Part shown: positions 1 to 64,000 of the stretch, one piece after another | How positions within the stretch are numbered: the first letter of the stretch is position 1 | Layout: every line of letters starts with the position of its first letter | NCBI RefSeq assembly: GCF_016695175.1 | Contig: NZ_CP068023.1 | Coordinates: 1,414,501-1,478,500, forward strand | Direction: 5' to 3' | Source of the DNA: Pseudoalteromonas sp. GCY | GTDB lineage: Bacteria > Pseudomonadota > Gammaproteobacteria > Enterobacterales > Alteromonadaceae | Length of the DNA stretch: 64,000 nucleotides | Notes under the pieces: generated by a model | Databases searched by the model: none | What the model saw: only the letters and a program-made list of their open reading frames with translations | Told to the model about the DNA's origin: nothing | Position numbers and translations under genes: made by a program

Positions 1-960
1 AAAAAGGTATTTGGTCGCTTTCCTCGAGTAGTGAGAGACCTTGCCCGCAGCTTGAAAAAAGAAATCAATCTAGTTTTACAAGGCGAAGAGACGGATTTAG
101 ATAAAAACCTGGTTGAAGCGCTTGCAGATCCATTGGTCCACTTAGTGAGAAACTCAGTAGATCACGGCATTGAAATGCCTGACGTACGCGAAGCGTCGGG
201 CAAACCAAGAATGGGTACGGTCACATTGTCAGCATCTCAAGAGGGAGATCACATTCTTCTCACCATCCGAGATGATGGCGCCGGTATGGATCCTGAGAAG
301 CTTAAGAAAATTGCTATAAATAAAGGCGTGATTGACTCCGATCAAGCAAGCCGACTGTCCGATACCGAAGCCTATAATTTGATCTTTGCACCAGGGTTCT
401 CGACAAAAGAACAAATTTCAGACATTTCTGGTCGTGGTGTTGGGATGGACGTTGTTAAAACGAAGATCACTCAATTGAATGGCTCGGTAAATATCCAATC
501 AGAACTGGGTGTTGGTACCGTATTAGAGATAAAAGTACCGCTTACACTGGCTATTTTGCCTACATTGATGGTGATAGTCGGAGAGCAAACGTTTGCGTTA
601 CCACTTGCAGGTGTGAACGAGATATTCCATTTAGATTTGACTAAAACGAATGTGGTTGATGGTCAGTTGACTATCATAGTGAGAGAAAAAGCAATTCCGT
701 TGTTTTATCTTGAACATTGGTTAGTAAAAGGTGCGAACAGGAGCATGAGAAAGGCTGAAGGCCATGTTGTCATTGCGCAAATTGGTACCAAACAAGTCGG
801 TTTTGTGGTTGATTCTCTGATAGGCCAAGAAGAAGTAGTAATCAAACCACTAGATGCCTTGTTACAAGGTACACCAGGTATGGCCGGTGCTACCATCACA
901 TCTGATGGTGGTATTGCGCTAATCCTTGATGTCCCCAACTTATTAAAACACTACGCCTAA
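1..960 (+). CDS. cheA: Chemotaxis histidine kinase CheA, C-terminal part
   Basis: This is the C-terminal 319 residues of CheA; the 5' end lies outside the window, and the frame is open from base 1 (KKVFGRFPR leads into VVRDLARS), so the in-frame GTG at 31 is not the real start. It shows the HATPase N-box (HLVRNSVDHGIE, about nt 139-174), the G1 box DDGAGMD and the G2 box GRGVGMDVV. A CheW-like regulatory domain follows from about nt 545 to the end. CheA autophosphorylates at its HPt domain (not in view) and passes phosphate to CheY and CheB in polar receptor arrays. It is first in the run cheA-cheB-parC-parP-cheW. Its stop codon lies within a 12-bp perfect hairpin. Confidence 0.97.
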   Translation, partial: KKVFGRFPRVVRDLARSLKKEINLVLQGEETDLDKNLVEALADPLVHLVRNSVDHGIEMPDVREASGKPRMGTVTLSASQEGDHILLTIRDDGAGMDPEKLKKIAINKGVIDSDQASRLSDTEAYNLIFAPGFSTKEQISDISGRGVGMDVVKTKITQLNGSVNIQSELGVGTVLEIKVPLTLAILPTLMVIVGEQTFALPLAGVNEIFHLDLTKTNVVDGQLTIIVREKAIPLFYLEHWLVKGANRSMRKAEGHVVIAQIGTKQVGFVVDSLIGQEEVVIKPLDALLQGTPGMAGATITSDGGIALILDVPNLLKHYA

Positions 961-1005
961 TTTTATTAGGCGTAGTTCGAATTCTAGAGCAGCATTTGCT
1001 GCTCT
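950..1005 (+). promoter_or_regulatory. Two tandem hairpins in the cheA-cheB spacer
   Basis: A 12-bp perfect stem (ACTACGCCTAAT at 950-961 paired with 965-976, loop TTT) overlaps the cheA stop codon. A second 8-bp stem (AGAGCAGC at 986-993 with 998-1005) follows. Neither has a T-run, so an mRNA processing or stability role, or partial termination, is more likely than a standard terminator. The function is inferred. Confidence 0.5.
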
Positions 1006-1034
1006 GCTGTAGAGCAAATTAAAGAGCGTTGCCA

Positions 1035-2180
1035 ATGGCAGTTAAAGTGTTAGTCGTAGACGATTCTAGTTTTTTTCGTCGTCGAGTCAGTGAGATTTTA
1101 GAAAAAGACAGTGAAATCAAAGTTATAGATTTTGCAGTTAATGGAAAGGAGGCGGTTGAAAAGGCCGCTTCATTGCGTCCAGACGTAATTACGATGGACG
1201 TGGAAATGCCTGTGCTTGATGGGATCAGTGCGGTGAAGCAGATCATGCAGGCCACGCCGACCCCAATCTTAATGTTTTCTTCGTTAACTCGTGAAGGCGC
1301 TAGTGCTACGTTAGATGCACTGGATGCAGGCGCTGTAGATTTCTTACCGAAAAAGTTTGAAGACATCGCTCGTAATAGCGAAGAAGCAATTAAATCATTA
1401 CAAAATAAGGTAAAGGAAATTGGTCGCCGTCGCGTTAGCCGTTTTACTCGCCCTAGTATTGCGACTCCACCAAAGCGCGTCGAGTCTAGAGCAACTCGCG
1501 CTGATACAGGACGAGCAACGATCCCTCAACCGGATAGAAGTTTTCAGAGGCCGGTATCTGGTGGCACGTCCAGTGCTGCGGGTGCTAGAGCATCGGGTAA
1601 AAAATATGGACTGGTTGCAATTGGTACATCGACAGGTGGACCCGTTGCACTACAAACAATATTGACGCAGCTGCCAGCAAACTTTCCTCATCCAATTTTA
1701 CTTATCCAGCACATGCCAGCCGCATTTACACCTGCGTTTGCAGCAAGATTAAATAGTTTATGCCAAATTAAGGTTAAAGAAGCTGAGCAAGGTGATAGAT
1801 TAATGCCTGGTGTGGCCTATTTAGCACCTGGCGGTAAGCAAATGCTGGTTGAAAATCGCGGTGGCAGTAAGACACTAAAAGTGTTTGAAGATGATAGTCC
1901 AAGGATCACCTATAAACCCAGCGTTGATGTGACATTTGCAAGTGTTGCAAAAGCTTATGGTGGCGACACGTTAGCGATTGTCCTAACGGGAATGGGCGCA
2001 GATGGCCGAGATGGTGCTCGTATGCTAAAACAGGTGGGGGCCACTATTTGGGCGCAAGATGAAGCGACTTGTGTTGTTTATGGTATGCCTCAAGCTGTCG
2101 CTGGCGCTGGACTTTCGTCGGATAGTATCGCCCTACAAGACTTTGCTGCGAGAATTAATAAAGAAGCGGGTAACCAATAG
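1035..2180 (+). CDS. cheB: Chemotaxis protein-glutamate methylesterase/deamidase CheB
   Basis: CheB removes methyl groups from chemoreceptors and is activated by phosphorylation from CheA. The N-terminal receiver domain (about 1-125) has the acidic pair DD at 9-10 and the phospho-acceptor Asp55 in [10 protein letters not shown] basic, Thr/Arg-rich linker (about 126-188) leads to the methylesterase domain with the Ser-His-Asp triad: Ser199 in GTSTGG, His226 in IQHMP and Asp323 in GMGADG. I place the start at ATG 1035 ([10 protein letters not shown]), typical of the family, rather than at the upstream TTG 1029. Complete at 381 residues. Confidence 0.97.
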
Positions 2181-2198
2181 ACCAAGTCATTACTTGGT
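2181..2198 (+). promoter_or_regulatory. Small hairpin after cheB
   Basis: A 7-bp stem (ACCAAGT at 2181-2187, ACTTGGT at 2192-2198, loop CATT) starts right after the cheB stop codon and is followed by only moderately T-rich sequence. It could be a weak terminator or an intercistronic processing site before parC. Confidence 0.35.
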
Positions 2199-2307
2199 TG
2201 CTTTGCTTGAAGCTTGTAAATATCAAACGTCTAAAAAGAATGAATAACACTGAGTTGGTATAGTATCTATTGAACGAAATCAATAGTGATAAGCGAAGGA
2301 ATATAGA

Positions 2308-3078
2308 GTGAAAATTTGGACAGTAGCAAATCAAAAAGGTGGCGTGGGTAAAACCACGACGACGGTGAGCTTAGGAGGCATTCTTGCTGAGCAGGGTCAC
2401 CGAGTTTTGCTTATTGATACTGATCCACATGCTTCACTGACATATTACTTTGGTATTGATTCTGAAGAGTTAGAAGTCAGTGTGTATGATATTTTTGCAC
2501 GCGGCAGCAGCATGACGAGTGAAGAAATTTTACAGTCTCTTTGCCCATCAACCATAGAGAATCTTGATATTTTGCCTGCCACTATGGCCATTGCTACGCT
2601 TGATCGTAGTATGGGTAATAAAACGGGCATGGGGCTTATCTTAAAGAAATCGCTCGAAAAAATAGCGGATCAATATGACTATGCTATTTTAGACTGCCCA
2701 CCAGTGCTTGGGGTACTGATGGTTAACGCATTAGCAGCGAGTGAGCGAATTTTAGTACCTGTCCAAACTGAATTTTTGGCGTTGAAGGGGCTAGATAGAA
2801 TGATGCGCACGATGGAGCTGATGCAGTCTTCACAGCAAAAACAGTATCAATATACTATTATTCCAACTATGTATGATAAACGGACCAAAGCGTCGTTAGA
2901 GGCGTATAAAACGTTGCTAGCAACATACAAAGAGGCCGTTTGGCCAGGTGTGGTTCCTGTAGATACCAAATTTAGGGATGCGAGTCTTGCACAGCAAGTC
3001 CCAGTACAATTTTGTCCTAAATCACGAGGCGTGTTCGCTTATCGTGCATTATTGGACTATTTGAAGCAGTTAAGCTAG
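2308..3078 (+). CDS. parC: ParA-family ATPase ParC (polar localisation of chemotaxis arrays)
   Basis: This is a ParA/MinD-type Walker ATPase of 256 residues. It has the deviant P-loop KGGVGKTT (residues 10-17), the switch I region DTDPHAS and the Walker B-like LDCPP. The GTG start at 2308 gives MKIWTVANQKGG, as in the Soj/ParC family. There is no adjacent parB or parS-like array, and it sits between cheB and a CheW-like gene. That matches the Vibrio ParC/ParP system, in which ParC recruits and partitions chemotaxis arrays at the cell pole instead of partitioning DNA. The assignment rests on fold motifs plus synteny. Spacing to parP is 8 nt, implying co-translation. Confidence 0.9.
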   Translation: MKIWTVANQKGGVGKTTTTVSLGGILAEQGHRVLLIDTDPHASLTYYFGIDSEELEVSVYDIFARGSSMTSEEILQSLCPSTIENLDILPATMAIATLDRSMGNKTGMGLILKKSLEKIADQYDYAILDCPPVLGVLMVNALAASERILVPVQTEFLALKGLDRMMRTMELMQSSQQKQYQYTIIPTMYDKRTKASLEAYKTLLATYKEAVWPGVVPVDTKFRDASLAQQVPVQFCPKSRGVFAYRALLDYLKQLS

Positions 3079-3086
3079 AGAGAATA

Positions 3087-3848
3087 ATGAGTAAGCATTT
3101 ATTTGCAAATGAAAAGGTGATGAAGCAGTATCTTGGCGCCCTATTACAAGAGGAGCCAGAGATTGAACAATGCGAATTATCACCGGTTGCAAAGCTACTT
3201 GAACAAGTAAAAGAGCCGGAATCCGAACTTGAGGATACAGACCTTCCAGTTGTCGTTGCAACAGAGCCTCAGGAGTCGGCGAGTGAAGTTATTGAAGAAC
3301 AAGCGGGTAAATTAGCTCAAGATCTTGAAGTCACTGAAAATACATCTATTATCAAAGAACAGACAACGATAGAATCTGTTTCTGCAAGGGAAGCCTATCA
3401 AGAAGGTGAATTTCAGGCATTGTTTTTTGAAGTTGCAGGCTTAACACTGGCGGTTCCGCTTAAATCACTTGGGGGAATACACCAACTGGGTGAAGTCAAT
3501 CAACTCTTTGGTAAACCTAAATGGTTTAAAGGCGTGATGCTAAATCGTGAAGAAAAGCTTAATGTTGTTGATACTGCGCGATGGGTAATGCCTGAGAAGT
3601 TAACACCAGAATTAGAAGATGCTCTGGATTACCAGTATTTGATTACGCTTGGGGATAGTAACTGGGGACTGTTAGCAGAGAAACTAGTCAACAATTTAAC
3701 CCTCAAGCCTGAAGACATAAAGTGGCGCACAGCGGATGGTAAACGGCCTTGGTTGGCTGGGGTGATTAAAGAGAAAATGTGCGCGCTGATTGATGTAGAG
3801 AATTTAAACCGTTTGCTAGAACAAGGCCTCGATAGTCGAGAGCAGTAA
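3087..3848 (+). CDS. parP: CheW-like chemotaxis coupling protein ParP
   Basis: A protein of 253 residues with an acidic, low-complexity N-terminal half (about 1-105) and a C-terminal CheW-like domain (about 110-250). The latter includes ALFFEVAGLTLAVPL near its start and KEKMCALIDVENLN near its end. Its position directly after parC and before cheW, and this long-linker plus CheW-like architecture, match ParP. In Vibrio, ParP links ParC to CheA through its C-terminal array-integration domain and so stabilises polar arrays. The function comes from synteny and domain layout. ATG 3087 follows the ribosome site AGAGAATA. Confidence 0.85.
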   Translation: MSKHLFANEKVMKQYLGALLQEEPEIEQCELSPVAKLLEQVKEPESELEDTDLPVVVATEPQESASEVIEEQAGKLAQDLEVTENTSIIKEQTTIESVSAREAYQEGEFQALFFEVAGLTLAVPLKSLGGIHQLGEVNQLFGKPKWFKGVMLNREEKLNVVDTARWVMPEKLTPELEDALDYQYLITLGDSNWGLLAEKLVNNLTLKPEDIKWRTADGKRPWLAGVIKEKMCALIDVENLNRLLEQGLDSREQ

Positions 3849-3872
3849 CTAGTATATTGATGGAGTGAAACC

Positions 3873-4370
3873 ATGAGCCAAGATAGACTACTTTCTGCAG
3901 ACAAAAATGCTGATAGTAATGATGAAGTATTGCAATGGGTTACTTACAAGCTTGAAGAGGAAACTTACGGTATCAATGTAATGCAAGTGCAAGAAGTATT
4001 ACGTTATACCGAAATTGCACCAGTCCCAGGTGCGCCAAGCTACGTACTCGGGATCATTAATCTGCGTGGTAACGTTGTAACGGTTATAGACACGCGAGCT
4101 AGGTTTGGTCTGCAAAGTGCGGAAGTAACGGATAATTCAAGAATTGTGATTATCGAAGCTGAAAAGCAAGTTATAGGTATCTTAGTCGATAGCGTTGCTG
4201 AGGTGGTTTACTTACGTAGCTCGGAAATTGACAGCGCGCCAAACATTGGCACCGAAGAAAGCGCTAAGTTTATCCAAGGCGTATCAAATCGAGAAGGCGA
4301 GCTATTGATCTTAGTCGATCTTAATAAGCTATTAAGCGATGATGAATGGGATGAGCTGAGTCATATCTAG
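3873..4370 (+). CDS. cheW: Chemotaxis adaptor CheW
   Basis: CheW couples chemoreceptors to CheA in the array core. The 165-residue protein is almost entirely one CheW domain. Family-typical segments are VTYKLEEETYGINVMQVQEVLRY near the N-terminus, APSYVLGIINLRGNVVTVID in the middle and GILVDSVAEVV. A TGGAG ribosome site precedes ATG 3873. The gene ends at 4370, and the DUF2802 gene starts at the next base, so the two are translationally linked. Confidence 0.96.
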   Translation: MSQDRLLSADKNADSNDEVLQWVTYKLEEETYGINVMQVQEVLRYTEIAPVPGAPSYVLGIINLRGNVVTVIDTRARFGLQSAEVTDNSRIVIIEAEKQVIGILVDSVAEVVYLRSSEIDSAPNIGTEESAKFIQGVSNREGELLILVDLNKLLSDDEWDELSHI

Positions 4371-4802
4371 ATGTCTGAAGTAGTAAACGCACAAACCGTT
4401 TTACTCGTCATATCAATAACCTCAAGCATACTTGCGTTAGTATGCTTGAGGTTTGTTTTTGTGCTGGGTAAAAAATTACAGAATGCGCAGGGCCAAACAG
4501 CGCAACTTTCGAGCTCACTACAAGGATCTGAGCAACAAATAGCAATATTACGCAGCGAAGTTGCAGAGTTACGTGCCAGTATCATGAGTATTGGCAAGCG
4601 GGTGGTCGCAACCGAGCAAGAATTAAATGATGTTGCGAATCAGCAAGCGGCACAGAAATATGATGACCCCGACGCAAAAATGTATTCTCGTGCCGTGAAA
4701 ATGGTGGAACTTGGCGCTGATATTGAAGAGGTGATGCGCGAGTGTGAGTTGCCAAGAGCTGAGGCAGAGCTGCTCATGTCTTTACATAACAAATCAAAAT
4801 AA
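4371..4802 (+). CDS. DUF2802 family membrane-anchored protein
   Basis: A 143-residue protein with one N-terminal transmembrane segment (about residues 8-33), a coiled-coil-prone Gln/Glu-rich middle (about 37-95) and a short helical C-terminal motif (DPDAKMYSRAVKMVELG, then ADIEEVMRECELPRAEAELL) typical of DUF2802. It begins at the base after the cheW stop. Proteins of this family conventionally close the chemotaxis operon next to ccm genes in Vibrio and Shewanella relatives; the function is unknown. Unusually, codons for the membrane segment lie inside a 14-bp perfect hairpin followed by a T-run (4418-4460), so full-length transcription may be conditional. Confidence 0.85.
   Translation: MSEVVNAQTVLLVISITSSILALVCLRFVFVLGKKLQNAQGQTAQLSSSLQGSEQQIAILRSEVAELRASIMSIGKRVVATEQELNDVANQQAAQKYDDPDAKMYSRAVKMVELGADIEEVMRECELPRAEAELLMSLHNKSK
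4418..4460 (+). terminator. Terminator-like hairpin inside the DUF2802 gene
   Basis: The arms AACCTCAAGCATAC (4418-4431) and GTATGCTTGAGGTT (4440-4453) form a perfect 14-bp stem with an 8-nt loop, followed by TGTTTTTG. The whole element is inside coding sequence, 48-90 bases into the DUF2802 gene and just downstream of cheW. It has the form of an intrinsic terminator for the chemotaxis operon; translating ribosomes coming from cheW could override it. Confidence 0.6.
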
Positions 4803-4807
4803 TCGTC

Positions 4808-4845
4808 TAGAAAGTAGCAAGTTAGAAAGTAGCAAGTTAGGAAGT
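4808..4845. repeat. Short tandem repeat in a convergent spacer
   Basis: The 15-nt unit TAGAAAGTAGCAAGT occurs at 4808-4822 and 4823-4837, with a partial third copy (TAGGAAGT, 4838-4845). It fills the gap between the DUF2802 gene and the convergent FlhB-like gene. No conventional hairpin terminator is seen here. Confidence 0.7.
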
Positions 4846-4850
4846 TTTGG

Positions 4851-5147
4851 CTATGCCTTAATATCTAGCTTGCCACGAAAACCTTCCCAGCCAGGTGGAA
4901 ACTTACCACGCATAACGTAAGAAAAAGCGATGAGTTCAGCAATCACATAGTAGAGCTCCCTTGGGATCTCTTGGTGTAACTCAAGTGCACTGAGTGTTTG
5001 TGCTAATGATTCATCCTCATGGATCATGATGTTTTTCTCTTTTGCCAGCGCAATAATTTCCTCTGCCAGCTCGCCATATCCTTTAAAGGTGACCTGAGGT
5101 GCGCTTCCAGCTTCATATAACAGTCCGATAGCAGATTTTTGTGTCAT
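4851..5147 (-). CDS. FlhB C-terminal-domain-like protein (EscU/YscU/HrcU family)
   Basis: A 98-residue protein matching the cytoplasmic C-terminal domain of the FlhB/YscU export-switch family, seen in segments such as GYGELAEEIIALAKEKNIMIHEDESLA and EIPRELYYVIAELIAFSY. It has no transmembrane part and no NPTH autocleavage motif, so it is not FlhB itself. Such stand-alone paralogues usually sit beside a FliK-like gene, as here (5-nt gap). A role in hook-length or substrate-specificity control is likely but inferred. ATG 5147 and the length fit the stand-alone family. Confidence 0.85.
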   Translation of the reverse strand: MTQKSAIGLLYEAGSAPQVTFKGYGELAEEIIALAKEKNIMIHEDESLAQTLSALELHQEIPRELYYVIAELIAFSYVMRGKFPPGWEGFRGKLDIKA

Positions 5148-5152
5148 CTCTT

Positions 5153-7624
5153 TTACACCTTAATGTTGATAATTGCGTGTTCATTAAAGAACTTATCTTG
5201 AAAGCTGGCTTCTTCCCTAAGGCCTATTTCAGCGACTTGTAGACCATGAGATGCTAACTTATGTCTGAGCGTTGCCAAATGTGGCTCTGCGAGCTGCTTG
5301 ACCTGATTGGAGGTGGCTACTAATGCACATTCTAGGGCTTTATCCATCAGCTCGGCTTGGGCATGGATCTGACCTTTTTCTGCAAAATCAAAACAAAGAC
5401 GAATAAACCACACAGACTTCTCTGGCATACCAGGTTTGGGCGACTTTTTATATTCACCTATTTGTAACTGTGTTTGCTGTTGCTCTTGTCCTACTTTGGT
5501 GGGGAAGAGCAGGTTAACGATCAACTGTGTTTCGCTGTCTTGTTTCGCAGAGCTGGTAGCTGTGGTTTGTGATTGTTGCGGTTGTAATTGATTATGTAGT
5601 TGTCCCAACTCGTTTAACAGCTCTTTTGCTTGTGGTTGTTGTAATGCATCTGCTGTTTGCTTGGGTGAGATCAACTTCAGCTGTGGTAGCAGCGCATCCA
5701 GCAATGCTTGTATTTTTTGCGTTGCTTGCTCATTGCTTTGAGCTAGGCTTGCCACCTGACTACCTAATAGCGATACAATTAAGCGGTCCAACATTTGTGT
5801 AAAGCTCGATTGGGTTAAACTTGCTGGTGTGTTGGTAAAGGTTGCCATGCCCAGTTGGCTTTCTAACTGGTTTTTAACGGTAAGGGCGTTGACTGAACGG
5901 TCATCGAGCAAGCGCGAAAATGCTTGATTTACTAATTTCTGCAATTCAGGAGTTTGTTTGAATGTATCTGCTTTTGCGAGCTTTTCGATGGTTGCAGAAG
6001 CTTGGCGTAACATGTTTGGTGTGTTTTCTTTTTGTTCGGGTTTAGCCATGGGCAGAGTAAGCAGGGCTTCAATAACCCCTTTAATCTGATTGCTGGTAGG
6101 CTGCGGTACTTGAGAAGGCGTAGCTGTTACTTGTGTGCTTTGTGAATGTGTAGATTGCAACTGGAACGTTTTAGCAGAATCTACAGACGCAGAACTCGCT
6201 TTACGATAAAGCGGCCGCTCTAAGACTTGTGTCAGCTGTTCAACTTGCTTATTGCTAAGCGATTGTTTACCTGTGAGGGTGTCCAATAATAAGGACAGGG
6301 CTTTTTGTTTCACCTCAAAATCGACCGGTGGCGCTTGATATTTTGGTGTCTCTGCGAGCTGGTGTTGTAAGTAACGAGCAATGGAGTTGGCTAACTTTTC
6401 GCTTTGCAAAGGTAAGTGACTTTTTTGCAAAGGTAAGTGACTTTTTTGCAATGGTAATGGTTGTTTTGCCATCAGCTCTGTAAGATTAAGTTTTATTTGG
6501 TTTGAGAGTTGTTGTAGTGGCGTGCTCGGCTTATTTTCATTGTGAGCACTTACTTTCTCGCTTGGCGCAAGCAGAGTTGAGACCGAACGACTTAAAACAT
6601 CATTTTTACCTTTCTTGACTGGGGAGTTCGCGGGCTGATCAACCTGATTTGTGAGTGGCTTCCCAAAAGGTCTTCCGATCAGTACTTGCAACGCTTTTAC
6701 TACCGTTGACTTAATTTGTTGCAGATTGACTTCAAGTAACGGTTTGTCATACGCCAGCGTATGTACAGATACTAAGCGTGACTCAAGTGGTGAGGGAACT
6801 TCCTTATTCACTGCAGTGACTTGTTGCAGCAAAGCGCTAAGCGGCTTTATGGTTTCTACTTTTACTTGTTGTGTAGATTTTGTGATATCAATTCCATTGA
6901 AAGCTGTTTTTACTTCGCCCTTTTGCCATGTGGTTGCTGCAGGCCAGTTACTGCTTATTGGCGATAAGGTTACTGAACGGTCATGAATGTTAAGTGTTAT
7001 CCGACTTGGCTGCGGCTTCACATCAACACTGCTAAGTTGACTAGAGATAAGTTTTGCAATCATTGACTTAGGCAAAGCCGTACTAAACAGCAAGTCTTTA
7101 AATTGATTGACGACCTGCAAGGAAACATTACTTTGTTGGGCACTAAGATGCGCAATGAGTTTGTTTTCACTTGCGAGCAATTGTGCCACGGCTTGCGGAA
7201 GCGGTACTTTTAAATCAAGCGCCTTAATGTGTAATGTGGCGTCTGGCAACGTGGTTGCTGGAGATTGGACTACAGGGCTTGGCGTATGCGTTTTTAGCGT
7301 CGTAAAAATATCAAAAAGCTGTTTTGTCAGCGTTACTTGCGCTTGTAACTTGGGCGTTTGAAAGGTGACCACCTTGCCAGTTTCGTCGATATTAACCTGT
7401 GCTTCTGGAAGCTGATTGGGCTGGGTTGGAGGCTTAAGCGCAAGTTGGATAGTTTGCCAGCGACCATCAATTGCCACATCCATTTTTAGTTTATCGTTAC
7501 TAATTTGGATATTCTTTGCTGCAAACGGTTGGTTTTTGGCTAAGTCTAATCTCGATACTTCGCTATTATCTGTGCTTATCACAGATGCTGTCGTCGTATT
7601 TGTTGTAATTGGCAGCTTATTCAT
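5153..7624 (-). CDS. FliK-like flagellar hook-length control protein
   Basis: A protein of 823 residues, much longer than typical FliK (about 400). It is Gln/Thr/Ser/Lys-rich with no predicted membrane segments, as expected of a flexible ruler. The C-terminal region (about 690-800) carries a FliK-like domain: the segment LMDKALECALVATSNQVKQL is followed by EPHLATLRHKLASHGLQVAEIGLR. A small in-protein tandem repeat (LPLQKSH, two full copies) lies near residues 393-410. It is cotranscribed with the FlhB-like gene downstream. Whether it acts in the hook-length switch or in another flagellar step is unknown; a canonical fliK may lie elsewhere in the genome. Confidence 0.8.
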   Translation of the reverse strand: MNKLPITTNTTTASVISTDNSEVSRLDLAKNQPFAAKNIQISNDKLKMDVAIDGRWQTIQLALKPPTQPNQLPEAQVNIDETGKVVTFQTPKLQAQVTLTKQLFDIFTTLKTHTPSPVVQSPATTLPDATLHIKALDLKVPLPQAVAQLLASENKLIAHLSAQQSNVSLQVVNQFKDLLFSTALPKSMIAKLISSQLSSVDVKPQPSRITLNIHDRSVTLSPISSNWPAATTWQKGEVKTAFNGIDITKSTQQVKVETIKPLSALLQQVTAVNKEVPSPLESRLVSVHTLAYDKPLLEVNLQQIKSTVVKALQVLIGRPFGKPLTNQVDQPANSPVKKGKNDVLSRSVSTLLAPSEKVSAHNENKPSTPLQQLSNQIKLNLTELMAKQPLPLQKSHLPLQKSHLPLQSEKLANSIARYLQHQLAETPKYQAPPVDFEVKQKALSLLLDTLTGKQSLSNKQVEQLTQVLERPLYRKASSASVDSAKTFQLQSTHSQSTQVTATPSQVPQPTSNQIKGVIEALLTLPMAKPEQKENTPNMLRQASATIEKLAKADTFKQTPELQKLVNQAFSRLLDDRSVNALTVKNQLESQLGMATFTNTPASLTQSSFTQMLDRLIVSLLGSQVASLAQSNEQATQKIQALLDALLPQLKLISPKQTADALQQPQAKELLNELGQLHNQLQPQQSQTTATSSAKQDSETQLIVNLLFPTKVGQEQQQTQLQIGEYKKSPKPGMPEKSVWFIRLCFDFAEKGQIHAQAELMDKALECALVATSNQVKQLAEPHLATLRHKLASHGLQVAEIGLREEASFQDKFFNEHAIINIKV
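6403..6463 (-). repeat. 21-bp tandem repeat inside the fliK-like gene
   Basis: Nearly identical 21-bp units (TTGCAAAGGTAAGTGACTTTT on the + strand) occur about three times in tandem, the last one diverged. They encode the repeated LPLQKSH motif. The period is a multiple of three, so copy-number change would lengthen the ruler without a frameshift. Confidence 0.7.
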
Positions 7625-7727
7625 TATTTTAAATCAAATTTTCGCTAATCGGTCGCATCGGATTATTCGTATTACCATACCATTATGTTAGACTAACACC
7701 CAATTTTAGGTAAAGAGAAGCCCAAGT

Positions 7728-8351
7728 TTGCTAGAGATAGACGCCGTCACTTGTACCAAACAAGATAGATGCTTGTTTGACTCATTAAGTTTCACTCTCC
7801 ATGCGGGGCAGATCATGCAAATTGAAGGCCCAAATGGTGCCGGAAAAACCTCTTTGTTGAGGATCATTGCTGGGTTCGCCAGAGCGGACGAAGGGCTGAT
7901 CCGCTACAACAGCACTGATATCCGTGATGATTATGATTCATTCGCTGCCGATTTATTATTTATTGGTCATAAGACAGGTGTCAATCAACAACTTAGTGCC
8001 TACGAAAATGTCCAACATTGGCTTATGGTTCACGGCGCTCAGGCCGATGAAGAAGAAGTTTATACACTGCTTGCCAAGCTCGGTTTAATAGGGCTTGAAG
8101 ATGTACCTGTGCGGACGTTATCAGCGGGTCAACAGCGCCGTGTTGCGTTAGTACGTTTGTGGCTAAATCAAGCCAAGCTTTGGGTGCTAGATGAACCATT
8201 TACTGCGCTGGATAAAAAAGGGGTCGCCATGTTGCAAACCCAATTTCAGTCTCATCTAGACAAGGGGGGCGCCATTTTATTGACGACCCACCAAGATCTC
8301 ACCGCACATTTTGCACAGTTACAAACCTTGGCGTTGGAGTACCGTTTGTAA
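7728..8351 (+). CDS. ccmA: Cytochrome c biogenesis heme exporter ATPase CcmA
   Basis: The ATP-binding subunit of the CcmABCD complex, which releases holo-CcmE from CcmC during cytochrome c maturation. The 207-residue protein has Walker A GPNGAGKTSLL, the ABC signature LSAGQQRR and Walker B LWVLDEP followed by the H-loop (TTHQD). The start is TTG 7728 (MLEIDAVTC), matching the family N-terminus; no ATG is available in frame nearby. It is first in an uninterrupted ccmA-I run and overlaps ccmB by one base. Confidence 0.96.
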   Translation: MLEIDAVTCTKQDRCLFDSLSFTLHAGQIMQIEGPNGAGKTSLLRIIAGFARADEGLIRYNSTDIRDDYDSFAADLLFIGHKTGVNQQLSAYENVQHWLMVHGAQADEEEVYTLLAKLGLIGLEDVPVRTLSAGQQRRVALVRLWLNQAKLWVLDEPFTALDKKGVAMLQTQFQSHLDKGGAILLTTHQDLTAHFAQLQTLALEYRL

Positions 8352-9037
8352 TGCAGACTCAACATTCTTATTGGTTAGCTTTTAAATCGGTTTATGCCAA
8401 AGATGTGACCTTGGCCTTTAGACAACGCGCTGAGATAGTCAATCCTTTGTTGTTTTTCCTTATCGTGATCACCTTATTTCCGTTAGCGATTGGACCTGAA
8501 CCTGCGCTGCTTACCAGAATGGCACCGGGTATTATTTGGGTAGCGGCGCTTTTATCGACTATGTTAGGTCTAGATAAATTATTTAGGGACGATTACAACG
8601 ACGGCTCATTAGAGCAATTGATTGCTTCACCTTATCCTTTATCGCTATCAGTATTAGCAAAAGTAGCAGCGCATTGGACAATCAGTGGTTTGCCAATGGT
8701 GGTGCTTGCGCCCTTGTTCGCGCTGTTAATGAATCTCGAATCGCAGTCTCTCAATGCAACTGTATTGACCTTACTGATAGGTACACCGTTATTAAGTTTT
8801 ATTGGGGCTATTGGCGCAGGACTCACCGTTGCATTGCAAAAGGGTGGTATTTTAATGAGTTTACTCGTCCTACCGCTTTATATCCCCGTATTGATTTTTG
8901 CAACGTCCGCCATAGATACCAGTAGCATGTCTTTAGCATATGGTGGTCAGCTTGCAATCCTTGGTGCGATGCTTGCCGTCGCAATTATTGCCGCACCAAT
9001 TGCCATATCGTCAGCTTTAAGAGTGAGTGTAAGTTAA
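8351..9037 (+). CDS. ccmB: Heme exporter membrane subunit CcmB
   Basis: A 228-residue integral membrane protein with about six hydrophobic segments. It is typical of CcmB, the permease-like partner of CcmA. The family feature RQRAEIVNPLLFF near the N-terminus, which begins the first membrane helix, is present. Its ATG overlaps the ccmA stop by one base and ccmC starts 1 nt after its stop, so translation is coupled throughout. Confidence 0.95.
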   Translation: MQTQHSYWLAFKSVYAKDVTLAFRQRAEIVNPLLFFLIVITLFPLAIGPEPALLTRMAPGIIWVAALLSTMLGLDKLFRDDYNDGSLEQLIASPYPLSLSVLAKVAAHWTISGLPMVVLAPLFALLMNLESQSLNATVLTLLIGTPLLSFIGAIGAGLTVALQKGGILMSLLVLPLYIPVLIFATSAIDTSSMSLAYGGQLAILGAMLAVAIIAAPIAISSALRVSVS

Positions 9038-9038
9038 A

Positions 9039-9776
9039 ATGTGGAAGTGGTTACATCCTTATGCCAAAGCGGAGCGTGCTTACCAACTGTGTAACACCTT
9101 GCTTCCTTACTTTGCCGTGATTGCGGTAGTGTGCTTAATTGTTGGATGGGTTTGGGGGTTAGCCTATGCGCCAGCCGACTACCAACAAAAAGACAGCTAT
9201 CGTATTATCTTTATTCATGTGCCGTCGGCTATCTGGTCAATGGGTGCATACTCTTCTATGGCTATTGCGGCTATTGTTGCCTTGGTATGGCAAATTCGTA
9301 ATGCTGAACTGGCGGTTATTGCCATTGCACCTATTGGTGCAGCAATGACCGCGATTGCGTTAATCACCGGTGCGGCTTGGGGTAAACCTATGTGGGGAGC
9401 TTGGTGGGTCTGGGATGCAAGATTGACGTCAGAGCTTATCCTATTGTTTTTGTATTTCGGTGTTTTGTCTCTATATCACGCCTTTGAAGATAAAAAATCA
9501 GGTGGTCGAGCTGCCTGTATTCTTGCTATTGTCGGGGTTGTTAATCTGCCTATTATTCATTTCTCGGTAGAGTGGTGGAACACGTTGCATCAGGGATCAA
9601 CTATCACCAAATTTGATACGTCAGCGATTGATCCTTCCATGTTGTGGCCTTTGTTGATCAACATAGTGGCGTTTGCTGGTGTGCTTGGCGCGGTTACGCT
9701 AATTCGTTTGAAAAATGAAATTTTACGAAGCGAGCAACACCGTCCTTGGGTCCGCGAATTAGTGAATAGGGGTTAA
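9039..9776 (+). CDS. ccmC: Heme transport protein CcmC
   Basis: An inner-membrane protein of 245 residues with six transmembrane segments and the periplasmic tryptophan-rich WWD motif (WGAWWVWDARLTSELI) that presents heme to CcmE. The external His residues expected as axial heme ligands are visible: IFIHVPSAIW before the WWD motif and IIHFSVEWW after it. It lies between ccmB and ccmD as in the standard operon. Confidence 0.97.
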   Translation: MWKWLHPYAKAERAYQLCNTLLPYFAVIAVVCLIVGWVWGLAYAPADYQQKDSYRIIFIHVPSAIWSMGAYSSMAIAAIVALVWQIRNAELAVIAIAPIGAAMTAIALITGAAWGKPMWGAWWVWDARLTSELILLFLYFGVLSLYHAFEDKKSGGRAACILAIVGVVNLPIIHFSVEWWNTLHQGSTITKFDTSAIDPSMLWPLLINIVAFAGVLGAVTLIRLKNEILRSEQHRPWVRELVNRG

Positions 9777-9778
9777 TC

Positions 9779-9982
9779 ATGCAGTTTGAATCCTTCAGTG
9801 AATTTTTAGCCATGGGTGGCTATGGCTTTTATGTTTGGCTCTCATTTGGCTCATGTGCATTAATACTGGCTGGTATTTTAGTCGGCTCTATCTTGGATGG
9901 TAAGAAGCTAAAGCAAGCAGTTAAAGCACAAATGGCAAGAGAAGCACGCATTAAAAAAGCAAAAGAGGAGTCGCAAGCATGA
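9779..9982 (+). CDS. ccmD: Heme exporter protein CcmD
   Basis: A small 67-residue protein with an N-terminal segment typical of CcmD ([18 protein letters not shown]), one membrane helix and a basic, charged C-terminal tail. CcmD tethers CcmE to CcmABC. It overlaps the start of ccmE by 4 nt. Confidence 0.95.
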
Positions 9983-10458
9983 ATCCTAGACGCAAAAAAA
10001 GATTATTCACCGTTGTCGCCGTTATCTTTGGTATTGGCGCAGCGGTCGGGCTTACGCTTTACGCACTACAAGAAAATATTAATTTGTTTTACACGCCGAG
10101 CGAGCTTGTTGAAGGTAAAGGTGAGTTAAAAGAAATACCGCAGATCGGTCAGAAACTGCGCATTGGCGGTATGGTTGTGCCAGGTTCAGTGGTGCGTGAT
10201 GAAACGTCTTTAGATGTGTCATTTAAACTTATCGACACCGGTCCAATGGTTACTATTCGTTATAAAGGCATTCTTCCTGATCTATTCCGTGAAGGTCAAG
10301 GTATCGTAGCGCAAGGGACGTTAGTTGAGTCTAATGTAGTTGAAGCGTTTGAAGTACTTGCCAAGCATGATGAAGAGTATATGCCATCAGAAGTGGCAGA
10401 AGCCGTGAAAGGCATTAAGCATGAAAAGCCAAAATATAATTTAAACAGCGAGAACTAA
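9979..10458 (+). CDS. ccmE: Periplasmic heme chaperone CcmE
   Basis: CcmE covalently binds heme and carries it to CcmF. The 159-residue protein has an N-terminal signal anchor (about 9-29), an OB-fold beta domain and the heme-binding His at residue 130 in the motif [10 protein letters not shown], the same number as in E. coli. It is followed by a flexible charged tail. It overlaps ccmD by 4 nt and is followed at once by ccmF. Confidence 0.97.
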
Positions 10459-10459
10459 G

Positions 10460-12418
10460 ATGGTCCCAGAAATAGGTTACTTCGCCTTAGTTCTGGCGAT
10501 GGCATTGAGCTTATTACTGTGTATTTTCCCATTGTGGGGTGCTTATACGGGTAATTTGAGGCTGATGAAAGCCGCTCCTTCACTGGCTGTAGGTCAGTGT
10601 ATTCTAGTTGTTTTCTCATTTATGGTACTGATCTACATCACGTTAATGGATGACTTTACGGTTGCGTATGTGGCGCATCATTCGAGCAGTACTTTGCCTT
10701 GGTATTATAAAATCACCTCAACGTGGGGTGGACACGAAGGCGCAATTTTACTGTGGTTGGTAATGCAATCCATGTGGACCATGCTGGTTGCGGTGATGTC
10801 GAAGTCGCTACCGTGGGTATTGCGAGCGCGTGTGTTAGGCGTACTTGGCTTTTTAGGTGTGGGCTTTATGCTTTATACCCTGTGGATGTCGAGCCCCTTT
10901 GAGCGTTTGCTTCCGTACTTCCCTGTTGAAGGGCGTGATTTGAATCCATTATTGCAAGACCCAGGTATGATCATTCACCCGCCACTCCTTTATATGGGTT
11001 ACGTTGGCTTATCTGTGTCTTTCTCTTTTGCAATTGCTGCGCTTTTAACCGGTAAACTTGATAATACTTGGGCTAAATGGTCTCGTCCTTGGACAATGGC
11101 CGCATGGGGCTTTCTTACTCTAGGCATTACTATTGGTAGTTGGTGGGCGTACTCAGAGCTAGGCTGGGGCGGTTGGTGGTTCTGGGATCCGGTGGAAAAC
11201 GCTTCACTGATGCCTTGGCTTGTTGCAACCGCTTTATTGCATTCACTTGCAGTAACAGAAAAGCGTGGTGTGTTTAAGTCTTGGACAGTACTACTTGCTA
11301 TCACCGCGTTTAGTTTATGTTTACTTGGTACCTTTATCGTTCGCTCAGGCATTATCGTATCGGTGCATGCGTTTGCAACCGATCCTGACCGAGGTTTATA
11401 CATCCTGTCATTCTTAGCTGTGGTTGTGGGTGGCAGCTTAGCGCTTTACGCAATGCGCGTAGCTCAAGTATATAGCGAGGGGCGCTATCAATTCATTTCG
11501 CGTGAAGTGGCGTTGTGGATCAACAATATCTTCTTAGTAGTTGCAACCTTGATTGTATTGTTAGGCACGTTATTGCCTATGATCCACAAAGAGCTGGGCT
11601 TAGGTTCTATTTCTATTGGCGTGCCTTTCTTTAACCAAATGTTTGCGATACTAATCGTGCCGTTCGCGATTTTGCTGGGTTTAGCCCCTATGCTGCGCTG
11701 GAAACAAAATAAAATGCCGCCACTAGTTAAAAAATGGGCTGTATTGATTGTGGTGAGTTTAGTGCTCACAGCGACGTGGTTGTATTCGAGCTATGAAGTG
11801 GTGGCACCACTGACATTTGTTGCGACAGCTTTAGCTGTGTGGATAAGTGTGGCTACTGCCGCTGACTTATTTAATAAAGTGACTGTTCACCCAAGTGTTG
11901 CAATCGGCTTTAAAAAGCTAGGGCTGAGCTATTGGGCGATGGTACTTGGGCACGTTGGTATTGCCTTTGTTATCGCATCGGTGACTTTAACTTCTGCATA
12001 CTCAGTTGAGCGCTCAGTGAGCATGAAACCGGGTGAAACGGCGATGCTAAACGAATACGAATATCGCTTTGATGGCGTAAAAGAAATTCGAGGTCCGAAC
12101 TACGGTGGTCATGCAGGCGTAGTGACAGTATTCAAAAATGGTAAGAAAGTTGTAGAACTACACGCGGAAAAACGTCGTTATGATGTAGGGATGCAGTTTA
12201 TGACCGAAGCCGCTATTGATGATGGTTTCTTCCGTGATTTATATCTAGCACTCGGCGAGCCGCTTTCTGCAGGCGCGTGGTCGCTGAGGATTTATCACAA
12301 ACCATACGTGCGTTGGATGTGGCTAGGTGGGCTACTTATCTCTTTTGCCGGCTTCATTGTGCTTGCGGATAAACGCTACCGCAGCCGCGTGAAAAAATTA
12401 TCCCAAGTGGAGGCTTAA
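10460..12418 (+). CDS. ccmF: Heme lyase subunit CcmF
   Basis: A large polytopic membrane protein (652 residues, many hydrophobic segments) with the WWD-type motif GWGGWWFWDPVENAS and flanking conserved His-containing loops. CcmF, with CcmH and CcmI, attaches heme to the CXXCH motif of apocytochrome c. The length and the large periplasmic segment near the C-terminus (about 515-605) match the family. Confidence 0.97.
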   Translation: MVPEIGYFALVLAMALSLLLCIFPLWGAYTGNLRLMKAAPSLAVGQCILVVFSFMVLIYITLMDDFTVAYVAHHSSSTLPWYYKITSTWGGHEGAILLWLVMQSMWTMLVAVMSKSLPWVLRARVLGVLGFLGVGFMLYTLWMSSPFERLLPYFPVEGRDLNPLLQDPGMIIHPPLLYMGYVGLSVSFSFAIAALLTGKLDNTWAKWSRPWTMAAWGFLTLGITIGSWWAYSELGWGGWWFWDPVENASLMPWLVATALLHSLAVTEKRGVFKSWTVLLAITAFSLCLLGTFIVRSGIIVSVHAFATDPDRGLYILSFLAVVVGGSLALYAMRVAQVYSEGRYQFISREVALWINNIFLVVATLIVLLGTLLPMIHKELGLGSISIGVPFFNQMFAILIVPFAILLGLAPMLRWKQNKMPPLVKKWAVLIVVSLVLTATWLYSSYEVVAPLTFVATALAVWISVATAADLFNKVTVHPSVAIGFKKLGLSYWAMVLGHVGIAFVIASVTLTSAYSVERSVSMKPGETAMLNEYEYRFDGVKEIRGPNYGGHAGVVTVFKNGKKVVELHAEKRRYDVGMQFMTEAAIDDGFFRDLYLALGEPLSAGAWSLRIYHKPYVRWMWLGGLLISFAGFIVLADKRYRSRVKKLSQVEA

Positions 12419-12419
12419 C

Positions 12420-12992
12420 ATGAACCGCAAGTTATTAGGTTTAGTGCCTTTTTTGATATTTATTTTCCTGTGTGTATTTTTGTACCAAGGACTATTTGGC
12501 AACCCAAGAGAACTTCAGACAGGCCGTTTAGGGCACACGATGCCTGAGTTTTCATTACCCGATTTAATGGATAGTGATAAAACCTGGACTGCCGACTCGC
12601 TTAAGGGTGAAGTCTACCTGATGAACGTATGGGGCACTTGGTGCCCAACCTGTATCGCTGAGCTGGGTTATTTAACTGAGCTTAGAGAGCGCGGCGTGAA
12701 AATAATAGGTCTGTATTACGAGCAGGCTTATGATCCTGATTTTGGCGACCAGTTTGATATCAATGCATTAAGGCAAGATGTCAATAACATGTTGAGTCGT
12801 GCTGGTAACCCATATCAATTTAACATTCTGGATTTGGAGCGTACATTAGCGCTGGATCTTGGAGTTTCAGGCGCGCCAGAGACTTTTTTGGTAGATAAGC
12901 AAGGTAAGATTTTGTTGCATCATACTGGCGATATCAATGAACGCGTGTGGCGCACTAAGTTTGCAGCAATCTATCAGGAGTTGGCGCAATGA
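12420..12992 (+). CDS. ccmG: Thiol:disulfide oxidoreductase CcmG/DsbE
   Basis: A membrane-anchored thioredoxin-fold protein of 190 residues with an N-terminal anchor (about 5-25) and the active site WGTWCPTC. It reduces the apocytochrome c CXXCH disulfide before heme attachment. A conserved GAPETFLVD segment (the cis-Pro region) is present. It starts 1 nt after ccmF and overlaps ccmH by 4 nt. Confidence 0.96.
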   Translation: MNRKLLGLVPFLIFIFLCVFLYQGLFGNPRELQTGRLGHTMPEFSLPDLMDSDKTWTADSLKGEVYLMNVWGTWCPTCIAELGYLTELRERGVKIIGLYYEQAYDPDFGDQFDINALRQDVNNMLSRAGNPYQFNILDLERTLALDLGVSGAPETFLVDKQGKILLHHTGDINERVWRTKFAAIYQELAQ

Positions 12993-13453
12993 AATATGTA
13001 ATTGTTTTGCTTTTAATGATGATTACCGCAGCGGCGCAAGCAACGGAAGACAAATATAACTTTGCTACAGCTGAACGTGAGCAAACTTTCCGAGAGCTGA
13101 CTCATGAGCTACGCTGCCCGAAATGCCAGAACCAAAACATTGCAGATTCAGATGCCGTCGTAGCCAAAGATCTGCGTGACAAAGTCATCGCTTTGGTTAA
13201 TGAAGGTCAGTCTAAGCAAGAGGTCATTGATTATATGATCGACCGCTATGGCTATTTCGTTCATTATCAACCACCTGTTACGCCTGCAACGATCGTGCTT
13301 TGGGTACTGCCAGTGGCAATCATTATTTTAGGCTTCGGCTTTATTGTATTTCGTCAAAAACGCGCTGCGAAAAAGCAAGATTGGAATGCTGTGGACGAAC
13401 AAAAGCTGACTGAGCTCATTAATCAATATCAACGTCAGGAGCGTGAGCAGTGA
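12989..13453 (+). CDS. ccmH: Cytochrome c maturation protein CcmH (N-terminal-type)
   Basis: A 154-residue protein with a signal peptide (cleavage near AQA at about 18), the redox motif LRCPKCQNQNIADS and one C-terminal membrane helix (about 103-123). This corresponds to the short CcmH/CcmL module; the TPR module is the separate ccmI gene that overlaps it by 4 nt. It keeps apocytochrome cysteines reduced within the heme lyase complex. Confidence 0.95.
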   Translation: MKYVIVLLLMMITAAAQATEDKYNFATAEREQTFRELTHELRCPKCQNQNIADSDAVVAKDLRDKVIALVNEGQSKQEVIDYMIDRYGYFVHYQPPVTPATIVLWVLPVAIIILGFGFIVFRQKRAAKKQDWNAVDEQKLTELINQYQRQEREQ

Positions 13454-14733
13454 GCGAATTCTCGACAGATTTAACCCAAATGTGGTTTTTGTTTCTTCTG
13501 CTGGGCGTATTTGCCGGTCTCTTTGTGGTTTTTCCGTTTATTAAAAAGGAAAGACGCATCACGGTTGATCATGATGCGAATGCCGAGCGTATCGATATTT
13601 TCAATCAACGTTTGGAAGAGTTAAAAGAAGAGCTTGCTAATCAGCGTATCGAAAAAGACAGTTATAATGAATCTGTGGTTGAACTCAAGCGTCGCTTATT
13701 GAATGAGTTATCGCCTGAACAATCATTGACGAGTCGTGGTGATAACCGTGTGTTGGCGCTGACAGGTATTGCTTTTATGCTGCTGGTGACAGGTGTCTTT
13801 TATTACTACACGGGTAGCCACAGGCAAATAGCGAGCTGGCATGAAGCCGTTGAAAAGTTACCTGAGTATGGTGAGCGTGCAGTAATGCAATCTGGAGAGC
13901 CGCTAAATGCCAACGAGCTACAAGCATTTGCGCTGGGGCTAAGAACTAAACTAGCAACAGCTGGCGACGACGCAGTTGCATGGATGTTACTTGGTCGTGT
14001 TGCAATGTCACTTAGTGACTTTGAGATGGCGATGCAGGCATTTGATAAAGCACTCGTGATGCAACCTAATAACAATAATGTCCTGGTGAATTATAGCCAA
14101 GCATTATTGATAGAGGGCTCAGAGCCAAGCATGAATCGCGCGGCCAGAATGTTGTCAAAAGTGCTCAAGAATGATCCAACGAATATTGATGCGATAAGCT
14201 TGCTGGCGTTAATTGCCTATGAACGTCAAGATTGGAAAGAGTCAAAAGCCGCTTTTGAAGTCTTGTTGTCACAATTAACCAAAGATGATCCGCGTTATGA
14301 GATGATCGCAGGGCGCATTGCTGAAATCGAGCAAAAGTTGGGTCAACAAACAGATGAACCAGTGGCTGTAAAAGCTGGTATTGTCGCTACTGTAACCATT
14401 TCAGCTGAGTTACAGAATAACATTCCAAAGGGCAGCACCTTGTTCGTTTTTGCAAAAGCAGCTGAAGGCCCTGCCATGCCATTGGCGGTGGCTAAAATTA
14501 CAAACTTTAACTTGCCAATGACGGTAAACCTAGATGATAGTATGGCAATGATGCCTGAATTAACCTTGTCGAAATTTTCTCAAGTTACGGTCACCGCACG
14601 TATTTCTAATGATGGTTCAGTAATGCCTTCAGATGGAGAACTTGAGGGTGTTTCAAGCGTAATTGAACTTCAACAAGGCGAAAATCAGCTCACTGTCGAG
14701 ATTAGTCGTGTCTTAACAAATACAGGGAAATAA
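13450..14733 (+). CDS. ccmI: Cytochrome c maturation protein CcmI
   Basis: A 427-residue protein with two N-terminal membrane segments (about 9-30 and 98-117) flanking a charged cytoplasmic loop. A periplasmic TPR region follows (about 160-290, with LLGRVAMSLSDFEMAMQAFDKAL as a clear repeat) and then a beta-rich C-terminal domain. CcmI is the apocytochrome chaperone of the heme lyase complex. It is the last ccm gene; mlaA begins at the base after its stop. Confidence 0.93.
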   Translation: MSEFSTDLTQMWFLFLLLGVFAGLFVVFPFIKKERRITVDHDANAERIDIFNQRLEELKEELANQRIEKDSYNESVVELKRRLLNELSPEQSLTSRGDNRVLALTGIAFMLLVTGVFYYYTGSHRQIASWHEAVEKLPEYGERAVMQSGEPLNANELQAFALGLRTKLATAGDDAVAWMLLGRVAMSLSDFEMAMQAFDKALVMQPNNNNVLVNYSQALLIEGSEPSMNRAARMLSKVLKNDPTNIDAISLLALIAYERQDWKESKAAFEVLLSQLTKDDPRYEMIAGRIAEIEQKLGQQTDEPVAVKAGIVATVTISAELQNNIPKGSTLFVFAKAAEGPAMPLAVAKITNFNLPMTVNLDDSMAMMPELTLSKFSQVTVTARISNDGSVMPSDGELEGVSSVIELQQGENQLTVEISRVLTNTGK

Positions 14734-15465
14734 ATGCTTAAAGCTGTGCTCACAGGCTTACTTGCGTTGACCATTGTTGGTTGTGCGCAAGTACCCGAAG
14801 AGAAAAAGGATCCACGAGATCCATTTCAATCACTTAACCGCCCACTCTATGATTTCAACATGGATGTGTTGGATGCCTATATTTTGCGTCCTGTTGCTAA
14901 AGGGTATGTCGCGGTGACTCCCGCTCCCGTGCGCAGTAGTGTTGTCAATTTCACCACCAACATCGCCGCACCGACCGATGCAGTAAACGCAGCGCTACAG
15001 GGTAAGCCTGATCATATGGCAATCAATGTTGCTCGCTTTTTAGTTAATTCTACGGTCGGTATTTTTGGCTTGTTTGATGTAGCGAAAACACTTGGGCTTG
15101 AGCTTAAAGACGAAGATTTTGGCCAAACCTTGGGGGTTTGGGGTGTTGGTGATGGTGCGTATATTATGATCCCAGGTATGGGACCGACGACCGCGAGAAA
15201 CTTAACGGGTGATGTAGTCGATAACTTTGTCTTGCCAGAAATCGCACTCACTACGCCGCAAACAGTATTAGTGTTTGCGCTGCGTGCGGTTGAAGCAAGA
15301 GCGGCTTTGATGTCACAAGAAAAGCTGCTAAATGAGTCGCTTGATCCATACACTTTCTTAAAGGATGTATATTATCAACGTCAGTTGTATGAGCTATTCG
15401 ATGGCAATCCGCCAATGGAAGAAGAGCCGGATGATTTTGATGAGAACTTTTTAGAGAACTTGTAA
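14734..15465 (+). CDS. mlaA: Phospholipid-binding lipoprotein MlaA (VacJ)
   Basis: An outer-membrane lipoprotein of 243 residues with lipobox LTIVGC (Cys17). Conserved MlaA segments include DPFQSLNRPLYDFNMDVLD, NFTTNIAAPTDAVNAALQG and GVGDGAYIMIPGMGPTTARN. MlaA pulls mislocalised phospholipids from the outer leaflet and passes them to the MlaC shuttle. Here it is fused transcriptionally to the ccm operon with no gap, and its stop codon lies within the terminator stem. The rest of the mla system is not in this window. Confidence 0.95.
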   Translation: MLKAVLTGLLALTIVGCAQVPEEKKDPRDPFQSLNRPLYDFNMDVLDAYILRPVAKGYVAVTPAPVRSSVVNFTTNIAAPTDAVNAALQGKPDHMAINVARFLVNSTVGIFGLFDVAKTLGLELKDEDFGQTLGVWGVGDGAYIMIPGMGPTTARNLTGDVVDNFVLPEIALTTPQTVLVFALRAVEARAALMSQEKLLNESLDPYTFLKDVYYQRQLYELFDGNPPMEEEPDDFDENFLENL

Positions 15466-15497
15466 AAATAAGGTCGGCAATCGCCGACCTTATTTTT
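15464..15497. terminator. Bidirectional terminator between mlaA and the copper receptor
   Basis: A perfect 15-bp stem (AAAAATAAGGTCGGC, loop AATC, then the complement) has an A-run on the left and a T-run on the right. It can stop transcription both from mlaA (+) and from the receptor gene (-). Confidence 0.92.
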
Positions 15498-15511
15498 ACC
15501 TTAGTATACGG

Positions 15512-17530
15512 TTAAAAGCGCCAGTTAAGATTTGCCCAAAGCGTTCGTCCAGGTTCATTGACTCGGTCAATCTGGTCAAAGCCACTTACCGCGGCACCTG
15601 AACGACTTAAATGCTCGGCATAGGTTTTATCGAGTACATTATCTACTCCCGCACTGAGCTGTAGTGTATCGCTATATTGATAATTGATATTGAGTGAAAG
15701 CGTGCCAAACCCAGCCGTCGCAGTGACGTCCTGCCCTGCAATATTCCCTTGTCCAATCGCCACTCTGTGCTGATGTTGTACTAATCTTACCAACCCGCCT
15801 AGTTGCCACTTATCGCTTAATTGGTAATTGCTTGCAATGCGCAGTTGTAGGGGCGGTTGCTGAGCCAATGCGAGATTGTCAGTAAGGTTATTACCCTTTA
15901 CGTAGTTGATACTACCAGTGAGTTGCAGCGCTTTGCTCGCTTGCCACATTACTTCACCCTCAAAACCGAAGGTTTCCGCGTCAATATTTCTGGTCACTTT
16001 TGACGTCATATTCATCTTTTCAAACATATTGTCGATTAATAAATAGTCGTCAATTTGGTTATAGAACACCGAGAAATTGACGTTAATGTCTTTGAACTGC
16101 TTTACCAATCCAGCATCGAATTGCACGGTTTTTTCAGTATCGACATTAAAGGCAGAAATAGATGTTTCACTTCCTCGGTTACCTCCGACTACTTCCCAAT
16201 AGTCGGGAAAGCGCTCTGTAACGCCGAAGCCGACAAAATAGCTGCTGTTTTCAGATTGTGCTTGATAACGGCTAAATCCGCTGAATAATGTATCGTCTCG
16301 TGTTTGTAGGGCGGTTGGGTTTGGTTTCATCGACATCATTGTGCTCATCATGGTGCGATGATCTTCACTTTGCCAATCATCAATGCGTAATCCGCTGACC
16401 CATTGGCTGGAGTGACTCAATTGATATTCGAACTCGGCAAATACACCGAGTTGTCTAAATTCAGCATCTATCTGGCGCGGCATCGTTTCTACCGGATTAT
16501 TGAATTGATCTCGGCTGACTCGATTGCGATGCTCGTTTGCTTGATAATCGACACCGTAAATAAAAGTATGTTGGGCATTGATTTCTGAAGTCAACGTAAG
16601 CTTTGCGCCATAAGTTTTACGGTCAGGATTGGAGGAGGTTGGCGTTTTCATCATCATGTTAGCAACAAAAGGACGTAAGCTATGATTGTCCATGATGTGG
16701 TCAACGTAGTTATAGTATGCGTTGAATTTTAACTCTTCAATCAGTGATGAAAGGGAAGATAATTTGATATTCAGGCCAATATTTTCTCGGTCGAAGAGGC
16801 TGCCATCCATCATTCGGTCGGCATAGGCAACTTCACCATCGCTTACCCCGTAAGTGATAGAGTAAAAGGCGTCATCGCTTGGGGTGTAGGCAAACTCTGT
16901 GTCTATATTCCAGCGTTCATACGCTGAGTGAACTTTGGTGCCATTACCATCTTCATAATCATCTGCATCACTGTAATTTGCTGCGATCCGGGCGTATCCG
17001 CGTTCATTACCAGCCTTGATATCACTGTTGACACTGTAGCGGCCTTGGCTCGAAAGCACCGCATTAGTAAAGCCAATCAGTTCAGATTTAGCTAGGCGTT
17101 CATTTTCACGGCCAAATACCACAGTCGCAGCGCTGTTACTAGGACCATAGAGCACAGTTTGTGGGCCTTTGATGATTTTTAATGTGTCGTAGGATTGTGG
17201 CGTAATATATGCTGTTGGCGGGTCCATGCGGCTACCGCAACCACCAAGCGTTTGACCATTATTGGCGATAATGGCAATTCTAGATCCTGCCATGCCACGA
17301 AACACAGGGTCAGCGCTTGCGCCGCCTTTTTTAATTAGTGAGAACCCCGTAATTGAAGAGAGTAAATCCGCGCCATCTTGTGCTGGTAGTGGTTGCCGTA
17401 CTGCTTTGGTATCCGTTGTTAGCGTAATTGGTGTTTGCATTGGTGCAATAACAACGATTTTTTCAATTTCATCAGCATGGGTGATGGGGGATAAGGAAAC
17501 AATAGCAAGAGAGAGTAGGGTGCGTTTCAT
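15512..17530 (-). CDS. TonB-dependent copper receptor (OprC/NosA type)
   Basis: An outer-membrane TonB-dependent receptor of 672 residues with signal peptide (cleavage near THA at 19). The TonB-box-like IEKIVVIAP is followed by a plug domain carrying the copper-receptor hallmark GGCGSRMDPPTAYI. The beta-barrel ends in aromatic F (LWANLNWRF). Extracellular loops are Met-rich (NMMMKTP, TMMSTMMSMKPN, MFEKMNMTS), consistent with copper binding. OprC and NosA are the nearest named relatives. No Fur-like box is obvious upstream. The gene stands alone between two hairpins. Confidence 0.92.
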   Translation of the reverse strand: MKRTLLSLAIVSLSPITHADEIEKIVVIAPMQTPITLTTDTKAVRQPLPAQDGADLLSSITGFSLIKKGGASADPVFRGMAGSRIAIIANNGQTLGGCGSRMDPPTAYITPQSYDTLKIIKGPQTVLYGPSNSAATVVFGRENERLAKSELIGFTNAVLSSQGRYSVNSDIKAGNERGYARIAANYSDADDYEDGNGTKVHSAYERWNIDTEFAYTPSDDAFYSITYGVSDGEVAYADRMMDGSLFDRENIGLNIKLSSLSSLIEELKFNAYYNYVDHIMDNHSLRPFVANMMMKTPTSSNPDRKTYGAKLTLTSEINAQHTFIYGVDYQANEHRNRVSRDQFNNPVETMPRQIDAEFRQLGVFAEFEYQLSHSSQWVSGLRIDDWQSEDHRTMMSTMMSMKPNPTALQTRDDTLFSGFSRYQAQSENSSYFVGFGVTERFPDYWEVVGGNRGSETSISAFNVDTEKTVQFDAGLVKQFKDINVNFSVFYNQIDDYLLIDNMFEKMNMTSKVTRNIDAETFGFEGEVMWQASKALQLTGSINYVKGNNLTDNLALAQQPPLQLRIASNYQLSDKWQLGGLVRLVQHQHRVAIGQGNIAGQDVTATAGFGTLSLNINYQYSDTLQLSAGVDNVLDKTYAEHLSRSGAAVSGFDQIDRVNEPGRTLWANLNWRF

Positions 17531-17587
17531 AAGTTCACTTTGAAGTTGTTTTAGTGCACTTATTTTATCGCTATCAGGTGCTTAGCG

Positions 17588-17610
17588 GGATGCGACAGAT
17601 TGTCGCATCC
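17588..17610. terminator. Perfect 10-bp hairpin between the EAL/HDOD gene and the copper receptor
   Basis: GGATGCGACA, loop GAT, TGTCGCATCC. It lies just downstream of the EAL/HDOD gene and upstream of the receptor (both - strand). On the - strand no T-run follows, so it may be a weak terminator or an operator-like palindrome in the receptor promoter region. Confidence 0.5.
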
Positions 17611-17619
17611 TTTGGCTAG

Positions 17620-18840
17620 TTACTCTATCGCTTTTATTTGAGTGTCACTCCAAATTTGCGATTTTTGATATAGCTCTGCGATATTTTGGCTGGTTAAGCC
17701 AAGAGATTTTGAGATGGTTTCAATGCTATCCCAGTCACCTTTTTCTAGAGATTCAGCAAGGTCCAGATAAATACCAAAAGCACTCGGTTTTTTCAGTAGG
17801 GTTGATTTAATTTCTTGAGATAATGGTAATTTCGTCAATAAGCTCGCCATATCGTCATCAAGAATGGCATCCATAAGTGACATCATGCCAACCAAAAATG
17901 TGCTCCCGGTATCAGAAATCTTGTTGGCCTCGGTTGCTATTGCTTCCATAAAGTGTGCCCGTAATAAGGAGAGTGAAAGCAGCTCTTTAGGCTTTTCAGT
18001 ATTGAGCTGTGAGGCAAATAGCAAGGAGATCAGACGTTTAAGCTCTTCACTACCGAGTACCACTAAAGCCTGTTTAATCGTCGATATCTCTGCCCGACGC
18101 TTAAAAACGGCACTATTCGCGTAGCGAAGTAGTTTGTAGCTTAGGTTTACATCGCGTTCAAAGACCTGTGTGATCCTAGCAAGATCGGGCTCAACGCTCG
18201 AAGTTTCATAAAGTAACTCAGCCATCGCCAATTCGGAAGGGGCCAGCGCTTTGGTTTTGACCATTTCGGGCTTGGCGAAAAAGAAGCCTTGAAAATATTT
18301 GAATCCAAGCGATTTGGCGAGTTCAAACTGCTCGTAGGTTTCAACTTTCTCTGCCACTAAATCAATATCAGGAAAATCCTGTATTGCGGCTTTAATGACA
18401 TTGATTTGCTCAACATTCGTTGCCAACAAATCAATTTTTATCTGGTCGATATAGGGGAAAAAATGGCGCCACACATTTTGGTGGTGGTAATCGTCAAGCG
18501 AAAGAGTATAGCCTTGCTCTTTGAGCTCTTTTACACAGGCTAAAAGTCTTTTTCCTGGTTGTACGGTTTCCAATATTTCTACAACGACTTGATCGGGCGC
18601 TAACATTTGCACATAGCCTTTTGCCAGTGTCTCTAAGGTGAAGTTAATGTAAGCGGGGAGTTGATTCGTTAGATCATCTAGACCAAAGGTAAACTGACTA
18701 CCTTCAACCAAGCGACTTGTGGCTTCATCGCCGTCAATTTCGGGAAATACATTATTTAAACTATCACGAAATAGAAGTTCGTAGCCAATCAATTCCCTTT
18801 GGACATCAAAAATTGGCTGACGAGCCGCGTAAAAGTACAT
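17620..18840 (-). CDS. EAL and HDOD domain signalling protein
   Basis: A soluble protein of 406 residues with an N-terminal EAL-type domain (about 1-195) and a C-terminal HDOD domain (about 200-400), the YuxH-like architecture. The EAL signature is altered to YELLFR, though other catalytic-type segments remain recognisable: INFTLETL, VVEILE, SLDDYHH, IKIDLL and VAEKVE. c-di-GMP hydrolysis is therefore uncertain, and many proteins of this architecture are thought to be non-enzymatic effectors. Single gene with its own promoter region. Confidence 0.9.
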   Translation of the reverse strand: MYFYAARQPIFDVQRELIGYELLFRDSLNNVFPEIDGDEATSRLVEGSQFTFGLDDLTNQLPAYINFTLETLAKGYVQMLAPDQVVVEILETVQPGKRLLACVKELKEQGYTLSLDDYHHQNVWRHFFPYIDQIKIDLLATNVEQINVIKAAIQDFPDIDLVAEKVETYEQFELAKSLGFKYFQGFFFAKPEMVKTKALAPSELAMAELLYETSSVEPDLARITQVFERDVNLSYKLLRYANSAVFKRRAEISTIKQALVVLGSEELKRLISLLFASQLNTEKPKELLSLSLLRAHFMEAIATEANKISDTGSTFLVGMMSLMDAILDDDMASLLTKLPLSQEIKSTLLKKPSAFGIYLDLAESLEKGDWDSIETISKSLGLTSQNIAELYQKSQIWSDTQIKAIE

Positions 18841-19157
18841 AAATACTACCGTCCAAACAAAATACTATAGGGTTAAATATAAGGTAAAAGTGCAGTCAGG
18901 TCACGCTGGGAAATTGCATTTAAAGAATATGGGTAAATACTGAACATGGAGTGAATAATAACTAACCAGCTGAATTAGGTACGAATAAAATACTGTTTTG
19001 GTCAACGGTCGCAGGTGGTTGGGTGTATGGTTTGTGCGTGTTATAGTGGGTCTTTATGTTTTTGGCTTTTATTCAAAGTGAGTTAGAAATCGAATAATTA
19101 AGTGATAGAAAAAGCTCACATTTGGAGAAGAGCCCAACTAACAATTAGGAGGCTAAT
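18841..19157. other. Intergenic region between the divergent EAL/HDOD gene and putP
   Basis: No gene or RNA seen. It should hold both divergent promoters. A plausible sigma-70 promoter for putP is TTGGGT (19019-19024), 17 nt, TATAGT (19042-19047). Confidence 0.6.
19019..19047 (+). promoter_or_regulatory. Candidate sigma-70 promoter of putP
   Basis: The -35-like TTGGGT and -10-like TATAGT are separated by 17 nt, about 110 nt upstream of the putP start. Identified by eye only. Confidence 0.35.
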
Positions 19158-20639
19158 TTGGAGATAGGTACGATAATCTCTCTCGCACTATATTTTATTG
19201 CGATGTTGGGAATTGGGTTATACGCATATAAAAAGTCGACCAGTGATGTGTCAGGCTACATGTTGGGCGGTCGTAGCTTACCACCAAGTGTAGCGGCACT
19301 TTCAGCTGGCGCATCCGACATGAGTGGTTGGATCTTAATGGGTCTGCCAGGCGCTATGTTCCTTTATGGTTTTAGCAGTACATGGATTGCAATAGGTCTT
19401 GTGATTGGTGCTTGGTTTAACTATTTATTGGTTGCACCGCGCCTACGTGTTTACACAGAGTATGCAAATGACGCGATAACCATTCCTGACTACTTTGCAA
19501 ATCGTTTCGAAGATAAAGGAAACGCGTTAAGAATAGTCTCTGCGTTAGTGATCATTGTTTTCTTCACGCTTTATACCTCTTCTGGTGTGGTTGCCGGTGG
19601 TAAGCTGTTTGAAAGTTCATTTGGCATGAGTTATGAGAGCGGTTTATACATCACGACCAGTGTTGTTGTGCTTTATACTTTATTTGGTGGCTTTTTAGCG
19701 GTAAGTCTGACCGACTTTGTACAAGGCTGCATTATGTTTATCGCTTTGATTTTAGTGCCTTTAGTTACCTTCTCACTGCTCGATAATCCGCTATCTCAAA
19801 CATTAAATGAGCTAAATCCAACTATGTTAACTTGGGTAGGCTCGGCTGGCGCAATTGGTATTATTTCAGCAATGTCTTGGGGTCTTGGCTACTTTGGTCA
19901 ACCTCATATTATCGTGCGCTTTATGTCTGTTCGAAGTGTTAAAGACATGCCAACAGCGCGTCGCATAGGGATGAGCTGGATGATAGTCGCTGCCCTCGGT
20001 GCCGTGGGAACTGGTTTGTTTGGTGCTGCATACTCACATGAACATGGGATTGTTGTAGACGATGCCGAGACCATTTTTTTGATTTTATCTCAGCTATTGT
20101 TCCACCCACTGATCGCAGGTTTCTTACTCGCAGCAATTCTTGCTGCAATTATGAGTACTATTTCTTCGCAGTTGTTAGTGAGTTCGAGCTCTTTGACAGA
20201 AGACTTTTATAAGATTTTTATCCACAGAGCTGCGACAGACAAAGAACTTGTGCTTGTTGGTCGTATTAGTGTGTTAGTTGTAGCGCTTGCTGCAATTTAT
20301 CTTGCATACGACAGAGATAGCTCGATTCTAGATCTTGTAAGTAATGCTTGGGCTGGTTTTGGTGCGGCATTTGGCCCACTGGTGCTGATAAGCTTATTCT
20401 GGTCTCGCATGAACTTTGCTGGAGCACTTGCTGGTATGGTATCTGGTGCGGTGACTGTGTTGGTATGGATCTACGGTCCGTTTACTTATAATGGTGAGCC
20501 GCTTAGCGCGACATTATATGAAATTGTCCCTGGGTTTATTGTCGCGACAGTCGCTATCTTTGCTGTCAGCCTAATGACCAAGGAGCCAAGTAAAGAGATC
20601 ACGACCCTATTTTATAAAGTAGAAAAAGCGCTTGATTAA
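19158..20639 (+). CDS. putP: Sodium/proline symporter PutP
   Basis: A polytopic membrane protein of the sodium:solute symporter family, 493 residues with about 13 helices. The family motif SAGASDMSGWILMGLPGA lies in the second helix region, and the conserved GYFGQPHIIVRFM segment is present. It imports proline with sodium, for osmoprotection and as carbon/nitrogen source. The start is TTG 19158 behind a good ribosome site (AGGAGG at 19147-19152). putA is not adjacent. Confidence 0.94.
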   Translation: MEIGTIISLALYFIAMLGIGLYAYKKSTSDVSGYMLGGRSLPPSVAALSAGASDMSGWILMGLPGAMFLYGFSSTWIAIGLVIGAWFNYLLVAPRLRVYTEYANDAITIPDYFANRFEDKGNALRIVSALVIIVFFTLYTSSGVVAGGKLFESSFGMSYESGLYITTSVVVLYTLFGGFLAVSLTDFVQGCIMFIALILVPLVTFSLLDNPLSQTLNELNPTMLTWVGSAGAIGIISAMSWGLGYFGQPHIIVRFMSVRSVKDMPTARRIGMSWMIVAALGAVGTGLFGAAYSHEHGIVVDDAETIFLILSQLLFHPLIAGFLLAAILAAIMSTISSQLLVSSSSLTEDFYKIFIHRAATDKELVLVGRISVLVVALAAIYLAYDRDSSILDLVSNAWAGFGAAFGPLVLISLFWSRMNFAGALAGMVSGAVTVLVWIYGPFTYNGEPLSATLYEIVPGFIVATVAIFAVSLMTKEPSKEITTLFYKVEKALD

Positions 20640-20654
20640 AGTCGGTTGAAGCGA

Positions 20655-20690
20655 ATAAAAAACGGAGCATTTGCTCCGTTTTTTATTTCT
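20655..20690. terminator. Bidirectional terminator between putP and bcp
   Basis: A long stem (ATAAAAAACGGAGC with its complement, short ATTT loop) has A-rich and T-rich flanks, between convergent putP and bcp. Confidence 0.92.
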
Positions 20691-20722
20691 TAAATATACG
20701 TATATACGGTTTAACAGTCACT

Positions 20723-21196
20723 TTAAGCTTGTTCTTTTAAGTGGTTAATCACGACTTCATGGTGATCTTTGGTTTTAAACTTATTGAACACGTGCTTGAT
20801 GGTACCGTCTTGACCGACTAAGAAAGATAGGCGATGAATGCCATCATATTCTTTACCCATAAATTTCTTTAGTCCCCACACACCAAATTCATCGGCTACC
20901 GCGTGGTCTTCATCCGAAAGTAAGTCAAAGTTGAGCTCTTTTTTGTTTTCAAAGTTCTTTAACTTTTTCACAGGATCTGGACTAATGCCAACGGCTACGG
21001 TGTTTAATTCAGCCAGTTCAGCTTTGTGGTCGCGTAGATTTTCGGCCTGAACCGTACAGCCAGGGGTCAATGCTTTAGGATAAAAATAGACTAAAACTTG
21101 GTGAGACTTTAATAAAGTAGCAAGTTCAACGGTCTCGTCGTTTTGGTTTTGCAGTGAAAATAGTGGCGCTTGATCACCAACTTTTAAAGTATTCAT
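20723..21196 (-). CDS. bcp: Thioredoxin-dependent thiol peroxidase Bcp (1-Cys type)
   Basis: A peroxiredoxin of 157 residues with the peroxidatic Cys47 in the motif LTPGCTVQ and the expected YFYPKA segment. E. coli Bcp has a resolving Cys five residues on; here the sequence continues AENLR, and Cys47 is the only cysteine in the protein. It must therefore work as a 1-Cys enzyme, resolved by an external thiol. It follows gcvR by 9 nt, the classic gcvR-bcp pair. Confidence 0.95.
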   Translation of the reverse strand: MNTLKVGDQAPLFSLQNQNDETVELATLLKSHQVLVYFYPKALTPGCTVQAENLRDHKAELAELNTVAVGISPDPVKKLKNFENKKELNFDLLSDEDHAVADEFGVWGLKKFMGKEYDGIHRLSFLVGQDGTIKHVFNKFKTKDHHEVVINHLKEQA

Positions 21197-21205
21197 AGTA
21201 AATCC

Positions 21206-21739
21206 TTAGCGAATGCGTCTAAATATATAGTCTACGTTTAAGGAGTGAGAAAGATCTTCGAACTGAACTTTAAAGTTATCAATATCCACATCCACTGGAA
21301 TATTGAACTCAAGCTCGCAGCGCATATGTAGCTCGTCTTCTTGCTCAAAGGTATCTGACTTCAGTGAACAAATATTCACTCCTTGTGCTGCAAAATAGCG
21401 CGTTACTTTGCTGAGTGTACCGGGAGTATCTAGTCCTTCATATTCCAATGTATAACCTGCACTGTATTCGCCTTGCTGATGGCTCGACGTGCGTTTCATC
21501 ATGGTTAAGAGACCGAGTTCCATCCCTTTTGCTGGTAAGGTATGTTCTACACGACTAATAGACGCCATGTCACCGGCGAGTAACATAATAAAGGTAAATT
21601 CATTTCCCAATATTGCGATACGACTGTCGATAATATTACAGTTGCAGTCACTCACAAGCTGTGTCAATTCGCCAACAATACCAGATCTGTCTTCTCCTAT
21701 TGCGGTTAAGACAAGTTGATGGTTTGCATGCATGGTCAT
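21206..21739 (-). CDS. gcvR: Glycine cleavage system regulatory protein GcvR
   Basis: Two ACT domains (about 5-80 and 93-170) in a protein of 177 residues. In E. coli GcvR binds glycine and GcvA and represses gcvTHP. The longer reading frame begins at 21772, but I choose ATG 21739: it has an AGAGG ribosome site 8 nt upstream and gives MTMHANHQLVLTAIGEDRSGIV, aligned with the family N-terminus. Neither gcvA nor gcvTHP is nearby. Confidence 0.92.
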   Translation of the reverse strand: MTMHANHQLVLTAIGEDRSGIVGELTQLVSDCNCNIIDSRIAILGNEFTFIMLLAGDMASISRVEHTLPAKGMELGLLTMMKRTSSHQQGEYSAGYTLEYEGLDTPGTLSKVTRYFAAQGVNICSLKSDTFEQEDELHMRCELEFNIPVDVDIDNFKVQFEDLSHSLNVDYIFRRIR

Positions 21740-22071
21740 TTTGGAACCTCTGATTTCACGTAATGCGCTCAAGGTTAATAGTTAACGCGAAATACTACCA
21801 TATCTGAGTTTTAGCGCTAGCGCGTTGTAATAAAAAATAGAATTAGGGTTGCGCGGCATGGTTGCTTGTTTTTCTAATGTATGACAAGTAACATAAGGCA
21901 AAATTTTGGCTATGGGCTACGTGTTCCCACTATAGTACGTGGAATATTTGATACCATAGCGTTATTAATTCAGAGATTGTCAATTTTTGGCAACTTTGTG
22001 TGAACCAATTCGGCAATCCTAAATCATAACTTTGATTCGAATAATAATAGGGTTTGCTAAGGAGTAAATGA

Positions 22072-23130
22072 GTGCAGTATTGGATCCCAAAATCACTGGT
22101 TCTTGGAATTGCCGTGAGTCTAAGCGGCTGTAGTATTTTCACAAACGATGCACATCATGAAAGAAATTATCGTGCAAACGCACCGGTGAAAGCCCCTGAA
22201 GGCTTGGCTCAGCCTTATCGAGACCCAGAATTTGCAATGCCAGTTGGCCAATATGAAAATACAGCTGAGCCGGTAAGCTATCGTGCACCGCAACAGGTAT
22301 TAACGGTTGCGCAAGGCAGTTGGGTAGAGCAGGGTGAAGACGCTGCAAGGATCTTTTTTGATAAAAATGACGGTATAGAAGATTTACCAGCATTTATTTG
22401 GCGTGCTGTGGATGGGGTTGTGGCGATGCATAATGCCGGTCTTGAAAGCGATAACAAGACGCAAGGCTCGGTGACTACAACTTGGTATTCACTGATCAAG
22501 CCTAAAGACGGCTGGTTTTGGGAAGAAGCGGCAGAGCCATCTAAGCAAAAGTTTAAGTTTACTGTAGAGCAAAAAGAACATCAGCGTACGGCGTCAATTC
22601 GAGCGGAATTAGTAGATTATCAAGGCGATGGTGAGTTAACTGCGCTTCAGAAAAACCACCTCGAAGTTCGGGCACTGAACGAAGTCGTTTCAGAATTTGA
22701 CTATCAATATCGTCTACTGCAAGTTGAAATGCGTAAGCGCCAAGGTGTACTGGCACTTGAACTTGGGTTTGACAAGAATGGTGATTCGGCGCTACTGACT
22801 GAAAAAGGTCAAGAAGCGGTGCTTGATCGCTTCTCAAACTTCCTCGAAAGAAGTAACTTTACGGTTGTCCGTGTCGATAGAGAAAAGCAGGAAGTTTTGG
22901 TCCGTTACGAAGCGCCTGAAAGCAGCGTTTGGGACTCTATTTGGGGTGAAGAAGCGATTGTGTTGCCAATTGACAATGGTGATTACACGATAAAGATCGC
23001 TCAAGCGCAGGATACGCGTACTTCAATTACCTGGAAGGATAGCGAAGGTAACGTACTTGATGCAAACACCATGAATAACCTGCATCAAGCCTTGATCACT
23101 TTGCTTAGGCAAAAAGGTCTAACAATCTAA
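22072..23130 (+). CDS. bamC: Outer membrane protein assembly factor BamC
   Basis: A lipoprotein of the Bam complex, 352 residues, lipobox LSGC (Cys20), with two helix-grip domains (about 105-210 and 228-350). The start is GTG 22072 with AAGGAG at the right distance (22059-22064); an ATG at 22068 is out of frame. In most Gammaproteobacteria bamC follows dapA. Here the 5' neighbour is gcvR on the other strand with nearly 300 nt between, so bamC seems to have its own promoter. Confidence 0.93.
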   Translation: MQYWIPKSLVLGIAVSLSGCSIFTNDAHHERNYRANAPVKAPEGLAQPYRDPEFAMPVGQYENTAEPVSYRAPQQVLTVAQGSWVEQGEDAARIFFDKNDGIEDLPAFIWRAVDGVVAMHNAGLESDNKTQGSVTTTWYSLIKPKDGWFWEEAAEPSKQKFKFTVEQKEHQRTASIRAELVDYQGDGELTALQKNHLEVRALNEVVSEFDYQYRLLQVEMRKRQGVLALELGFDKNGDSALLTEKGQEAVLDRFSNFLERSNFTVVRVDREKQEVLVRYEAPESSVWDSIWGEEAIVLPIDNGDYTIKIAQAQDTRTSITWKDSEGNVLDANTMNNLHQALITLLRQKGLTI

Positions 23131-23151
23131 TAAATATAATAATTTAAAAAC

Positions 23152-23180
23152 GAAAAGAGCTTCGGCTCTTTTCTTTGTTT
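23152..23180 (+). terminator. Terminator after bamC
   Basis: GAAAAGAGC, UUCG-type loop TTCG, GCTCTTTTC, then T-rich sequence. It lies between bamC and the YjiH-type gene. Confidence 0.85.
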
Positions 23181-23195
23181 TTGTGGAAGTAAAAA

Positions 23196-24566
23196 ATGAC
23201 AGAGAGCACTATGACACCACGCTCCACCTTACAAACGTGGTTTGCGTTTATCGTACCGTCATTGATTGGTATCTTTTTATTTATGACGCCAGTGGCGGTA
23301 GGGGAAGCAATGACTATCCCAATCGCTGTTATGGCGAAGTGGTTACAAGCGCAAGTCGCTCCTTTTATTAAAGACATGATTGTCGCAATAGTATGTATTA
23401 CCGGGATCATGAGTTTGGTGATGAAGCTCCTAAGACCCCAAGCGCTATTAAAAATAACCATAATAAAGCACTTATTTGACGTTAGCTGGGTTTGGTTGAT
23501 AACCCGACTAGTTGGCATGGTGTTTATTGTGCTTACCTTCAATGGTGTTGGTCCAGAAGCGATCCATTCAGAAAACACAGGAGCATTAGTGCTAAATGAC
23601 TTGTTACCTGTACTCTTTTCTGTCTTTATTCTTGCCGGCTTGTTACTGCCATTACTACTTAACTTTGGTCTACTTGAGATGGTTGGCACACTCTTGACCA
23701 AAGTGATGCGCCCGCTATTCGGTGTGCCTGGTCGTAGCGCGGTAAACTGTGTTGCTTCTTGGCTTGGCGACGGTAGCGTAGGTATCTTGATGACTGCTCG
23801 CCAATATGAGGATAAGCACTATACACAACGAGAAGCGGCTATCATCGGCACCACATTCTCTGCGGTTTCCATTACTTTCTGTTTAGTTGTTATTGGTCAA
23901 GTTAAACTCGAACACCTGTTTGCTCCTTTTTACCTTACCGTATGTGCAGCTGGCTTTGTTGCAGCGATCATAGTGCCACGCTTACCACCGCTAAGGTTCA
24001 AAAAGGATATCTATGTAGATGGTAGCGATCACAATCAGGATTCGGAAGCGGTGCCAGAAGGAAAAGGCCTGTTAGGTCATTCTTTGGATATTGCACTTGC
24101 TAAGGCTAAAACGGCACCAGGGCTTAAAGGAACATTAGAAGAAGGCCTGCACAATGCGTTAGATATGGTATTTGCTGTACTTCCCGTGGTTATGGCAGTT
24201 GGTACTTTTGCCCTGATCATCGCAGAATACACCCCTGTATTTCAATATTTAGGTACACCTTTCGTTCCTTACCTCGAGCTACTCAATGTGGCAGAAGCCG
24301 AAAAAGCAGCACAGACGATAGTGGTAGGCTTTGCTGATATGTTTATTCCGTCAATCCTTGCTGCTGGCTCTATTGAAAGTGATACCACCAGATTTATCGT
24401 TGCCGCAATGAGTGTTACCCAGTTAATTTACATGTCTGAAGTTGGGGCATTACTGCTTGGTAGCAAAATCCCAGTGAACTTGTGGGAGCTATTCCTAATC
24501 TTTATTTTAAGAACGCTCATTACCTTACCTGTTATCGTCTTTATGGCGAAATGGTTAGTTGGCTAA
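23196..24566 (+). CDS. YjiH family (nucleoside recognition/gate domain) membrane protein
   Basis: A polytopic inner-membrane protein of 456 residues. Gate-domain (nucleoside recognition) segments recur: PLFGVPGRSAVNCVASWLGDGSVG, with TARQYEDKHYTQREAAIIGTTFS in the first half and VGFADMFIPSILAAGSIES with FIVAAMSVTQLIYMSEVG in the second. YjiH relatives have no firmly established substrate; nucleoside or spore-maturation-like (SpmA/B) relatives suggest transport. It lies between two terminators, so it is monocistronic. Confidence 0.85.
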   Translation: MTESTMTPRSTLQTWFAFIVPSLIGIFLFMTPVAVGEAMTIPIAVMAKWLQAQVAPFIKDMIVAIVCITGIMSLVMKLLRPQALLKITIIKHLFDVSWVWLITRLVGMVFIVLTFNGVGPEAIHSENTGALVLNDLLPVLFSVFILAGLLLPLLLNFGLLEMVGTLLTKVMRPLFGVPGRSAVNCVASWLGDGSVGILMTARQYEDKHYTQREAAIIGTTFSAVSITFCLVVIGQVKLEHLFAPFYLTVCAAGFVAAIIVPRLPPLRFKKDIYVDGSDHNQDSEAVPEGKGLLGHSLDIALAKAKTAPGLKGTLEEGLHNALDMVFAVLPVVMAVGTFALIIAEYTPVFQYLGTPFVPYLELLNVAEAEKAAQTIVVGFADMFIPSILAAGSIESDTTRFIVAAMSVTQLIYMSEVGALLLGSKIPVNLWELFLIFILRTLITLPVIVFMAKWLVG

Positions 24567-24567
24567 A

Positions 24568-24600
24568 ATAAAAACCCCCTACTATGCGAGGGGGTTTTAT
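24568..24600 (+). terminator. Terminator after the YjiH-type gene
   Basis: AAAACCCCCT paired with AGGGGGTTTT, 8-nt loop, followed by ATTTG. Confidence 0.9.
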
Positions 24601-25162
24601 TTGAATAGCTAAACTCTTAGCTAATATATCTTCTAAAGAGAATATTTTCCTTATCACTACTCTGCTTCATCAAAGTAGCCTCAAAGTCATTCCTTCGTCT
24701 GTAAATCTAACAGGCCCTATCGACAGGTCTAGTACATTACCGATTCTATTAGAGACTTTGCTCAAGTATGGCAAATCAATAGCCTATCGTAACCATAAAG
24801 CTAGCCTAATTGCTATATACTTTGAAAGTACAACAGCTTAGATAATTCTCCAAGCAAGTTCCGATTCGTTCCAAAGCTTCTTAAGTAGCATGTGTGGATA
24901 AATCCCGTTACCTTTAAGAACTCAAGCTCCATAAAATTAACCTTGTTAACTATTTGTTTTTGTTTTTTACGGGATGTTCAGCTGTAGCTTAGGGTGGATT
25001 ATAAGTACTTGATTATAATAATTTGTTTTTTCTATGTTGTTTCTTTTTGTTTTTATTTTGGGTTTTATTGTTTCTTAAATGTAACTTTTTGGGTTTACAT
25101 GTGGGGGTTGCAACGCTAGTATGTTCCTGCTTAAGGAAAACATAGCTTAAGGAAGCTGATTT
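24601..25162. other. AT-rich intergenic region at the border of the secreted-protein cluster
   Basis: About 560 nt without a convincing gene. On the - strand an uninterrupted frame from about 24780 to 24670 reads like protein (DLPYLSKVSNRIGNVLDLS, then FTDEGMTLRL) and ends at a double stop, but has no ATG; it may be the remnant of a lost gene. The segment 24950-25100 is very T/G-rich on the + strand and is the likely promoter/leader zone of the downstream cluster. An AAGGAAAAC ... AAGGAAG pair lies at about 25134-25156. Confidence 0.45.
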
Positions 25163-26971
25163 ATGTACGAAGTAAAAGGATTCGGCGTATTACGTTTTGC
25201 CGCATTTTTTTTCATAGCTAGTAAAAGTTATGCATCGGGAACTGAAAACTCATGTCAAGTATCAGTACAAGTTAGAGACTTTATGCCTCGTACTTGTTAT
25301 TCCGAGTATTCTGAATCTAGTTGTAATGATATTTGCGTTGCCGCAGAACCTTCTATGGAACCATCGTGTTTTAGGAAGATAGAGCTGCCTTGTGGGATAA
25401 AGCAAGAGCTTAAAGCATCGGCATTAGGGTACCAAAACAGAAATGGTCATGAATGGTTTCATGTCACCGACTTAATGAATCATACCGCCTTGATTGAGCA
25501 ATATTATGTATTGCAGCAATCGCTTTACGGTGAACTATATAAAGATTTTGTTAACCCTGCAGATGTTGCAGGATTTAGTCCTGCAAGTGATAGTCTTCGA
25601 AAAGTTAATTTTAGACTGAATACTATTAGTTCAACTCGAAGCGTAGCTGCGGGTTTGTCACATGCTGCGCTCTACAGAAGATATGAGTATGGCTTGCTAC
25701 TTGAAGAAAAGTTAAATGCGCATTTAGCGAAAGTGAGTGCAAATATCAATCAATTTGGCTTAATGAGTGCTGTTGAGAAAGAAAATCTAAAGGTGGAGAT
25801 AAATCAACTGGTTGACAGCCAGACCCGGCTTTGGAAAATTCTCAAAAAATATGATGCAAGTACAATTTTATCAAGCAGAGTACGAATTATTAATCGCAGA
25901 CTTACTGCACTGAATGATTCACTAACCCTCATTCCATTTGTTCAACAACAAGCACTCATCCACAAAACTCAGGTATTAAATGCCTATTTTGATGTCAGCT
26001 TCAGACAATGCGAGACAACGACTTGCTTTAACGCACTTGATGCTAGCGCCGTGGTTATTGATACCGATTATGACAAAAAACTAACGTATTTTGAGTTATA
26101 TTTGGAGCAGTTAAACAATGAAGCCTCTTTGCTGAGCAATGCTTATTCGAGTGATTATCAGCCAGTTGATCCTGCTTTTGTTCGAATGCCGACTTTTGCA
26201 GGGTTTGTAACTGAGCACTATCAGGATATGCGAGCGCAGGGCACAGAACTATCTTTGAAAAAGCTAGCCACGGCGATTAATGTTGCTTATTTAGCTAAAA
26301 ATGTTGATGGTCGAAGACTGTCTCAAAAGCTTGCAAAGACGGCTGATAGTACGATTGATGGCTTCAGTTCAATAGCACTATTTAATGAGCAGCACACATT
26401 GTTGTGTAAAGAATACACACGAATAAACCCGCAACTAAGCCAGTTTCAGCAAGAGAGTTTCACTCTTGGTCATGAGGCTAATGAGCTAATTGCAACATTG
26501 ATTGATTTTGGTTTAGACAGTGAACAGCTCGCTCGATTAGAGTGGATCATTACACGATTAAATGTCTTGGCGGCTCAATCAATTCAAATTGCGAACCTCA
26601 ATATCACCGAAGTTGATAGATATCAATCGGTAGTATGGAAGTTGGACCAAGCAGACAATTTCTTCGCAAATAACGGCAACATCGAAATAGAATATTTGGA
26701 ATACGATGGACTTTATTGGACACCAAATATGTTGCCATCAATCCCAGAGATAATGCCATCCATAGTCAATATCTCCACGCCTGAAAGTACGTTATTTCCT
26801 ACCGGCAGCGCATCGGCAGGTTCAATGAATGTACTTCAAATGTTAATAAAGCAAAACCCTTTTAGTGCCTGTTCTGAGAACAATAATGAACTACAGCTCA
26901 TTATAAAAGCGGAATCACCAAATGGTCAGGTTAAGCGGCACATTCTCAGAGCTACTCTAGAGCAACTCTAA
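25163..26971 (+). CDS. Exported helical protein of unknown function, Cys-rich N-terminus
   Basis: I do not recognise this 602-residue protein. A signal peptide (about 1-25, cleavage near SYA) is followed by a Cys-rich segment (seven Cys within about residues 30-80). A long mostly helical body (about 85-510) has several coiled-coil-like stretches, and a short beta-type C-terminal part ends the protein. The N-terminal Cys density and the NISTPES segment near residue 530 recall the next gene (which has NISTPST), suggesting related parts of one structure. It opens the eleven-gene exported cluster and has AAGGAAG upstream of ATG 25163. Confidence 0.85.
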   Translation: MYEVKGFGVLRFAAFFFIASKSYASGTENSCQVSVQVRDFMPRTCYSEYSESSCNDICVAAEPSMEPSCFRKIELPCGIKQELKASALGYQNRNGHEWFHVTDLMNHTALIEQYYVLQQSLYGELYKDFVNPADVAGFSPASDSLRKVNFRLNTISSTRSVAAGLSHAALYRRYEYGLLLEEKLNAHLAKVSANINQFGLMSAVEKENLKVEINQLVDSQTRLWKILKKYDASTILSSRVRIINRRLTALNDSLTLIPFVQQQALIHKTQVLNAYFDVSFRQCETTTCFNALDASAVVIDTDYDKKLTYFELYLEQLNNEASLLSNAYSSDYQPVDPAFVRMPTFAGFVTEHYQDMRAQGTELSLKKLATAINVAYLAKNVDGRRLSQKLAKTADSTIDGFSSIALFNEQHTLLCKEYTRINPQLSQFQQESFTLGHEANELIATLIDFGLDSEQLARLEWIITRLNVLAAQSIQIANLNITEVDRYQSVVWKLDQADNFFANNGNIEIEYLEYDGLYWTPNMLPSIPEIMPSIVNISTPESTLFPTGSASAGSMNVLQMLIKQNPFSACSENNNELQLIIKAESPNGQVKRHILRATLEQL

Positions 26972-27002
26972 GAAAACGATAACTACACAGAAGGAAAATT
27001 TG

Positions 27003-27926
27003 ATGAGCAAATATTTGCTTGCTGGACTGCTATTGTCTGGCGGAATGAGTGTGCACGCAAATGCCACGGAACAAACTATATTCGATGCTAATACCATGTG
27101 TACGGCAAAGCAAACAACGGAAGGAACAAGATACTTCCCGCCTTGTGCTTATTCGCCAACACAAGTGTATGCAGAGCAAGAATTAAGCTATTCAAGCCCA
27201 AGTATAGTAAGAAATGGATTATTCAAAACTGCGATAGAGTACACCTTTCAATGTGAGTCTATTCGACCGCTATCACTTCGGTATAGTGTTGAATCAGATG
27301 GTGTCGCGAGTATCTCTAACCGGATTTCTGGCGCTGCTTCAAGTGAATTGAATACGATCCCATTAACTCATGGATTTTCAAATTCATATATCAGCTTTGA
27401 AGCGATGAGCGGTATCACAGGGTTTCAAGCTATCAAGCCTGGTTGTAAGCTCGTTGTTAGCAAAGTCGTAACTTATCCGGAACCCACTTATTTTAATCAA
27501 GTTGCTTCAAGCTTAAGCTCTTGGAACAGTACCTTGAGCACAATGATCAACATCTCTACACCATCTACAGGGTATTTAACTTTGCTCAATAGCATTGATA
27601 ATACCTTAGATACTCTGGAGTTTGTGCTATTTGAGGTTGAAGACCCAATCACTATTGAACAACTTAATTCCGATATATCTCAGCTACGCGCGTCAAAACA
27701 AATCCTCGAACAAAATTGTCGAGCAGGCACATCTGCTCAGCTATGCACGGCTGAACTTGCCAATATTCGCAGCTATGCAAATAGCAGTATTTTGCTAAAC
27801 GAAATGAAAGCACAAGATTTATATCGTTATATCAATAGTCAAGTCAATTGGCTTGCAGATAAGTCGATTGGTCGTGATTACAGCATGCTAAGTCTAGTTA
27901 AGAACAAGCTAGCAAGGATTCAATGA
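27003..27926 (+). CDS. Exported protein of unknown function
   Basis: A 307-residue protein with a signal peptide (cleavage near HANA at about 22) and a Cys-containing beta-rich N-terminal domain (about 24-165; Cys in MCTAKQ, PPCAYS, FQCES and PGCKL). A helical C-terminal half with two further Cys (QNCRAG, QLCTAEL) follows. The start is ATG 27003, behind AAGGAAAAT; the TTG just before it is less likely. It shares the NISTPS segment with the preceding gene. Function unknown; cotranscribed with both neighbours (31 and 26 nt gaps). Confidence 0.82.
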   Translation: MSKYLLAGLLLSGGMSVHANATEQTIFDANTMCTAKQTTEGTRYFPPCAYSPTQVYAEQELSYSSPSIVRNGLFKTAIEYTFQCESIRPLSLRYSVESDGVASISNRISGAASSELNTIPLTHGFSNSYISFEAMSGITGFQAIKPGCKLVVSKVVTYPEPTYFNQVASSLSSWNSTLSTMINISTPSTGYLTLLNSIDNTLDTLEFVLFEVEDPITIEQLNSDISQLRASKQILEQNCRAGTSAQLCTAELANIRSYANSSILLNEMKAQDLYRYINSQVNWLADKSIGRDYSMLSLVKNKLARIQ

Positions 27927-27952
27927 TTTTTATAACCCGTAAGGAAAATGGT

Positions 27953-29899
27953 ATGTACTTAAAGAAGTCTGTTACATCAGTTTTAGCCGTGCTACTTAGT
28001 AGTTCAGTAGCATATGCTATGCCAGATGCAACAAAAGGAAACCCTCTTGACTCACTTGGTATTCCAACGCCAGCCGGTGTTGGTGATATCACAGTTGATC
28101 ATGAGAACCCAAAAACACTACATGTTGGCCCAGCAAGCAGCAAAGTCATTATTGGCGATTATGCAGAGCTTGGTTCTTCAGGACCTCAGTGTTCTGATTA
28201 TAGCAAGATAAAAGCTGACGCTTACCGTCAGAAATCAACACCAGCACAACAAGAGCAAGCTTATCGTAACAGAGAGTTTGTCAGTAACTGGTATCAGTTT
28301 ACTTATGCATTGCCGCGCTCATCGGTTGAAACTATAAGAAAGATCAGCGATAGCCGTGCTGAAATGGACGAATTAGCGTTTCAAAATGCGGGTACTATTG
28401 AACGATTTAAAGCAGTAGATGCAAAGTGGAAAGGTATTGCCATTGAGCTTGGTGCTTTAGAAGATGAGTTTGATACGCTAGATAAAGCGCAAGCTACTGA
28501 GACAAATACTTGTATCGTCTCTTACTCTACTAACCCTACGATGCTGAGTCAGTGCATAGTGGGTGTTATCACCAAATATCAAGCGCCAAAGGCTGCCGTA
28601 ACTGCAGAAATTGACCGAGTGAAACAAGATAGAGCGGCAATTCGTGATGAATACTACGAAGCAAAAGGCCTTTATGATGCATATGAAGATAAGATCACAC
28701 GCTTAGATAGTTCGCTTGATTTTCAAACTCGATTACTCGCAGCGCAAAGTGCAATCGTGAAATCAGCTTGGGAAGTACAAACTGATGTCGTTGAAACGAG
28801 TGGTGCCAAGATCACGGGTCTTGCTAGTGCGGGCTACAACCTTTGGGAAAATGAACGCGACTTATTAGCAAGTACACTTTACCAAGCAGGGCATGGTGAC
28901 TATAGCGTCAAACAGCTGGATGTATTTAACGTGCGGTTAAACTCAGGTGTGACTCAGGCCAACCCAACCGTTGAAGCGAATAACTCTCCGCTGTTCTATA
29001 AGAATGTTTGGACTTTCCCTGCAAATACTTTGGTAAACAAAGATGTATTGCGTGATTGGGCAATGCCATTTGAGCGAGAGTTGGAAGGTGACACAATTCA
29101 CTTCGACACGATGGATGCTCATTCTTTCGCATCTGGTGGTATTAACTTCTTTGTAACCCGTGACGCTCGTTGTGGTGAATACTCTGAACAAATCGAAGAG
29201 GAGTATACGGGTAATGAAAATGGGGTTTCTGCATCTTGGAGTGTAAAGCGTAAGCTTTATGAACCACAACCAAACCGTAGTGTATTCGTTGCAAACCTAG
29301 GCTTAGCCTACAACTACTACGCATTCCCTGGCGAAATCAAAGGTGAGTGTTCGATTGATGTCGACCGCATGAATAGCTACTGGAGAAATGCGGGTAAATC
29401 TAAGGGTTGGAGCTGGTTCAGAAGCAAAACTCGTTCATGGGATCACATTCGTGAGGAAGCAAGAGAAGAGCTTGGCATGGAATGTTCGCTAGATCTGAAA
29501 CCACAATCAAATGATCCGGCATTAGCTGCAGAGATTGCTGCTAACTTAGAAGCTGAGATGTACAACGACATGTGGACAATGTTCCTGTCTGTTTACGCTG
29601 AGTCTTACGATGTAGTTTCTGATGAGCCAGTTGTTGATGACGCAGGTAAAAGTGAGGTTGGCGCGCAACTTGGTGACGGTATCACTAAGTTCTGTAAATC
29701 GGCAGTCTGTGGTTTTGCGAATGTTGTGTTGAGAACATTAGACACTATTGGTGGCTCTAAAGCACAAGGTACTACTTCGCATGTATCAACCAATTACGGA
29801 AAAATCTGGAAACGATTTAATAAACGTACTTGGACTGTTAAGGAAGGCAGCGCATTAGTTACAGCAAAAGTTTGTGTAGATAAAGCAAGCTGTAGTTAA
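27953..29899 (+). CDS. Large exported coiled-coil protein of unknown function
   Basis: A protein of 648 residues not recognised from any family I know. It starts with a signal peptide (MYLKKSVTSVLAVLLSSS, cleavage near AYA at 22). A long helical, coiled-coil-rich region (about 70-300) is followed by an aromatic, mixed domain (about 310-500) and a C-terminal domain with Cys pairs (FCKSAVCGF; KVCVDKASC at the end). ATG 27953 has an AAGGAAAA ribosome site and starts the signal peptide directly; the longer frame from 27923 would put ten charged residues in front of it. It may be the main structural or effector element of the cluster, but that is a guess. Confidence 0.83.
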   Translation: MYLKKSVTSVLAVLLSSSVAYAMPDATKGNPLDSLGIPTPAGVGDITVDHENPKTLHVGPASSKVIIGDYAELGSSGPQCSDYSKIKADAYRQKSTPAQQEQAYRNREFVSNWYQFTYALPRSSVETIRKISDSRAEMDELAFQNAGTIERFKAVDAKWKGIAIELGALEDEFDTLDKAQATETNTCIVSYSTNPTMLSQCIVGVITKYQAPKAAVTAEIDRVKQDRAAIRDEYYEAKGLYDAYEDKITRLDSSLDFQTRLLAAQSAIVKSAWEVQTDVVETSGAKITGLASAGYNLWENERDLLASTLYQAGHGDYSVKQLDVFNVRLNSGVTQANPTVEANNSPLFYKNVWTFPANTLVNKDVLRDWAMPFERELEGDTIHFDTMDAHSFASGGINFFVTRDARCGEYSEQIEEEYTGNENGVSASWSVKRKLYEPQPNRSVFVANLGLAYNYYAFPGEIKGECSIDVDRMNSYWRNAGKSKGWSWFRSKTRSWDHIREEAREELGMECSLDLKPQSNDPALAAEIAANLEAEMYNDMWTMFLSVYAESYDVVSDEPVVDDAGKSEVGAQLGDGITKFCKSAVCGFANVVLRTLDTIGGSKAQGTTSHVSTNYGKIWKRFNKRTWTVKEGSALVTAKVCVDKASCS

Positions 29900-29955
29900 T
29901 AAAAAATGTGGGAGAGGGTTCTACTTCTCCCACAAGTTTAAAAGGAGTACCTAAA

Positions 29956-30498
29956 GTGAAAGTGAAACTAATTTTGACAGGTGGGTTAATCAGCGCTGCA
30001 CTCATCGGTGCTGCTGTTCATTTTAAATTACAAGACACGCCTATTGAAACCCTCAAGGTAAGCGCAGCAAAAAGCGCAGATAGTCTAGCAAAGGAGCTGG
30101 AACACAAAGACATTACCGCGAACGATAAGTCAGAAGAAACAAAAATAGAAGCAGTAGAACAAGTAGAGCCAACGCTGAGTGCTCAACAACTACTGGAAGT
30201 TGATATGAGTAAGGAAGAGGAATATTACAGCTTTTTACTCGAAAACTTTCCCGAATTAAAGCAAGAAATTAGTGAGTATCGCCAGAGTGTTGGTGAGCAA
30301 AGAGAAAAAGTGCTGGGTTACAAAGAGAAAATTGCCAACCGCAATCAACAAATCTCTCAGTATGGTAGTACTTCGGCGTCATTAGATAGCATGCTCAAAG
30401 CAGAACGAGATGAGTTACTCCTGAGTGCCAATGTACTGGGGAAAAAGGCGCAAGAGCTGAATGAGTCGATTAGATTAGCCGCTGCAAGATATAACTAA
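29956..30498 (+). CDS. Membrane-anchored periplasmic coiled-coil protein
   Basis: A 180-residue protein with a single N-terminal membrane segment (about 5-22), a charged Lys/Glu linker (about 35-75) and a coiled coil (about 85-165: KQEISEYRQSVGEQREKVLG and later heptads). GTG 29956 is chosen because AAAGGAG lies 9 nt upstream; the longer frame from 29908 has no ribosome site and would disrupt the anchor. No family recognised. In the cluster it could be the inner-membrane tether of the exported proteins. Confidence 0.78.
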   Translation: MKVKLILTGGLISAALIGAAVHFKLQDTPIETLKVSAAKSADSLAKELEHKDITANDKSEETKIEAVEQVEPTLSAQQLLEVDMSKEEEYYSFLLENFPELKQEISEYRQSVGEQREKVLGYKEKIANRNQQISQYGSTSASLDSMLKAERDELLLSANVLGKKAQELNESIRLAAARYN

Positions 30499-30526
30499 AA
30501 GTTGTAGTTATAAAAGGAATTACATT

Positions 30527-32917
30527 TTGAATTTTAAAAAAGTTTACATCGCTGTTGTAACAGCAAACCTACTCGCTTGTGGTGGAAGCGATGCCGCCAC
30601 TATCACTGCGGTCGAAGCTGGACAAGTGACAGACATCACGCAACCTCAAGCGTATTTACATGCTTCAGCTGCAAATTTGTTTTTATATCAGAATATTACG
30701 CTTGATGCTTCCTCAAGTACTGACACGCAAAGTGAGTTAACTTTTTCTTGGCATATCGCAGATAGCCAAGGTGGCATAGTTGATAGGGTAGAAGCGGTTG
30801 ATTCTGTTATCCAATATCGTCCTACCATGGCTGGCAATTTCAGTGGCGTGGTCACAGTCACTGATAGTGCTGGTAATAGCGATACTGCAAAAGTTGATTT
30901 TGTGGTGAGTGAAGAGTCAGTGATTGCTTTGGACTTGGGCCCTGATTTTGAGTCTAAGAAAGGGAACAGTATTACGCTGAGCGCCAGAGAATCAGTTTCA
31001 CAAGCAGGAGCCATTGAACATGCCGTATGGTCAATTACGGCTGCACCACAAAACTCGACTGCAAACCAAGCTAGTCCCTTTTCTGAGCTTGAAAGCACCT
31101 TTATTTTTGATGAAGTTGGTCATTATGAGATAGGGGTACAGGTGACGGATGAAGATAACAATATTGTGACTGATACTGTGTCCGTTAAAGTTTCTGACCG
31201 TAGGCAGAATGCAGCACCACTAGCCGACATTTTTGGTCTACGTACGCAAGTAAAACCTAACGAGATGCTGTTGCTAGATGGGTCAAATAGTTATGACCCT
31301 GATGTCACCGACTTACTGGTATATTCATGGAAAATAATTGAAAAGCCTAATGGAAGCTTTGTTCGCCTGAGCTCACCGTTCGATGAGCAAGTAGCTGTCA
31401 GTGCGACAAAAGTTGGAGACTATAGTGTCCAACTGAATGTTAAAGATCTAGGCGGCCTATCCAGCGACGCGCTATATCACTTTACGGTGAGTAATGCTGA
31501 CCAACCACCAATTGCTATGTTGGGTGCTGATATTTCAGCGACTCAAGGAGAGGTGGTTAATTTGTCCTGTGATGCATGTATTGATCCTGAGCAAACAGAG
31601 CTTAATGGGCAGTGGAAATTGACGATTAGACCTTCTGGGAGTTCTGCAAATATTATTGGTAAAGAGCAGCTACTCGGAGCAACCTTAACGCCTGATTTAG
31701 CGGGAGTCTACGGTATCAAGGCGTTGGTATCAGATGGCGTATCCCAATCATGGTCGAATACACAACTTATCAATGTCAACTCAAGCGGTGAGAGTAAACC
31801 CTCTGCGTTTATTGCTCCAATTTCAGACATTACCTTGGGTGAAAGTATCGTACTCGACGGTTCACAAAGCCGTGATCCAGAAGGGATGCCTTTGTCCTAT
31901 ATTTGGCGCATCGCCAAACAACCTGGCTCTGATACTTTGCCAGCGCTGCAAGACGCTAAAATAGAGTTTACGCCTTCCGTTTTAGGTAGTTATCAAATTG
32001 AACTGAAGACTTTTGATGGTGCTCTATATTCAGAGGCGACATCGGTGACGTTTAATGTAACGGATAATCAATCGCCGATTATTCAAATTAAAGAGCCATT
32101 AGAGACGGAAGTTCAAGTTGGCCAGTTGGTCAGTATTGATGCCTCACAAAGTTATGACCCTGAAGGACAAGCACTAAGTTACAGCTGGAGGCTGATAGGT
32201 CCAAACAATGACGTATTGATCGGTAATGAACAAACTAGCCTATTTTCGTTTACACCTGATTTGGCTGGGGTTTACAGAGTTGAGTTGGTCGTTAATGACA
32301 CAGACGGTGCGAGTGCCAATCGTAACTTCGAATTTACCGTATTAGATTCTCCACAGCTAATCTATGGTTCAGTAAAAGGTCGACTAGTCAATAGCCAGTT
32401 ACGAGGCATAGCCGATGTTAATTTAGCTATCAACGGCATGTCCGTCGTAACGGACAATCTCGGCGGGTTTTCTACCAGTGTACAGTTGGCTCGTGGTGAG
32501 AGAGTGATAATAAAAACGGCCGACGATAAAGTAATCAATGCCACTTATCAATCAGCGTCACAACTCAACGATGGTTTCCAAATTTCGCTGGGTGAGGCAT
32601 TTGTGCCAGTGATGCAACCTGTAAGACAGCATGTTTGGAGCTGTTTCGGTTATCAAGGTCAGAGCCAAATTAATATTAAATACGAGCTGGTTGATAGCTT
32701 TCCTGCAAGCAGTCCTTTTGTATTTGACTACAACAAAACGATAAGCGTACCGCTGAACAAGAGGCAAGAAATGTCTTTTCCCGCAACAGCTACTTACCGC
32801 ATCACGCCTGCTGAAAGTGACACTTACTATGTGAGTTCCACGACTAATCGTCTTGAGGTAACGCTACTTGAAGGCTACCAGCAACCGATAGTTTATAACA
32901 TTTGCAATTACAAATAA
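30527..32917 (+). CDS. PKD-repeat lipoprotein
   Basis: A lipoprotein of 796 residues (lipobox LLAC at about 18, followed by GGSD). It is built from about six PKD-type beta-sandwich repeats with the recurrent motif LDGSxSxDPxGxxLSYxW (for example LDGSNSYDP, LDGSQSRDPEG, IDASQSYDPEGQALSYSW). A carboxypeptidase-regulatory-like domain (about 615-680) and a short beta C-terminus follow. The start is TTG 30527 with AAAAGGA upstream. Surface-exposed adhesion or scaffolding is the usual role for such architecture. It is the only predicted outer-membrane-anchored member of the + strand cluster. Confidence 0.88.
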   Translation: MNFKKVYIAVVTANLLACGGSDAATITAVEAGQVTDITQPQAYLHASAANLFLYQNITLDASSSTDTQSELTFSWHIADSQGGIVDRVEAVDSVIQYRPTMAGNFSGVVTVTDSAGNSDTAKVDFVVSEESVIALDLGPDFESKKGNSITLSARESVSQAGAIEHAVWSITAAPQNSTANQASPFSELESTFIFDEVGHYEIGVQVTDEDNNIVTDTVSVKVSDRRQNAAPLADIFGLRTQVKPNEMLLLDGSNSYDPDVTDLLVYSWKIIEKPNGSFVRLSSPFDEQVAVSATKVGDYSVQLNVKDLGGLSSDALYHFTVSNADQPPIAMLGADISATQGEVVNLSCDACIDPEQTELNGQWKLTIRPSGSSANIIGKEQLLGATLTPDLAGVYGIKALVSDGVSQSWSNTQLINVNSSGESKPSAFIAPISDITLGESIVLDGSQSRDPEGMPLSYIWRIAKQPGSDTLPALQDAKIEFTPSVLGSYQIELKTFDGALYSEATSVTFNVTDNQSPIIQIKEPLETEVQVGQLVSIDASQSYDPEGQALSYSWRLIGPNNDVLIGNEQTSLFSFTPDLAGVYRVELVVNDTDGASANRNFEFTVLDSPQLIYGSVKGRLVNSQLRGIADVNLAINGMSVVTDNLGGFSTSVQLARGERVIIKTADDKVINATYQSASQLNDGFQISLGEAFVPVMQPVRQHVWSCFGYQGQSQINIKYELVDSFPASSPFVFDYNKTISVPLNKRQEMSFPATATYRITPAESDTYYVSSTTNRLEVTLLEGYQQPIVYNICNYK

Positions 32918-32925
32918 GGAAAACA

Positions 32926-33438
32926 ATGAAATATCTATTTGCTCTTTTACTTGCGTCTTCGTCAGTGGTGCATGCTGCTGAGCCCATCTTAGTTTGGGGA
33001 ACTAAGTACAGCTATAACAAAAGCGACTTTAAACCAAAAACGGTGGTTAACGGTAATATTTATACGTATACGTCAAATATAGAAATGTTGCTGGATGAAT
33101 ATGACGACTTTATCGGTGATTACCCAGTACTTACTTTTGATTTGAGCGCTGAAATTATGGCTGATGCAGTGCCATACCCGATACCACTTTCGTTAGTTGC
33201 TAGTTGCCAAAACGACTCTGGATATTCAGAGTCACTTGGCTTTAGTCAAAGCATTTTAATTGAAAAGTATAATTTCGTGCTGCCTGCAAGAATGAATGTT
33301 TTTAACCGTGTAAAAACAAATGGTGCCTGTAAGCAGCTTCGAATCGACATTGTCCCGCATACCGGCGAACTTATTGATTTGGACGCGATAATAAAATCTA
33401 TCCGCTTCGATGCACTTATCTTATCTGATGCACAGTAA
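32926..33438 (+). CDS. Small secreted protein, cluster paralogue 1
   Basis: A 170-residue exported protein (signal peptide cleaved near VHA at about 18), probably all-beta. It carries the family start I-V-WG-Y followed by KSDFKP and two central Cys (VASCQND and NGACKQLRIDI). It is the most diverged member of the tandem family that follows. ATG 32926 is preceded by AAGGAAAAC and sits 8 nt after the PKD gene; a longer frame overlapping that gene is rejected. Confidence 0.78.
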   Translation: MKYLFALLLASSSVVHAAEPILVWGTKYSYNKSDFKPKTVVNGNIYTYTSNIEMLLDEYDDFIGDYPVLTFDLSAEIMADAVPYPIPLSLVASCQNDSGYSESLGFSQSILIEKYNFVLPARMNVFNRVKTNGACKQLRIDIVPHTGELIDLDAIIKSIRFDALILSDAQ

Positions 33439-33471
33439 TTCTAATAACTAAAGGAATAATAAGGAAAACAC

Positions 33472-34128
33472 ATGTTTAAAAAATCTTATCTTTGCGCTTC
33501 AATTGGCATAGTAATGTCTATGGGCGTATCAGCAAGCCAGATCGAAGAAACAAATGACGGGGTCGTTGGTGCGGCTTTCCAATCAGGTTTAATCAATACT
33601 CCTGCGCGCCCAATTGATAGTGGCTGCTGTGATTATAGATATCCGTCACGACCTTGCCTTGAACCTTTGTCTGATCAAAAAGTATTAACTGAAGCAGAGG
33701 TTGCTGAGAGCTTTAATCTACTGTCTGCTGAACCTATTTATGTCGGCGGCGCTCGCTATCAATTGACCAAAAACGATATGAAACCAATATATTCGTTTGA
33801 ACCTGTATATGGTCCGTGTCCAGGCAATCCACCAGAATATTATAGAGTGCTTAAAGGGTATGAAGTTGAGCTACCTGTTGATGGGGATTTTGGTCAAGAT
33901 CTGATTTATGAGGTAACAGGCAGAGCCAGCACCTCTGTGTCTATGTCGGTAAGTTGTGGAACGGGTAGTTCGGCGTTTACATTAAGCGATAGTGGGACAA
34001 AACTGATTGTTTCAAAACGTCTAAATACGGGCGGAACATGCAGCAAAATGCATATCAAGGCAAAAGCAGTTAGTGGTGCATTGACTAGCCTAGATCTCAC
34101 TGTTGCTGTTTATACTCCACTTCAATAA
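33472..34128 (+). CDS. Small secreted protein, cluster paralogue 2
   Basis: A 218-residue exported protein with a signal peptide (cleavage near VSA at about 22) and an additional Cys-rich insert (GCCDYRYPSRPCLEP, about 51-65). The shared family core follows: EPIYVGGARYQLTKNDMKP, then LKGYEVELPVDGDFGQDLIYEVTG, SVSCG and a late GGTCSKM. The two core Cys are placed as in its paralogues and probably form a disulfide. AAGGAAAAC precedes ATG 33472. Function unknown. Confidence 0.8.
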   Translation: MFKKSYLCASIGIVMSMGVSASQIEETNDGVVGAAFQSGLINTPARPIDSGCCDYRYPSRPCLEPLSDQKVLTEAEVAESFNLLSAEPIYVGGARYQLTKNDMKPIYSFEPVYGPCPGNPPEYYRVLKGYEVELPVDGDFGQDLIYEVTGRASTSVSMSVSCGTGSSAFTLSDSGTKLIVSKRLNTGGTCSKMHIKAKAVSGALTSLDLTVAVYTPLQ

Positions 34129-34138
34129 GGATATTATA

Positions 34139-34741
34139 ATGAAAAATAAAATTCTATTTGCTTCTTTGTGCGCAGTATTGTCTTCATCTGTTATGGCATC
34201 TGGCGCTGGTTTCCCTATTGAAATAGACCCGAGACCTTGCCCTACTTCATTTGGCACAGCAGAACCAGTGACTCCTGCTCCATTTTATACACAACAAGAT
34301 ATGTTAGATGTTGCCGCGAATATTACTCCACATGGCGTTTATATTGGTGGACAGCGCTACAGCTTTGATATTCAAGATTTTGCACCTGTTTATGATGTGT
34401 ATTACGACAGAATATTCAATCAAGAAATGCAATATATCAGTTCATATAAGGCGCAATTTATAGTTGATGGTGATTTTGGGCAGCTACTTAACTTTGATAT
34501 ATCAGGTAGCTTGAGTGAAGCGGCCAATATTACGGTTTCATGTGGTGATTTCCGTGCGTCAGCATACGGAACACGTAGTATACAGGTGAATAAGCAGCAG
34601 CGTACAGGCGGAAGCTGTGACATTATGACAATCACCGTGGCGGCAGACAAAGCACGCTGTCCACGCTTGGGTGTGCCGCCAGCAAGCGCTGAAATGGATT
34701 CGATGAACTTTACCGTTATCATTTCAGAAAACCTCGACTGA
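34139..34741 (+). CDS. Small secreted protein, cluster paralogue 3
   Basis: A 200-residue exported protein (signal peptide about 1-20, cleavage near VMA). Its core is closely similar to paralogue 2: VYIGGQRYSFDIQDFAPVY, YKAQFIVDGDFGQLLNFDISG, TVSCGDF and GGSCDIM. Compared with paralogue 2, the N-terminal insert is shorter and keeps one Cys (RPCPTSFG). ATG 34139 follows AAGGATAT; the longer frame from 34103 overlaps the upstream gene and lacks a signal peptide at its N-terminus. Confidence 0.8.
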   Translation: MKNKILFASLCAVLSSSVMASGAGFPIEIDPRPCPTSFGTAEPVTPAPFYTQQDMLDVAANITPHGVYIGGQRYSFDIQDFAPVYDVYYDRIFNQEMQYISSYKAQFIVDGDFGQLLNFDISGSLSEAANITVSCGDFRASAYGTRSIQVNKQQRTGGSCDIMTITVAADKARCPRLGVPPASAEMDSMNFTVIISENLD

Positions 34742-34758
34742 GCATTAAGGAAAAGAAC

Positions 34759-35277
34759 ATGATAAAAACAAAGAAGTGGCCACTATGGCTACTTGCGTTA
34801 CCTTTGGCGGCTTTAGCGAATACAGAAAGCTCGGCTACTGCGGTAATTATTGATGATGGTATAAAGCAGCTGCAAATTGCAGATTTTACACCAGTCACAT
34901 CGAGTTGGGCTGGCAGAAATGTGATTACTGGCTATGAAGCCTTATTGGATGTAGATAACAGTAGCGGCGCCGATAGTTTGTTATTTAATGCAACAGCTGA
35001 ACTCTCTGCCACTTGGTTTGCGGCAAATTTCATTGCGGATATTAATATCACTTGTAGTGGTATACCTGTGGGTTATGACCTCGCCCAAGGTTATCGAGCA
35101 CATCGCTATTCTATTCCCGGTCAGGTACAGATATCTGAGTTAAGAAAAGGAGTAAGTGACTGCAAGCAAATTAAAATTAACATCTCTAAGCGAGGATCAC
35201 TCAGTCGTCAATTTTTCACTCAGATAGAAAGTATAGATTTTGATTTGAGTATTGAAAGTATCAAAGGAGCAAAGTGA
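34759..35277 (+). CDS. Small secreted protein, cluster paralogue 4
   Basis: A 172-residue exported protein (signal peptide about 1-20). It has the family motifs LQIADFTPVTS, ITGYEALLDV, ATWFAANFIADINITCSG, then SDCKQIKINISKRGSLSRQF and FTQIESI. The WFxxNF and GxLSRxFYTxI motifs are shared with paralogues 6 and 7 and define a subgroup. Its stop overlaps the next ATG. Confidence 0.82.
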   Translation: MIKTKKWPLWLLALPLAALANTESSATAVIIDDGIKQLQIADFTPVTSSWAGRNVITGYEALLDVDNSSGADSLLFNATAELSATWFAANFIADINITCSGIPVGYDLAQGYRAHRYSIPGQVQISELRKGVSDCKQIKINISKRGSLSRQFFTQIESIDFDLSIESIKGAK

Positions 35278-35804
35278 TGACCTCTAAGTCAATTATAATT
35301 GCGGCGATGCTATTTTCAGGTGTGTCTGCCAATGCTCAAGCTAACTCCGTACCTTTTAGTAATGCAGAGATGACGGTAAGCGACAAGGGATACACGTTGT
35401 CCATTGCGCCGCTACAATTTGAGGGTAATCGACACTTATCTATTGAACTTGAAGTAAGTGGAGTTAAAACGATAAGTCGTCAAAGTATCTCTGTATGTAC
35501 CTATCTGCAAGCTGATGTGTGTACAGGTGCAACTCGTGAGGTGAACCATACTAAGGCCGAATTTGAGGCGCAGGTTGCACTGCGTTGCGATGACAACGTT
35601 TTGTTTGACATCACAAGCCACGACAGTGAATTTACCAACGAAAATGTGGTTGCAGACATAGCAAATATTCACGTTGAGCAGTCTGTTTTTAGAGAAAATC
35701 TGTCAAGCTGTGAGTCTTTAACACTCAATGTGAATTTAGCTAAAGGCGACCGTGTTAGCACTGTACTTGGAAGCTATACAGTGTCTGATTCAACCTCAAA
35801 CTAA
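35277..35804 (+). CDS. Small secreted protein, diverged cluster member 5
   Basis: A 175-residue exported protein (signal peptide about 1-22, cleavage near ANA). It shares size, export and a likely beta fold with its neighbours but lacks the WF-NF and LSR-FYT motifs. It has four Cys (VCTYL, DVCTG, LRCDD, SSCES) instead of two. ATG 35277 overlaps the previous stop codon; the GTG 3 nt before is also possible. Whether it is a true paralogue or just a partner needs structure comparison. Confidence 0.75.
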   Translation: MTSKSIIIAAMLFSGVSANAQANSVPFSNAEMTVSDKGYTLSIAPLQFEGNRHLSIELEVSGVKTISRQSISVCTYLQADVCTGATREVNHTKAEFEAQVALRCDDNVLFDITSHDSEFTNENVVADIANIHVEQSVFRENLSSCESLTLNVNLAKGDRVSTVLGSYTVSDSTSN

Positions 35805-35816
35805 GGAAAGGTGTAT

Positions 35817-36338
35817 ATGATGGTTAGAAAATTGCTTTCTGGCGTTGCTTTGTGCTGCATTAGTGCAATTACTAATGCAAACCCAGTACATGTTGGTGGT
35901 GTTATATACCAATTGGACTTCTCTGACTTTACGCCCATCACTAAACCATATGGTAATACTACAGCGGTGGTGGGCTATGAGAAAGAGTTGTTTGTTGAGG
36001 GCGATTATGGTCAGTATCTGCTCTATGAAGTTGATGGAGAGATTAAGACCAAATGGTTTGCCGGCAATATGCTTGCTTCAATGTTTGTCAGTTGCAGTGA
36101 TGCAACCAATGATCCTAGTTCTGAGCAAATAATTGGGGCGACTTTTGCTTTTGGAGTGAGGTATGACCAAGTATCCTATACCGCAAAGCCAAGAGTCAGT
36201 GAGATCCGTAATACGGCGGGCCAATGTAAAAGGATGAAAATCCGGATTAATAAAGAAGGTAATTTAAGCCGCCAATTTTACACGATTTATACCGATATGA
36301 AACTGCGAGTCAAAGTCATCGAAGTGGTAGGTGGCTAA
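35817..36338 (+). CDS. Small secreted protein, cluster paralogue 6
   Basis: A 173-residue exported protein (signal peptide cleaved near TNA at about 20). Family motifs: PVHVGGVIYQLDFSDFTPI, VVGYEKELFVEGDYGQYLLY, KTKWFAGNMLASMFVSCS, FGVRYDQVSYTAKP, GQCKRMKIRI and EGNLSRQFYTI. It is the closest relative of paralogue 7 (shared FGVRYxQVSYxAxP). ATG 35817 is 6 nt after AAGGAAAG. Function unknown. Confidence 0.82.
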   Translation: MMVRKLLSGVALCCISAITNANPVHVGGVIYQLDFSDFTPITKPYGNTTAVVGYEKELFVEGDYGQYLLYEVDGEIKTKWFAGNMLASMFVSCSDATNDPSSEQIIGATFAFGVRYDQVSYTAKPRVSEIRNTAGQCKRMKIRINKEGNLSRQFYTIYTDMKLRVKVIEVVGG

Positions 36339-36853
36339 TGAGCAAGTTATATTGTTCACTTGTATTATTTGGCAGTCTCGCGGTGAGTACTCACTGTGTT
36401 GCACTACCAACTATTATTACTGGTGAAACCATTAATTTGACTAAATCCGACTTTGCCGTTATCAAAGAGCGATATAGTGTTAAAGATGGCGAACCCCAGT
36501 ATGCTGAAACTGGATATGAGTTTCCCTTTAAGACACTCATTATCGGCCAAAATAGCATATTGGACTTTAACCTCAGCGGTTCAGTATATAGTGCTTGGTA
36601 TTCGTCGAACTTCGCAATGGACTTTCAGTTATATTGTGAAAATACGTTAGTTGCTGAAGATAGGGCGTTTGGCGTTCGATATCAGCAAGTCAGCTATTCG
36701 GCGACGCCATATATCAATAGTAGATCAGTAGCGGTACCAGATGGTTGTGAATCTGGGAAGTTGGTCTTAACAAAGGTTGGGAATTTATCGCGTGCTTTTT
36801 ATACTCGTATACAAGATATCAACCTTAATTTGACTATCAACAAACCATACTAG
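36338..36853 (+). CDS. Small secreted protein, cluster paralogue 7
   Basis: A 171-residue exported protein (signal peptide cleaved near CVA at about 22). Motifs: LTKSDFAVI, ETGYEFPF, SAWYSSNFAMDFQLYCEN, AFGVRYQQVSYSATP, then GCESGKLVL and VGNLSRAFYTRIQDI. Its ATG overlaps the previous stop (TAATG), so paralogues 6 and 7 are translationally coupled. It is the last gene of the + strand cluster and is followed by a terminator. Confidence 0.82.
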   Translation: MSKLYCSLVLFGSLAVSTHCVALPTIITGETINLTKSDFAVIKERYSVKDGEPQYAETGYEFPFKTLIIGQNSILDFNLSGSVYSAWYSSNFAMDFQLYCENTLVAEDRAFGVRYQQVSYSATPYINSRSVAVPDGCESGKLVLTKVGNLSRAFYTRIQDINLNLTINKPY

Positions 36854-36863
36854 CACTACGTTC

Positions 36864-36902
36864 AAGGCCAGCTCCGAATTATTGTAGAGCTGGCCTTCTT
36901 TT
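36864..36902 (+). terminator. Terminator closing the secreted-protein cluster
   Basis: AAGGCCAGCTC (36864-36874) pairs perfectly with GAGCTGGCCTT (36887-36897), 12-nt loop, followed by CTTTT. It separates the cluster from the convergent protease pair. Confidence 0.88.
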
Positions 36903-36921
36903 AGTGTAGCAACAGTCTTGC

Positions 36922-37458
36922 TTAGAACGCTCGCTCTAAGCTGCCAAGTAACTCAACCTCAGCAACTGCAACTTGTTCTAACTTGCTTAGTTCCAGTGCA
37001 AGCTTATTCAGTTCAATATTATTTGATCTTGGTTTAACTAGAGCAATCTTATTTTCGAAGTCTCGTAAAATAATGAGATCGAACTTGTTTGCAATACTTT
37101 GTAGGTCACCATTATATTTAATTTCCAGATTGCCAGAAACTACCCGCTTGTTTCCTTGCTTGTCGGAAAGTACATCTCCTTTATAATAACCAACTTCGCG
37201 TATCGGGGCTGATTTTACATAGGCAATATCATGATGCACTCTAACTGTCTTTTCGGGTGCTGCAATCGCAGCTGGTAGAGCCTTTAGTCTTGCTTCTTTA
37301 GTTAAAACTGCGGTTTCAGCGGTATCTTTTACTTTTTTCAACGTTGCTACATCAACGGCTTTTAGTTCTAATGGCTTAAGCTCAGAGGTCATGACGTTTG
37401 CTAGTGTGTTCATTGAAATTACTGAGACAGAAGCCAAAAATAGTTTTTTTACATTCAT
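36922..37458 (-). CDS. Exported companion protein of the S8 protease
   Basis: A 178-residue protein with a signal peptide (about 1-21). Its N-terminal half is Lys/Ala-rich, followed by a small alpha/beta domain (about 110-178) ending AVAEVELLGSLERAF. It lies 12 nt downstream of the S8 protease in the same operon. The compact C-terminal domain and the position suggest a dedicated chaperone or inhibitor, comparable to the ORF2 chaperone encoded next to the Aeromonas sobria kexin-like serine protease. This is inference from context, not from recognised sequence identity. Confidence 0.75.
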   Translation of the reverse strand: MNVKKLFLASVSVISMNTLANVMTSELKPLELKAVDVATLKKVKDTAETAVLTKEARLKALPAAIAAPEKTVRVHHDIAYVKSAPIREVGYYKGDVLSDKQGNKRVVSGNLEIKYNGDLQSIANKFDLIILRDFENKIALVKPRSNNIELNKLALELSKLEQVAVAEVELLGSLERAF

Positions 37459-37470
37459 TTTAATTACCTC

Positions 37471-39894
37471 TTACTTACGCCCGATAACTCTTAAACCCCA
37501 ACCCTCAAGAGTCGAAGGTTCTGAGTTTGCAAATACAATACTAGCTTTATTAGCCTTATTTAAATAGTTCACTTGGTCCGGCTTATCAGTGTCCACAGCT
37601 CTTACAGTCCAAGTCCCCTTTGCCTGCTCACCATAAAATGCATTGCTTAAAAAGTGTACTGAAGGTAGTTGCACATAGCCTGAACGATAGTAACCATCTA
37701 GGATTGCGGGCATTAAGTGGGCATGTTTAGACGCAAGTACAATTGCCTTGGTACCCGATGGAGAAGTTACTTCAAGTGCTAGATCAGTACCAGCGGAGCT
37801 CGCGGTATCACCAGGAATACTTGAATTACTATATAGTGCCATTTCTGGGTTTGAAATCGTAAAGCGGAACTGCATCGACTCTACCGTCATTTCATCATCT
37901 AATACGATATTATGCGTAACACCTTGTGCATCGTTATCTGGAATCGTAAGGTCCAAACTTGGGGTTGTTGGCACGACAAGCTCAGGAAACCCATTAGCAT
38001 CGATTTTGGTTTCCAATATTTGACTACCAGCATCGATCCACTCAGAGGAAATTTGTGCTCCTAAGTCAGTCTTGTAGTTCATCGCCATTTTGACTGCTTT
38101 GCCTGCATTCGCAAGGCCAAACCCATAGTAGTTATTAAAATGGTAACCTGCAGCATTTTTCACCCAACCTAAATGTGCAATGAATTCGCCGGTTGGTGTT
38201 GCTAATTTAACTTGACTATTTTCTGGATCATTTTTGACCGCAGTCGTAGCTAAAATATGACGAATGTCTCTTGCGCTCAGATCTGGATTGGCCTCGAGTA
38301 TCAAAGCAATCACACCAGAGGTGTTGGGAGCGGCTGAAGAAGTACCATTCATCGTATTTGTATAATTGCAGTTTGCATTCTGTGGATGGCCAGGGTAATT
38401 GAAGTTGGCAAAGCCCTCAACAAATGCTTGCGAGCCATATTTGTACAGCTCTTCTATTCCAGCAAAGCTTGAGTAGCCTTCCAAGCATGTCATCTCGTCT
38501 GTTGTGACCATCGCAGGAGCAAATGCCCCGTATTCACCACCTGGCGCTGAAATAAATAGAGCACTACCAGCAGAAGAGTAACTCGACTTCTTACCATTTG
38601 CAGCAATAGCTGCAACTGTTAAGCTATGCGGCGAGCGGCTGGCTTGAGAAACGTTTACATCAATACAGCCTAATCCGATACTGGCGACATTCGTTCTTTT
38701 ACAGTAGTCACCATTATGTGAACCATTAACAAACTCGTTCCCAGCAGCGACGATACTTAAGGCTCCTTTACCGTCTCTTAGAGTCGAAGGTGCATAGGCG
38801 AAGAGTGATTCTCTAACTTCGTTTTCTGGTAAAAAATGGGCAGGGCTATAGCCATAGCTTCTGTTAAATAAGACATTTTCATCTTTACGGATACCGCTAC
38901 CATCCATGCCGTGAATAATGGCTAAATCGATTAGGCCACCGCGTTGATAATCTAAGTAGTTAATACTAATAAGGCTTGAATCCGGAGCCACACCTCGCCC
39001 GCCGAGTCCATTCCACCCCTTAGCTGCGATTAACCCTGAAACAGCGGTGCCGTGCGCTTCAATATCATTTTTTTCGTATACTTCTTCAATATTACCGTCT
39101 TTGTCTTCTTGCTCAGTCCAATATCCAGTCATAGTCGGATCGGTAGGATCGCTTGCATTCGGAAGAAGGTTAATTGAACGACCTGGAAGTACATTATCGC
39201 TCAAATCTTCATGGCCGATATTTGTGCCGTGGTCAACAACTACGGAAATGATGCCTTTACCTGTGATCCCTAACGCATGTGCTTCTGCGACATTTAGGTC
39301 GTTACCTGCTATTTTGCTACCTACGAATGAATCTCTAAGTTTTTGCTCTTCGGCTTTGAGCTCATCTTCTGATGCAGAACTACCCAGTCTACGTTTGGCC
39401 ATTTGTTCTACGAGTACTTCGCTTTGTGAGAATGCTGACTGTTCAGTGTTTCTTAAATGCCACTGTTGGTATGCAAGCGGATCTGTAATTGATGCAGGGA
39501 TCTCAATGCTACCATTTGCAGATTTACCTTTGGCTGTAACGGTATATTTAATTGTTGCTGCTTCGCCTGTAAGCGGTAAGTAATCAAACGTAGAGATGCT
39601 CTTTAGTGTTAAAACACCGTGTGGCAATGTATAAACATTGTCTACCGGTGTTATCTCAGTTTCACCATCAAATATTGCGATTGAAAGGTTATCACTATCT
39701 GGATCTGAAGCCTGAATTGTACCTGAAATGGTCTGCCAGTGTTTCACATTCTCTAGCTGAGTCACACCAGCTTGAGGTGAACGGTCAACTTGTTGCGCAG
39801 TGTTAGCATTATCTTTATCACTGCCACCACAGGCTGATAGGGCTAAAACTATCGCTGTCGATAGCGCCGTGTATTTAAATTTATTGTTATTCAT
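37471..39894 (-). CDS. Kexin-like S8 serine protease lipoprotein with P-domain
   Basis: A protein of 807 residues with lipobox LSAC (Cys22) and a beta domain (about 38-135). A kexin-like entry (ITDPLAYQQWHLRNTEQ) leads to the subtilase domain with Asp221 (VVDHGTN), His281 (EAHGTAVSG), oxyanion Asn386 (AAGNEF) and nucleophile Ser519 (MNGTSSAAP). A C-terminal P/homo-B-type domain (about 660-807, TSPSGT and the closing GWGLRVIGRK) ends it. I choose ATG 39894, which has AAAGGT upstream and puts the lipobox at the right place; the longer frame begins at 39936. Likely anchored to the outer membrane or surface, processing exported substrates. Confidence 0.92.
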   Translation of the reverse strand: MNNNKFKYTALSTAIVLALSACGGSDKDNANTAQQVDRSPQAGVTQLENVKHWQTISGTIQASDPDSDNLSIAIFDGETEITPVDNVYTLPHGVLTLKSISTFDYLPLTGEAATIKYTVTAKGKSANGSIEIPASITDPLAYQQWHLRNTEQSAFSQSEVLVEQMAKRRLGSSASEDELKAEEQKLRDSFVGSKIAGNDLNVAEAHALGITGKGIISVVVDHGTNIGHEDLSDNVLPGRSINLLPNASDPTDPTMTGYWTEQEDKDGNIEEVYEKNDIEAHGTAVSGLIAAKGWNGLGGRGVAPDSSLISINYLDYQRGGLIDLAIIHGMDGSGIRKDENVLFNRSYGYSPAHFLPENEVRESLFAYAPSTLRDGKGALSIVAAGNEFVNGSHNGDYCKRTNVASIGLGCIDVNVSQASRSPHSLTVAAIAANGKKSSYSSAGSALFISAPGGEYGAFAPAMVTTDEMTCLEGYSSFAGIEELYKYGSQAFVEGFANFNYPGHPQNANCNYTNTMNGTSSAAPNTSGVIALILEANPDLSARDIRHILATTAVKNDPENSQVKLATPTGEFIAHLGWVKNAAGYHFNNYYGFGLANAGKAVKMAMNYKTDLGAQISSEWIDAGSQILETKIDANGFPELVVPTTPSLDLTIPDNDAQGVTHNIVLDDEMTVESMQFRFTISNPEMALYSNSSIPGDTASSAGTDLALEVTSPSGTKAIVLASKHAHLMPAILDGYYRSGYVQLPSVHFLSNAFYGEQAKGTWTVRAVDTDKPDQVNYLNKANKASIVFANSEPSTLEGWGLRVIGRK

Positions 39895-40128
39895 GTTATT
39901 TACCTTTGTACTCTTTACGGCAACAAATGTACTCAAGTAAATTTATGTTAGCAATTTTATAATTTATTTGTTTGTAATAACGATGTGAATAAGAATTATT
40001 TTTTATTAATACTTTCAAGTAGTTAATGGCATTGAAAACGAATGTAAATGGTAGCTAAGAAAGCTGAAAAAACAAACAGGTTAGAGGAGTATTTAACCTG
40101 TTTGCTTGTAATCATTGGCGGGAAGCTA

Positions 40129-40359
40129 TTATAGATTGTTGATATCCTTTTTAACTTGATAACCTTCGTCGGTCACAATCTGCTCAAGAATGGCAACTCT
40201 TGATTTCAAAGCATTAAGCTCTGCGTGCAACTGGTCTCGTTCTTTTTGGCTTTGCGAATCTAATTTTTTGTATTCTAAACGGCGTTTATACATTTCGCTA
40301 AGTATGCCTCCACCAACGCTAATAAGTACAATTAAAAAAACCATCGTAGTGCCGGACAT
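40129..40359 (-). CDS. PspB-like small membrane protein
   Basis: A 76-residue protein with one N-terminal membrane helix (about 4-22), then a basic Arg/Lys stretch and a coiled coil ending AILEQIVTDEGYQVKKDI. The ending resembles PspB (LESILDAE). In E. coli, PspB with PspC activates the phage-shock response, but no pspA, pspC or pspF is nearby. The start is ATG 40359 with GGAG 10 nt upstream; TTG 40365 is an alternative. Function is inferred from shape only. Confidence 0.75.
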   Translation of the reverse strand: MSGTTMVFLIVLISVGGGILSEMYKRRLEYKKLDSQSQKERDQLHAELNALKSRVAILEQIVTDEGYQVKKDINNL

Positions 40360-40720
40360 AATCAATTTACTCCTTTTTTGTTGATAATTGATGCTGATAT
40401 TTAGCTTAGTCGTATTTTATCCATCTATTAACGCATGGATGTAAATAGCCTGAATTTCTGATAATGCTTATTTATCATGGATCTTGTGGAAATTATTCCA
40501 TGGTAACTACATATTGCCTTTACTAAATGACAATAGATACTTTTGCGTTAGCAAGGTGATTAAGTGCTATCACTGTTAAAACTCTATTGTTGTAACAGGC
40601 AGTGGCTACATAAAGGTTTTGACCACAATGCGCTATGTTAACTTCTTACTCTGGTCTAAAGTTAAATATTCATGCTTATAAAAAGTAAAATAAAATCAGT
40701 AAGTTAATCTGTATGCACCA
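40360..40720. other. Intergenic region upstream of the PspB-like gene
   Basis: About 360 nt of AT-rich sequence with no gene or RNA that I can support. It should contain the promoter of the - strand PspB-like gene. Confidence 0.5.
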
Positions 40721-40760
40721 TAAAAAATGGCACCATGATTTGTCATCATGATGCCATTAA
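40718..40760 (-). terminator. Terminator after sdaA
   Basis: On the - strand, AATGGCATCATGAT and ATCATGGTGCCATT form a 14-nt stem with one mismatch, followed by a T-run (ATTTTTTAT). It lies 30-70 nt after the sdaA stop. Confidence 0.8.
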
Positions 40761-40791
40761 GTCATCTATAAAGTGAACTGACAATTGTCAG

Positions 40792-42168
40792 TTAGCACTC
40801 AATAATATTTACTGCCAATCCACCGCGTGCGGTTTCTTTGTACTTGGTTTTCATGTCGTTACCGGTATCAAGCATCGTTTTAATCACTTTATCTAGTGAC
40901 ACTTTTTGATCGCCCGTACCGCGTAAAGCAAGACGAGATGCATTAATGGCTTTAATAGAACCCATCGCATTACGCTCAATACATGGAACTTGCACAAGCC
41001 CACCGACAGGGTCGCAGGTTAGACCCAGATTATGCTCCATACCAATCTCGGCGGCATTCTCGACGTGTATGACGTTACCACCCATTATTTCGGTTAGAGC
41101 GCCAGCAGCCATTGAGCACGCAACACCTACTTCACCTTGGCATCCAACTTCAGCGCCAGAAATTGAGGCATTCTTTTTATATAAGATCCCAATTGCGGCT
41201 GCGGTAAGTAGGTAGCGTGTGGCAATCTCTATATCCACTTCTTTGATAAAAGTGTGATAGTACATTAACACCGCTGGAAGAATACCGGCTGCACCATTGG
41301 TTGGTGCGGTCACTACGCGGCCGCCCGCTGCATTTTCTTCATTGACTGCAAGTGCAAACAAATCCACCCAATCCATTGCGCGCAGTGGATCTTGGTGCGT
41401 TTCTACACTGAGTTTTAAATACAGGCTAGGTGCACGACGACGAACCTTTAAACCGCCCGGTAAAATACCTTCGGTTTTCATACCACGTTCAATACAAGCT
41501 TTCATTACCTGCCAGATGTGGAATAGCGTTTCTTTGATTTCAGATTCTTTACGTAGAGTTTTCTCGTTGGCCATCATTAACGAAGACACACTGAGCCCTG
41601 ACTCTTTACACATTTCTAGTAGCTCGGCGGCTGAATTGAATGGGTAAGGTGCCGGGTTTTCTGTTCTGATATCTAGCGCCGCTTGCTTTTCAGCCTCAAA
41701 ATTCTGATCGGTAACGATAAAGCCACCACCAATCGAATAGTAAATTTGGCTATGAGCAAGCTCTTCGCCTTTATATGCTTTAATTTCCATTGCATTGGAG
41801 TGCTTAGGCAGCGTTTTACGACGGTGAAAAACAATCGCGCCTTGCTTAGGAAATTTTACTTTATGTTGCTTGTCGAGATAGATAACCTGTTCATTTTCTA
41901 TGGTTTCTAAGATCTCTGGTACTAGATCTGCATCTATGGTCTCAGGGTCGTAACCCGCAAGTCCCAAAATAACAGCTTTGCCAGAGCCGTGGCCAATACC
42001 TGTTTGGCCTAAAGAACCGAACAGTTCCACTTTCACCGAAGTGATATCATCAACGATGCCTTGTGCCTGAAGGTCTTGTACGAATAACCTAGAAGCACGC
42101 ATTGGTCCCACTGTATGAGAGGAAGAAGGGCCAATACCGATACTAAACATATCGAATGCACTGATCAT
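40792..42168 (-). CDS. sdaA: L-serine ammonia-lyase (iron-sulfur), SdaA type
   Basis: Single-chain L-serine deaminase of 458 residues, converting L-serine to pyruvate and ammonia with a [4Fe-4S] cluster. The N-terminal beta domain ([19 protein letters not shown] at about 7-25) and C-terminal alpha domain ([56 protein letters not shown]) are both present, with cluster Cys in the last two. The length is standard. Its own terminator follows; 168 nt separate it from nudL, so it is probably transcribed separately. Confidence 0.96.
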
Positions 42169-42336
42169 AAATTTTACTCACATTGCCTTTAAAACGGACG
42201 CCATCATAACGTGTCTACTTAGGGAAGTAACCCATAATCGGCAAAAGTATATGCCAGTTTTGCAGTAAGCATGATAGAAAGGTCTCTAATCTGCAAGGTG
42301 GAGGTGGATTTTAAAAAAGGTCTTACCAGTTAAGGG

Positions 42337-42897
42337 CTAAAATAGGGCGGTGAACTGTTTGACGATTTTTGCCGTTGCGCCCCACAGTAAGCCGTGCGGT
42401 GTCATAAATCCGTCGAGTGAAACTGGTTTGCCTTTATTGGTAAAATGGAAGGTTCGCCAATTCTTGGCCGTGCTTAATTGGTTTAATGGCACTGTAAAGG
42501 TTTGTTGCACTTCGTCGCTTTTATTCGCCCAAGTCGCATCTTGTTGTACAGAAGCAACAACGGGGGTGATTTGGTAGCCAGTGAGCGTTTGCATAAACGG
42601 CAATATGCCCAGTACTTGAGACTCAGAGATTGTCAGACCTATCTCTTCTTCGGTTTCGCGCAGTGCTGTGTTGATGATATTGCTATCTTGTTGTTCGACT
42701 TTGCCGCCCGGAAAGCAAATTTGACTCGGGTGGCTCGGTAATTCGCTGCTGCGTTTGCAAAACAACAGGTGGGCTCGAGTGTTTACATCAACAATAGGAA
42801 TAAGCACCGCACTTTGCTTTAGAGTATGCAGTGTGGTTGATGTTTGCGCCATGATGGGCGCCAACATAAATTGCGATATAACCTGATCAATCTTCAT
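42337..42897 (-). CDS. nudL: CoA pyrophosphatase NudL (Nudix hydrolase)
   Basis: A 186-residue Nudix protein with the CoA-pyrophosphatase signature LLFCKRSSELPSHPSQICFPGG running into the Nudix box GGKVEQQ...ALRETEEEIGL. It should hydrolyse CoA and acyl-CoA to 3',5'-ADP and 4'-phosphopantetheine. The start overlaps the end of pabB by 11 nt, the common pabB-nudL pairing in this group. Confidence 0.93.
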   Translation of the reverse strand: MKIDQVISQFMLAPIMAQTSTTLHTLKQSAVLIPIVDVNTRAHLLFCKRSSELPSHPSQICFPGGKVEQQDSNIINTALRETEEEIGLTISESQVLGILPFMQTLTGYQITPVVASVQQDATWANKSDEVQQTFTVPLNQLSTAKNWRTFHFTNKGKPVSLDGFMTPHGLLWGATAKIVKQFTALF

Positions 42898-44236
42898 TTA
42901 ATACCGGGAGGATTTTATTCACTTTGTGGTAAGTCTCTTCAAATTCTAACTGTACTTGAGAGTCTTTGACTATACCACCACCTGCCCAGCAATGTATCTT
43001 ATTTTGATGACAAACCAGCGTTCTGATAGTGATAGAGGTATCCATGTTACCACAGGCGCTGAGGTAACCGATTGAGCCGCAGTAAACGCTGCGTCTGTGC
43101 GGTTCTAGCTCTTCGATGATCTCCATGGCGCGGATCTTAGGTGCACCTGTTATGGAGCCACCGGGGAAGGCGGCTTCGAGTTGATCAACAGCACATTTAC
43201 CCTGCGACAGCTTAGACGTTACCGTGCTCACTAGATGGTGAACCGCAGGAAAGCTCTCGATTGCGAAGAGTGATGGAACCGCAACAGAACCCGGTTCTGC
43301 CACCTTACCCAAGTCATTACGTAGAAGGTCTACTATCATGACATTCTCGGCTCGGTCTTTGCTGCTGTTTCTCAGTTTTTCAGCTTGCGCTATATCGGCG
43401 TCATAATTTGGTAACCTTGGCAGGGTGCCTTTAATCGGCTTAGTTTCTACAATGTTGTTTTTGACTTGGATGAAGCGTTCCGGCGACACAGAAACAATAG
43501 CACTATTGCCTAAGTTAAAAAATGCTGAGAAAGGCGCTTGGTTGTGATTTCGAAGCTTTTTATATGCTAACCACGGCGCGCCACAAAAGCCAGCACTAAA
43601 TCGTTGTGCTAGGTTTATTTGATAACAGTCACCACTTAGTAAATAAGATTGAATGCGCTCAAAATTTTGCTCGTATTGTGTTCTAGTCATGTTTGACTGC
43701 CACTGTGACGTCAGTCTAAATGGCTCAAAAATTGAGGCGTCCTCGAGCAGCCGCAAATACATCTCTAGCCTTTGTGTGTCAGGTTGCGACACATAAAACC
43801 AAGCTTTGAGTACTTTGTCATAAATTAACGCGTCTGGATACAAGCCAACACAGACATCAGGGAGCTTAATATCATGTTCTGCATAGTGTGGTATGTGTTC
43901 AATATAACGACCGAGATCATAGCCAAAATAACCAAGCCAACCGCCATTAAAAGGTAAATCATGGGGAGCACTGCAATTTCTAAACTGGGCAAGCTTATCT
44001 TTCATCACTGTGAAAATAGAATTACTCTGCAGTTCGCCGTCTAAAAATACATTTCCATCTTTAGCCTCAAGTAAATTAATTGGTGCAATCGCAATGATAT
44101 CGTAGCGGCTATTGATGTGATCAGAATCGCTGGAATCTAACAGGATAGCCTGAGATTCGTTTGCAAAGTGTTCAAATAATTCTATTGCATTATGCCTAAT
44201 GTCTAATTTTGTACAGTTTATTCGCTCGTTTATCAT
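42887..44236 (-). CDS. pabB: Aminodeoxychorismate synthase component I PabB
   Basis: A chorismate-utilising enzyme of 449 residues. It converts chorismate plus ammonia (from PabA) to 4-amino-4-deoxychorismate for folate synthesis. Characteristic segments: NGGWLGYFGYDLGRYIE, SGDCYQINLAQRF, ETKPIKGTLPR (with the ADC-synthase Lys), RAENVMIVDLLRNDLG and AAFPGGSITGAPKIRAMEIIEELEP. The PIKGT motif separates PabB from TrpE. It is divergent from the fumarase gene across about 160 nt. Confidence 0.95.
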   Translation of the reverse strand: MINERINCTKLDIRHNAIELFEHFANESQAILLDSSDSDHINSRYDIIAIAPINLLEAKDGNVFLDGELQSNSIFTVMKDKLAQFRNCSAPHDLPFNGGWLGYFGYDLGRYIEHIPHYAEHDIKLPDVCVGLYPDALIYDKVLKAWFYVSQPDTQRLEMYLRLLEDASIFEPFRLTSQWQSNMTRTQYEQNFERIQSYLLSGDCYQINLAQRFSAGFCGAPWLAYKKLRNHNQAPFSAFFNLGNSAIVSVSPERFIQVKNNIVETKPIKGTLPRLPNYDADIAQAEKLRNSSKDRAENVMIVDLLRNDLGKVAEPGSVAVPSLFAIESFPAVHHLVSTVTSKLSQGKCAVDQLEAAFPGGSITGAPKIRAMEIIEELEPHRRSVYCGSIGYLSACGNMDTSITIRTLVCHQNKIHCWAGGGIVKDSQVQLEFEETYHKVNKILPVLNED

Positions 44237-44400
44237 TTACTTGACCTGCAAAGCTAGCCCCAAACGGGCGGGGAGGTTATCATAGTTACCTGCTATTCCA
44301 TAGTTTAAGGTATTGAAATTGATTTTCTGACGCTGAATAACAACAATTGCCAGCGAAAGTTTCAATACCAAAAAATACCGTCGAAAATTGAGGAACCGTC

Positions 44401-45927
44401 ATGAGTACAATCCGTCAGCAAGACTTTATTGATAGCATTGAAGATGCGCTTCAATATATCTCATTTTACCACCCACTTGATTTTGTCCAAGCATTAGAAA
44501 AGGCCTACGAAAAAGAAGAAAGTAAGGCTGCGAAAGATGCAATTGCACAGATCTTAATTAACTCACGCATGTCAGCAGAAGGTAAGCGTCCGCTGTGTCA
44601 AGACACAGGGATCGTCACCTGCTTTGTTAAAGTCGGTATGGACGTTAAGTGGGATAAAACTGACTTGACGGTACAACAAATGGTAGATGAGGGAACTCGT
44701 CGTGCCTATATGAACCCAGATAACCCGCTACGTGCATCAATCGTTGCCGATCCGGCTGGTAGCCGTAAAAACACCAAAGACAATACGCCTTCGGTAGTAC
44801 ACATTGACTTAGTACCTGGTGCTGAAGTTGAAGTGATGATTGCAGCGAAGGGTGGCGGCTCTGAAAACAAAACCAAAATGGTGATGCTAAACCCATCAGA
44901 TGATGTTGCAGAATGGGTAGAAAAAACATTACCTGCAATGGGCGCTGGTTGGTGTCCTCCGGGCATGCTAGGTATAGGTATCGGTGGTACAGCAGAAAAA
45001 GCGGCTGTATTGGCAAAAGAGTCTTTAATGGATCCGGTTGATATCCATGAACTGATGGAACGTGGTGCCGAAACCGCAGAAGAAAAACTGCGTCTAGAAA
45101 TTTTTGAACGTGCAAACAAACTTGGTATTGGGGCACAAGGCCTTGGTGGTTTAACAACCGTTGTTGATGTAAAAATCAAAACAGCACCAACACACGCAGC
45201 GTCTAAGCCAGTTGTTATGATCCCTAACTGTGCCGCTACACGCCACGTACATTTCACACTAGATGGTTCAGGTCCTGCAGATCTAAAAGCACCAAAGCTC
45301 GAAGATTGGCCAGAAGTGACTTGGGAAGTGGGTGAAGATACGCGTCGTGTCAATCTAGATACTTTGACCAAAGCAGATATCCAAGAATGGAAAATGGGTG
45401 AAACCGTGTTGCTTTCAGGCAAGATCTTAACTGGTCGAGATGCAGCGCATAAACGTCTGCAAGAAATGATGAATTCTGGTCAAGGCTTGCCAGAAGGTGT
45501 CGATTTCACTAATAAGTTCATCTATTACGTGGGTCCAGTGGATGCTGTGGGGGACGAAGTCGTGGGTCCTGCAGGTCCTACCACATCTACACGTATGGAT
45601 AAGTTTACTGATCTGATGTTAGAGAAAACGGGTCTTATCGGCATGATCGGTAAAGCCGAGCGCGGACCTGCAACTGTTGAGTCAATCAAACAAAATAAAG
45701 CCGTGTATCTTATGGCTGTAGGTGGCGCAGCGTACTTAGTGGCTAAGGCAATTAAGAAATCACGTGTTGTGGCGTTTGAAGACTTAGGTATGGAAGCTAT
45801 TTATGAATTTGAAGTAGAAGACATGCCGGTGACGGTTGCCGTTGATAGCAATGGTGAGAATGCGCATACCCAAGGCCCAGCAATTTGGAAAGCACGAATT
45901 GAAGAGTTAGATAGCAAACTTAGTTAA
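44401..45927 (+). CDS. Fumarate hydratase, class I (iron-sulfur, single-chain)
   Basis: An oxygen-sensitive [4Fe-4S] fumarase of the FumA/FumB type, 508 residues, interconverting fumarate and malate in the TCA cycle. The N-terminal alpha part carries PLCQDTGIVTCF (cluster Cys), GGGSENKTKM, GWCPPGMLGIGIGG and IPNCAATRHVHF. The C-terminal swivelling beta part carries LLSGKILTGRDAAHKR and YYVGPVDAVGDEVVGPAGPTTSTRMDKF. Single gene with its own terminator. Confidence 0.95.
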   Translation: MSTIRQQDFIDSIEDALQYISFYHPLDFVQALEKAYEKEESKAAKDAIAQILINSRMSAEGKRPLCQDTGIVTCFVKVGMDVKWDKTDLTVQQMVDEGTRRAYMNPDNPLRASIVADPAGSRKNTKDNTPSVVHIDLVPGAEVEVMIAAKGGGSENKTKMVMLNPSDDVAEWVEKTLPAMGAGWCPPGMLGIGIGGTAEKAAVLAKESLMDPVDIHELMERGAETAEEKLRLEIFERANKLGIGAQGLGGLTTVVDVKIKTAPTHAASKPVVMIPNCAATRHVHFTLDGSGPADLKAPKLEDWPEVTWEVGEDTRRVNLDTLTKADIQEWKMGETVLLSGKILTGRDAAHKRLQEMMNSGQGLPEGVDFTNKFIYYVGPVDAVGDEVVGPAGPTTSTRMDKFTDLMLEKTGLIGMIGKAERGPATVESIKQNKAVYLMAVGGAAYLVAKAIKKSRVVAFEDLGMEAIYEFEVEDMPVTVAVDSNGENAHTQGPAIWKARIEELDSKLS

Positions 45928-45977
45928 TCAGCTATACATTGATGGAGAGTATAATAGGTACTTTCCACTTCAAACAT

Positions 45978-46040
45978 TCGGCTTCAGTGTAAAATTGAAG
46001 AACCGAAGTATTATTTAGGAGGCTATTTGCCTCCTTTCTT
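45978..46040 (+). terminator. Terminator region after the fumarase gene
   Basis: AGGAGGC (46017-46023), loop TATTT, GCCTCCT (46029-46035), then TTCTTG. An imperfect hairpin (TTCGGCTTCA ... TGAAGAACCGAA) lies just before it at about 45978-46007. Confidence 0.7.
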
Positions 46041-46357
46041 GTATGGATATGTTTACAACGACTATTTACCTTCCGTTTACGTAAACAGTAACTTCAGAAA
46101 AGCTCAATAAGTTAAATTAAAATTCCTTTAATATTTTTATTCTTGGTTAGTTTTTCCTTTATCTGTTTTACTTTTGAATTAAATATTTGTATTTACTTTG
46201 AATTGGGTTTATATCATCTCAATTTGTGGAATGGTGCTAGAGTTAGTGATAGAGTCTTGCCAATTTCAGCGCTATTTGCCCTTAGTGTGGTATTGAACGC
46301 AAAGTCACACTTAAGAGCTTACCCGTATGGGATAGATAATTTTTGGAGAAGAAGAAA
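46041..46357. other. Intergenic region upstream of leucine dehydrogenase
   Basis: About 315 nt, AT-rich, no gene supported. A short open frame (46143-46433) runs into the next gene but has no ribosome site and is rejected. The region presumably carries the promoter. Confidence 0.5.
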
Positions 46358-47398
46358 GTGGCTGTATTTAACCAAGTTGAATTTGATAACCATGAGCAAG
46401 TCGTATTCTGTTCAGACGAAGCATCAGGTCTAAAAGCGATTATCGCGGTACATAACACTAAACTAGGTCCTGCGGTAGGTGGTTGTCGCCTATGGAATTA
46501 TGCCTCTGATGAAGATGCGGTATATGATGTACTGCGCTTGTCTAAAGGGATGACATATAAGAATGCGGTTGCACGTTTACCATTTGGTGGTGGCAAATCT
46601 GTCATTATTGGCGATGCTAAGACTATCAAGTCAGAAGCGCTATTCAGAGCGTTTGGTAAGCACCTAGACCGTCTAGGTGGCAGTTACTACTCAGCTGAAG
46701 ATGTAAACATCACAACCGGTGATGTAATGGTAATGCATAAAGAAACAAACTACGTAATGGGTCTTGAAGGTAAAAGCGGTAACCCTTCTCCATTTACTGC
46801 GTTAGGCACATTCCTTGGAATTAAAGCAGCTTACCAACACAAGTATGGTCATCAGGACTTGGCTGGTATCAAAGTTGCCGTGCAGGGGCTGGGTGCAGTT
46901 GCCTACACGTTATGTAAGCACCTCCATGAAGCGGGTGCAGAGCTATTTGTTACTGATATCAACGAAGAGTCAGTACAAAGAGTGGTCAATGATTTCAATG
47001 CTACTGCTGTTGGTATTGACGAAATCTATGATTTAGATGTTGATGTGTATGCGCCGTGTGCACTAGGTGCGACGGTAAATGACGACACTATTCCACGAAT
47101 CAAAGCTACGATTATTGCAGGGTGTGCAAACAACCAGCTTGCAGAGTCGCGTCATGGTGAGATCATTCGTGAAAAAGGCATTTTATATGCACCAGACTAT
47201 GTGATTAATGCTGGTGGAATCATCAATGTTTACTATGAAACAAAACCTGAAGGTTATGATGAGGCAGCAGCGACTAAACACGTTGAAGGTATCTATGACA
47301 CGCTAACCGAAATCTTTAAGCGTTCTGAAGATGAGAAAGTTTCAACACATATCATTGCTGATAAATTAGCTCAAGAGATTATTGAAAACGGTCTATAA
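46358..47398 (+). CDS. Leucine (branched-chain amino acid) dehydrogenase
   Basis: A Glu/Leu/Phe/Val dehydrogenase of 346 residues, deaminating branched-chain amino acids with NAD+. The catalytic Lys lies in LPFGGGKSVIIGD after KLGPAVGGCRLW; the NAD-binding turn is VAVQGLGAVAYTLC, followed by an acidic TDINEE. Closest to Bacillus-type leucine dehydrogenase by motifs. I choose GTG 46358 (MAVFNQVEFDNHE), which has GGAG 9 nt upstream, over the in-frame TTG 46343. Followed at once by a strong terminator. Confidence 0.92.
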   Translation: MAVFNQVEFDNHEQVVFCSDEASGLKAIIAVHNTKLGPAVGGCRLWNYASDEDAVYDVLRLSKGMTYKNAVARLPFGGGKSVIIGDAKTIKSEALFRAFGKHLDRLGGSYYSAEDVNITTGDVMVMHKETNYVMGLEGKSGNPSPFTALGTFLGIKAAYQHKYGHQDLAGIKVAVQGLGAVAYTLCKHLHEAGAELFVTDINEESVQRVVNDFNATAVGIDEIYDLDVDVYAPCALGATVNDDTIPRIKATIIAGCANNQLAESRHGEIIREKGILYAPDYVINAGGIINVYYETKPEGYDEAAATKHVEGIYDTLTEIFKRSEDEKVSTHIIADKLAQEIIENGL

Positions 47399-47423
47399 TA
47401 ACATCGCCGTTTAATTACCAGAG

Positions 47424-47446
47424 AGGGGCATGCGCCCCTTTTTTTG
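47424..47446 (+). terminator. Terminator after leucine dehydrogenase
   Basis: AGGGGC, loop ATGC, GCCCCT, then seven T. Only two bases separate the T-run from the ATG of the next gene. Confidence 0.9.
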
Positions 47447-47447
47447 T

Positions 47448-48092
47448 ATGAAAAAGAAAATATCTCTTGATACTTGGCCTCGCCAAGAACACTTTTCGTT
47501 CTTCAATGATTTTGCCCAACCTTACTTCACCGTTACTGTCAGCTTACAAATGGAAAGAGTTTACGAAATGAGTAAACGTAATGCCGTTCCGTTTTCTCTT
47601 AGTTGCCTATACGCACTACAACTGGCATTACAAAGCTATACCCCCATTCGTTACCGTATAGAGGCAGGAGAGGTGGTTGAATATGATGCTGTAGAAATTA
47701 GCAGTGTTTTTCTGCGAGGGGATGAAACCTTCAGATTTGTAAGGCTTGCACCTGAAAGTGATTTCAACCGCTTTATTAGCGCCAATATTCATAGCAAAAC
47801 TGAGCAACTAAATGGGCCGCTTGTCAGTGAGCAATTTTTAATGGAAAGTCAGGTGCCAAATTGCGTTCATGTATCTATACTTCCATGGTTATCTTTTTCC
47901 AGTTTTGGTCATGCGAGACACAGTAGAGATGACTTTGGCATCCCAAAATTTGTGTTCGGAAAATACAATAAAGCAGATGGTACGATGCCATTTTGTATTG
48001 AAGTCCATCATGCCTTAATGGATGGTCTACACGTCGCTGAATTCGTTCAAATTCTGCAGGAAAAAATAGATCAAGCGATTTGGGATAGATAA
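47448..48092 (+). CDS. Chloramphenicol-acetyltransferase-fold acyltransferase
   Basis: A 214-residue CAT-fold protein with the catalytic motif HHALMDG near the C-terminus and N-terminal segment DTWPRQEHFSFF (typical CAT-family start). The residues between are diverged from known resistance enzymes, so the natural acceptor is unknown and a resistance role is not shown. The start is odd: ATG 47448 is 2 nt after the T-run of the preceding terminator and has no clear ribosome site, while an in-frame ATG 47430 lies inside the hairpin loop. Translation may depend on read-through or a leaderless mRNA. Confidence 0.82.
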   Translation: MKKKISLDTWPRQEHFSFFNDFAQPYFTVTVSLQMERVYEMSKRNAVPFSLSCLYALQLALQSYTPIRYRIEAGEVVEYDAVEISSVFLRGDETFRFVRLAPESDFNRFISANIHSKTEQLNGPLVSEQFLMESQVPNCVHVSILPWLSFSSFGHARHSRDDFGIPKFVFGKYNKADGTMPFCIEVHHALMDGLHVAEFVQILQEKIDQAIWDR

Positions 48093-48495
48093 ACAAATTT
48101 TGCGTTAGTTCGCAGAAGATGAAATAATTTGCGTTCTGTGCAATGAAAAATCTAGCTTATATTGCTGTTTTGATAGGTTATTCACAATTTCTATTTGGAA
48201 TATCTATTCAATTTATTGGAATAAATCTGATGTAAAACATTGTAAACAGCGTATGCAAAAGGTTGGTTTTACAAAGGATGTGTATCTTTTGCTGTGTTTT
48301 TGATGTTAATTTTTTGTTTTGTATATAATTATTACTTATTTATTGACAAAAAATGTTTTCACAGTGAAGTTGACACATCGTGTTGCATTTAGCATTATTG
48401 GACAGTTGATATCTGTCAAATGATATCAGGGTTGCTCTCACGTTGGTGAGAGCGCGAAAATTATAAAAGTAACATTACTTAATTGGTTGGGAACT
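48093..48495. other. Intergenic region upstream of the DUF3450/TonB2 operon
   Basis: About 400 nt, very AT-rich, no gene seen. It contains a candidate promoter TTGATG (48300-48305), 18 nt, TATAAT (48324-48329), which leaves a leader of roughly 160 nt. A good -35 hexamer TTGACA at 48343-48348 has no matching -10. No Fur box was recognised by eye. Confidence 0.45.
48300..48329 (+). promoter_or_regulatory. Candidate promoter of the DUF3450-TonB2 operon
   Basis: TTGATG, 18-nt spacer, perfect TATAAT, by inspection. Confidence 0.4.
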
Positions 48496-49266
48496 ATGTC
48501 TGTTAAAATCAGAAAGAGCCTTGTAGCTACGGCGCTTTTAGGCGCGACAGCTTTTGCAAGCAGCAATGTGATTGCAGATCCTTTGAATGACATACAAAAA
48601 GTAGGTCAACAAACTCAAACGGCTGCTAAAAAGTCTCAAGAAAAGATTGATAACCTTTACGGTCAGTCTCAAGAAATGATCGCGGAATACCGTGGTCTGG
48701 TTGAAGAAGCAGAACTGCTTAAAGTGTATAACGATCACGTTGCACGTCTTGTAGCAGATCAAAATGCAGGTATTGAGTCTCTTGAGCGTCAAATTGGTAC
48801 TATTGACAAGACAAAACAGGACGTTGTGCCTTTGATGTATCGCATGATCGATACGCTTGAGCAATTCATCAAAGCGGACGTTCCGTTTAATCAAGAAACA
48901 CGTCTAGAGCGTGTTGAGAGACTTCGCAGCATCATGACTAACTCGTCTGTAACAACATCTGAGAAGTTCCGTCAAGTGCTTGAAGCTTACACCATTGAAA
49001 CTGACTACAGTGCAACAATGGTTGCGAGCCAAGGTTCTCTCGAACAAAACGGCAAAAACATCAATGTTGACTTCGCACGTCTAGGTCGTATCGCATACGT
49101 AGCTCAGTCTTTCGACCAAAAACATGCTTGGGTTTGGAACAACAACACTAAGCAGTGGGATCAACTTGGCGAAGAATATCTTAAGCCAGTTAAGAGCATG
49201 ATCCGTATTGCACGTAAGCAAGCGGCTCCTGAACTTGTAAACCTACCTATCTTTGGCGCGGAGTAA
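48496..49266 (+). CDS. DUF3450 periplasmic coiled-coil protein
   Basis: A 256-residue exported protein (signal peptide, cleavage near VIA at about 27) with a long coiled coil (about 35-110), followed by a small domain including VDFARLGRIAYVAQSFD. DUF3450 proteins are encoded at the head of TtpC-ExbB-ExbD-TonB2 operons in marine Gammaproteobacteria, and an accessory role in the periplasmic part of that energy-transduction machine is likely. ATG 48496 starts a clean signal peptide; the TTG 9 nt before is rejected. Confidence 0.88.
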   Translation: MSVKIRKSLVATALLGATAFASSNVIADPLNDIQKVGQQTQTAAKKSQEKIDNLYGQSQEMIAEYRGLVEEAELLKVYNDHVARLVADQNAGIESLERQIGTIDKTKQDVVPLMYRMIDTLEQFIKADVPFNQETRLERVERLRSIMTNSSVTTSEKFRQVLEAYTIETDYSATMVASQGSLEQNGKNINVDFARLGRIAYVAQSFDQKHAWVWNNNTKQWDQLGEEYLKPVKSMIRIARKQAAPELVNLPIFGAE

Positions 49267-49269
49267 TTA

Positions 49270-50634
49270 ATGATGAAGAAACTATTTAAAGGTTTTGCAG
49301 TTGCTGCAGCGTTAACAGTTTCTGCTGGTGCCGCGCTAAACGCACACGCAAACACTGAAGCCTTAGACAAAATTCTAGAGCAGGTTAAACAAAACCGTAT
49401 CTCTGAAGGCAAAATCAACAAACAACGTGAGCAAGAGTTTTTAAACGATCGTGCTGACAAACAAGCATTATTGAACAAAGCGAAGCGTGAATTAGCTGCT
49501 GAGAAAGCACGTGGTGAGCGTTTAAATGAACAATTCAAACAGAACGAAGTGACGCTTGCTGAAAAAGAAGTTGAGCTTGAAAATGCCAAAGGTACACTTG
49601 GTGAAATGTTCGGTGTTGTACGTCGTTCAGCTGCTGACGCTATCGGTTCAATTGAAGCTTCACTAGTAAGTGCTGAAAAACCAGGACGTGCAGAGGTTCT
49701 TCGTTCACTAGCCGAAGCGAAAGAGCTGCCAACTACTCGTGAACTTGAAGATCTTTGGATTGCTTTCCAAACTGAAATGACTGAGTCTGCGAAAGTAACT
49801 AAGTTTGAAGCTGAAGTTGCTGAGCTAAATGGTGACATTAACGTTAAAGAAGTAACGCGTGTTGGTAACTTCAACCTAGTTACTAAAGACGGCTACGTTA
49901 TTTACGATGCTGAGAACAAGCAAATTGTTCCTCTTGGTAAGCAACCAAGTGGCGAATTAGGTGGTGTTGAGCGTCTAATCGCAGCACCTGCTAATCAGTA
50001 CGTTAAGTTTGCAGTTGACCCAACTCGTGGTTCATTACTACGACTTAATACTCAACGTGCAACGATGGAAGAGCGCTGGCACCAAGGTGATACGGTTGGT
50101 TACATCATTACAGCACTACTTATTTTAGGTGCATTGATTGCAATCGTTCGTATGCTAGACCTATTCATTGTTAGCGGTAAAATCAAAGCGCAAATCAAAA
50201 ACGCGAATAACCCTAACACAAACAACCCACTTGGTCGTATCTTGAAAGTTTATCATGATAACAAAGATCAAGACGTTGAAAACCTAGAGCTTAAGCTTGA
50301 TGAAGCTATCCTACGTGAAACTCCGCGTATCGAGATGGGCGTAAACATCATCAAGATCCTAGCGGCTATCGCGCCACTACTAGGTCTACTAGGTACGGTT
50401 GTTGGTATGATCATGACATTCGAATCAATCACACTACATGGTACTGGTGATCCGAAAATCATGGCAGGGAACATCTCTCTAGCGCTAGTAACTACAGCAC
50501 TAGGTCTTATTGCGGCTCTACCTCTAATTCTACTTCACGCTGTTGTACACGGTCGTAGTAAAGCGGTTCTACATATCCTAGATGAGCAAAGCGCAGGTAT
50601 TGTTGCTACTCACGCGGAGAAGGAGAAAGCCTAA
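49270..50634 (+). CDS. TtpC-like MotA/TolQ/ExbB proton-channel family protein
   Basis: A 454-residue protein with a signal peptide (cleavage near AHA), a periplasmic coiled-coil domain (about 30-135) and a beta-type segment. The C-terminal ExbB/TolQ-like membrane domain (helices at about 278-295, 360-385 and 405-430) has the conserved GLLGTVVGMIMTFE and GNISLALVTTALGLIAALP. This is the layout of Vibrio TtpC, needed for TonB2 function. It starts 3 nt after the DUF3450 gene and overlaps exbB by one base. Confidence 0.9.
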   Translation: MMKKLFKGFAVAAALTVSAGAALNAHANTEALDKILEQVKQNRISEGKINKQREQEFLNDRADKQALLNKAKRELAAEKARGERLNEQFKQNEVTLAEKEVELENAKGTLGEMFGVVRRSAADAIGSIEASLVSAEKPGRAEVLRSLAEAKELPTTRELEDLWIAFQTEMTESAKVTKFEAEVAELNGDINVKEVTRVGNFNLVTKDGYVIYDAENKQIVPLGKQPSGELGGVERLIAAPANQYVKFAVDPTRGSLLRLNTQRATMEERWHQGDTVGYIITALLILGALIAIVRMLDLFIVSGKIKAQIKNANNPNTNNPLGRILKVYHDNKDQDVENLELKLDEAILRETPRIEMGVNIIKILAAIAPLLGLLGTVVGMIMTFESITLHGTGDPKIMAGNISLALVTTALGLIAALPLILLHAVVHGRSKAVLHILDEQSAGIVATHAEKEKA

Positions 50635-51158
50635 TGTTAGTCCTGATGGAGATATGGGAATCTATCAGGGATTTTGTTGCTACAGGCGGCGATGTATTAT
50701 ACGTGGTCGCGATAGCACTCTTTCTAATGTGGGTTTTAATGATTGAGCGCTATTGGTTCCTACTCGGCGAATTTCCTAAAATGCAAAAGGAAATCGTCGC
50801 TAAGTGGGACGCCCGCCAAGATACTACGTCTTGGTACGCACACAGAATCCGCGATGCTTGGATTTCTGAAGCGTCTGAAAAATTAGATGAGCGCATGTTG
50901 ATTATCAAAACATTGGTTGCAATGTGTCCATTAATCGGTCTTTTAGGTACAGTGACAGGTATGATCACAGTATTCGAAACGATGGCTACTCAAGGTACGG
51001 GTAACGCACGATTAATGGCTTCAGGCATTTCAATGGCTACGGTACCAACAATGGCTGGAATGGTTGCGGCACTATCAGGTGTTTTCTTTAGTACGCGTTT
51101 AGAAGCACGTGCAAAAATGGCTAAAGAAAAGCTAGTTGATAGCTTGCCTCATCACTAG
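50634..51158 (+). CDS. exbB: ExbB-type biopolymer transport proton channel
   Basis: A 174-residue MotA/TolQ/ExbB protein with three membrane helices. Family motifs are PLIGLLGTVTGMITVFE and MASGISMATVPTMAGMVAALSG. With ExbD it uses the proton gradient to energise TonB. It is second of two ExbB-like proteins here (the larger one is TtpC-like), as in the TonB2 systems of vibrios. Confidence 0.93.
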   Translation: MLVLMEIWESIRDFVATGGDVLYVVAIALFLMWVLMIERYWFLLGEFPKMQKEIVAKWDARQDTTSWYAHRIRDAWISEASEKLDERMLIIKTLVAMCPLIGLLGTVTGMITVFETMATQGTGNARLMASGISMATVPTMAGMVAALSGVFFSTRLEARAKMAKEKLVDSLPHH

Positions 51159-51172
51159 AGAGAGATTGAACT

Positions 51173-51577
51173 ATGGCACGTAAACAACGTTTTCGTGAAG
51201 AGGAAGATGCAGCAGTAGATATGACGCCGATGCTAGACATCGTATTCATCATGCTTATCTTCTTCATTGTAACCACTTCTTTTGTTAAAGAAGCTGGTAT
51301 TGAAGTTAACAAGCCAAAAGCGGCACAAGCACAAAAGACTAAGAATGCGAACATCTTTATCGCAATCCGTGAAAACGGTGAGATTTGGATGGACAAGCGT
51401 CAAGTTGATGTTGAACGTGTAAGTGCAAACCTTGAAAGTCTGATGGCTGAACAACCTACTGACGTGATTATTATTCAAGCCGATAAAGGCGCGAAACACG
51501 GCGTAGTTGTTCAGGTTATGGACCAAATTAAAGCGACTGGCGACAATCTGAAGATTTCAATAGCTGGAGATCAGTAA
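51173..51577 (+). CDS. exbD: ExbD-type biopolymer transport protein
   Basis: A 134-residue protein with a short basic cytoplasmic N-terminus and a single membrane helix containing the essential Asp22 (DMTPMLDIVFIMLIFF). The periplasmic domain follows. AGAGAGATTG precedes ATG 51173, and its stop overlaps the start of tonB (TAATG). Confidence 0.95.
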   Translation: MARKQRFREEEDAAVDMTPMLDIVFIMLIFFIVTTSFVKEAGIEVNKPKAAQAQKTKNANIFIAIRENGEIWMDKRQVDVERVSANLESLMAEQPTDVIIIQADKGAKHGVVVQVMDQIKATGDNLKISIAGDQ

Positions 51578-52194
51578 TGATTCGACTTCTGTTTTCACTT
51601 CTAGCAGGTGGGGCAGTAACTCTCGGCTTGTTCTTTTTCATGTCATATCTTATCTCCGGAGGAGCAGATAGGGCAGATGTACAAAAGGAACAAATCGTAG
51701 TCGAGATTATGTCGAATCCGCCTGAATCAAAGGTGCAGCAGCGGAAGCGTGTCCCGCCTCCGCCGCCGCCACCACCTAAGCAGCCGCCAAAACCGCAGCC
51801 GCCTCAGCCAGATACGGCTGATCCTTCTGCGGGTAACATCGGCTTTAACATGCCTAGCATTGACCTAGGTGGTACTGCAGGTGGTTTATCTGGACCTGGC
51901 GAGTTTGGCCGTGATGGTGATGCGACACCTATCGTTCGAATTGAGCCAAAATATCCACCTCAAGCCGCTCGTGATGGCAAAGAAGGTTGGGTACGTTTAT
52001 CTTTCACAATCAATGAGCTAGGTGGAGTCGAAGATGTTGAAATTATCGATGCCGAACCAAAGCGTATCTTTGACCGTGAAGCGAAGCGTGCACTTCGTAA
52101 GTGGAAATATCGTCCTAAAGTTGTTGATGGTAAACCACAGAAGCAACCTGGCATTACAGTCCAGCTTGATTTCACACTAAACCAAGGTAATTAA
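51577..52194 (+). CDS. tonB: Energy transducer TonB (TonB2 type)
   Basis: A short TonB of 205 residues: N-terminal membrane anchor (about 3-24), a compact Pro-rich linker (RVPPPPPPPPKQPPKPQ, about 54-70) and a C-terminal TonB domain (about 110-205: RIEPKYPPQAARDGKEGWV and LRKWKYRPKVVDG). The shortness of the Pro spacer is as in TonB2, which depends on TtpC. It transfers energy to TonB-dependent receptors, plausibly including the copper receptor in this window. Confidence 0.94.
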   Translation: MIRLLFSLLAGGAVTLGLFFFMSYLISGGADRADVQKEQIVVEIMSNPPESKVQQRKRVPPPPPPPPKQPPKPQPPQPDTADPSAGNIGFNMPSIDLGGTAGGLSGPGEFGRDGDATPIVRIEPKYPPQAARDGKEGWVRLSFTINELGGVEDVEIIDAEPKRIFDREAKRALRKWKYRPKVVDGKPQKQPGITVQLDFTLNQGN

Positions 52195-52204
52195 GGAGGC
52201 AGGC

Positions 52205-53464
52205 ATGAAAAGTTTACCCAAATTTACAGCTCTTGCTCTTCTAATTGCATTGACTGGTGGCATTTACTCAGAGTCAGTTTCTGCTGCGCCTAACTATGAA
52301 GAAATAGAGAAGCGTAAAGCGGCAAAAACTAAGATCATGGGTGAGCGAGTCGGTAAAAAAGTTGCCAAAGCGTTCGAATTATATAACGAAGAAAAAGTCG
52401 ATGAAGCGATTGCAATGCTTCGCGAGCTTGACCCTTCAGATGATTTCGATAAAGCAACGGTTAACCGTTACCTAGGTCAGCTTTATGCTCAAAAGGAAAA
52501 CTACGGCGAAGCGATTAAGTATTCGCGTTTAGCTATTGCTCCTGATGCGCTTAACTTTAAAGATCAAGGCGATCTAATGAAGTTGCTTGGTGACCTTCTG
52601 TTAGGTACTGAAAAGTATTCAGAAGGTATCAAAGCCTATGAAGCGTGGATGGACTTTACGGGTGAAAATGACCCTAAAGTACACGGTCGTATCGCGCAAG
52701 CTTATTATGAGTTAAAGCAATATACTAATGTTATTGCTCCAGCTGATAAAGCTATCGCAGGTGTAGAAGAGCCAAATAAACAATATTATCTGATGAAAGT
52801 TGCAGCTTACTTTGAATTGAAGCAATTCAAAAAGGCTGTAGAGGTTGGTGAAGAGTTAGTACGTGTTTTCCCTGAAGACCCGAAAGCTTGGACACAACTA
52901 GGTGGCTTTTATTTGCAAACCGAAGATTACAGTAAAGGTATGACTGTAATGAAGGTGGCGTATAGCAAAGGTTACTTTGAAAAAGAGAATGACTATAAGA
53001 TTCTTGGAAGCTTATATTCTTTGACAGAAGATCCTTGGCGTGCAGCTCAAACGTTCGAAAAGGCTATGAAAGATGGCAAAATCGAACGTACAAAGCAAAA
53101 CGTGACAGCGCTTGCAAGTTATTACCACCAAGCTAAACACATCAGTGATGCTGCTAAATACTATGAAGAAGCTGCTAAATTTGACGATGACGCAGAACTT
53201 TATGGAAGAGCAGGTGGCCTTTTACTGCAAAATCTGCAGTACAGTGCAGCAGTAGTTAGACTAAATAAAGCGTTAGAGCTTGGTACCAAAAAGAAAGGCA
53301 GTACATATGCTGATCTTGCGGAAGCTTACTACTATCAAGATAAGTTTAAACAAGCTTATGCAGCAATTTTGAAGGCGAAGGAAGATCCTAGCACTCGAAG
53401 ATTTGCAATTAGCTGGTCGAGCTTTATCAAAGAAAAAGCACAACGTAGGGGCGTTAGCCTCTAA
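52205..53464 (+). CDS. Exported TPR protein of the TonB2 operon
   Basis: A 419-residue exported protein (signal peptide about 1-28) consisting of tandem TPR repeats (about 55-400). Clear examples are ATVNRYLGQLYAQKENYGEAIKYS and DLAEAYYYQDKFKQAYAAI. It closes the DUF3450-ttpC-exbB-exbD-tonB operon, a conserved place for it in related marine genera. It probably scaffolds protein interactions in the periplasm; the exact role is unknown. AAGGAGGC precedes its ATG. Confidence 0.9.
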   Translation: MKSLPKFTALALLIALTGGIYSESVSAAPNYEEIEKRKAAKTKIMGERVGKKVAKAFELYNEEKVDEAIAMLRELDPSDDFDKATVNRYLGQLYAQKENYGEAIKYSRLAIAPDALNFKDQGDLMKLLGDLLLGTEKYSEGIKAYEAWMDFTGENDPKVHGRIAQAYYELKQYTNVIAPADKAIAGVEEPNKQYYLMKVAAYFELKQFKKAVEVGEELVRVFPEDPKAWTQLGGFYLQTEDYSKGMTVMKVAYSKGYFEKENDYKILGSLYSLTEDPWRAAQTFEKAMKDGKIERTKQNVTALASYYHQAKHISDAAKYYEEAAKFDDDAELYGRAGGLLLQNLQYSAAVVRLNKALELGTKKKGSTYADLAEAYYYQDKFKQAYAAILKAKEDPSTRRFAISWSSFIKEKAQRRGVSL

Positions 53465-53466
53465 TT

Positions 53467-53491
53467 AAAAAGCCCCGAAAGGGGCTTTTTT
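53467..53491 (+). terminator. Terminator of the TonB2 operon
   Basis: AAAAAGCCCC, loop GAAA, GGGGCTTTTT: a perfect 10-bp stem with T-run. Confidence 0.95.
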
Positions 53492-53515
53492 GATTTCAAG
53501 TTTTAATGTGAAATT

Positions 53516-54520
53516 ATGAAAAAGCATTTATTGTTCAGCCTTACTTTGGTCGCATTTATATTCCTATCCGCTTGTAGTGAGCACAAGCCAGTCGTAAGTT
53601 ATCAGGAACTTAGAACTTCTTTAATTTCTCTTAACAGTAGTTTAAGTCATTCATCTACGGATGATATTACTGTTTTACCGTTCACAGAGGGCTATTTACA
53701 GTTACGGCACGCTTTATTATCAAGTAGTTTGAATGAACCAGATGTTATGGCGCATAAGGAGCTTGACTACTTAAGAATTCAAGAGCGATATCCAGAGCGT
53801 TACTTACCTTGGCCTAGTCATATCCCTGTACTTAAAAACGTAGAAGGTAGGGTGAGTGTTGAGGAACTTGATCTGTGGCTTAAATTTGTAATAACAAAAC
53901 TAAAAGAGGCCGATGAAAGTAATATTCGCCTAAATCGGTTTGAGCGGGAAGCCATAATAAAGCAACTTGAAGATTCAAATATTGACGCACCATCACGTTC
54001 AACGCTACTGACTTATTTAAATGATTATAAATCAAGGGCGATGCTTGGGCTGCATCAGTTACCTAATGGGAAAGAGTGGTACCAATCAAAACTAAATTTT
54101 TACGGAGCTATTCAAGAATCGCCTAATAAAGTTTTGGCAATGTTATCAAAAATTGATGAGAAAAATAGTAAGTCAATTGTGCTCAATACAACGCCTAATA
54201 TTCAACAGCCTTATATACTAGAGTTATTGCCAGCTAATTGCCAAAGAATTAGTGGGCTCAACTGGCGTGATGGATTTATTAATGTGCCTTCGACAGTAGC
54301 AAAGTGTACAAAGGCAATAGAGCAGCATAAAGCGCTAATCGTGACCTTAATGGCAGTGGATTTGGGAATTCATTATCAAGGGTGGTCACAAAAGCAAGCA
54401 TTTGTTGCGCTCAACTCAAAACTAGCGCTGAATGAACAACAAGCACAACAATTGATTGCTAATATAGTCTATTTTCCGGCGACTATTTTTGCTGCATATC
54501 CCCATTTTTTAAAGCCTTAG
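53516..54520 (+). CDS. Degenerate DUF885-like lipoprotein
   Basis: A lipoprotein of 334 residues (lipobox LSAC, Cys20). Two segments resemble DUF885 proteins: LPNGKEWYQSKLNFYG (about 183-198) and VDLGIHYQGWSQKQAF (about 280-295). DUF885 proteins are normally about 550-600 residues with a metallopeptidase-like HExxPGH motif between these segments. Here that middle part is missing and no HExxPGH is present, so it is probably catalytically inactive or repurposed. Resemblance was judged by eye. Its 3' end overlaps the convergent DksA-like gene by 38 nt. Confidence 0.72.
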   Translation: MKKHLLFSLTLVAFIFLSACSEHKPVVSYQELRTSLISLNSSLSHSSTDDITVLPFTEGYLQLRHALLSSSLNEPDVMAHKELDYLRIQERYPERYLPWPSHIPVLKNVEGRVSVEELDLWLKFVITKLKEADESNIRLNRFEREAIIKQLEDSNIDAPSRSTLLTYLNDYKSRAMLGLHQLPNGKEWYQSKLNFYGAIQESPNKVLAMLSKIDEKNSKSIVLNTTPNIQQPYILELLPANCQRISGLNWRDGFINVPSTVAKCTKAIEQHKALIVTLMAVDLGIHYQGWSQKQAFVALNSKLALNEQQAQQLIANIVYFPATIFAAYPHFLKP

Positions 54521-54857
54521 TCTTACAACTGCGACAGCGTTGGGTTGCTGGATCTTGTTCTAGCAACTCAAGTTCTATTGTCTGCTCGCAATCACAGCAA
54601 TAACCAAACTGACCGATCTCCATTTGGCATAATGCCGCTTCGACTTTCATCAACCTATCATAGAGCGGAAACTGCTCGGGATTTATTTTTTCCATTACAA
54701 TATCAAGCCATTTATTGGGTGGGTTGAGCTCTAAGGTATTGGCAAGGTTATGAGTAAACTCATTGGGTGAAGCTTTTAGCTCTCCTAAAAAGTCGCTTCT
54801 AAGTGTAGCGAGTTCAGCTTGTAAGCTTTGCTCGTAGTTATGTGTGTTTTCATTCAT
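54483..54857 (-). CDS. DksA/TraR-type C4 zinc-finger protein
   Basis: A 124-residue protein with an N-terminal helical part and a C-terminal C4 zinc finger (Cys87, Cys90, Cys108, Cys111; GYCCDCEQTIE ... QRCRSCKTK). It has one extra Cys at 88. The spacing and the preceding EAALCQMEIGQFGYC match the TraR/DksA family. It is shorter than DksA (about 150) and lacks a clear DxxDxA coiled-coil tip, so it may bind RNA polymerase without the full DksA effect. It overlaps the convergent lipoprotein gene and lies just upstream of dusC's 3' end. Confidence 0.85.
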   Translation of the reverse strand: MNENTHNYEQSLQAELATLRSDFLGELKASPNEFTHNLANTLELNPPNKWLDIVMEKINPEQFPLYDRLMKVEAALCQMEIGQFGYCCDCEQTIELELLEQDPATQRCRSCKTKALKNGDMQQK

Positions 54858-54894
54858 GGGCGCTCTCCTATCCGACGCCCCATTATCATTTCAG

Positions 54895-55881
54895 TCAAAC
54901 TTCACTGTTATGATTTGAATCAAGGTCTGGAGACATTGCGTATTTCTGCAACACCTTCATGACGTCATCTTTGCTTTTGAGTGTTTTGATTTCATCAAAA
55001 AGAACATGTGCGCCGCTATACTGACGTTTCAAATAACTTAACCACTGTTTTGTTCTAGCCGAAAAGTACTTTTCACTCATATTCTCATCTTGATGCATGG
55101 AAGAGTGGAGGATATGGTAGACCACGTTTTCCCATGTGAGCGAAGTATAATGAGTTCCGTTAACATGCGCTTTGATTTTTGCTGCCAGATCTGGGGTGGC
55201 TAGTGCACCGCGACCAAGCATCAAATCTTGGCATTGGCTACGTGTTTGGCAGAGTAGTGCATCTTCAACTTGCCAAATTTCACCGTTAGCAACGACAGGA
55301 ATGGTTAACCTTGATAATAAAGGGGGGATCTTTTCCCAGTAGGCTGGCGGTTTGTAGCCATCTCGCTTGGTGCGAGCATGTATAGCCAAACTCGACGCAC
55401 CACCTTGTTGGACCGCATCGACAATTTCAGTGCTATTGGCATCATCATCAAAGCCAAGGCGTATTTTGGCGCTTACTTGATGTTCTTCTGGTACCGCATC
55501 TCTAACTGCTTTAATGATTTGATAGATTTGCTCAGGCTCTTTCAGTAAAACCGCGCCGCCACGGCTTTTATTCACGGTTTTCGCAGGACAACCAAAGTTC
55601 AAATCGACACCATGAGAGCCAAGCTTTACGGCCTTTCGTGCATTCGCTGCAAGCGCATGGGGAACCTGACCTAGAAGCTGGACTCGTACCGGTGTTCCGG
55701 CTCTGGTATAACCACCATTTAATAGTTCAGGACAGTATCTAGTGAATACTCTGCGTGGAAAGGTGAGATCAACGACGCGAATAAACTCAGTCACACAAAG
55801 ATCAAAGCCGCCGAGATCTGTGAGCAATTCGCGCATTTTAAAATCAACTACACCTTCCATCGGCGCCAGAACAAGCTTCAT
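54895..55881 (-). CDS. dusC: tRNA-dihydrouridine(16) synthase DusC
   Basis: An FMN-dependent Dus enzyme of 328 residues, reducing uridine 16 in the tRNA D-loop. It starts with LAPMEGVVDFKMRELL and carries the catalytic Cys98 in LNFGCPAKTVNKSRGGAVLL. The FMN-site segment VVANGEIW and the later MLGRGALATPDLA are also present. The DusC assignment over DusA/DusB follows from the MEGV start and length. Confidence 0.92.
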   Translation of the reverse strand: MKLVLAPMEGVVDFKMRELLTDLGGFDLCVTEFIRVVDLTFPRRVFTRYCPELLNGGYTRAGTPVRVQLLGQVPHALAANARKAVKLGSHGVDLNFGCPAKTVNKSRGGAVLLKEPEQIYQIIKAVRDAVPEEHQVSAKIRLGFDDDANSTEIVDAVQQGGASSLAIHARTKRDGYKPPAYWEKIPPLLSRLTIPVVANGEIWQVEDALLCQTRSQCQDLMLGRGALATPDLAAKIKAHVNGTHYTSLTWENVVYHILHSSMHQDENMSEKYFSARTKQWLSYLKRQYSGAHVLFDEIKTLKSKDDVMKVLQKYAMSPDLDSNHNSEV

Positions 55882-56064
55882 GTGTTAACCTTCAGATACA
55901 ACAAAAATAAAATGAGTCACTAATGGCTCATCGAAAAGCGCGACATTTTAGCTAATTGTTTGCTGCAAGTCATCAACAGCCCTTAGTTATCCACAAATAG
56001 CAAAAAGACAACAGATGAACTATAACTGGATGTAAACCACAACTTAGCGAATGCAACTAAAATT

Positions 56065-56099
56065 TTTAAACGTTTAGCGAAATAAATATTTAGACGTTT
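56065..56099 (+). promoter_or_regulatory. Direct repeats upstream of the RiPP precursor gene
   Basis: TTTARACGTTT occurs at 56065-56075 (TTTAAACGTTT) and 56089-56099 (TTTAGACGTTT), 24 nt apart and 44-78 nt before the precursor ATG. A second pair, TTAGCGAA at 56044-56051 and 56074-56081, interleaves with it. This could be an operator or activator site for metal-responsive expression; no regulator is known or encoded nearby. Confidence 0.4.
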
Positions 56100-56142
56100 G
56101 GGTCTACTAATTGAATCTACTATTTCTGAGAGAGCAAACATT

Positions 56143-56733
56143 ATGAATACCGTTAAAAAGAACTCTATTGCCCTTACTTTAAGCGCTGTTGTTGCGGGTA
56201 CCGCGGGGTTAACCGCGACAGACGCAAATGCGAATCCATTTAGTTTTGAAACAATGACCGCTGGTTATCAACTAGACGCTGGAGAAGGAAAATGCGGCGA
56301 AGGTAAATGTGGTGGCGACGCCAAAGGCAAAAAGGAAGGCAAATGCGGCGAAGGTAAATGTGGTGGCGACGCCAAAGGCAAAAAAGAAGGTAAGTGCGGC
56401 GAAGGCAAATGTGGTGGCGACGCCAAAGGCAAAAAAGAAGGTAAGTGCGGCGAAGGTAAATGTGGTGGCGATGCCAAAGGCAAAAAAGAAGGCAAATGCG
56501 GCGAAGGTAAATGTGGTGGTGACGCCAAAGGCAAAAAAGAAGGTAAGTACGGCGAAGGCAAATGTGGTGGCCATGCCAAAGGTAAAAAAGAGGGTAAGTG
56601 CGGCGAAGGCAAATGTGGTGGCCATGCAAAAGGTAAAAAAGAAGGTAAGTGCGGCGAAGGCAAGTGCGGTGGTGATGCAAAAGGTAAAAAAGAAGGTAAG
56701 TGTGGCGAAGGCAAATGTGGTGGTAACCACTAA
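56143..56733 (+). CDS. HvfA/bufferin-type metallophore precursor peptide with 17 Cys
   Basis: A 196-residue precursor: signal peptide MNTVKKNSIALTLSAVVAGT and following residues to ANA (cleavage after residue 30), a short leader NPFSFETMTAGYQLDAG, then eight 17-residue units EGKCGEGKCGG(D/H)AKGKK plus a final 13-residue unit. That makes 18 EGKxG motifs and 17 Cys; the first motif of unit six has Tyr instead of Cys. EGKCG motifs are the known substrate of MNIO (DUF692) enzymes, which convert the Cys to thiooxazole-type heterocycles that bind copper. I use ATG 56143 (GAGAGAG upstream), not the frame opening at 56098. Confidence 0.92.
   Translation: MNTVKKNSIALTLSAVVAGTAGLTATDANANPFSFETMTAGYQLDAGEGKCGEGKCGGDAKGKKEGKCGEGKCGGDAKGKKEGKCGEGKCGGDAKGKKEGKCGEGKCGGDAKGKKEGKCGEGKCGGDAKGKKEGKYGEGKCGGHAKGKKEGKCGEGKCGGHAKGKKEGKCGEGKCGGDAKGKKEGKCGEGKCGGNH
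56284..56730 (+). repeat. 51-bp tandem repeat array coding for the EGKCG units
   Basis: Eight 51-bp units plus 39 bp, highly conserved at the nucleotide level. The period is a multiple of three, so the other five frames also stay mostly open, which explains the long antisense and shifted frames here. The high nucleotide identity suggests recent expansion or gene conversion. TAC replaces TGC at 56548-56550. Confidence 0.97.
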
Positions 56734-56754
56734 ATAGAAACACCATTGTGTTCG

Positions 56755-56803
56755 ACCCAATAGCGCAGCTGGTTATGTTAAGGTAACAGTATCGCTATTG
56801 GGT
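56755..56803 (+). promoter_or_regulatory. Long intercistronic hairpin between precursor and MNIO genes
   Basis: ACCCAATAGCG (56755-56765) pairs perfectly with CGCTATTGGGT (56793-56803). A smaller inner stem lies in the loop (CTGGTTA with TAACAG, one bulge). There is no T-run. It could protect the precursor mRNA 3' end or attenuate transcription, letting far more precursor than enzyme be made. Confidence 0.6.
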
Positions 56804-56889
56804 AATTCCAAAGCGCAGCCATGCATACAGCAAAGCCTCGGTGATGCGAGCTTCGGAATCTTTAAAATAATGTCTAAAGTGAGAGAAGT

Positions 56890-57726
56890 ATGACAGTGCA
56901 GTTAGGCAACTTAGGACTCGGTTTGCGCCGTGAAATGGTCGATGACGTGCTCGATACGTCGCCAAAGCAAGTAGACTTTTATGAGGTTGCACCAGAAAAC
57001 TGGCTAAAATTTGGCGGTAAGCTTGCAAAGCAATTTCAATCATTGACGCAACAACATACCTTTATCTGTCATGGCTTATCGTTATCGCTAGGTTCTCCTG
57101 CACCGCTTGATCGCGAATTTTTATCACAACTCAAAACATTTTTTAAACAACATAATATCGCTACCTATAGTGAACATCTGAGTTATTGTTCGGGAGAGGG
57201 TCATATGTACGATCTGATGCCAATCCCTTTTACTGAAGAAGCAATCCACCATACCGCTATGCGGATCCGAGCAGTCCAAGAGCATCTAGAACGCCGGATT
57301 GCAGTAGAAAATGTGTCTTACTATGCCGCTCCTGGACAAGAAATGTCGGAGTTGGAATTTACCCTTGGGGTTTTAGCCGAGGCCGATTGCGATTTGCTAC
57401 TCGATGTTAACAACATCTATGTCAACTCTATTAACCATGGCTACGATGCTGAACAATTCTTAGCGGCTATGCCAACCGAGCGTATTGCATATGGCCATAT
57501 CGCAGGCCATTATGTGGAAGCCGAAGACTTACTCGTTGATACACATGGCGCTGAGGTATCTTCACCAGTATGGGACTTGTTAGATAAAGCCTATGAGCTG
57601 CATGGTGTATTTCCGACTTTGCTAGAGCGTGATTTTAATATTCCTCCCATGGCAGAATTACTGGCAGAAGCGGGACAAATTTCAGCAGTACAGGCCAAAT
57701 ACGCCAAGCGCTTGGAGCAGGTATAG
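56890..57726 (+). CDS. MNIO (DUF692) multinuclear iron oxidase modifying the precursor
   Basis: A DUF692 TIM-barrel enzyme of 278 residues, HvfB/BufB type. Candidate metal ligands conserved in the family are visible: His61, Glu95/His96 (YSEHLSY), Glu140/Asn141 (AVENVSYY), Asp172/Asn174 (LLLDVNNIYVNS), His203 and His207 (GHIAGHY), Asp217/His219 (DTHGAEV) and Glu246/Asp248. MNIOs use mixed-valent iron and O2 to turn Cys into oxazole-type heterocycles; with an EGKCG precursor upstream this is the obvious substrate. The stop is 2 nt before the DUF2063 partner. Confidence 0.95.
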   Translation: MTVQLGNLGLGLRREMVDDVLDTSPKQVDFYEVAPENWLKFGGKLAKQFQSLTQQHTFICHGLSLSLGSPAPLDREFLSQLKTFFKQHNIATYSEHLSYCSGEGHMYDLMPIPFTEEAIHHTAMRIRAVQEHLERRIAVENVSYYAAPGQEMSELEFTLGVLAEADCDLLLDVNNIYVNSINHGYDAEQFLAAMPTERIAYGHIAGHYVEAEDLLVDTHGAEVSSPVWDLLDKAYELHGVFPTLLERDFNIPPMAELLAEAGQISAVQAKYAKRLEQV

Positions 57727-57728
57727 CT

Positions 57729-58478
57729 ATGTCTTTTGTAGAAACTCAGCAGCTGTTTATGGCGCATATCAGAGATCCAGACAACCAACCAGCGCCTGAC
57801 GGAGTAGAAGCTCGGCGCTTAAAAATCTATCAAGAGCTGTTTTTTAATAATGTCGAAGGTTTCGTTAGCAGTGCGTTTCCTGTACTTAAAAGCTTATATA
57901 AAAATGCAGATTGGTTGGCGTTAATTAGGCTATTTTTTGTTAAGCACAATTGTCATTCGCCATACTTTTTAGAGATTAGCAAAGAATTCTTACAGTTTTT
58001 ACAAACAGAACACGAACCCTCTGAAGCTGATCCTGAGTTTTTGTTAGAGCTTGCTCATTATGAATGGCTAGAGCTAGATGTGGCAACGACAATTGAAGCA
58101 GAGAATGAGCTTTCGATTGGAGTACAAGCACTTGCAGATGTTGAGATTAGCTTGGCGAGTACAGCCAGAGTTGCACATTATCAATATCCGGTTCATCAGA
58201 TCAGTGAAACCTTTAGGCCAACTAAAACAGCAGGGCAAACGTTTAGCTTTGCATTGTATAGAGACGAAGAGGACGATGTTCAGTTTGTCGCACTAAATCC
58301 GATGACGGCCTTAATGTTGTCGGTGATTGAAGCCAATGATGGTATGCAACTCACTGACATTGTGGATGTTATCGCGCAGCAAGTGCCTCAGTTTACTGTT
58401 GAGCAGCTGCAGCAAGGAGCGCAGCATACGCTAGCTGAATTCGCGGATCTTGGCATTATCAAAACAAAAAACCTTTAA
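57729..58478 (+). CDS. DUF2063 (HvfC/BufC) MNIO partner protein
   Basis: A 249-residue protein. The N-terminal DUF2063 domain (about 5-95: RRLKIYQELFFNNVEGFVSSAFPVLK) binds the precursor leader in related systems; a second helical/winged domain (about 175-249) follows. It is needed with the MNIO enzyme for modification in HvfABC and bufferin systems. Translationally coupled to it (2 nt gap). A DoxX-like fourth gene found in several such operons is absent downstream. Confidence 0.93.
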   Translation: MSFVETQQLFMAHIRDPDNQPAPDGVEARRLKIYQELFFNNVEGFVSSAFPVLKSLYKNADWLALIRLFFVKHNCHSPYFLEISKEFLQFLQTEHEPSEADPEFLLELAHYEWLELDVATTIEAENELSIGVQALADVEISLASTARVAHYQYPVHQISETFRPTKTAGQTFSFALYRDEEDDVQFVALNPMTALMLSVIEANDGMQLTDIVDVIAQQVPQFTVEQLQQGAQHTLAEFADLGIIKTKNL

Positions 58479-58602
58479 GCTATTGGCAACATCGACTATT
58501 ATACGGCCTGTTTTTGTCGTGCTTAAACTCGGACTAGGGCGCTAGTCAATGCTTTCTGTTGCTATGCAGTTGGCGCGAGTTGTAAAATTAAAGGTAGTAT
58601 CT

Positions 58603-58722
58603 ATGTCTAAAGGTGACTTTAAAGATCCGTTCAATGCAAAGTATTTCCTTGCATTTGTTGCTGTGTTTGCTGGAGTTGGTTGTTTAAACGCGATTCTAGG
58701 CTGGGCAACAGCGCTTGCATAA
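58603..58722 (+). CDS. 39-residue single-span membrane peptide
   Basis: MSKGDFKDPFNAKYFLAFVA begins a short protein of 39 residues with one hydrophobic helix (about 14-35) ending GWATALA. AAAGG lies 8 nt before ATG 58603, and a strong terminator follows 25 nt after the stop. I do not recognise it. It may close the metallophore operon or be an independent gene. Confidence 0.7.
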   Translation: MSKGDFKDPFNAKYFLAFVAVFAGVGCLNAILGWATALA

Positions 58723-58746
58723 GTCAAGCTGAACGTATTTACCTAG

Positions 58747-58770
58747 AGGCTGCTTTTCGCAGCCTTTTTC
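58747..58770 (+). terminator. Terminator after the small membrane peptide gene
   Basis: AGGCTGC, loop TTTTC, GCAGCCT, then TTTTC. Confidence 0.88.
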
Positions 58771-58910
58771 GATTGTATACCGATATAAAATACTCACTAA
58801 ATTGTTCGCTTTTCCTCCATCCTGACACACAAAGTCACTCAGTCGGTTTCAACCGGATAGAAAATTGTTATAATCTCACTCTTTTGTAATAAACTTAAAG
58901 CAAAGCAATT

Positions 58911-59456
58911 ATGACGACAGAGAATATGTCATTGATCAAAAATAGTATCGCGACGGTTCCTAATTACCCAAAACCTGGGATCATGTTCCGTGACGTGACT
59001 TCACTTCTAGCAAATCCTGCTGCGTTTAAGGCAACAATTGATGCGTTCGTTGCGGCTTATAAAGATGGCGGCTTCACTAAAATCATCGGTACTGAATCGC
59101 GTGGTTTTATCTTCGGTGCACCATTGGCGTATGAGTTAGGTATTCCTTTTATTCCAGTAAGAAAGCCGGGTAAATTACCGCGTGAGGTGATCAGCCAGTC
59201 TTATCAGCTTGAATATGGTGAAGATACGCTTGAATTACACTCAGATGCGATTGAAGCAGGTGATAAAGTGCTACTTGTTGATGATTTACTTGCAACAGGT
59301 GGTACTATTGAAGCAACAGCAAAACTGGTTAAACGCTTAGGCGGCGAAGCCACTGATGCTGCGTTTGTTATTTCATTGCCTGAGCTTGGTGGTGAAAAGA
59401 AAATCAACGATCTTGGGATCAGAATCCTTTCACTTGTAGAGTTCGAAGGCGAATAA
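58911..59456 (+). CDS. apt: Adenine phosphoribosyltransferase
   Basis: A purine salvage enzyme of 181 residues, making AMP from adenine and PRPP. It has the PRPP-binding motif [13 protein letters not shown] and conserved [15 protein letters not shown], with [19 protein letters not shown] and [10 protein letters not shown]. An unusually long N-terminal extension is not present. It lies 2 nt before dnaX, the common apt-dnaX-ybaB order. Confidence 0.96.
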
Positions 59457-59458
59457 GC

Positions 59459-61786
59459 ATGAGCTATCAGGTTCTGGCGCGAAAATGGCGTCCGCAAAAC
59501 TTCCATGAATTAATGGGACAAGAGCATGTTAAACAAGCTCTGGTCAACGCACTCAATGAAAAGCGTTTACACCATGCCTATTTATTCACTGGAACACGTG
59601 GTGTGGGCAAAACAACCATTGCTAGGATCTTTGCTAAAAGCCTTAACTGCGAACAAGGCGTTACTTCAACGCCTTGTGGTCAGTGTAGTGCCTGTGCTGA
59701 GATTGAAACCGGTAAGTTTATCGATTTAATCGAAATTGATGCGGCTTCTCGCACAAAAGTTGAAGACACGCGAGAAATCTTAGACAACGTACAATACGCA
59801 CCAACCCGTGGTCGCTACAAGGTTTATCTCATCGATGAAGTGCACATGCTGTCGAAGCACAGTTTTAATGCGCTCCTGAAAACCTTAGAAGAGCCGCCAG
59901 AGCACGTAAAATTTTTGCTCGCCACAACCGATCCACAAAAGTTGCCTGTGACTATTTTGTCTCGTTGTTTACAGTTCAATCTGAACGCAATGACACAAGG
60001 GCAAATAGTTGAACAGCTAGAAAAAATCCTGCCGCTAGAGCAAGTTGCCTTTGATCCGGTAGCGCTACAAACGTTAGCTAAAGCCGCTGATGGTAGTATG
60101 CGTGACGCACTAAGTTTGACCGATCAGGCTATTGCACAAACAAATAGCAATCTAACGGTGCCTGCAGTGCAATCTATGCTGGGACTGATGGATAGTGCTC
60201 ATGCGGTCATTTTGCTGTCTGCAATTTTATGCCACGATGGTGAAGCCTTACTCAATGCGATTGAAAAAATAGCACTACAAAACGGTAATTTTGTCAGTGT
60301 GCTGGACGATTTAATTGCGTTATTGCATGTTATTCAGCTCACTCAGCTCGTGCCTAGTGCTGCGCGGTTATCAAATTTTGATAACAACGATATCAAGCTA
60401 TTTGCCGAGCAATTAGCACCGCAACAGGGCCAGTTGTTGTATCAACTCCTCTTAAATGGCAAAAAAGACCTAAAGTGGGCACCCGAACCTAAACTTGGGT
60501 TTGAGATGGTTATGCTGCGATTAATGGCGTTTGAAAAAGAAAGTCATAGCGCAGTGCCTACAGCTCCTGTGAGCCAAGAGACTTCTGAAAAGCAAAGCAA
60601 AGTAGGGGATTTACGAGCGCTGTTAAAAAAGCCAACGGAAGATAACGCAACGGTAGCACCATCACCTCAGGCGCAGCCGATAGCAACACCTACATATGCA
60701 GCAGAAGCATCGACGCCAGCCGCGCAACAAACAACACATTATGAGCCTGTGTTTCCAACGCCTGCTGCGCAAAGCCAAGCACCAGTCGCCTCTGTGCCAT
60801 CTGAGGCGGAGATGGCCAACCAATACGACAGTATCATGTCACAGGCGGTAGAGCAGGGGTTCCAAGGACAAGTTCCTGCATATCATCATGAAAGTGCGCC
60901 AGTTGAAGATGCTGCATACGCGCAAATGGCATCGCAAAACCAAGAGGATTGGTCTCAACCTGAGGTGCAAAACCAAAGCGCTTCAGAACCTGCTGCTACG
61001 GCCAGTGTTACTGAGCAGCAAAACCAAGCCCAGGCAGCAATAGCACGAATTTTAAAAAATCGTAATATCTCTGGGGCGGGTCGATTGGTGGGAGCCAATG
61101 GTGAGGTAAAAAAGTCTGAGGCGCCTAGTGCGCCAATGCCAATAGAGCAAGCGCCAGCCACGACGGTAACCACTCCTGAGTATCAGCCTGAGCCGCAACG
61201 GGCACAGCCCGCTGCACCTCGCTTAGCACCAAAGAAGCAAAAGAAAGAAGCGTTTCAAGAGCGCCACAAACCCATTACGGAAAATTTAGCGCCAGAATTG
61301 CTAGAGCAGTTATCACCAGTAAAACAAGATGATAACGAACAAAGTATTCAAGTGGAGATCCCTGCACCGGAAAACTTTGTTAGTCCAATCAGTGACATTA
61401 AGTTTGCCCACCAGAGCGACGATTGGGCAAACATGATAGAAAAGATGCAATTAGGCGGTCGAATTCGCCAGTATGCTTTACACAGCGTGATAACGCAGCA
61501 AGGTGCGCAGGTACAATTGCAAGTAGATGCGAGTCAACAACACTTGGACTCAGCAGTGCTGAGAGAGAAACTAACAGAAAGCCTAAGCGCATTACTCGAG
61601 CAGCCAATCGAGCTTGAGATTAACTATATCGACACGGTAAATAACACGCCTTTTTTGGTACAGCAACAATTAGATGAGCATAGGCTTGTCCAAGCTAAAG
61701 CGGCAATGCGAGACGATCCACTCGTCAGCGCATTTGTTCAAGAATTTGACGCAATGCTTGACGAAAATAGCGTTCAGGCATTGTAA
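59459..61786 (+). CDS. dnaX: DNA polymerase III subunits tau/gamma
   Basis: A clamp-loader ATPase of 775 residues: Walker A GTRGVGKT (Lys51), zinc Cys 64, 73, 76 and 79, Walker B DEVHML. Domain III runs to about residue 365, followed by a Pro/Ala/Gln-rich linker (about 370-640) and the tau C-terminal domain. A slippery heptamer A AAA AAG at 61108-61114, inside VKKSEAP and aligned with the E. coli KKSEP frameshift site, would yield a gamma of 553 residues. Operon with apt and ybaB. Confidence 0.97.
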   Translation: MSYQVLARKWRPQNFHELMGQEHVKQALVNALNEKRLHHAYLFTGTRGVGKTTIARIFAKSLNCEQGVTSTPCGQCSACAEIETGKFIDLIEIDAASRTKVEDTREILDNVQYAPTRGRYKVYLIDEVHMLSKHSFNALLKTLEEPPEHVKFLLATTDPQKLPVTILSRCLQFNLNAMTQGQIVEQLEKILPLEQVAFDPVALQTLAKAADGSMRDALSLTDQAIAQTNSNLTVPAVQSMLGLMDSAHAVILLSAILCHDGEALLNAIEKIALQNGNFVSVLDDLIALLHVIQLTQLVPSAARLSNFDNNDIKLFAEQLAPQQGQLLYQLLLNGKKDLKWAPEPKLGFEMVMLRLMAFEKESHSAVPTAPVSQETSEKQSKVGDLRALLKKPTEDNATVAPSPQAQPIATPTYAAEASTPAAQQTTHYEPVFPTPAAQSQAPVASVPSEAEMANQYDSIMSQAVEQGFQGQVPAYHHESAPVEDAAYAQMASQNQEDWSQPEVQNQSASEPAATASVTEQQNQAQAAIARILKNRNISGAGRLVGANGEVKKSEAPSAPMPIEQAPATTVTTPEYQPEPQRAQPAAPRLAPKKQKKEAFQERHKPITENLAPELLEQLSPVKQDDNEQSIQVEIPAPENFVSPISDIKFAHQSDDWANMIEKMQLGGRIRQYALHSVITQQGAQVQLQVDASQQHLDSAVLREKLTESLSALLEQPIELEINYIDTVNNTPFLVQQQLDEHRLVQAKAAMRDDPLVSAFVQEFDAMLDENSVQAL
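61090..61134 (+). promoter_or_regulatory. dnaX: Programmed -1 frameshift signal for the DnaX gamma subunit
   Basis: SD-like GGGAG (61090-61094), slippery A AAA AAG (61108-61114), 5-nt spacer, then a 5-bp stem GGCGC/GCGCC (61120-61124 and 61130-61134). After slipping back one base, translation reads GTC and then TGA, giving gamma ending at residue 553. All three element types of the E. coli dnaX signal are present in order. Confidence 0.7.
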
Positions 61787-61787
61787 T

Positions 61788-61812
61788 TAAGGGCGTTAGC
61801 CCTTATCTTTTA
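61788..61812 (+). terminator. Weak terminator or intercistronic hairpin between dnaX and ybaB
   Basis: TAAGGGC, loop GTTA, GCCCTTA, followed by TCTTTTA. It may reduce rather than stop read-through into ybaB. Confidence 0.6.
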
Positions 61813-61849
61813 TCACAGTAAACCAAATTGAAGTATAAGAGAGCAGAAT

Positions 61850-62176
61850 ATGTTTAAAGGCGGAATGGGCAACATCATGAAGCAGGCGCAGCAAATGCAA
61901 GAGCGCATGGAAAAAGCCCAAGAAGAGATCAAGAGCCTAGAAGTAACAGGTGAAGCAGGCGCAGGTTTAGTTAAAGTAACTATGCTTGGTAGTCACAACG
62001 TACGTCGCGTAGAAATCGACGAAAGCCTAATGGAAGACGACAAAGACATGATCGAAGACCTACTAGCCGCTGCGGTAAACGACGCAGTTCGTCGCGTAGG
62101 TGAAGAAACGCAAAAGCGCATGTCAGAAGTCACCGGCGGCATGCAAATGCCTCCAGGCTTCAAAATGCCGTTCTAA
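61850..62176 (+). CDS. ybaB: YbaB/EbfC family nucleoid-associated protein
   Basis: A DNA-binding homodimer subunit of 108 residues with a typical start ([22 protein letters not shown]) and DUF149-type core ([19 protein letters not shown], then [13 protein letters not shown]). It follows dnaX as usual. recR, its normal downstream partner, is missing; a terminator follows at once. Confidence 0.96.
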
Positions 62177-62189
62177 TTTAGAATCCCAT

Positions 62190-62219
62190 AAAAATAGCGC
62201 CTTCAGGCGCTATTTTTTT
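62190..62219 (+). terminator. Terminator after ybaB
   Basis: AAAAATAGCGCC, loop TTCA, GGCGCTATTTTT: a 12-bp perfect stem with T-run. Confidence 0.95.
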
Positions 62220-62763
62220 GTTTAAAAAACTCAATTGTATCTGTCATCATTGTTACACATATTTAGACGCACATTAGGTGTCCCATAACTCAAGCATTAC
62301 TGAAGTCATCTTACAAATAAAAAATAAATTATGATTATGCTTCACCTACCAATCATCAAACCCGCCACAACTTGAATCATCAAAGGTATCCTAACTAGAA
62401 AAATCATTATCAAAGCACGAGTTGTGATCAATACCATCGTCTGTGGACGTCACTCCATATGGGTTTCCATTGATATCAACACTGCAACACATTGGTGAGC
62501 CATCTACATTTACAGTTGGCTCACTATTAGAAACTGAGTCGTCAGAACCAAACAAGAAGCTAAATAACCCAATGAAAATTACCTTTGTTAACGTCAGGTT
62601 GCTGACAAATTACCTCAAAAATGCTAGCTTTTGAAAGCACTTACGTAGTTGTTAGACGTCTACTAGTGCTTGGATGCAAGATCATTAAAACATGTGCTCA
62701 TGCTTAACTTCATGATAAAGAATACTTCTTCCCACATGATTTAAAAAGGAAGTAAAAACACGT
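62220..62763. other. AT-rich intergenic region between ybaB and hsdR (probable island edge)
   Basis: About 540 nt. The only protein-like signal is a decayed small gene on the - strand (62347-62597). No tRNA, integrase or direct-repeat attachment site is visible. The base composition is more AT-rich than the neighbouring core genes. Confidence 0.5.
62347..62597 (-). pseudogene. Possible decayed small protein gene
   Basis: The - strand frame from about 62597 reads TLTKVIFIGLFSFLFGSDDS, later PMCCSVDINGNPYGVTSTDDG, then CFDNDF. In another frame the same style continues (DTFDDSSCGGFDDW, then a stop at 62347). There is no ATG/GTG/TTG start (CTG or ATT only). A frameshift near 62395-62400 plus a stop codon would explain the break. 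It looks like a small Asp/Ser/Cys-rich, membrane-anchored protein that has decayed. Uncertain. Confidence 0.3.
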
Positions 62764-64000
62764 ATGAACCCAATAAACAAAAAGTCACTCAGCGAAACCG
62801 ATATCATCACTAAGTACATTATGCCTGCCATCAAAGAAGCTGGTTGGAATGATATGACGCAAATACGTCAAGAAGTGAAGCTTCGAGATGGCAAAGTGGT
62901 TGTACGCGGCACTGTAGCTGGTCGAAAATCTGTTAAGTCAGCAGATATTGTTCTTTACCATAAACCTAGTATGCCGTTAGCTGTTATTGAAGCTAAAGCC
63001 AATAAACACGAAATTGGCAAAGGGATGCAGCAAGGTTTAGATTATGCCAATTTATTAGATGTGCCATTTATATTTGCCAGTAATGGCGACGGTTTCGTAT
63101 TTCACGATAAAACCAATCCAGCACAATTAGAGTCAGAAATAACTCTGAAAGACTTCCCAACACCCGCACAGCTGTGGGATAAATTCTGCACATACAAAGG
63201 CTACCAACCAGCTCAACTACCTATAATCACACAAGATTACTATGATGACGGTTCTGGAAAATCTCCACGCTACTATCAGCTGCAAGCAATAAACAAAACG
63301 GTTGAAGCTGTATCATCAGGCCAAGACCGTATTTTATTGGTCATGGCAACAGGCACGGGTAAAACCTATACGGCTTTTCAAATTATCTGGCGTTTATGGA
63401 AAGCAAAAGCCAAAAAACGAATTTTGTTTTTAGCCGATAGAAATGTATTAGTCGATCAAACTCGTATCAATGACTTTCAGCCTTTTGGTCAAGCGATGAC
63501 TAAAATCACAGGCAGAAAAGTAGACCCTGCATACGAAGTTTATTTAGCACTATACCAAGCACTAACAGGCCCTGAAGAAAGCCAAAAAGCATACAAGCAA
63601 GTTGACCCAAATTTCTTTGACCTCATCATCATCGACGAATGCCACAGAGGTAGTGCATCAGAAGATAGCGCCTGGCGAGAAATACTCGAATACTTCAACT
63701 CTGCGACCCAAGTCGGCCTTACGGCAACACCAAAAGAGACTGACGAAGTATCTAACATCGATTACTTTGGCGAGCCTGTTTATCAATATTCATTAAAACA
63801 AGGTATTGAAGATGGGTTTTTAGCGCCATATAAAGTGGTTCGTGTTGATATAGATGTCGATCTACAAGGTTGGCGACCAACTAAGGGTATGGTCGATAAA
63901 AACGGCCATGTAATTGAAGACCGTATCTATAACCAAAAAGATTTTGACCGTACAATGGTAATAGATGAGCGCACGCAGTTAGTGGCAGAAACCATCACCA
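62764..64000 (+). CDS. hsdR: Type I restriction endonuclease subunit R, N-terminal part
   Basis: The first 412 residues of HsdR; the gene runs past the window end. The nuclease motif (Asp61 ... Glu76-x-Lys78 in VIEAKANK) is followed by helicase motif I MATGTGKT (Lys200), motif II DECH and motif III TATPKE. HsdR cuts and translocates DNA in a type I restriction-modification complex with HsdM and HsdS, which should be encoded beyond the window. AAAGGAAG precedes ATG 62764. The EcoEI-like architecture is suggested by the N-terminal nuclease and motif spacing. Confidence 0.95.

Follow-up and report, generated by a model that had tools for sequence, protein, structure and literature searches.

What is made by the gene block at positions 25163-36853 of the window (the whole 64,000-nt stretch of DNA analysed here), a block of twelve genes, all on the + strand, most of whose products match no named family? 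Its features suggest to us an envelope system, so far undescribed, with which the cell recognises or adheres to something external.

Gene content and predicted products

An earlier note on this DNA was right to see a cluster here but counted eleven genes, where its own list adds up to twelve. Its description of the layout is otherwise borne out. The genes share a strand and, using conserved starts, are separated by intergenic gaps of -4 to 56 bases; AAGGA-type ribosome sites are indeed the rule, AAGGA preceding 11 of the 12 starts (the exception is F7); and all twelve products are predicted to be exported or membrane-anchored, with a hydrophobic stretch opening every protein.

Gene A, 25163..26971, + strand: core; 602 aa, predicted signal peptide, cysteine-rich N-terminus, conserved C-terminal region, no known family
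Gene B, 27003..27926, + strand: core; 307 aa, predicted signal peptide, 6 cysteines, no known family
Gene C, 27953..29899, + strand: core; 648 aa from the conserved start, predicted signal peptide, long helical hairpin, strand-rich C-terminal region
Gene D, 29956..30498, + strand: core; 180 aa, one N-terminal transmembrane segment, then a predicted coiled coil, no cysteine
Gene E, 30527..32917, + strand: 796 aa predicted lipoprotein, at least five PKD/Ig-like repeats
F1, 32926..33438, + strand: small exported paralog
F2, 33472..34128, + strand: small exported paralog with an additional N-terminal cysteine segment
F3, 34139..34741, + strand: the paralog nearest to F2
F4, 34759..35277, + strand: small exported paralog
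F5, 35274..35804, + strand: the most divergent F paralog
F6, 35811..36338, + strand: small exported paralog, structure modelled
F7, 36338..36853, + strand: small exported paralog

The mature parts of the exported proteins have an even cysteine count in 120 of 120 cases (from 11 loci, some of them close relatives) and D, the least conserved of the core genes, lacks cysteine in 11/11 loci; both observations agree with export and disulfide formation. No tRNA or Rfam match was found within the window.

The proposal of a single coherent system outside the recognised families holds up, PKD, in E, being the only known family matched. E scores 128.4 bits against PF22352 (gathering cut-off 27), this Pfam model matching five stretches, and yields an E-value of 1e-37 with a K319L-like PKD model. 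By inspection its lipobox ends LLAC, followed by GG, the residue after the Cys being other than Asp; the A-C-G columns are invariant in all eight aligned E proteins. Nothing credible was found for A-D and F in Pfam, NCBIfam (A to F5, i.e. without F6 and F7), PHROGs or PADLOC (these last two scanned with ten of the twelve proteins, all but F3 and F4), sub-threshold matches being judged chance or coiled-coil noise. PDB-sequence profile searches with A, B and C returned only coiled-coil or chance matches, and those with the F family other than F5 nothing credible. A profile search with A against 5.8 billion proteins gave one match; it scored only candidates sharing most words and is not informative on the distribution of A.

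F1-F7 form one paralogous family, six members being joined directly by profile comparison. F5, unlinked in the profile comparison of Pseudoalteromonas F groups, was considered as an unrelated protein; this was rejected, as its matches to F proteins of the Thalassomonas type, 30-44 bits across almost the full length, tie it to the family as a divergent member. The F6 sequence searched singly found two proteins. Its model is a confident jelly-roll beta-sandwich (mean pLDDT 87.3), whose top structural matches are tied between a viral capsid, a TNF ligand, a TNF-like lectin and other jelly rolls; against viral structures, too, it matched generic jelly rolls. Jelly-roll folds serve many purposes.

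Such a fold is common to carbohydrate-binding modules, and PKD repeats like those of E are common among polymer-degrading marine proteins, both of which would suit a module for capturing glycans and feeding on an extracellular polymer, with the F proteins as carbohydrate-binding subunits around the lipoprotein. However, the block contains no recognisable enzyme, TonB receptor or transporter, and we consider this explanation improbable.

The C model (pLDDT 70.8), searched with Foldseek and VIA-align, contains a helical hairpin at approximately residues 122-294 (numbering of the 658-aa frame) and a strand-rich C-terminal region of lower confidence; a fifth or more of the matches listed for it span only residues 131-278, with the strand-rich C-terminus outside. 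These matches bear on whether the block encodes a secreted multi-component toxin directed against eukaryotes or other bacteria, with A, B and C as helical pore- or complex-forming components and the F jelly rolls as receptor-binding subunits, all leaving the cell together. The block resembles tripartite alpha pore-forming toxins (AHL, SMH, HBL type) in encoding several exported proteins in tandem, with helical parts among them, C gives a weak Foldseek match to AhlB of the AHL toxin (E-value ~0.02), and one C homologue is named 'Hemolysin' in UniRef. However, for C, the only one of these subunits that was modelled, AhlB stands among generic coiled-coil matches with a TM of ~0.1, and there is no family match. 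In the tripartite toxins a hydrophobic membrane segment is expected, whereas every 19-residue stretch of A-C beyond the N-terminus has a hydropathy of no more than 1.06. The membrane-anchored D and the lipoprotein E speak rather for tethering, and a toxin seems unlikely.

Nor is there support for the delivery system put forward previously: neither an ATPase nor a channel or effector domain came to light, with no ATPase or component of type I, II, IV or VI secretion in A to F5 (Pfam, NCBIfam) or in F6 and F7 (Pfam), and no outer-membrane channel recognised in the block.

Distribution of the block

Genomes of the genus carry the whole block or none of it. A is present in 11 of 107 Pseudoalteromonas genomes and B in 12 of 108, the latter including one lone distant copy, and 11 genomes have A-B-C-D-E together with six to nine small genes. 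One relative has an empty site with flanks ~95% identical. Judging from these comparisons, the block comes and goes as a single unit. Weak C matches in genomes G228 and G1091 (103-125 positions, coiled coil) were left out of the counts, and some genomes appear under two locus labels: G055 (L002, L016), G531 (L010, L032), G028 (L011, L019), G041 (L012, L020) and G024 (L013, L021).

Outside the genus the A-B-C-D core is found in Thalassomonas-type, Vibrio and Microbulbifer genomes, accompanied by between 2 and at least 14 small genes and, at the position of E, by an unrelated protein, E'. The PKD lipoprotein, in which the earlier note had seen an outer-membrane scaffold (30527), is thus not a fixed one. 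Comparison of gene order shows the same core order in differing neighbourhoods, the core being inherited whole: A-B-C-D is kept in seven further loci (four Thalassomonas-type, one each in G874, Vibrio and Microbulbifer). Such recurrence in different surroundings indicates that the block is more than chance.

An ordinary genomic island, its genes co-transcribed without acting together, would account for the F4-F5 pair standing alone in three genomes, the lone F2-like genes in three genomes that are also block carriers, the F-only arrays and the lone distant B. Yet the 11 genomes with A-E plus at least six small genes, and the core order of the seven other loci, make this very unlikely.

Among 14 loci examined, two have long direct repeats on either side of the block (L031, ~534 bp at 96%; L014, 843 bp at 91%); none were found in the other 12. 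These repeats suggest insertion by recombination; no mechanism of movement is claimed. No C homologue was found in plasmid, phage and viral collections, and no phage record or viral contig encoding C. There is, in the annotation, a plasmid location for one C homologue (P0021, Pseudoalteromonas sp. T1lg65); the longest contig there is 984 kb and possibly a second chromosome.

Divergence of the E-F segment

Comparison with Pseudoalteromonas sp. S2755 divides the block in two. The core and downstream flank genes share 95-99% DNA identity, whereas E through F7 share only 56-71%, and fourfold sites differ at 48 of 742 in the core against 362 of 562 in E-F. The boundaries can be placed only approximately.

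Exchanged cassette, ~30800..36800 (approximate breakpoints), + strand: identity to S2755 in 200-base steps drops from 90-100% to 48-80%

On this pattern of identity, the 6-kb E-F segment is replaced as a cassette in the window/S2755 pair. Alternatively, the core plus the downstream side could have been replaced instead, for the 566 bases upstream of A in S2755 align at only 76%.

Amino-acid identities were computed for all 55 pairs of loci, and synonymous divergence for ten pairs hand-picked from them. A very large synonymous excess of E-F over the core is present in two of the ten, which represent one event (the window and L016, each against L032); the excess is moderate in L013/L022 and slight or nil in seven. 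In the pair L017/L018 the core gene C is unusually similar, indicating that exchange is not confined to E-F. Where dS is unsaturated (three pairs examined), dN/dS is 0.00-0.44, the proteins being under purifying selection. There is no support for positive selection, nor do these three pairs point to fast amino-acid change within alleles.

An exported paralog family that is swapped as a cassette and changes in copy number, within a block that is itself gained and lost, might also be expected of an envelope shield or decoy. Here the F proteins would mask or mimic structures of the cell surface and alter sensitivity to phages or predators, with cassette replacement following that pressure. That no phage record or viral contig encoding C was found tells against it, as does the lack of a credible defence match in PADLOC among 10 of the 12 proteins (two matches up to an E-value of 0.1, the best 0.0094, over short stretches). 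We think this explanation improbable.

A proposed envelope assembly and its nearest known systems

Of the surface assembly or delivery system envisaged earlier, the surface assembly is the better half, given the PKD lipoprotein E and the swapping of E-F as a cassette in one pair. Starting from the gene content and order, the all-or-none core, the paralogy of the F genes, the single cassette replacement, the even cysteine counts and the F6 model, we propose an envelope-anchored A-D assembly displaying interchangeable small surface binding proteins. Its locations, assembly, display and binding are what we infer, and we put the chance that it is correct at somewhat below even. D would lie in the inner membrane, its coiled coil reaching into the periplasm; A, B and C would be disulfide-bonded exported partners forming with D a fixed core, in which the long helical hairpin of C could bridge the envelope. 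E, or E' in other genera, would be a stalk displaying the F proteins on the cell surface, and these jelly-roll subunits would form the face that binds, be it to a sugar, to a surface or to another cell. Since it is this face that varies, E and F would move together, either swapped as a cassette or increased in number, with A-D retained. Several observations weigh against the proposal: no outer-membrane channel through which F could leave the periplasm was recognised, jelly rolls have many uses and the F6 matches are tied, the proteins are under purifying selection in the three pairs examined, the large replacement is a single event that could also be read in the other direction, and the similarity of C in L017/L018 shows exchange beyond E-F.

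Each of the closest known systems shares only part of this design. TNF-like lectins are trimers with sugar-binding sites. The bacterial ones (BC2L-C N-terminal domain type) have 5% sequence identity to F in one of the tied matches named above, and F differs from them in its signal peptide, conserved cysteine pair and multi-gene context. E resembles PKD-repeat surface lipoproteins in its PKD matches and lipobox, but with an unrelated protein in its place in other genera, the system is not defined by E. Fixed genes combined with variable small exported subunits are likewise a feature of chaperone-usher and other fimbrial operons, but no usher, chaperone or fimbrial domain was found here (Pfam/NCBIfam for A to F5 up to an E-value of 1; Pfam for 39 F-family members up to 0.1). 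The Slr4 S-layer protein and BapP adhesin of Pseudoalteromonas tunicata are likewise previously uncharacterised surface proteins of this genus; they are, however, different proteins, with an adjoining T2SS cluster or putative T1SS (PMC7821379, PMC12153261). The available portions of those two papers do not mention the block, and no description was found in the literature, including the available portion of PMC13097078; published proteome tables may still hold its proteins.

It is a more doubtful suggestion that the block represents a new modular class of envelope system, with an A-D core (three of its proteins disulfide-rich), a pluggable E/E' stalk and from 2 to at least 14 exchangeable jelly-roll subunits, stalk and subunits being swapped as one cassette so as to change recognition. 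The A, B, C, D and F families are unnamed in the libraries searched, yet in several marine genera they behave as a single heritable system. Direct genetic tests could be built on the presence-absence pair and the cassette-swapped pair and, if the proposal is true, marine bacteria would provide a tractable case of surface-recognition cassette exchange outside fimbriae and polysaccharides.

Layout, export features and protein families of the block

The block consists of twelve closely spaced genes, the core genes A to D being followed by a gene for a PKD-repeat lipoprotein (E) and by small exported paralogs (F1 to F7).

25163-36853, + strand: block of twelve genes, encoding A (602 aa), B (307), C (648), D (180), E (796) and F1 to F7 (around 170-220 each)

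The title of an earlier note counted eleven genes; its own list, correctly, comprised twelve. With conserved starts used, intergenic gaps range from -4 to 56 bases, and an AAGGA site precedes 11 of the 12 starts. Each of the proteins has a hydrophobic N-terminus, which in D is the lone transmembrane segment and in E terminates in a lipobox; the predicted membrane positions of D and E follow from these features. Once a simple hydropathy rule had been used to trim the signal region, the cysteine count was even in all 120 exported proteins from 11 loci, a set that lacks one F3, leaves out the extra F genes of genome G023 and includes some closely related loci. Numbers per gene are constant over the loci (A 10, B 6, C 10, E 4, F1 2), with the exception of F3 (2 to 6), and D is without cysteine in all 11. 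Even counts are what disulfide-bonded exported proteins should show.

A Pfam search revealed the PKD repeats in E and no other credible match for any of the twelve proteins. Outside E there was likewise no credible match in NCBIfam for A to F5, nor in PHROGs and PADLOC for A to D, F1, F2 and F5 to F7; PDB sequences yielded none for A, B, C or the F family. The block was not found in print by literature searches. Profile comparison joined F1, F2, F3, F4, F6 and F7, and F5 is tied to them via the F proteins of Thalassomonas-type genomes, so that F1-F7 constitute a single family. One invariant tyrosine and two cysteines are common to 39 aligned rows of F1-F4, F6 and F7.

Distribution and genomic sites

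Of 107 Pseudoalteromonas genomes, 11 have A; among 108, B is found in 12 and members of the F family in 14. All the A genomes fall among the B genomes, and each carries A-B-C-D-E in order, then small F genes: the F1 to F7 set in nine, one F2/F3-type gene absent in G028, and additional F2-type genes, three of them upstream of F1, in G023. The remaining B belongs to G033, a genome without A, and is a distant copy lying directly after what we take to be genes for a response regulator and, probably, a histidine kinase. Three further genomes have only an F4-F5 pair, in two cases (G085 and G046) near presumed thiamine-type genes.

L030 9583-10464, + strand: distant B homologue of G033
L039 3461-4515: lone F4-F5 pair
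L040 3919-4961: lone F4-F5 pair
L041 7457-8493: lone F4-F5 pair

A single-sequence search found C in 9 of 147 relatives. The C profile matched 11 of 395 genomes in a family-wide sample (10 after setting aside one mere coiled coil), 1 of 394 order-wide, the window's own, and 2 of 369 class-wide, namely the window's genome and one coiled-coil match. When 84,980 species genomes were scanned with one C sequence, six loci emerged, Vibrio sagamiensis and an uncultured Microbulbifer among them, and 30 C homologues came from a search of 5.8 billion proteins. Together with the counts for A, B and F, these figures indicate that the system is rare and patchy. For one C homologue (P0021), from Pseudoalteromonas sp. 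T1lg65, the annotation gives a plasmid location (longest contig 984 kb).

Genes that we take, from length and sequence, to be rpoC and rpsL enclose the block in four genomes; the same site in G515 carries only F4-F5, flanked by presumed rpoC-like and rpsL-like genes. Between L017 and L018, and likewise between L012 and L031, the flanks align at no more than around 50-55%, so these blocks sit in different places. Long imperfect direct repeats surround the block in two loci, L031 and L014.

L031 3025-3556 and 16268-16800: direct repeats of around 534 bp, 96% identical, holding most of a TIGR02444 gene together with the final part of an ABC-F gene
L014 4012-4844 and 17472-18311: imperfect direct repeats around the Microbulbifer block, 843 bp, 91% identical, one copy encoding an RtcR C-terminal fragment

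Of 107 genus genomes, 73 have DNA matching the L031 repeat, in many cases as a partial or very short match.

Replacement of the E-F segment

Between the window and Pseudoalteromonas sp. S2755, DNA identity is 99% for A and B, 97% for C and 96% for D, but 71% for E and 56-68% for F1 to F7, falling from near 30800, inside E, and recovering where F7 ends, at around 36800. The two genes beyond F7 are again 95 and 98% identical, the short stretch between being 93%. Correspondingly, 48 of 742 fourfold sites differ in the core as against 362 of 562 in E-F. In the comparison with G055 the two parts are alike (39/743 and 74/927), and in other pairs divergence is similar or somewhat higher in E-F (for example 219/693 vs 397/800 for L013 and L022); E-F is thus not simply a much faster region. 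Replacement accounts better for the S2755 divergence. The three pairs examined show purifying selection on block proteins. Upstream of A, the 566 bases of S2755 before the contig end align at 76%; since this side is not near-identical, the exchange may have gone in either direction. Other parts can also be exchanged, such as C, whose protein identity reaches 92% in the L017-L018 pair, against 56-74% for the remaining core genes.

Directly downstream of the block lies a protease pair.

36922-39936, - strand: subtilase carrying a P-domain (821 aa), with a small exported partner protein (178 aa; weak match to ORF_2_N)

G014 matches the window at 95.4% (20663-24567) and 93.9% (39446-48952), with 3.4 kb in place of the window's 14.9 kb. 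These 3.4 kb contain no block gene, and A has no match in that genome, a case of gain or loss of the block; they hold a divergent version of the pair, its protease 43% identical over residues 159-821 and 81% at the N-terminus. With such divergence between flanks 94-95% identical, the protease pair looks exchanged too, like the E-F segment.

A common core with differing outer sets

Four genomes from a different genus (Thalassomonas-type), together with G874, Vibrio and Microbulbifer, have A-B-C-D followed by E' in place of the PKD protein; E' is without similarity to E. Its repeats of around 400 residues number two in the Thalassomonas-type genomes, where an Asp-Pro linker is present, and in Vibrio, and one in Microbulbifer and G874. 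The Thalassomonas-type loci have at least 12 to 14 F-family genes past E', the stretches stopping short at that end, and two more ahead of A. The G874 locus contains four F-family genes, and that of Microbulbifer three plus a fragment; neither of two small genes in the Vibrio locus was matched by any F profile. Further F genes stand apart from the core as a separate tandem array in the Microbulbifer genome, with a presumed recombinase-like and ParB-like gene group around 4-8 kb away. In two of the Thalassomonas-type genomes an F domain also forms the C-terminus of a protein without Pfam match.

L120 10801-15248, - strand: five tandem F-family genes without core
L118 8231-10069, - strand, and L119 5078-6919, + strand: 612- or 613-residue proteins with C-terminal F domain

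Because a fixed core accompanies an exchangeable, expandable outer set, we prefer to read the block as an envelope-anchored display assembly in which F is the recognition face; a toxin, an envelope shield and a glycan-capture module are less probable alternatives. In the display assembly, A-D, E and F would join together, F would cross the outer membrane by some route and the F proteins would meet a ligand outside the cell. A fixed core with an exchangeable outer set is the arrangement expected when the outer part of a machine meets a habitat-dependent target.
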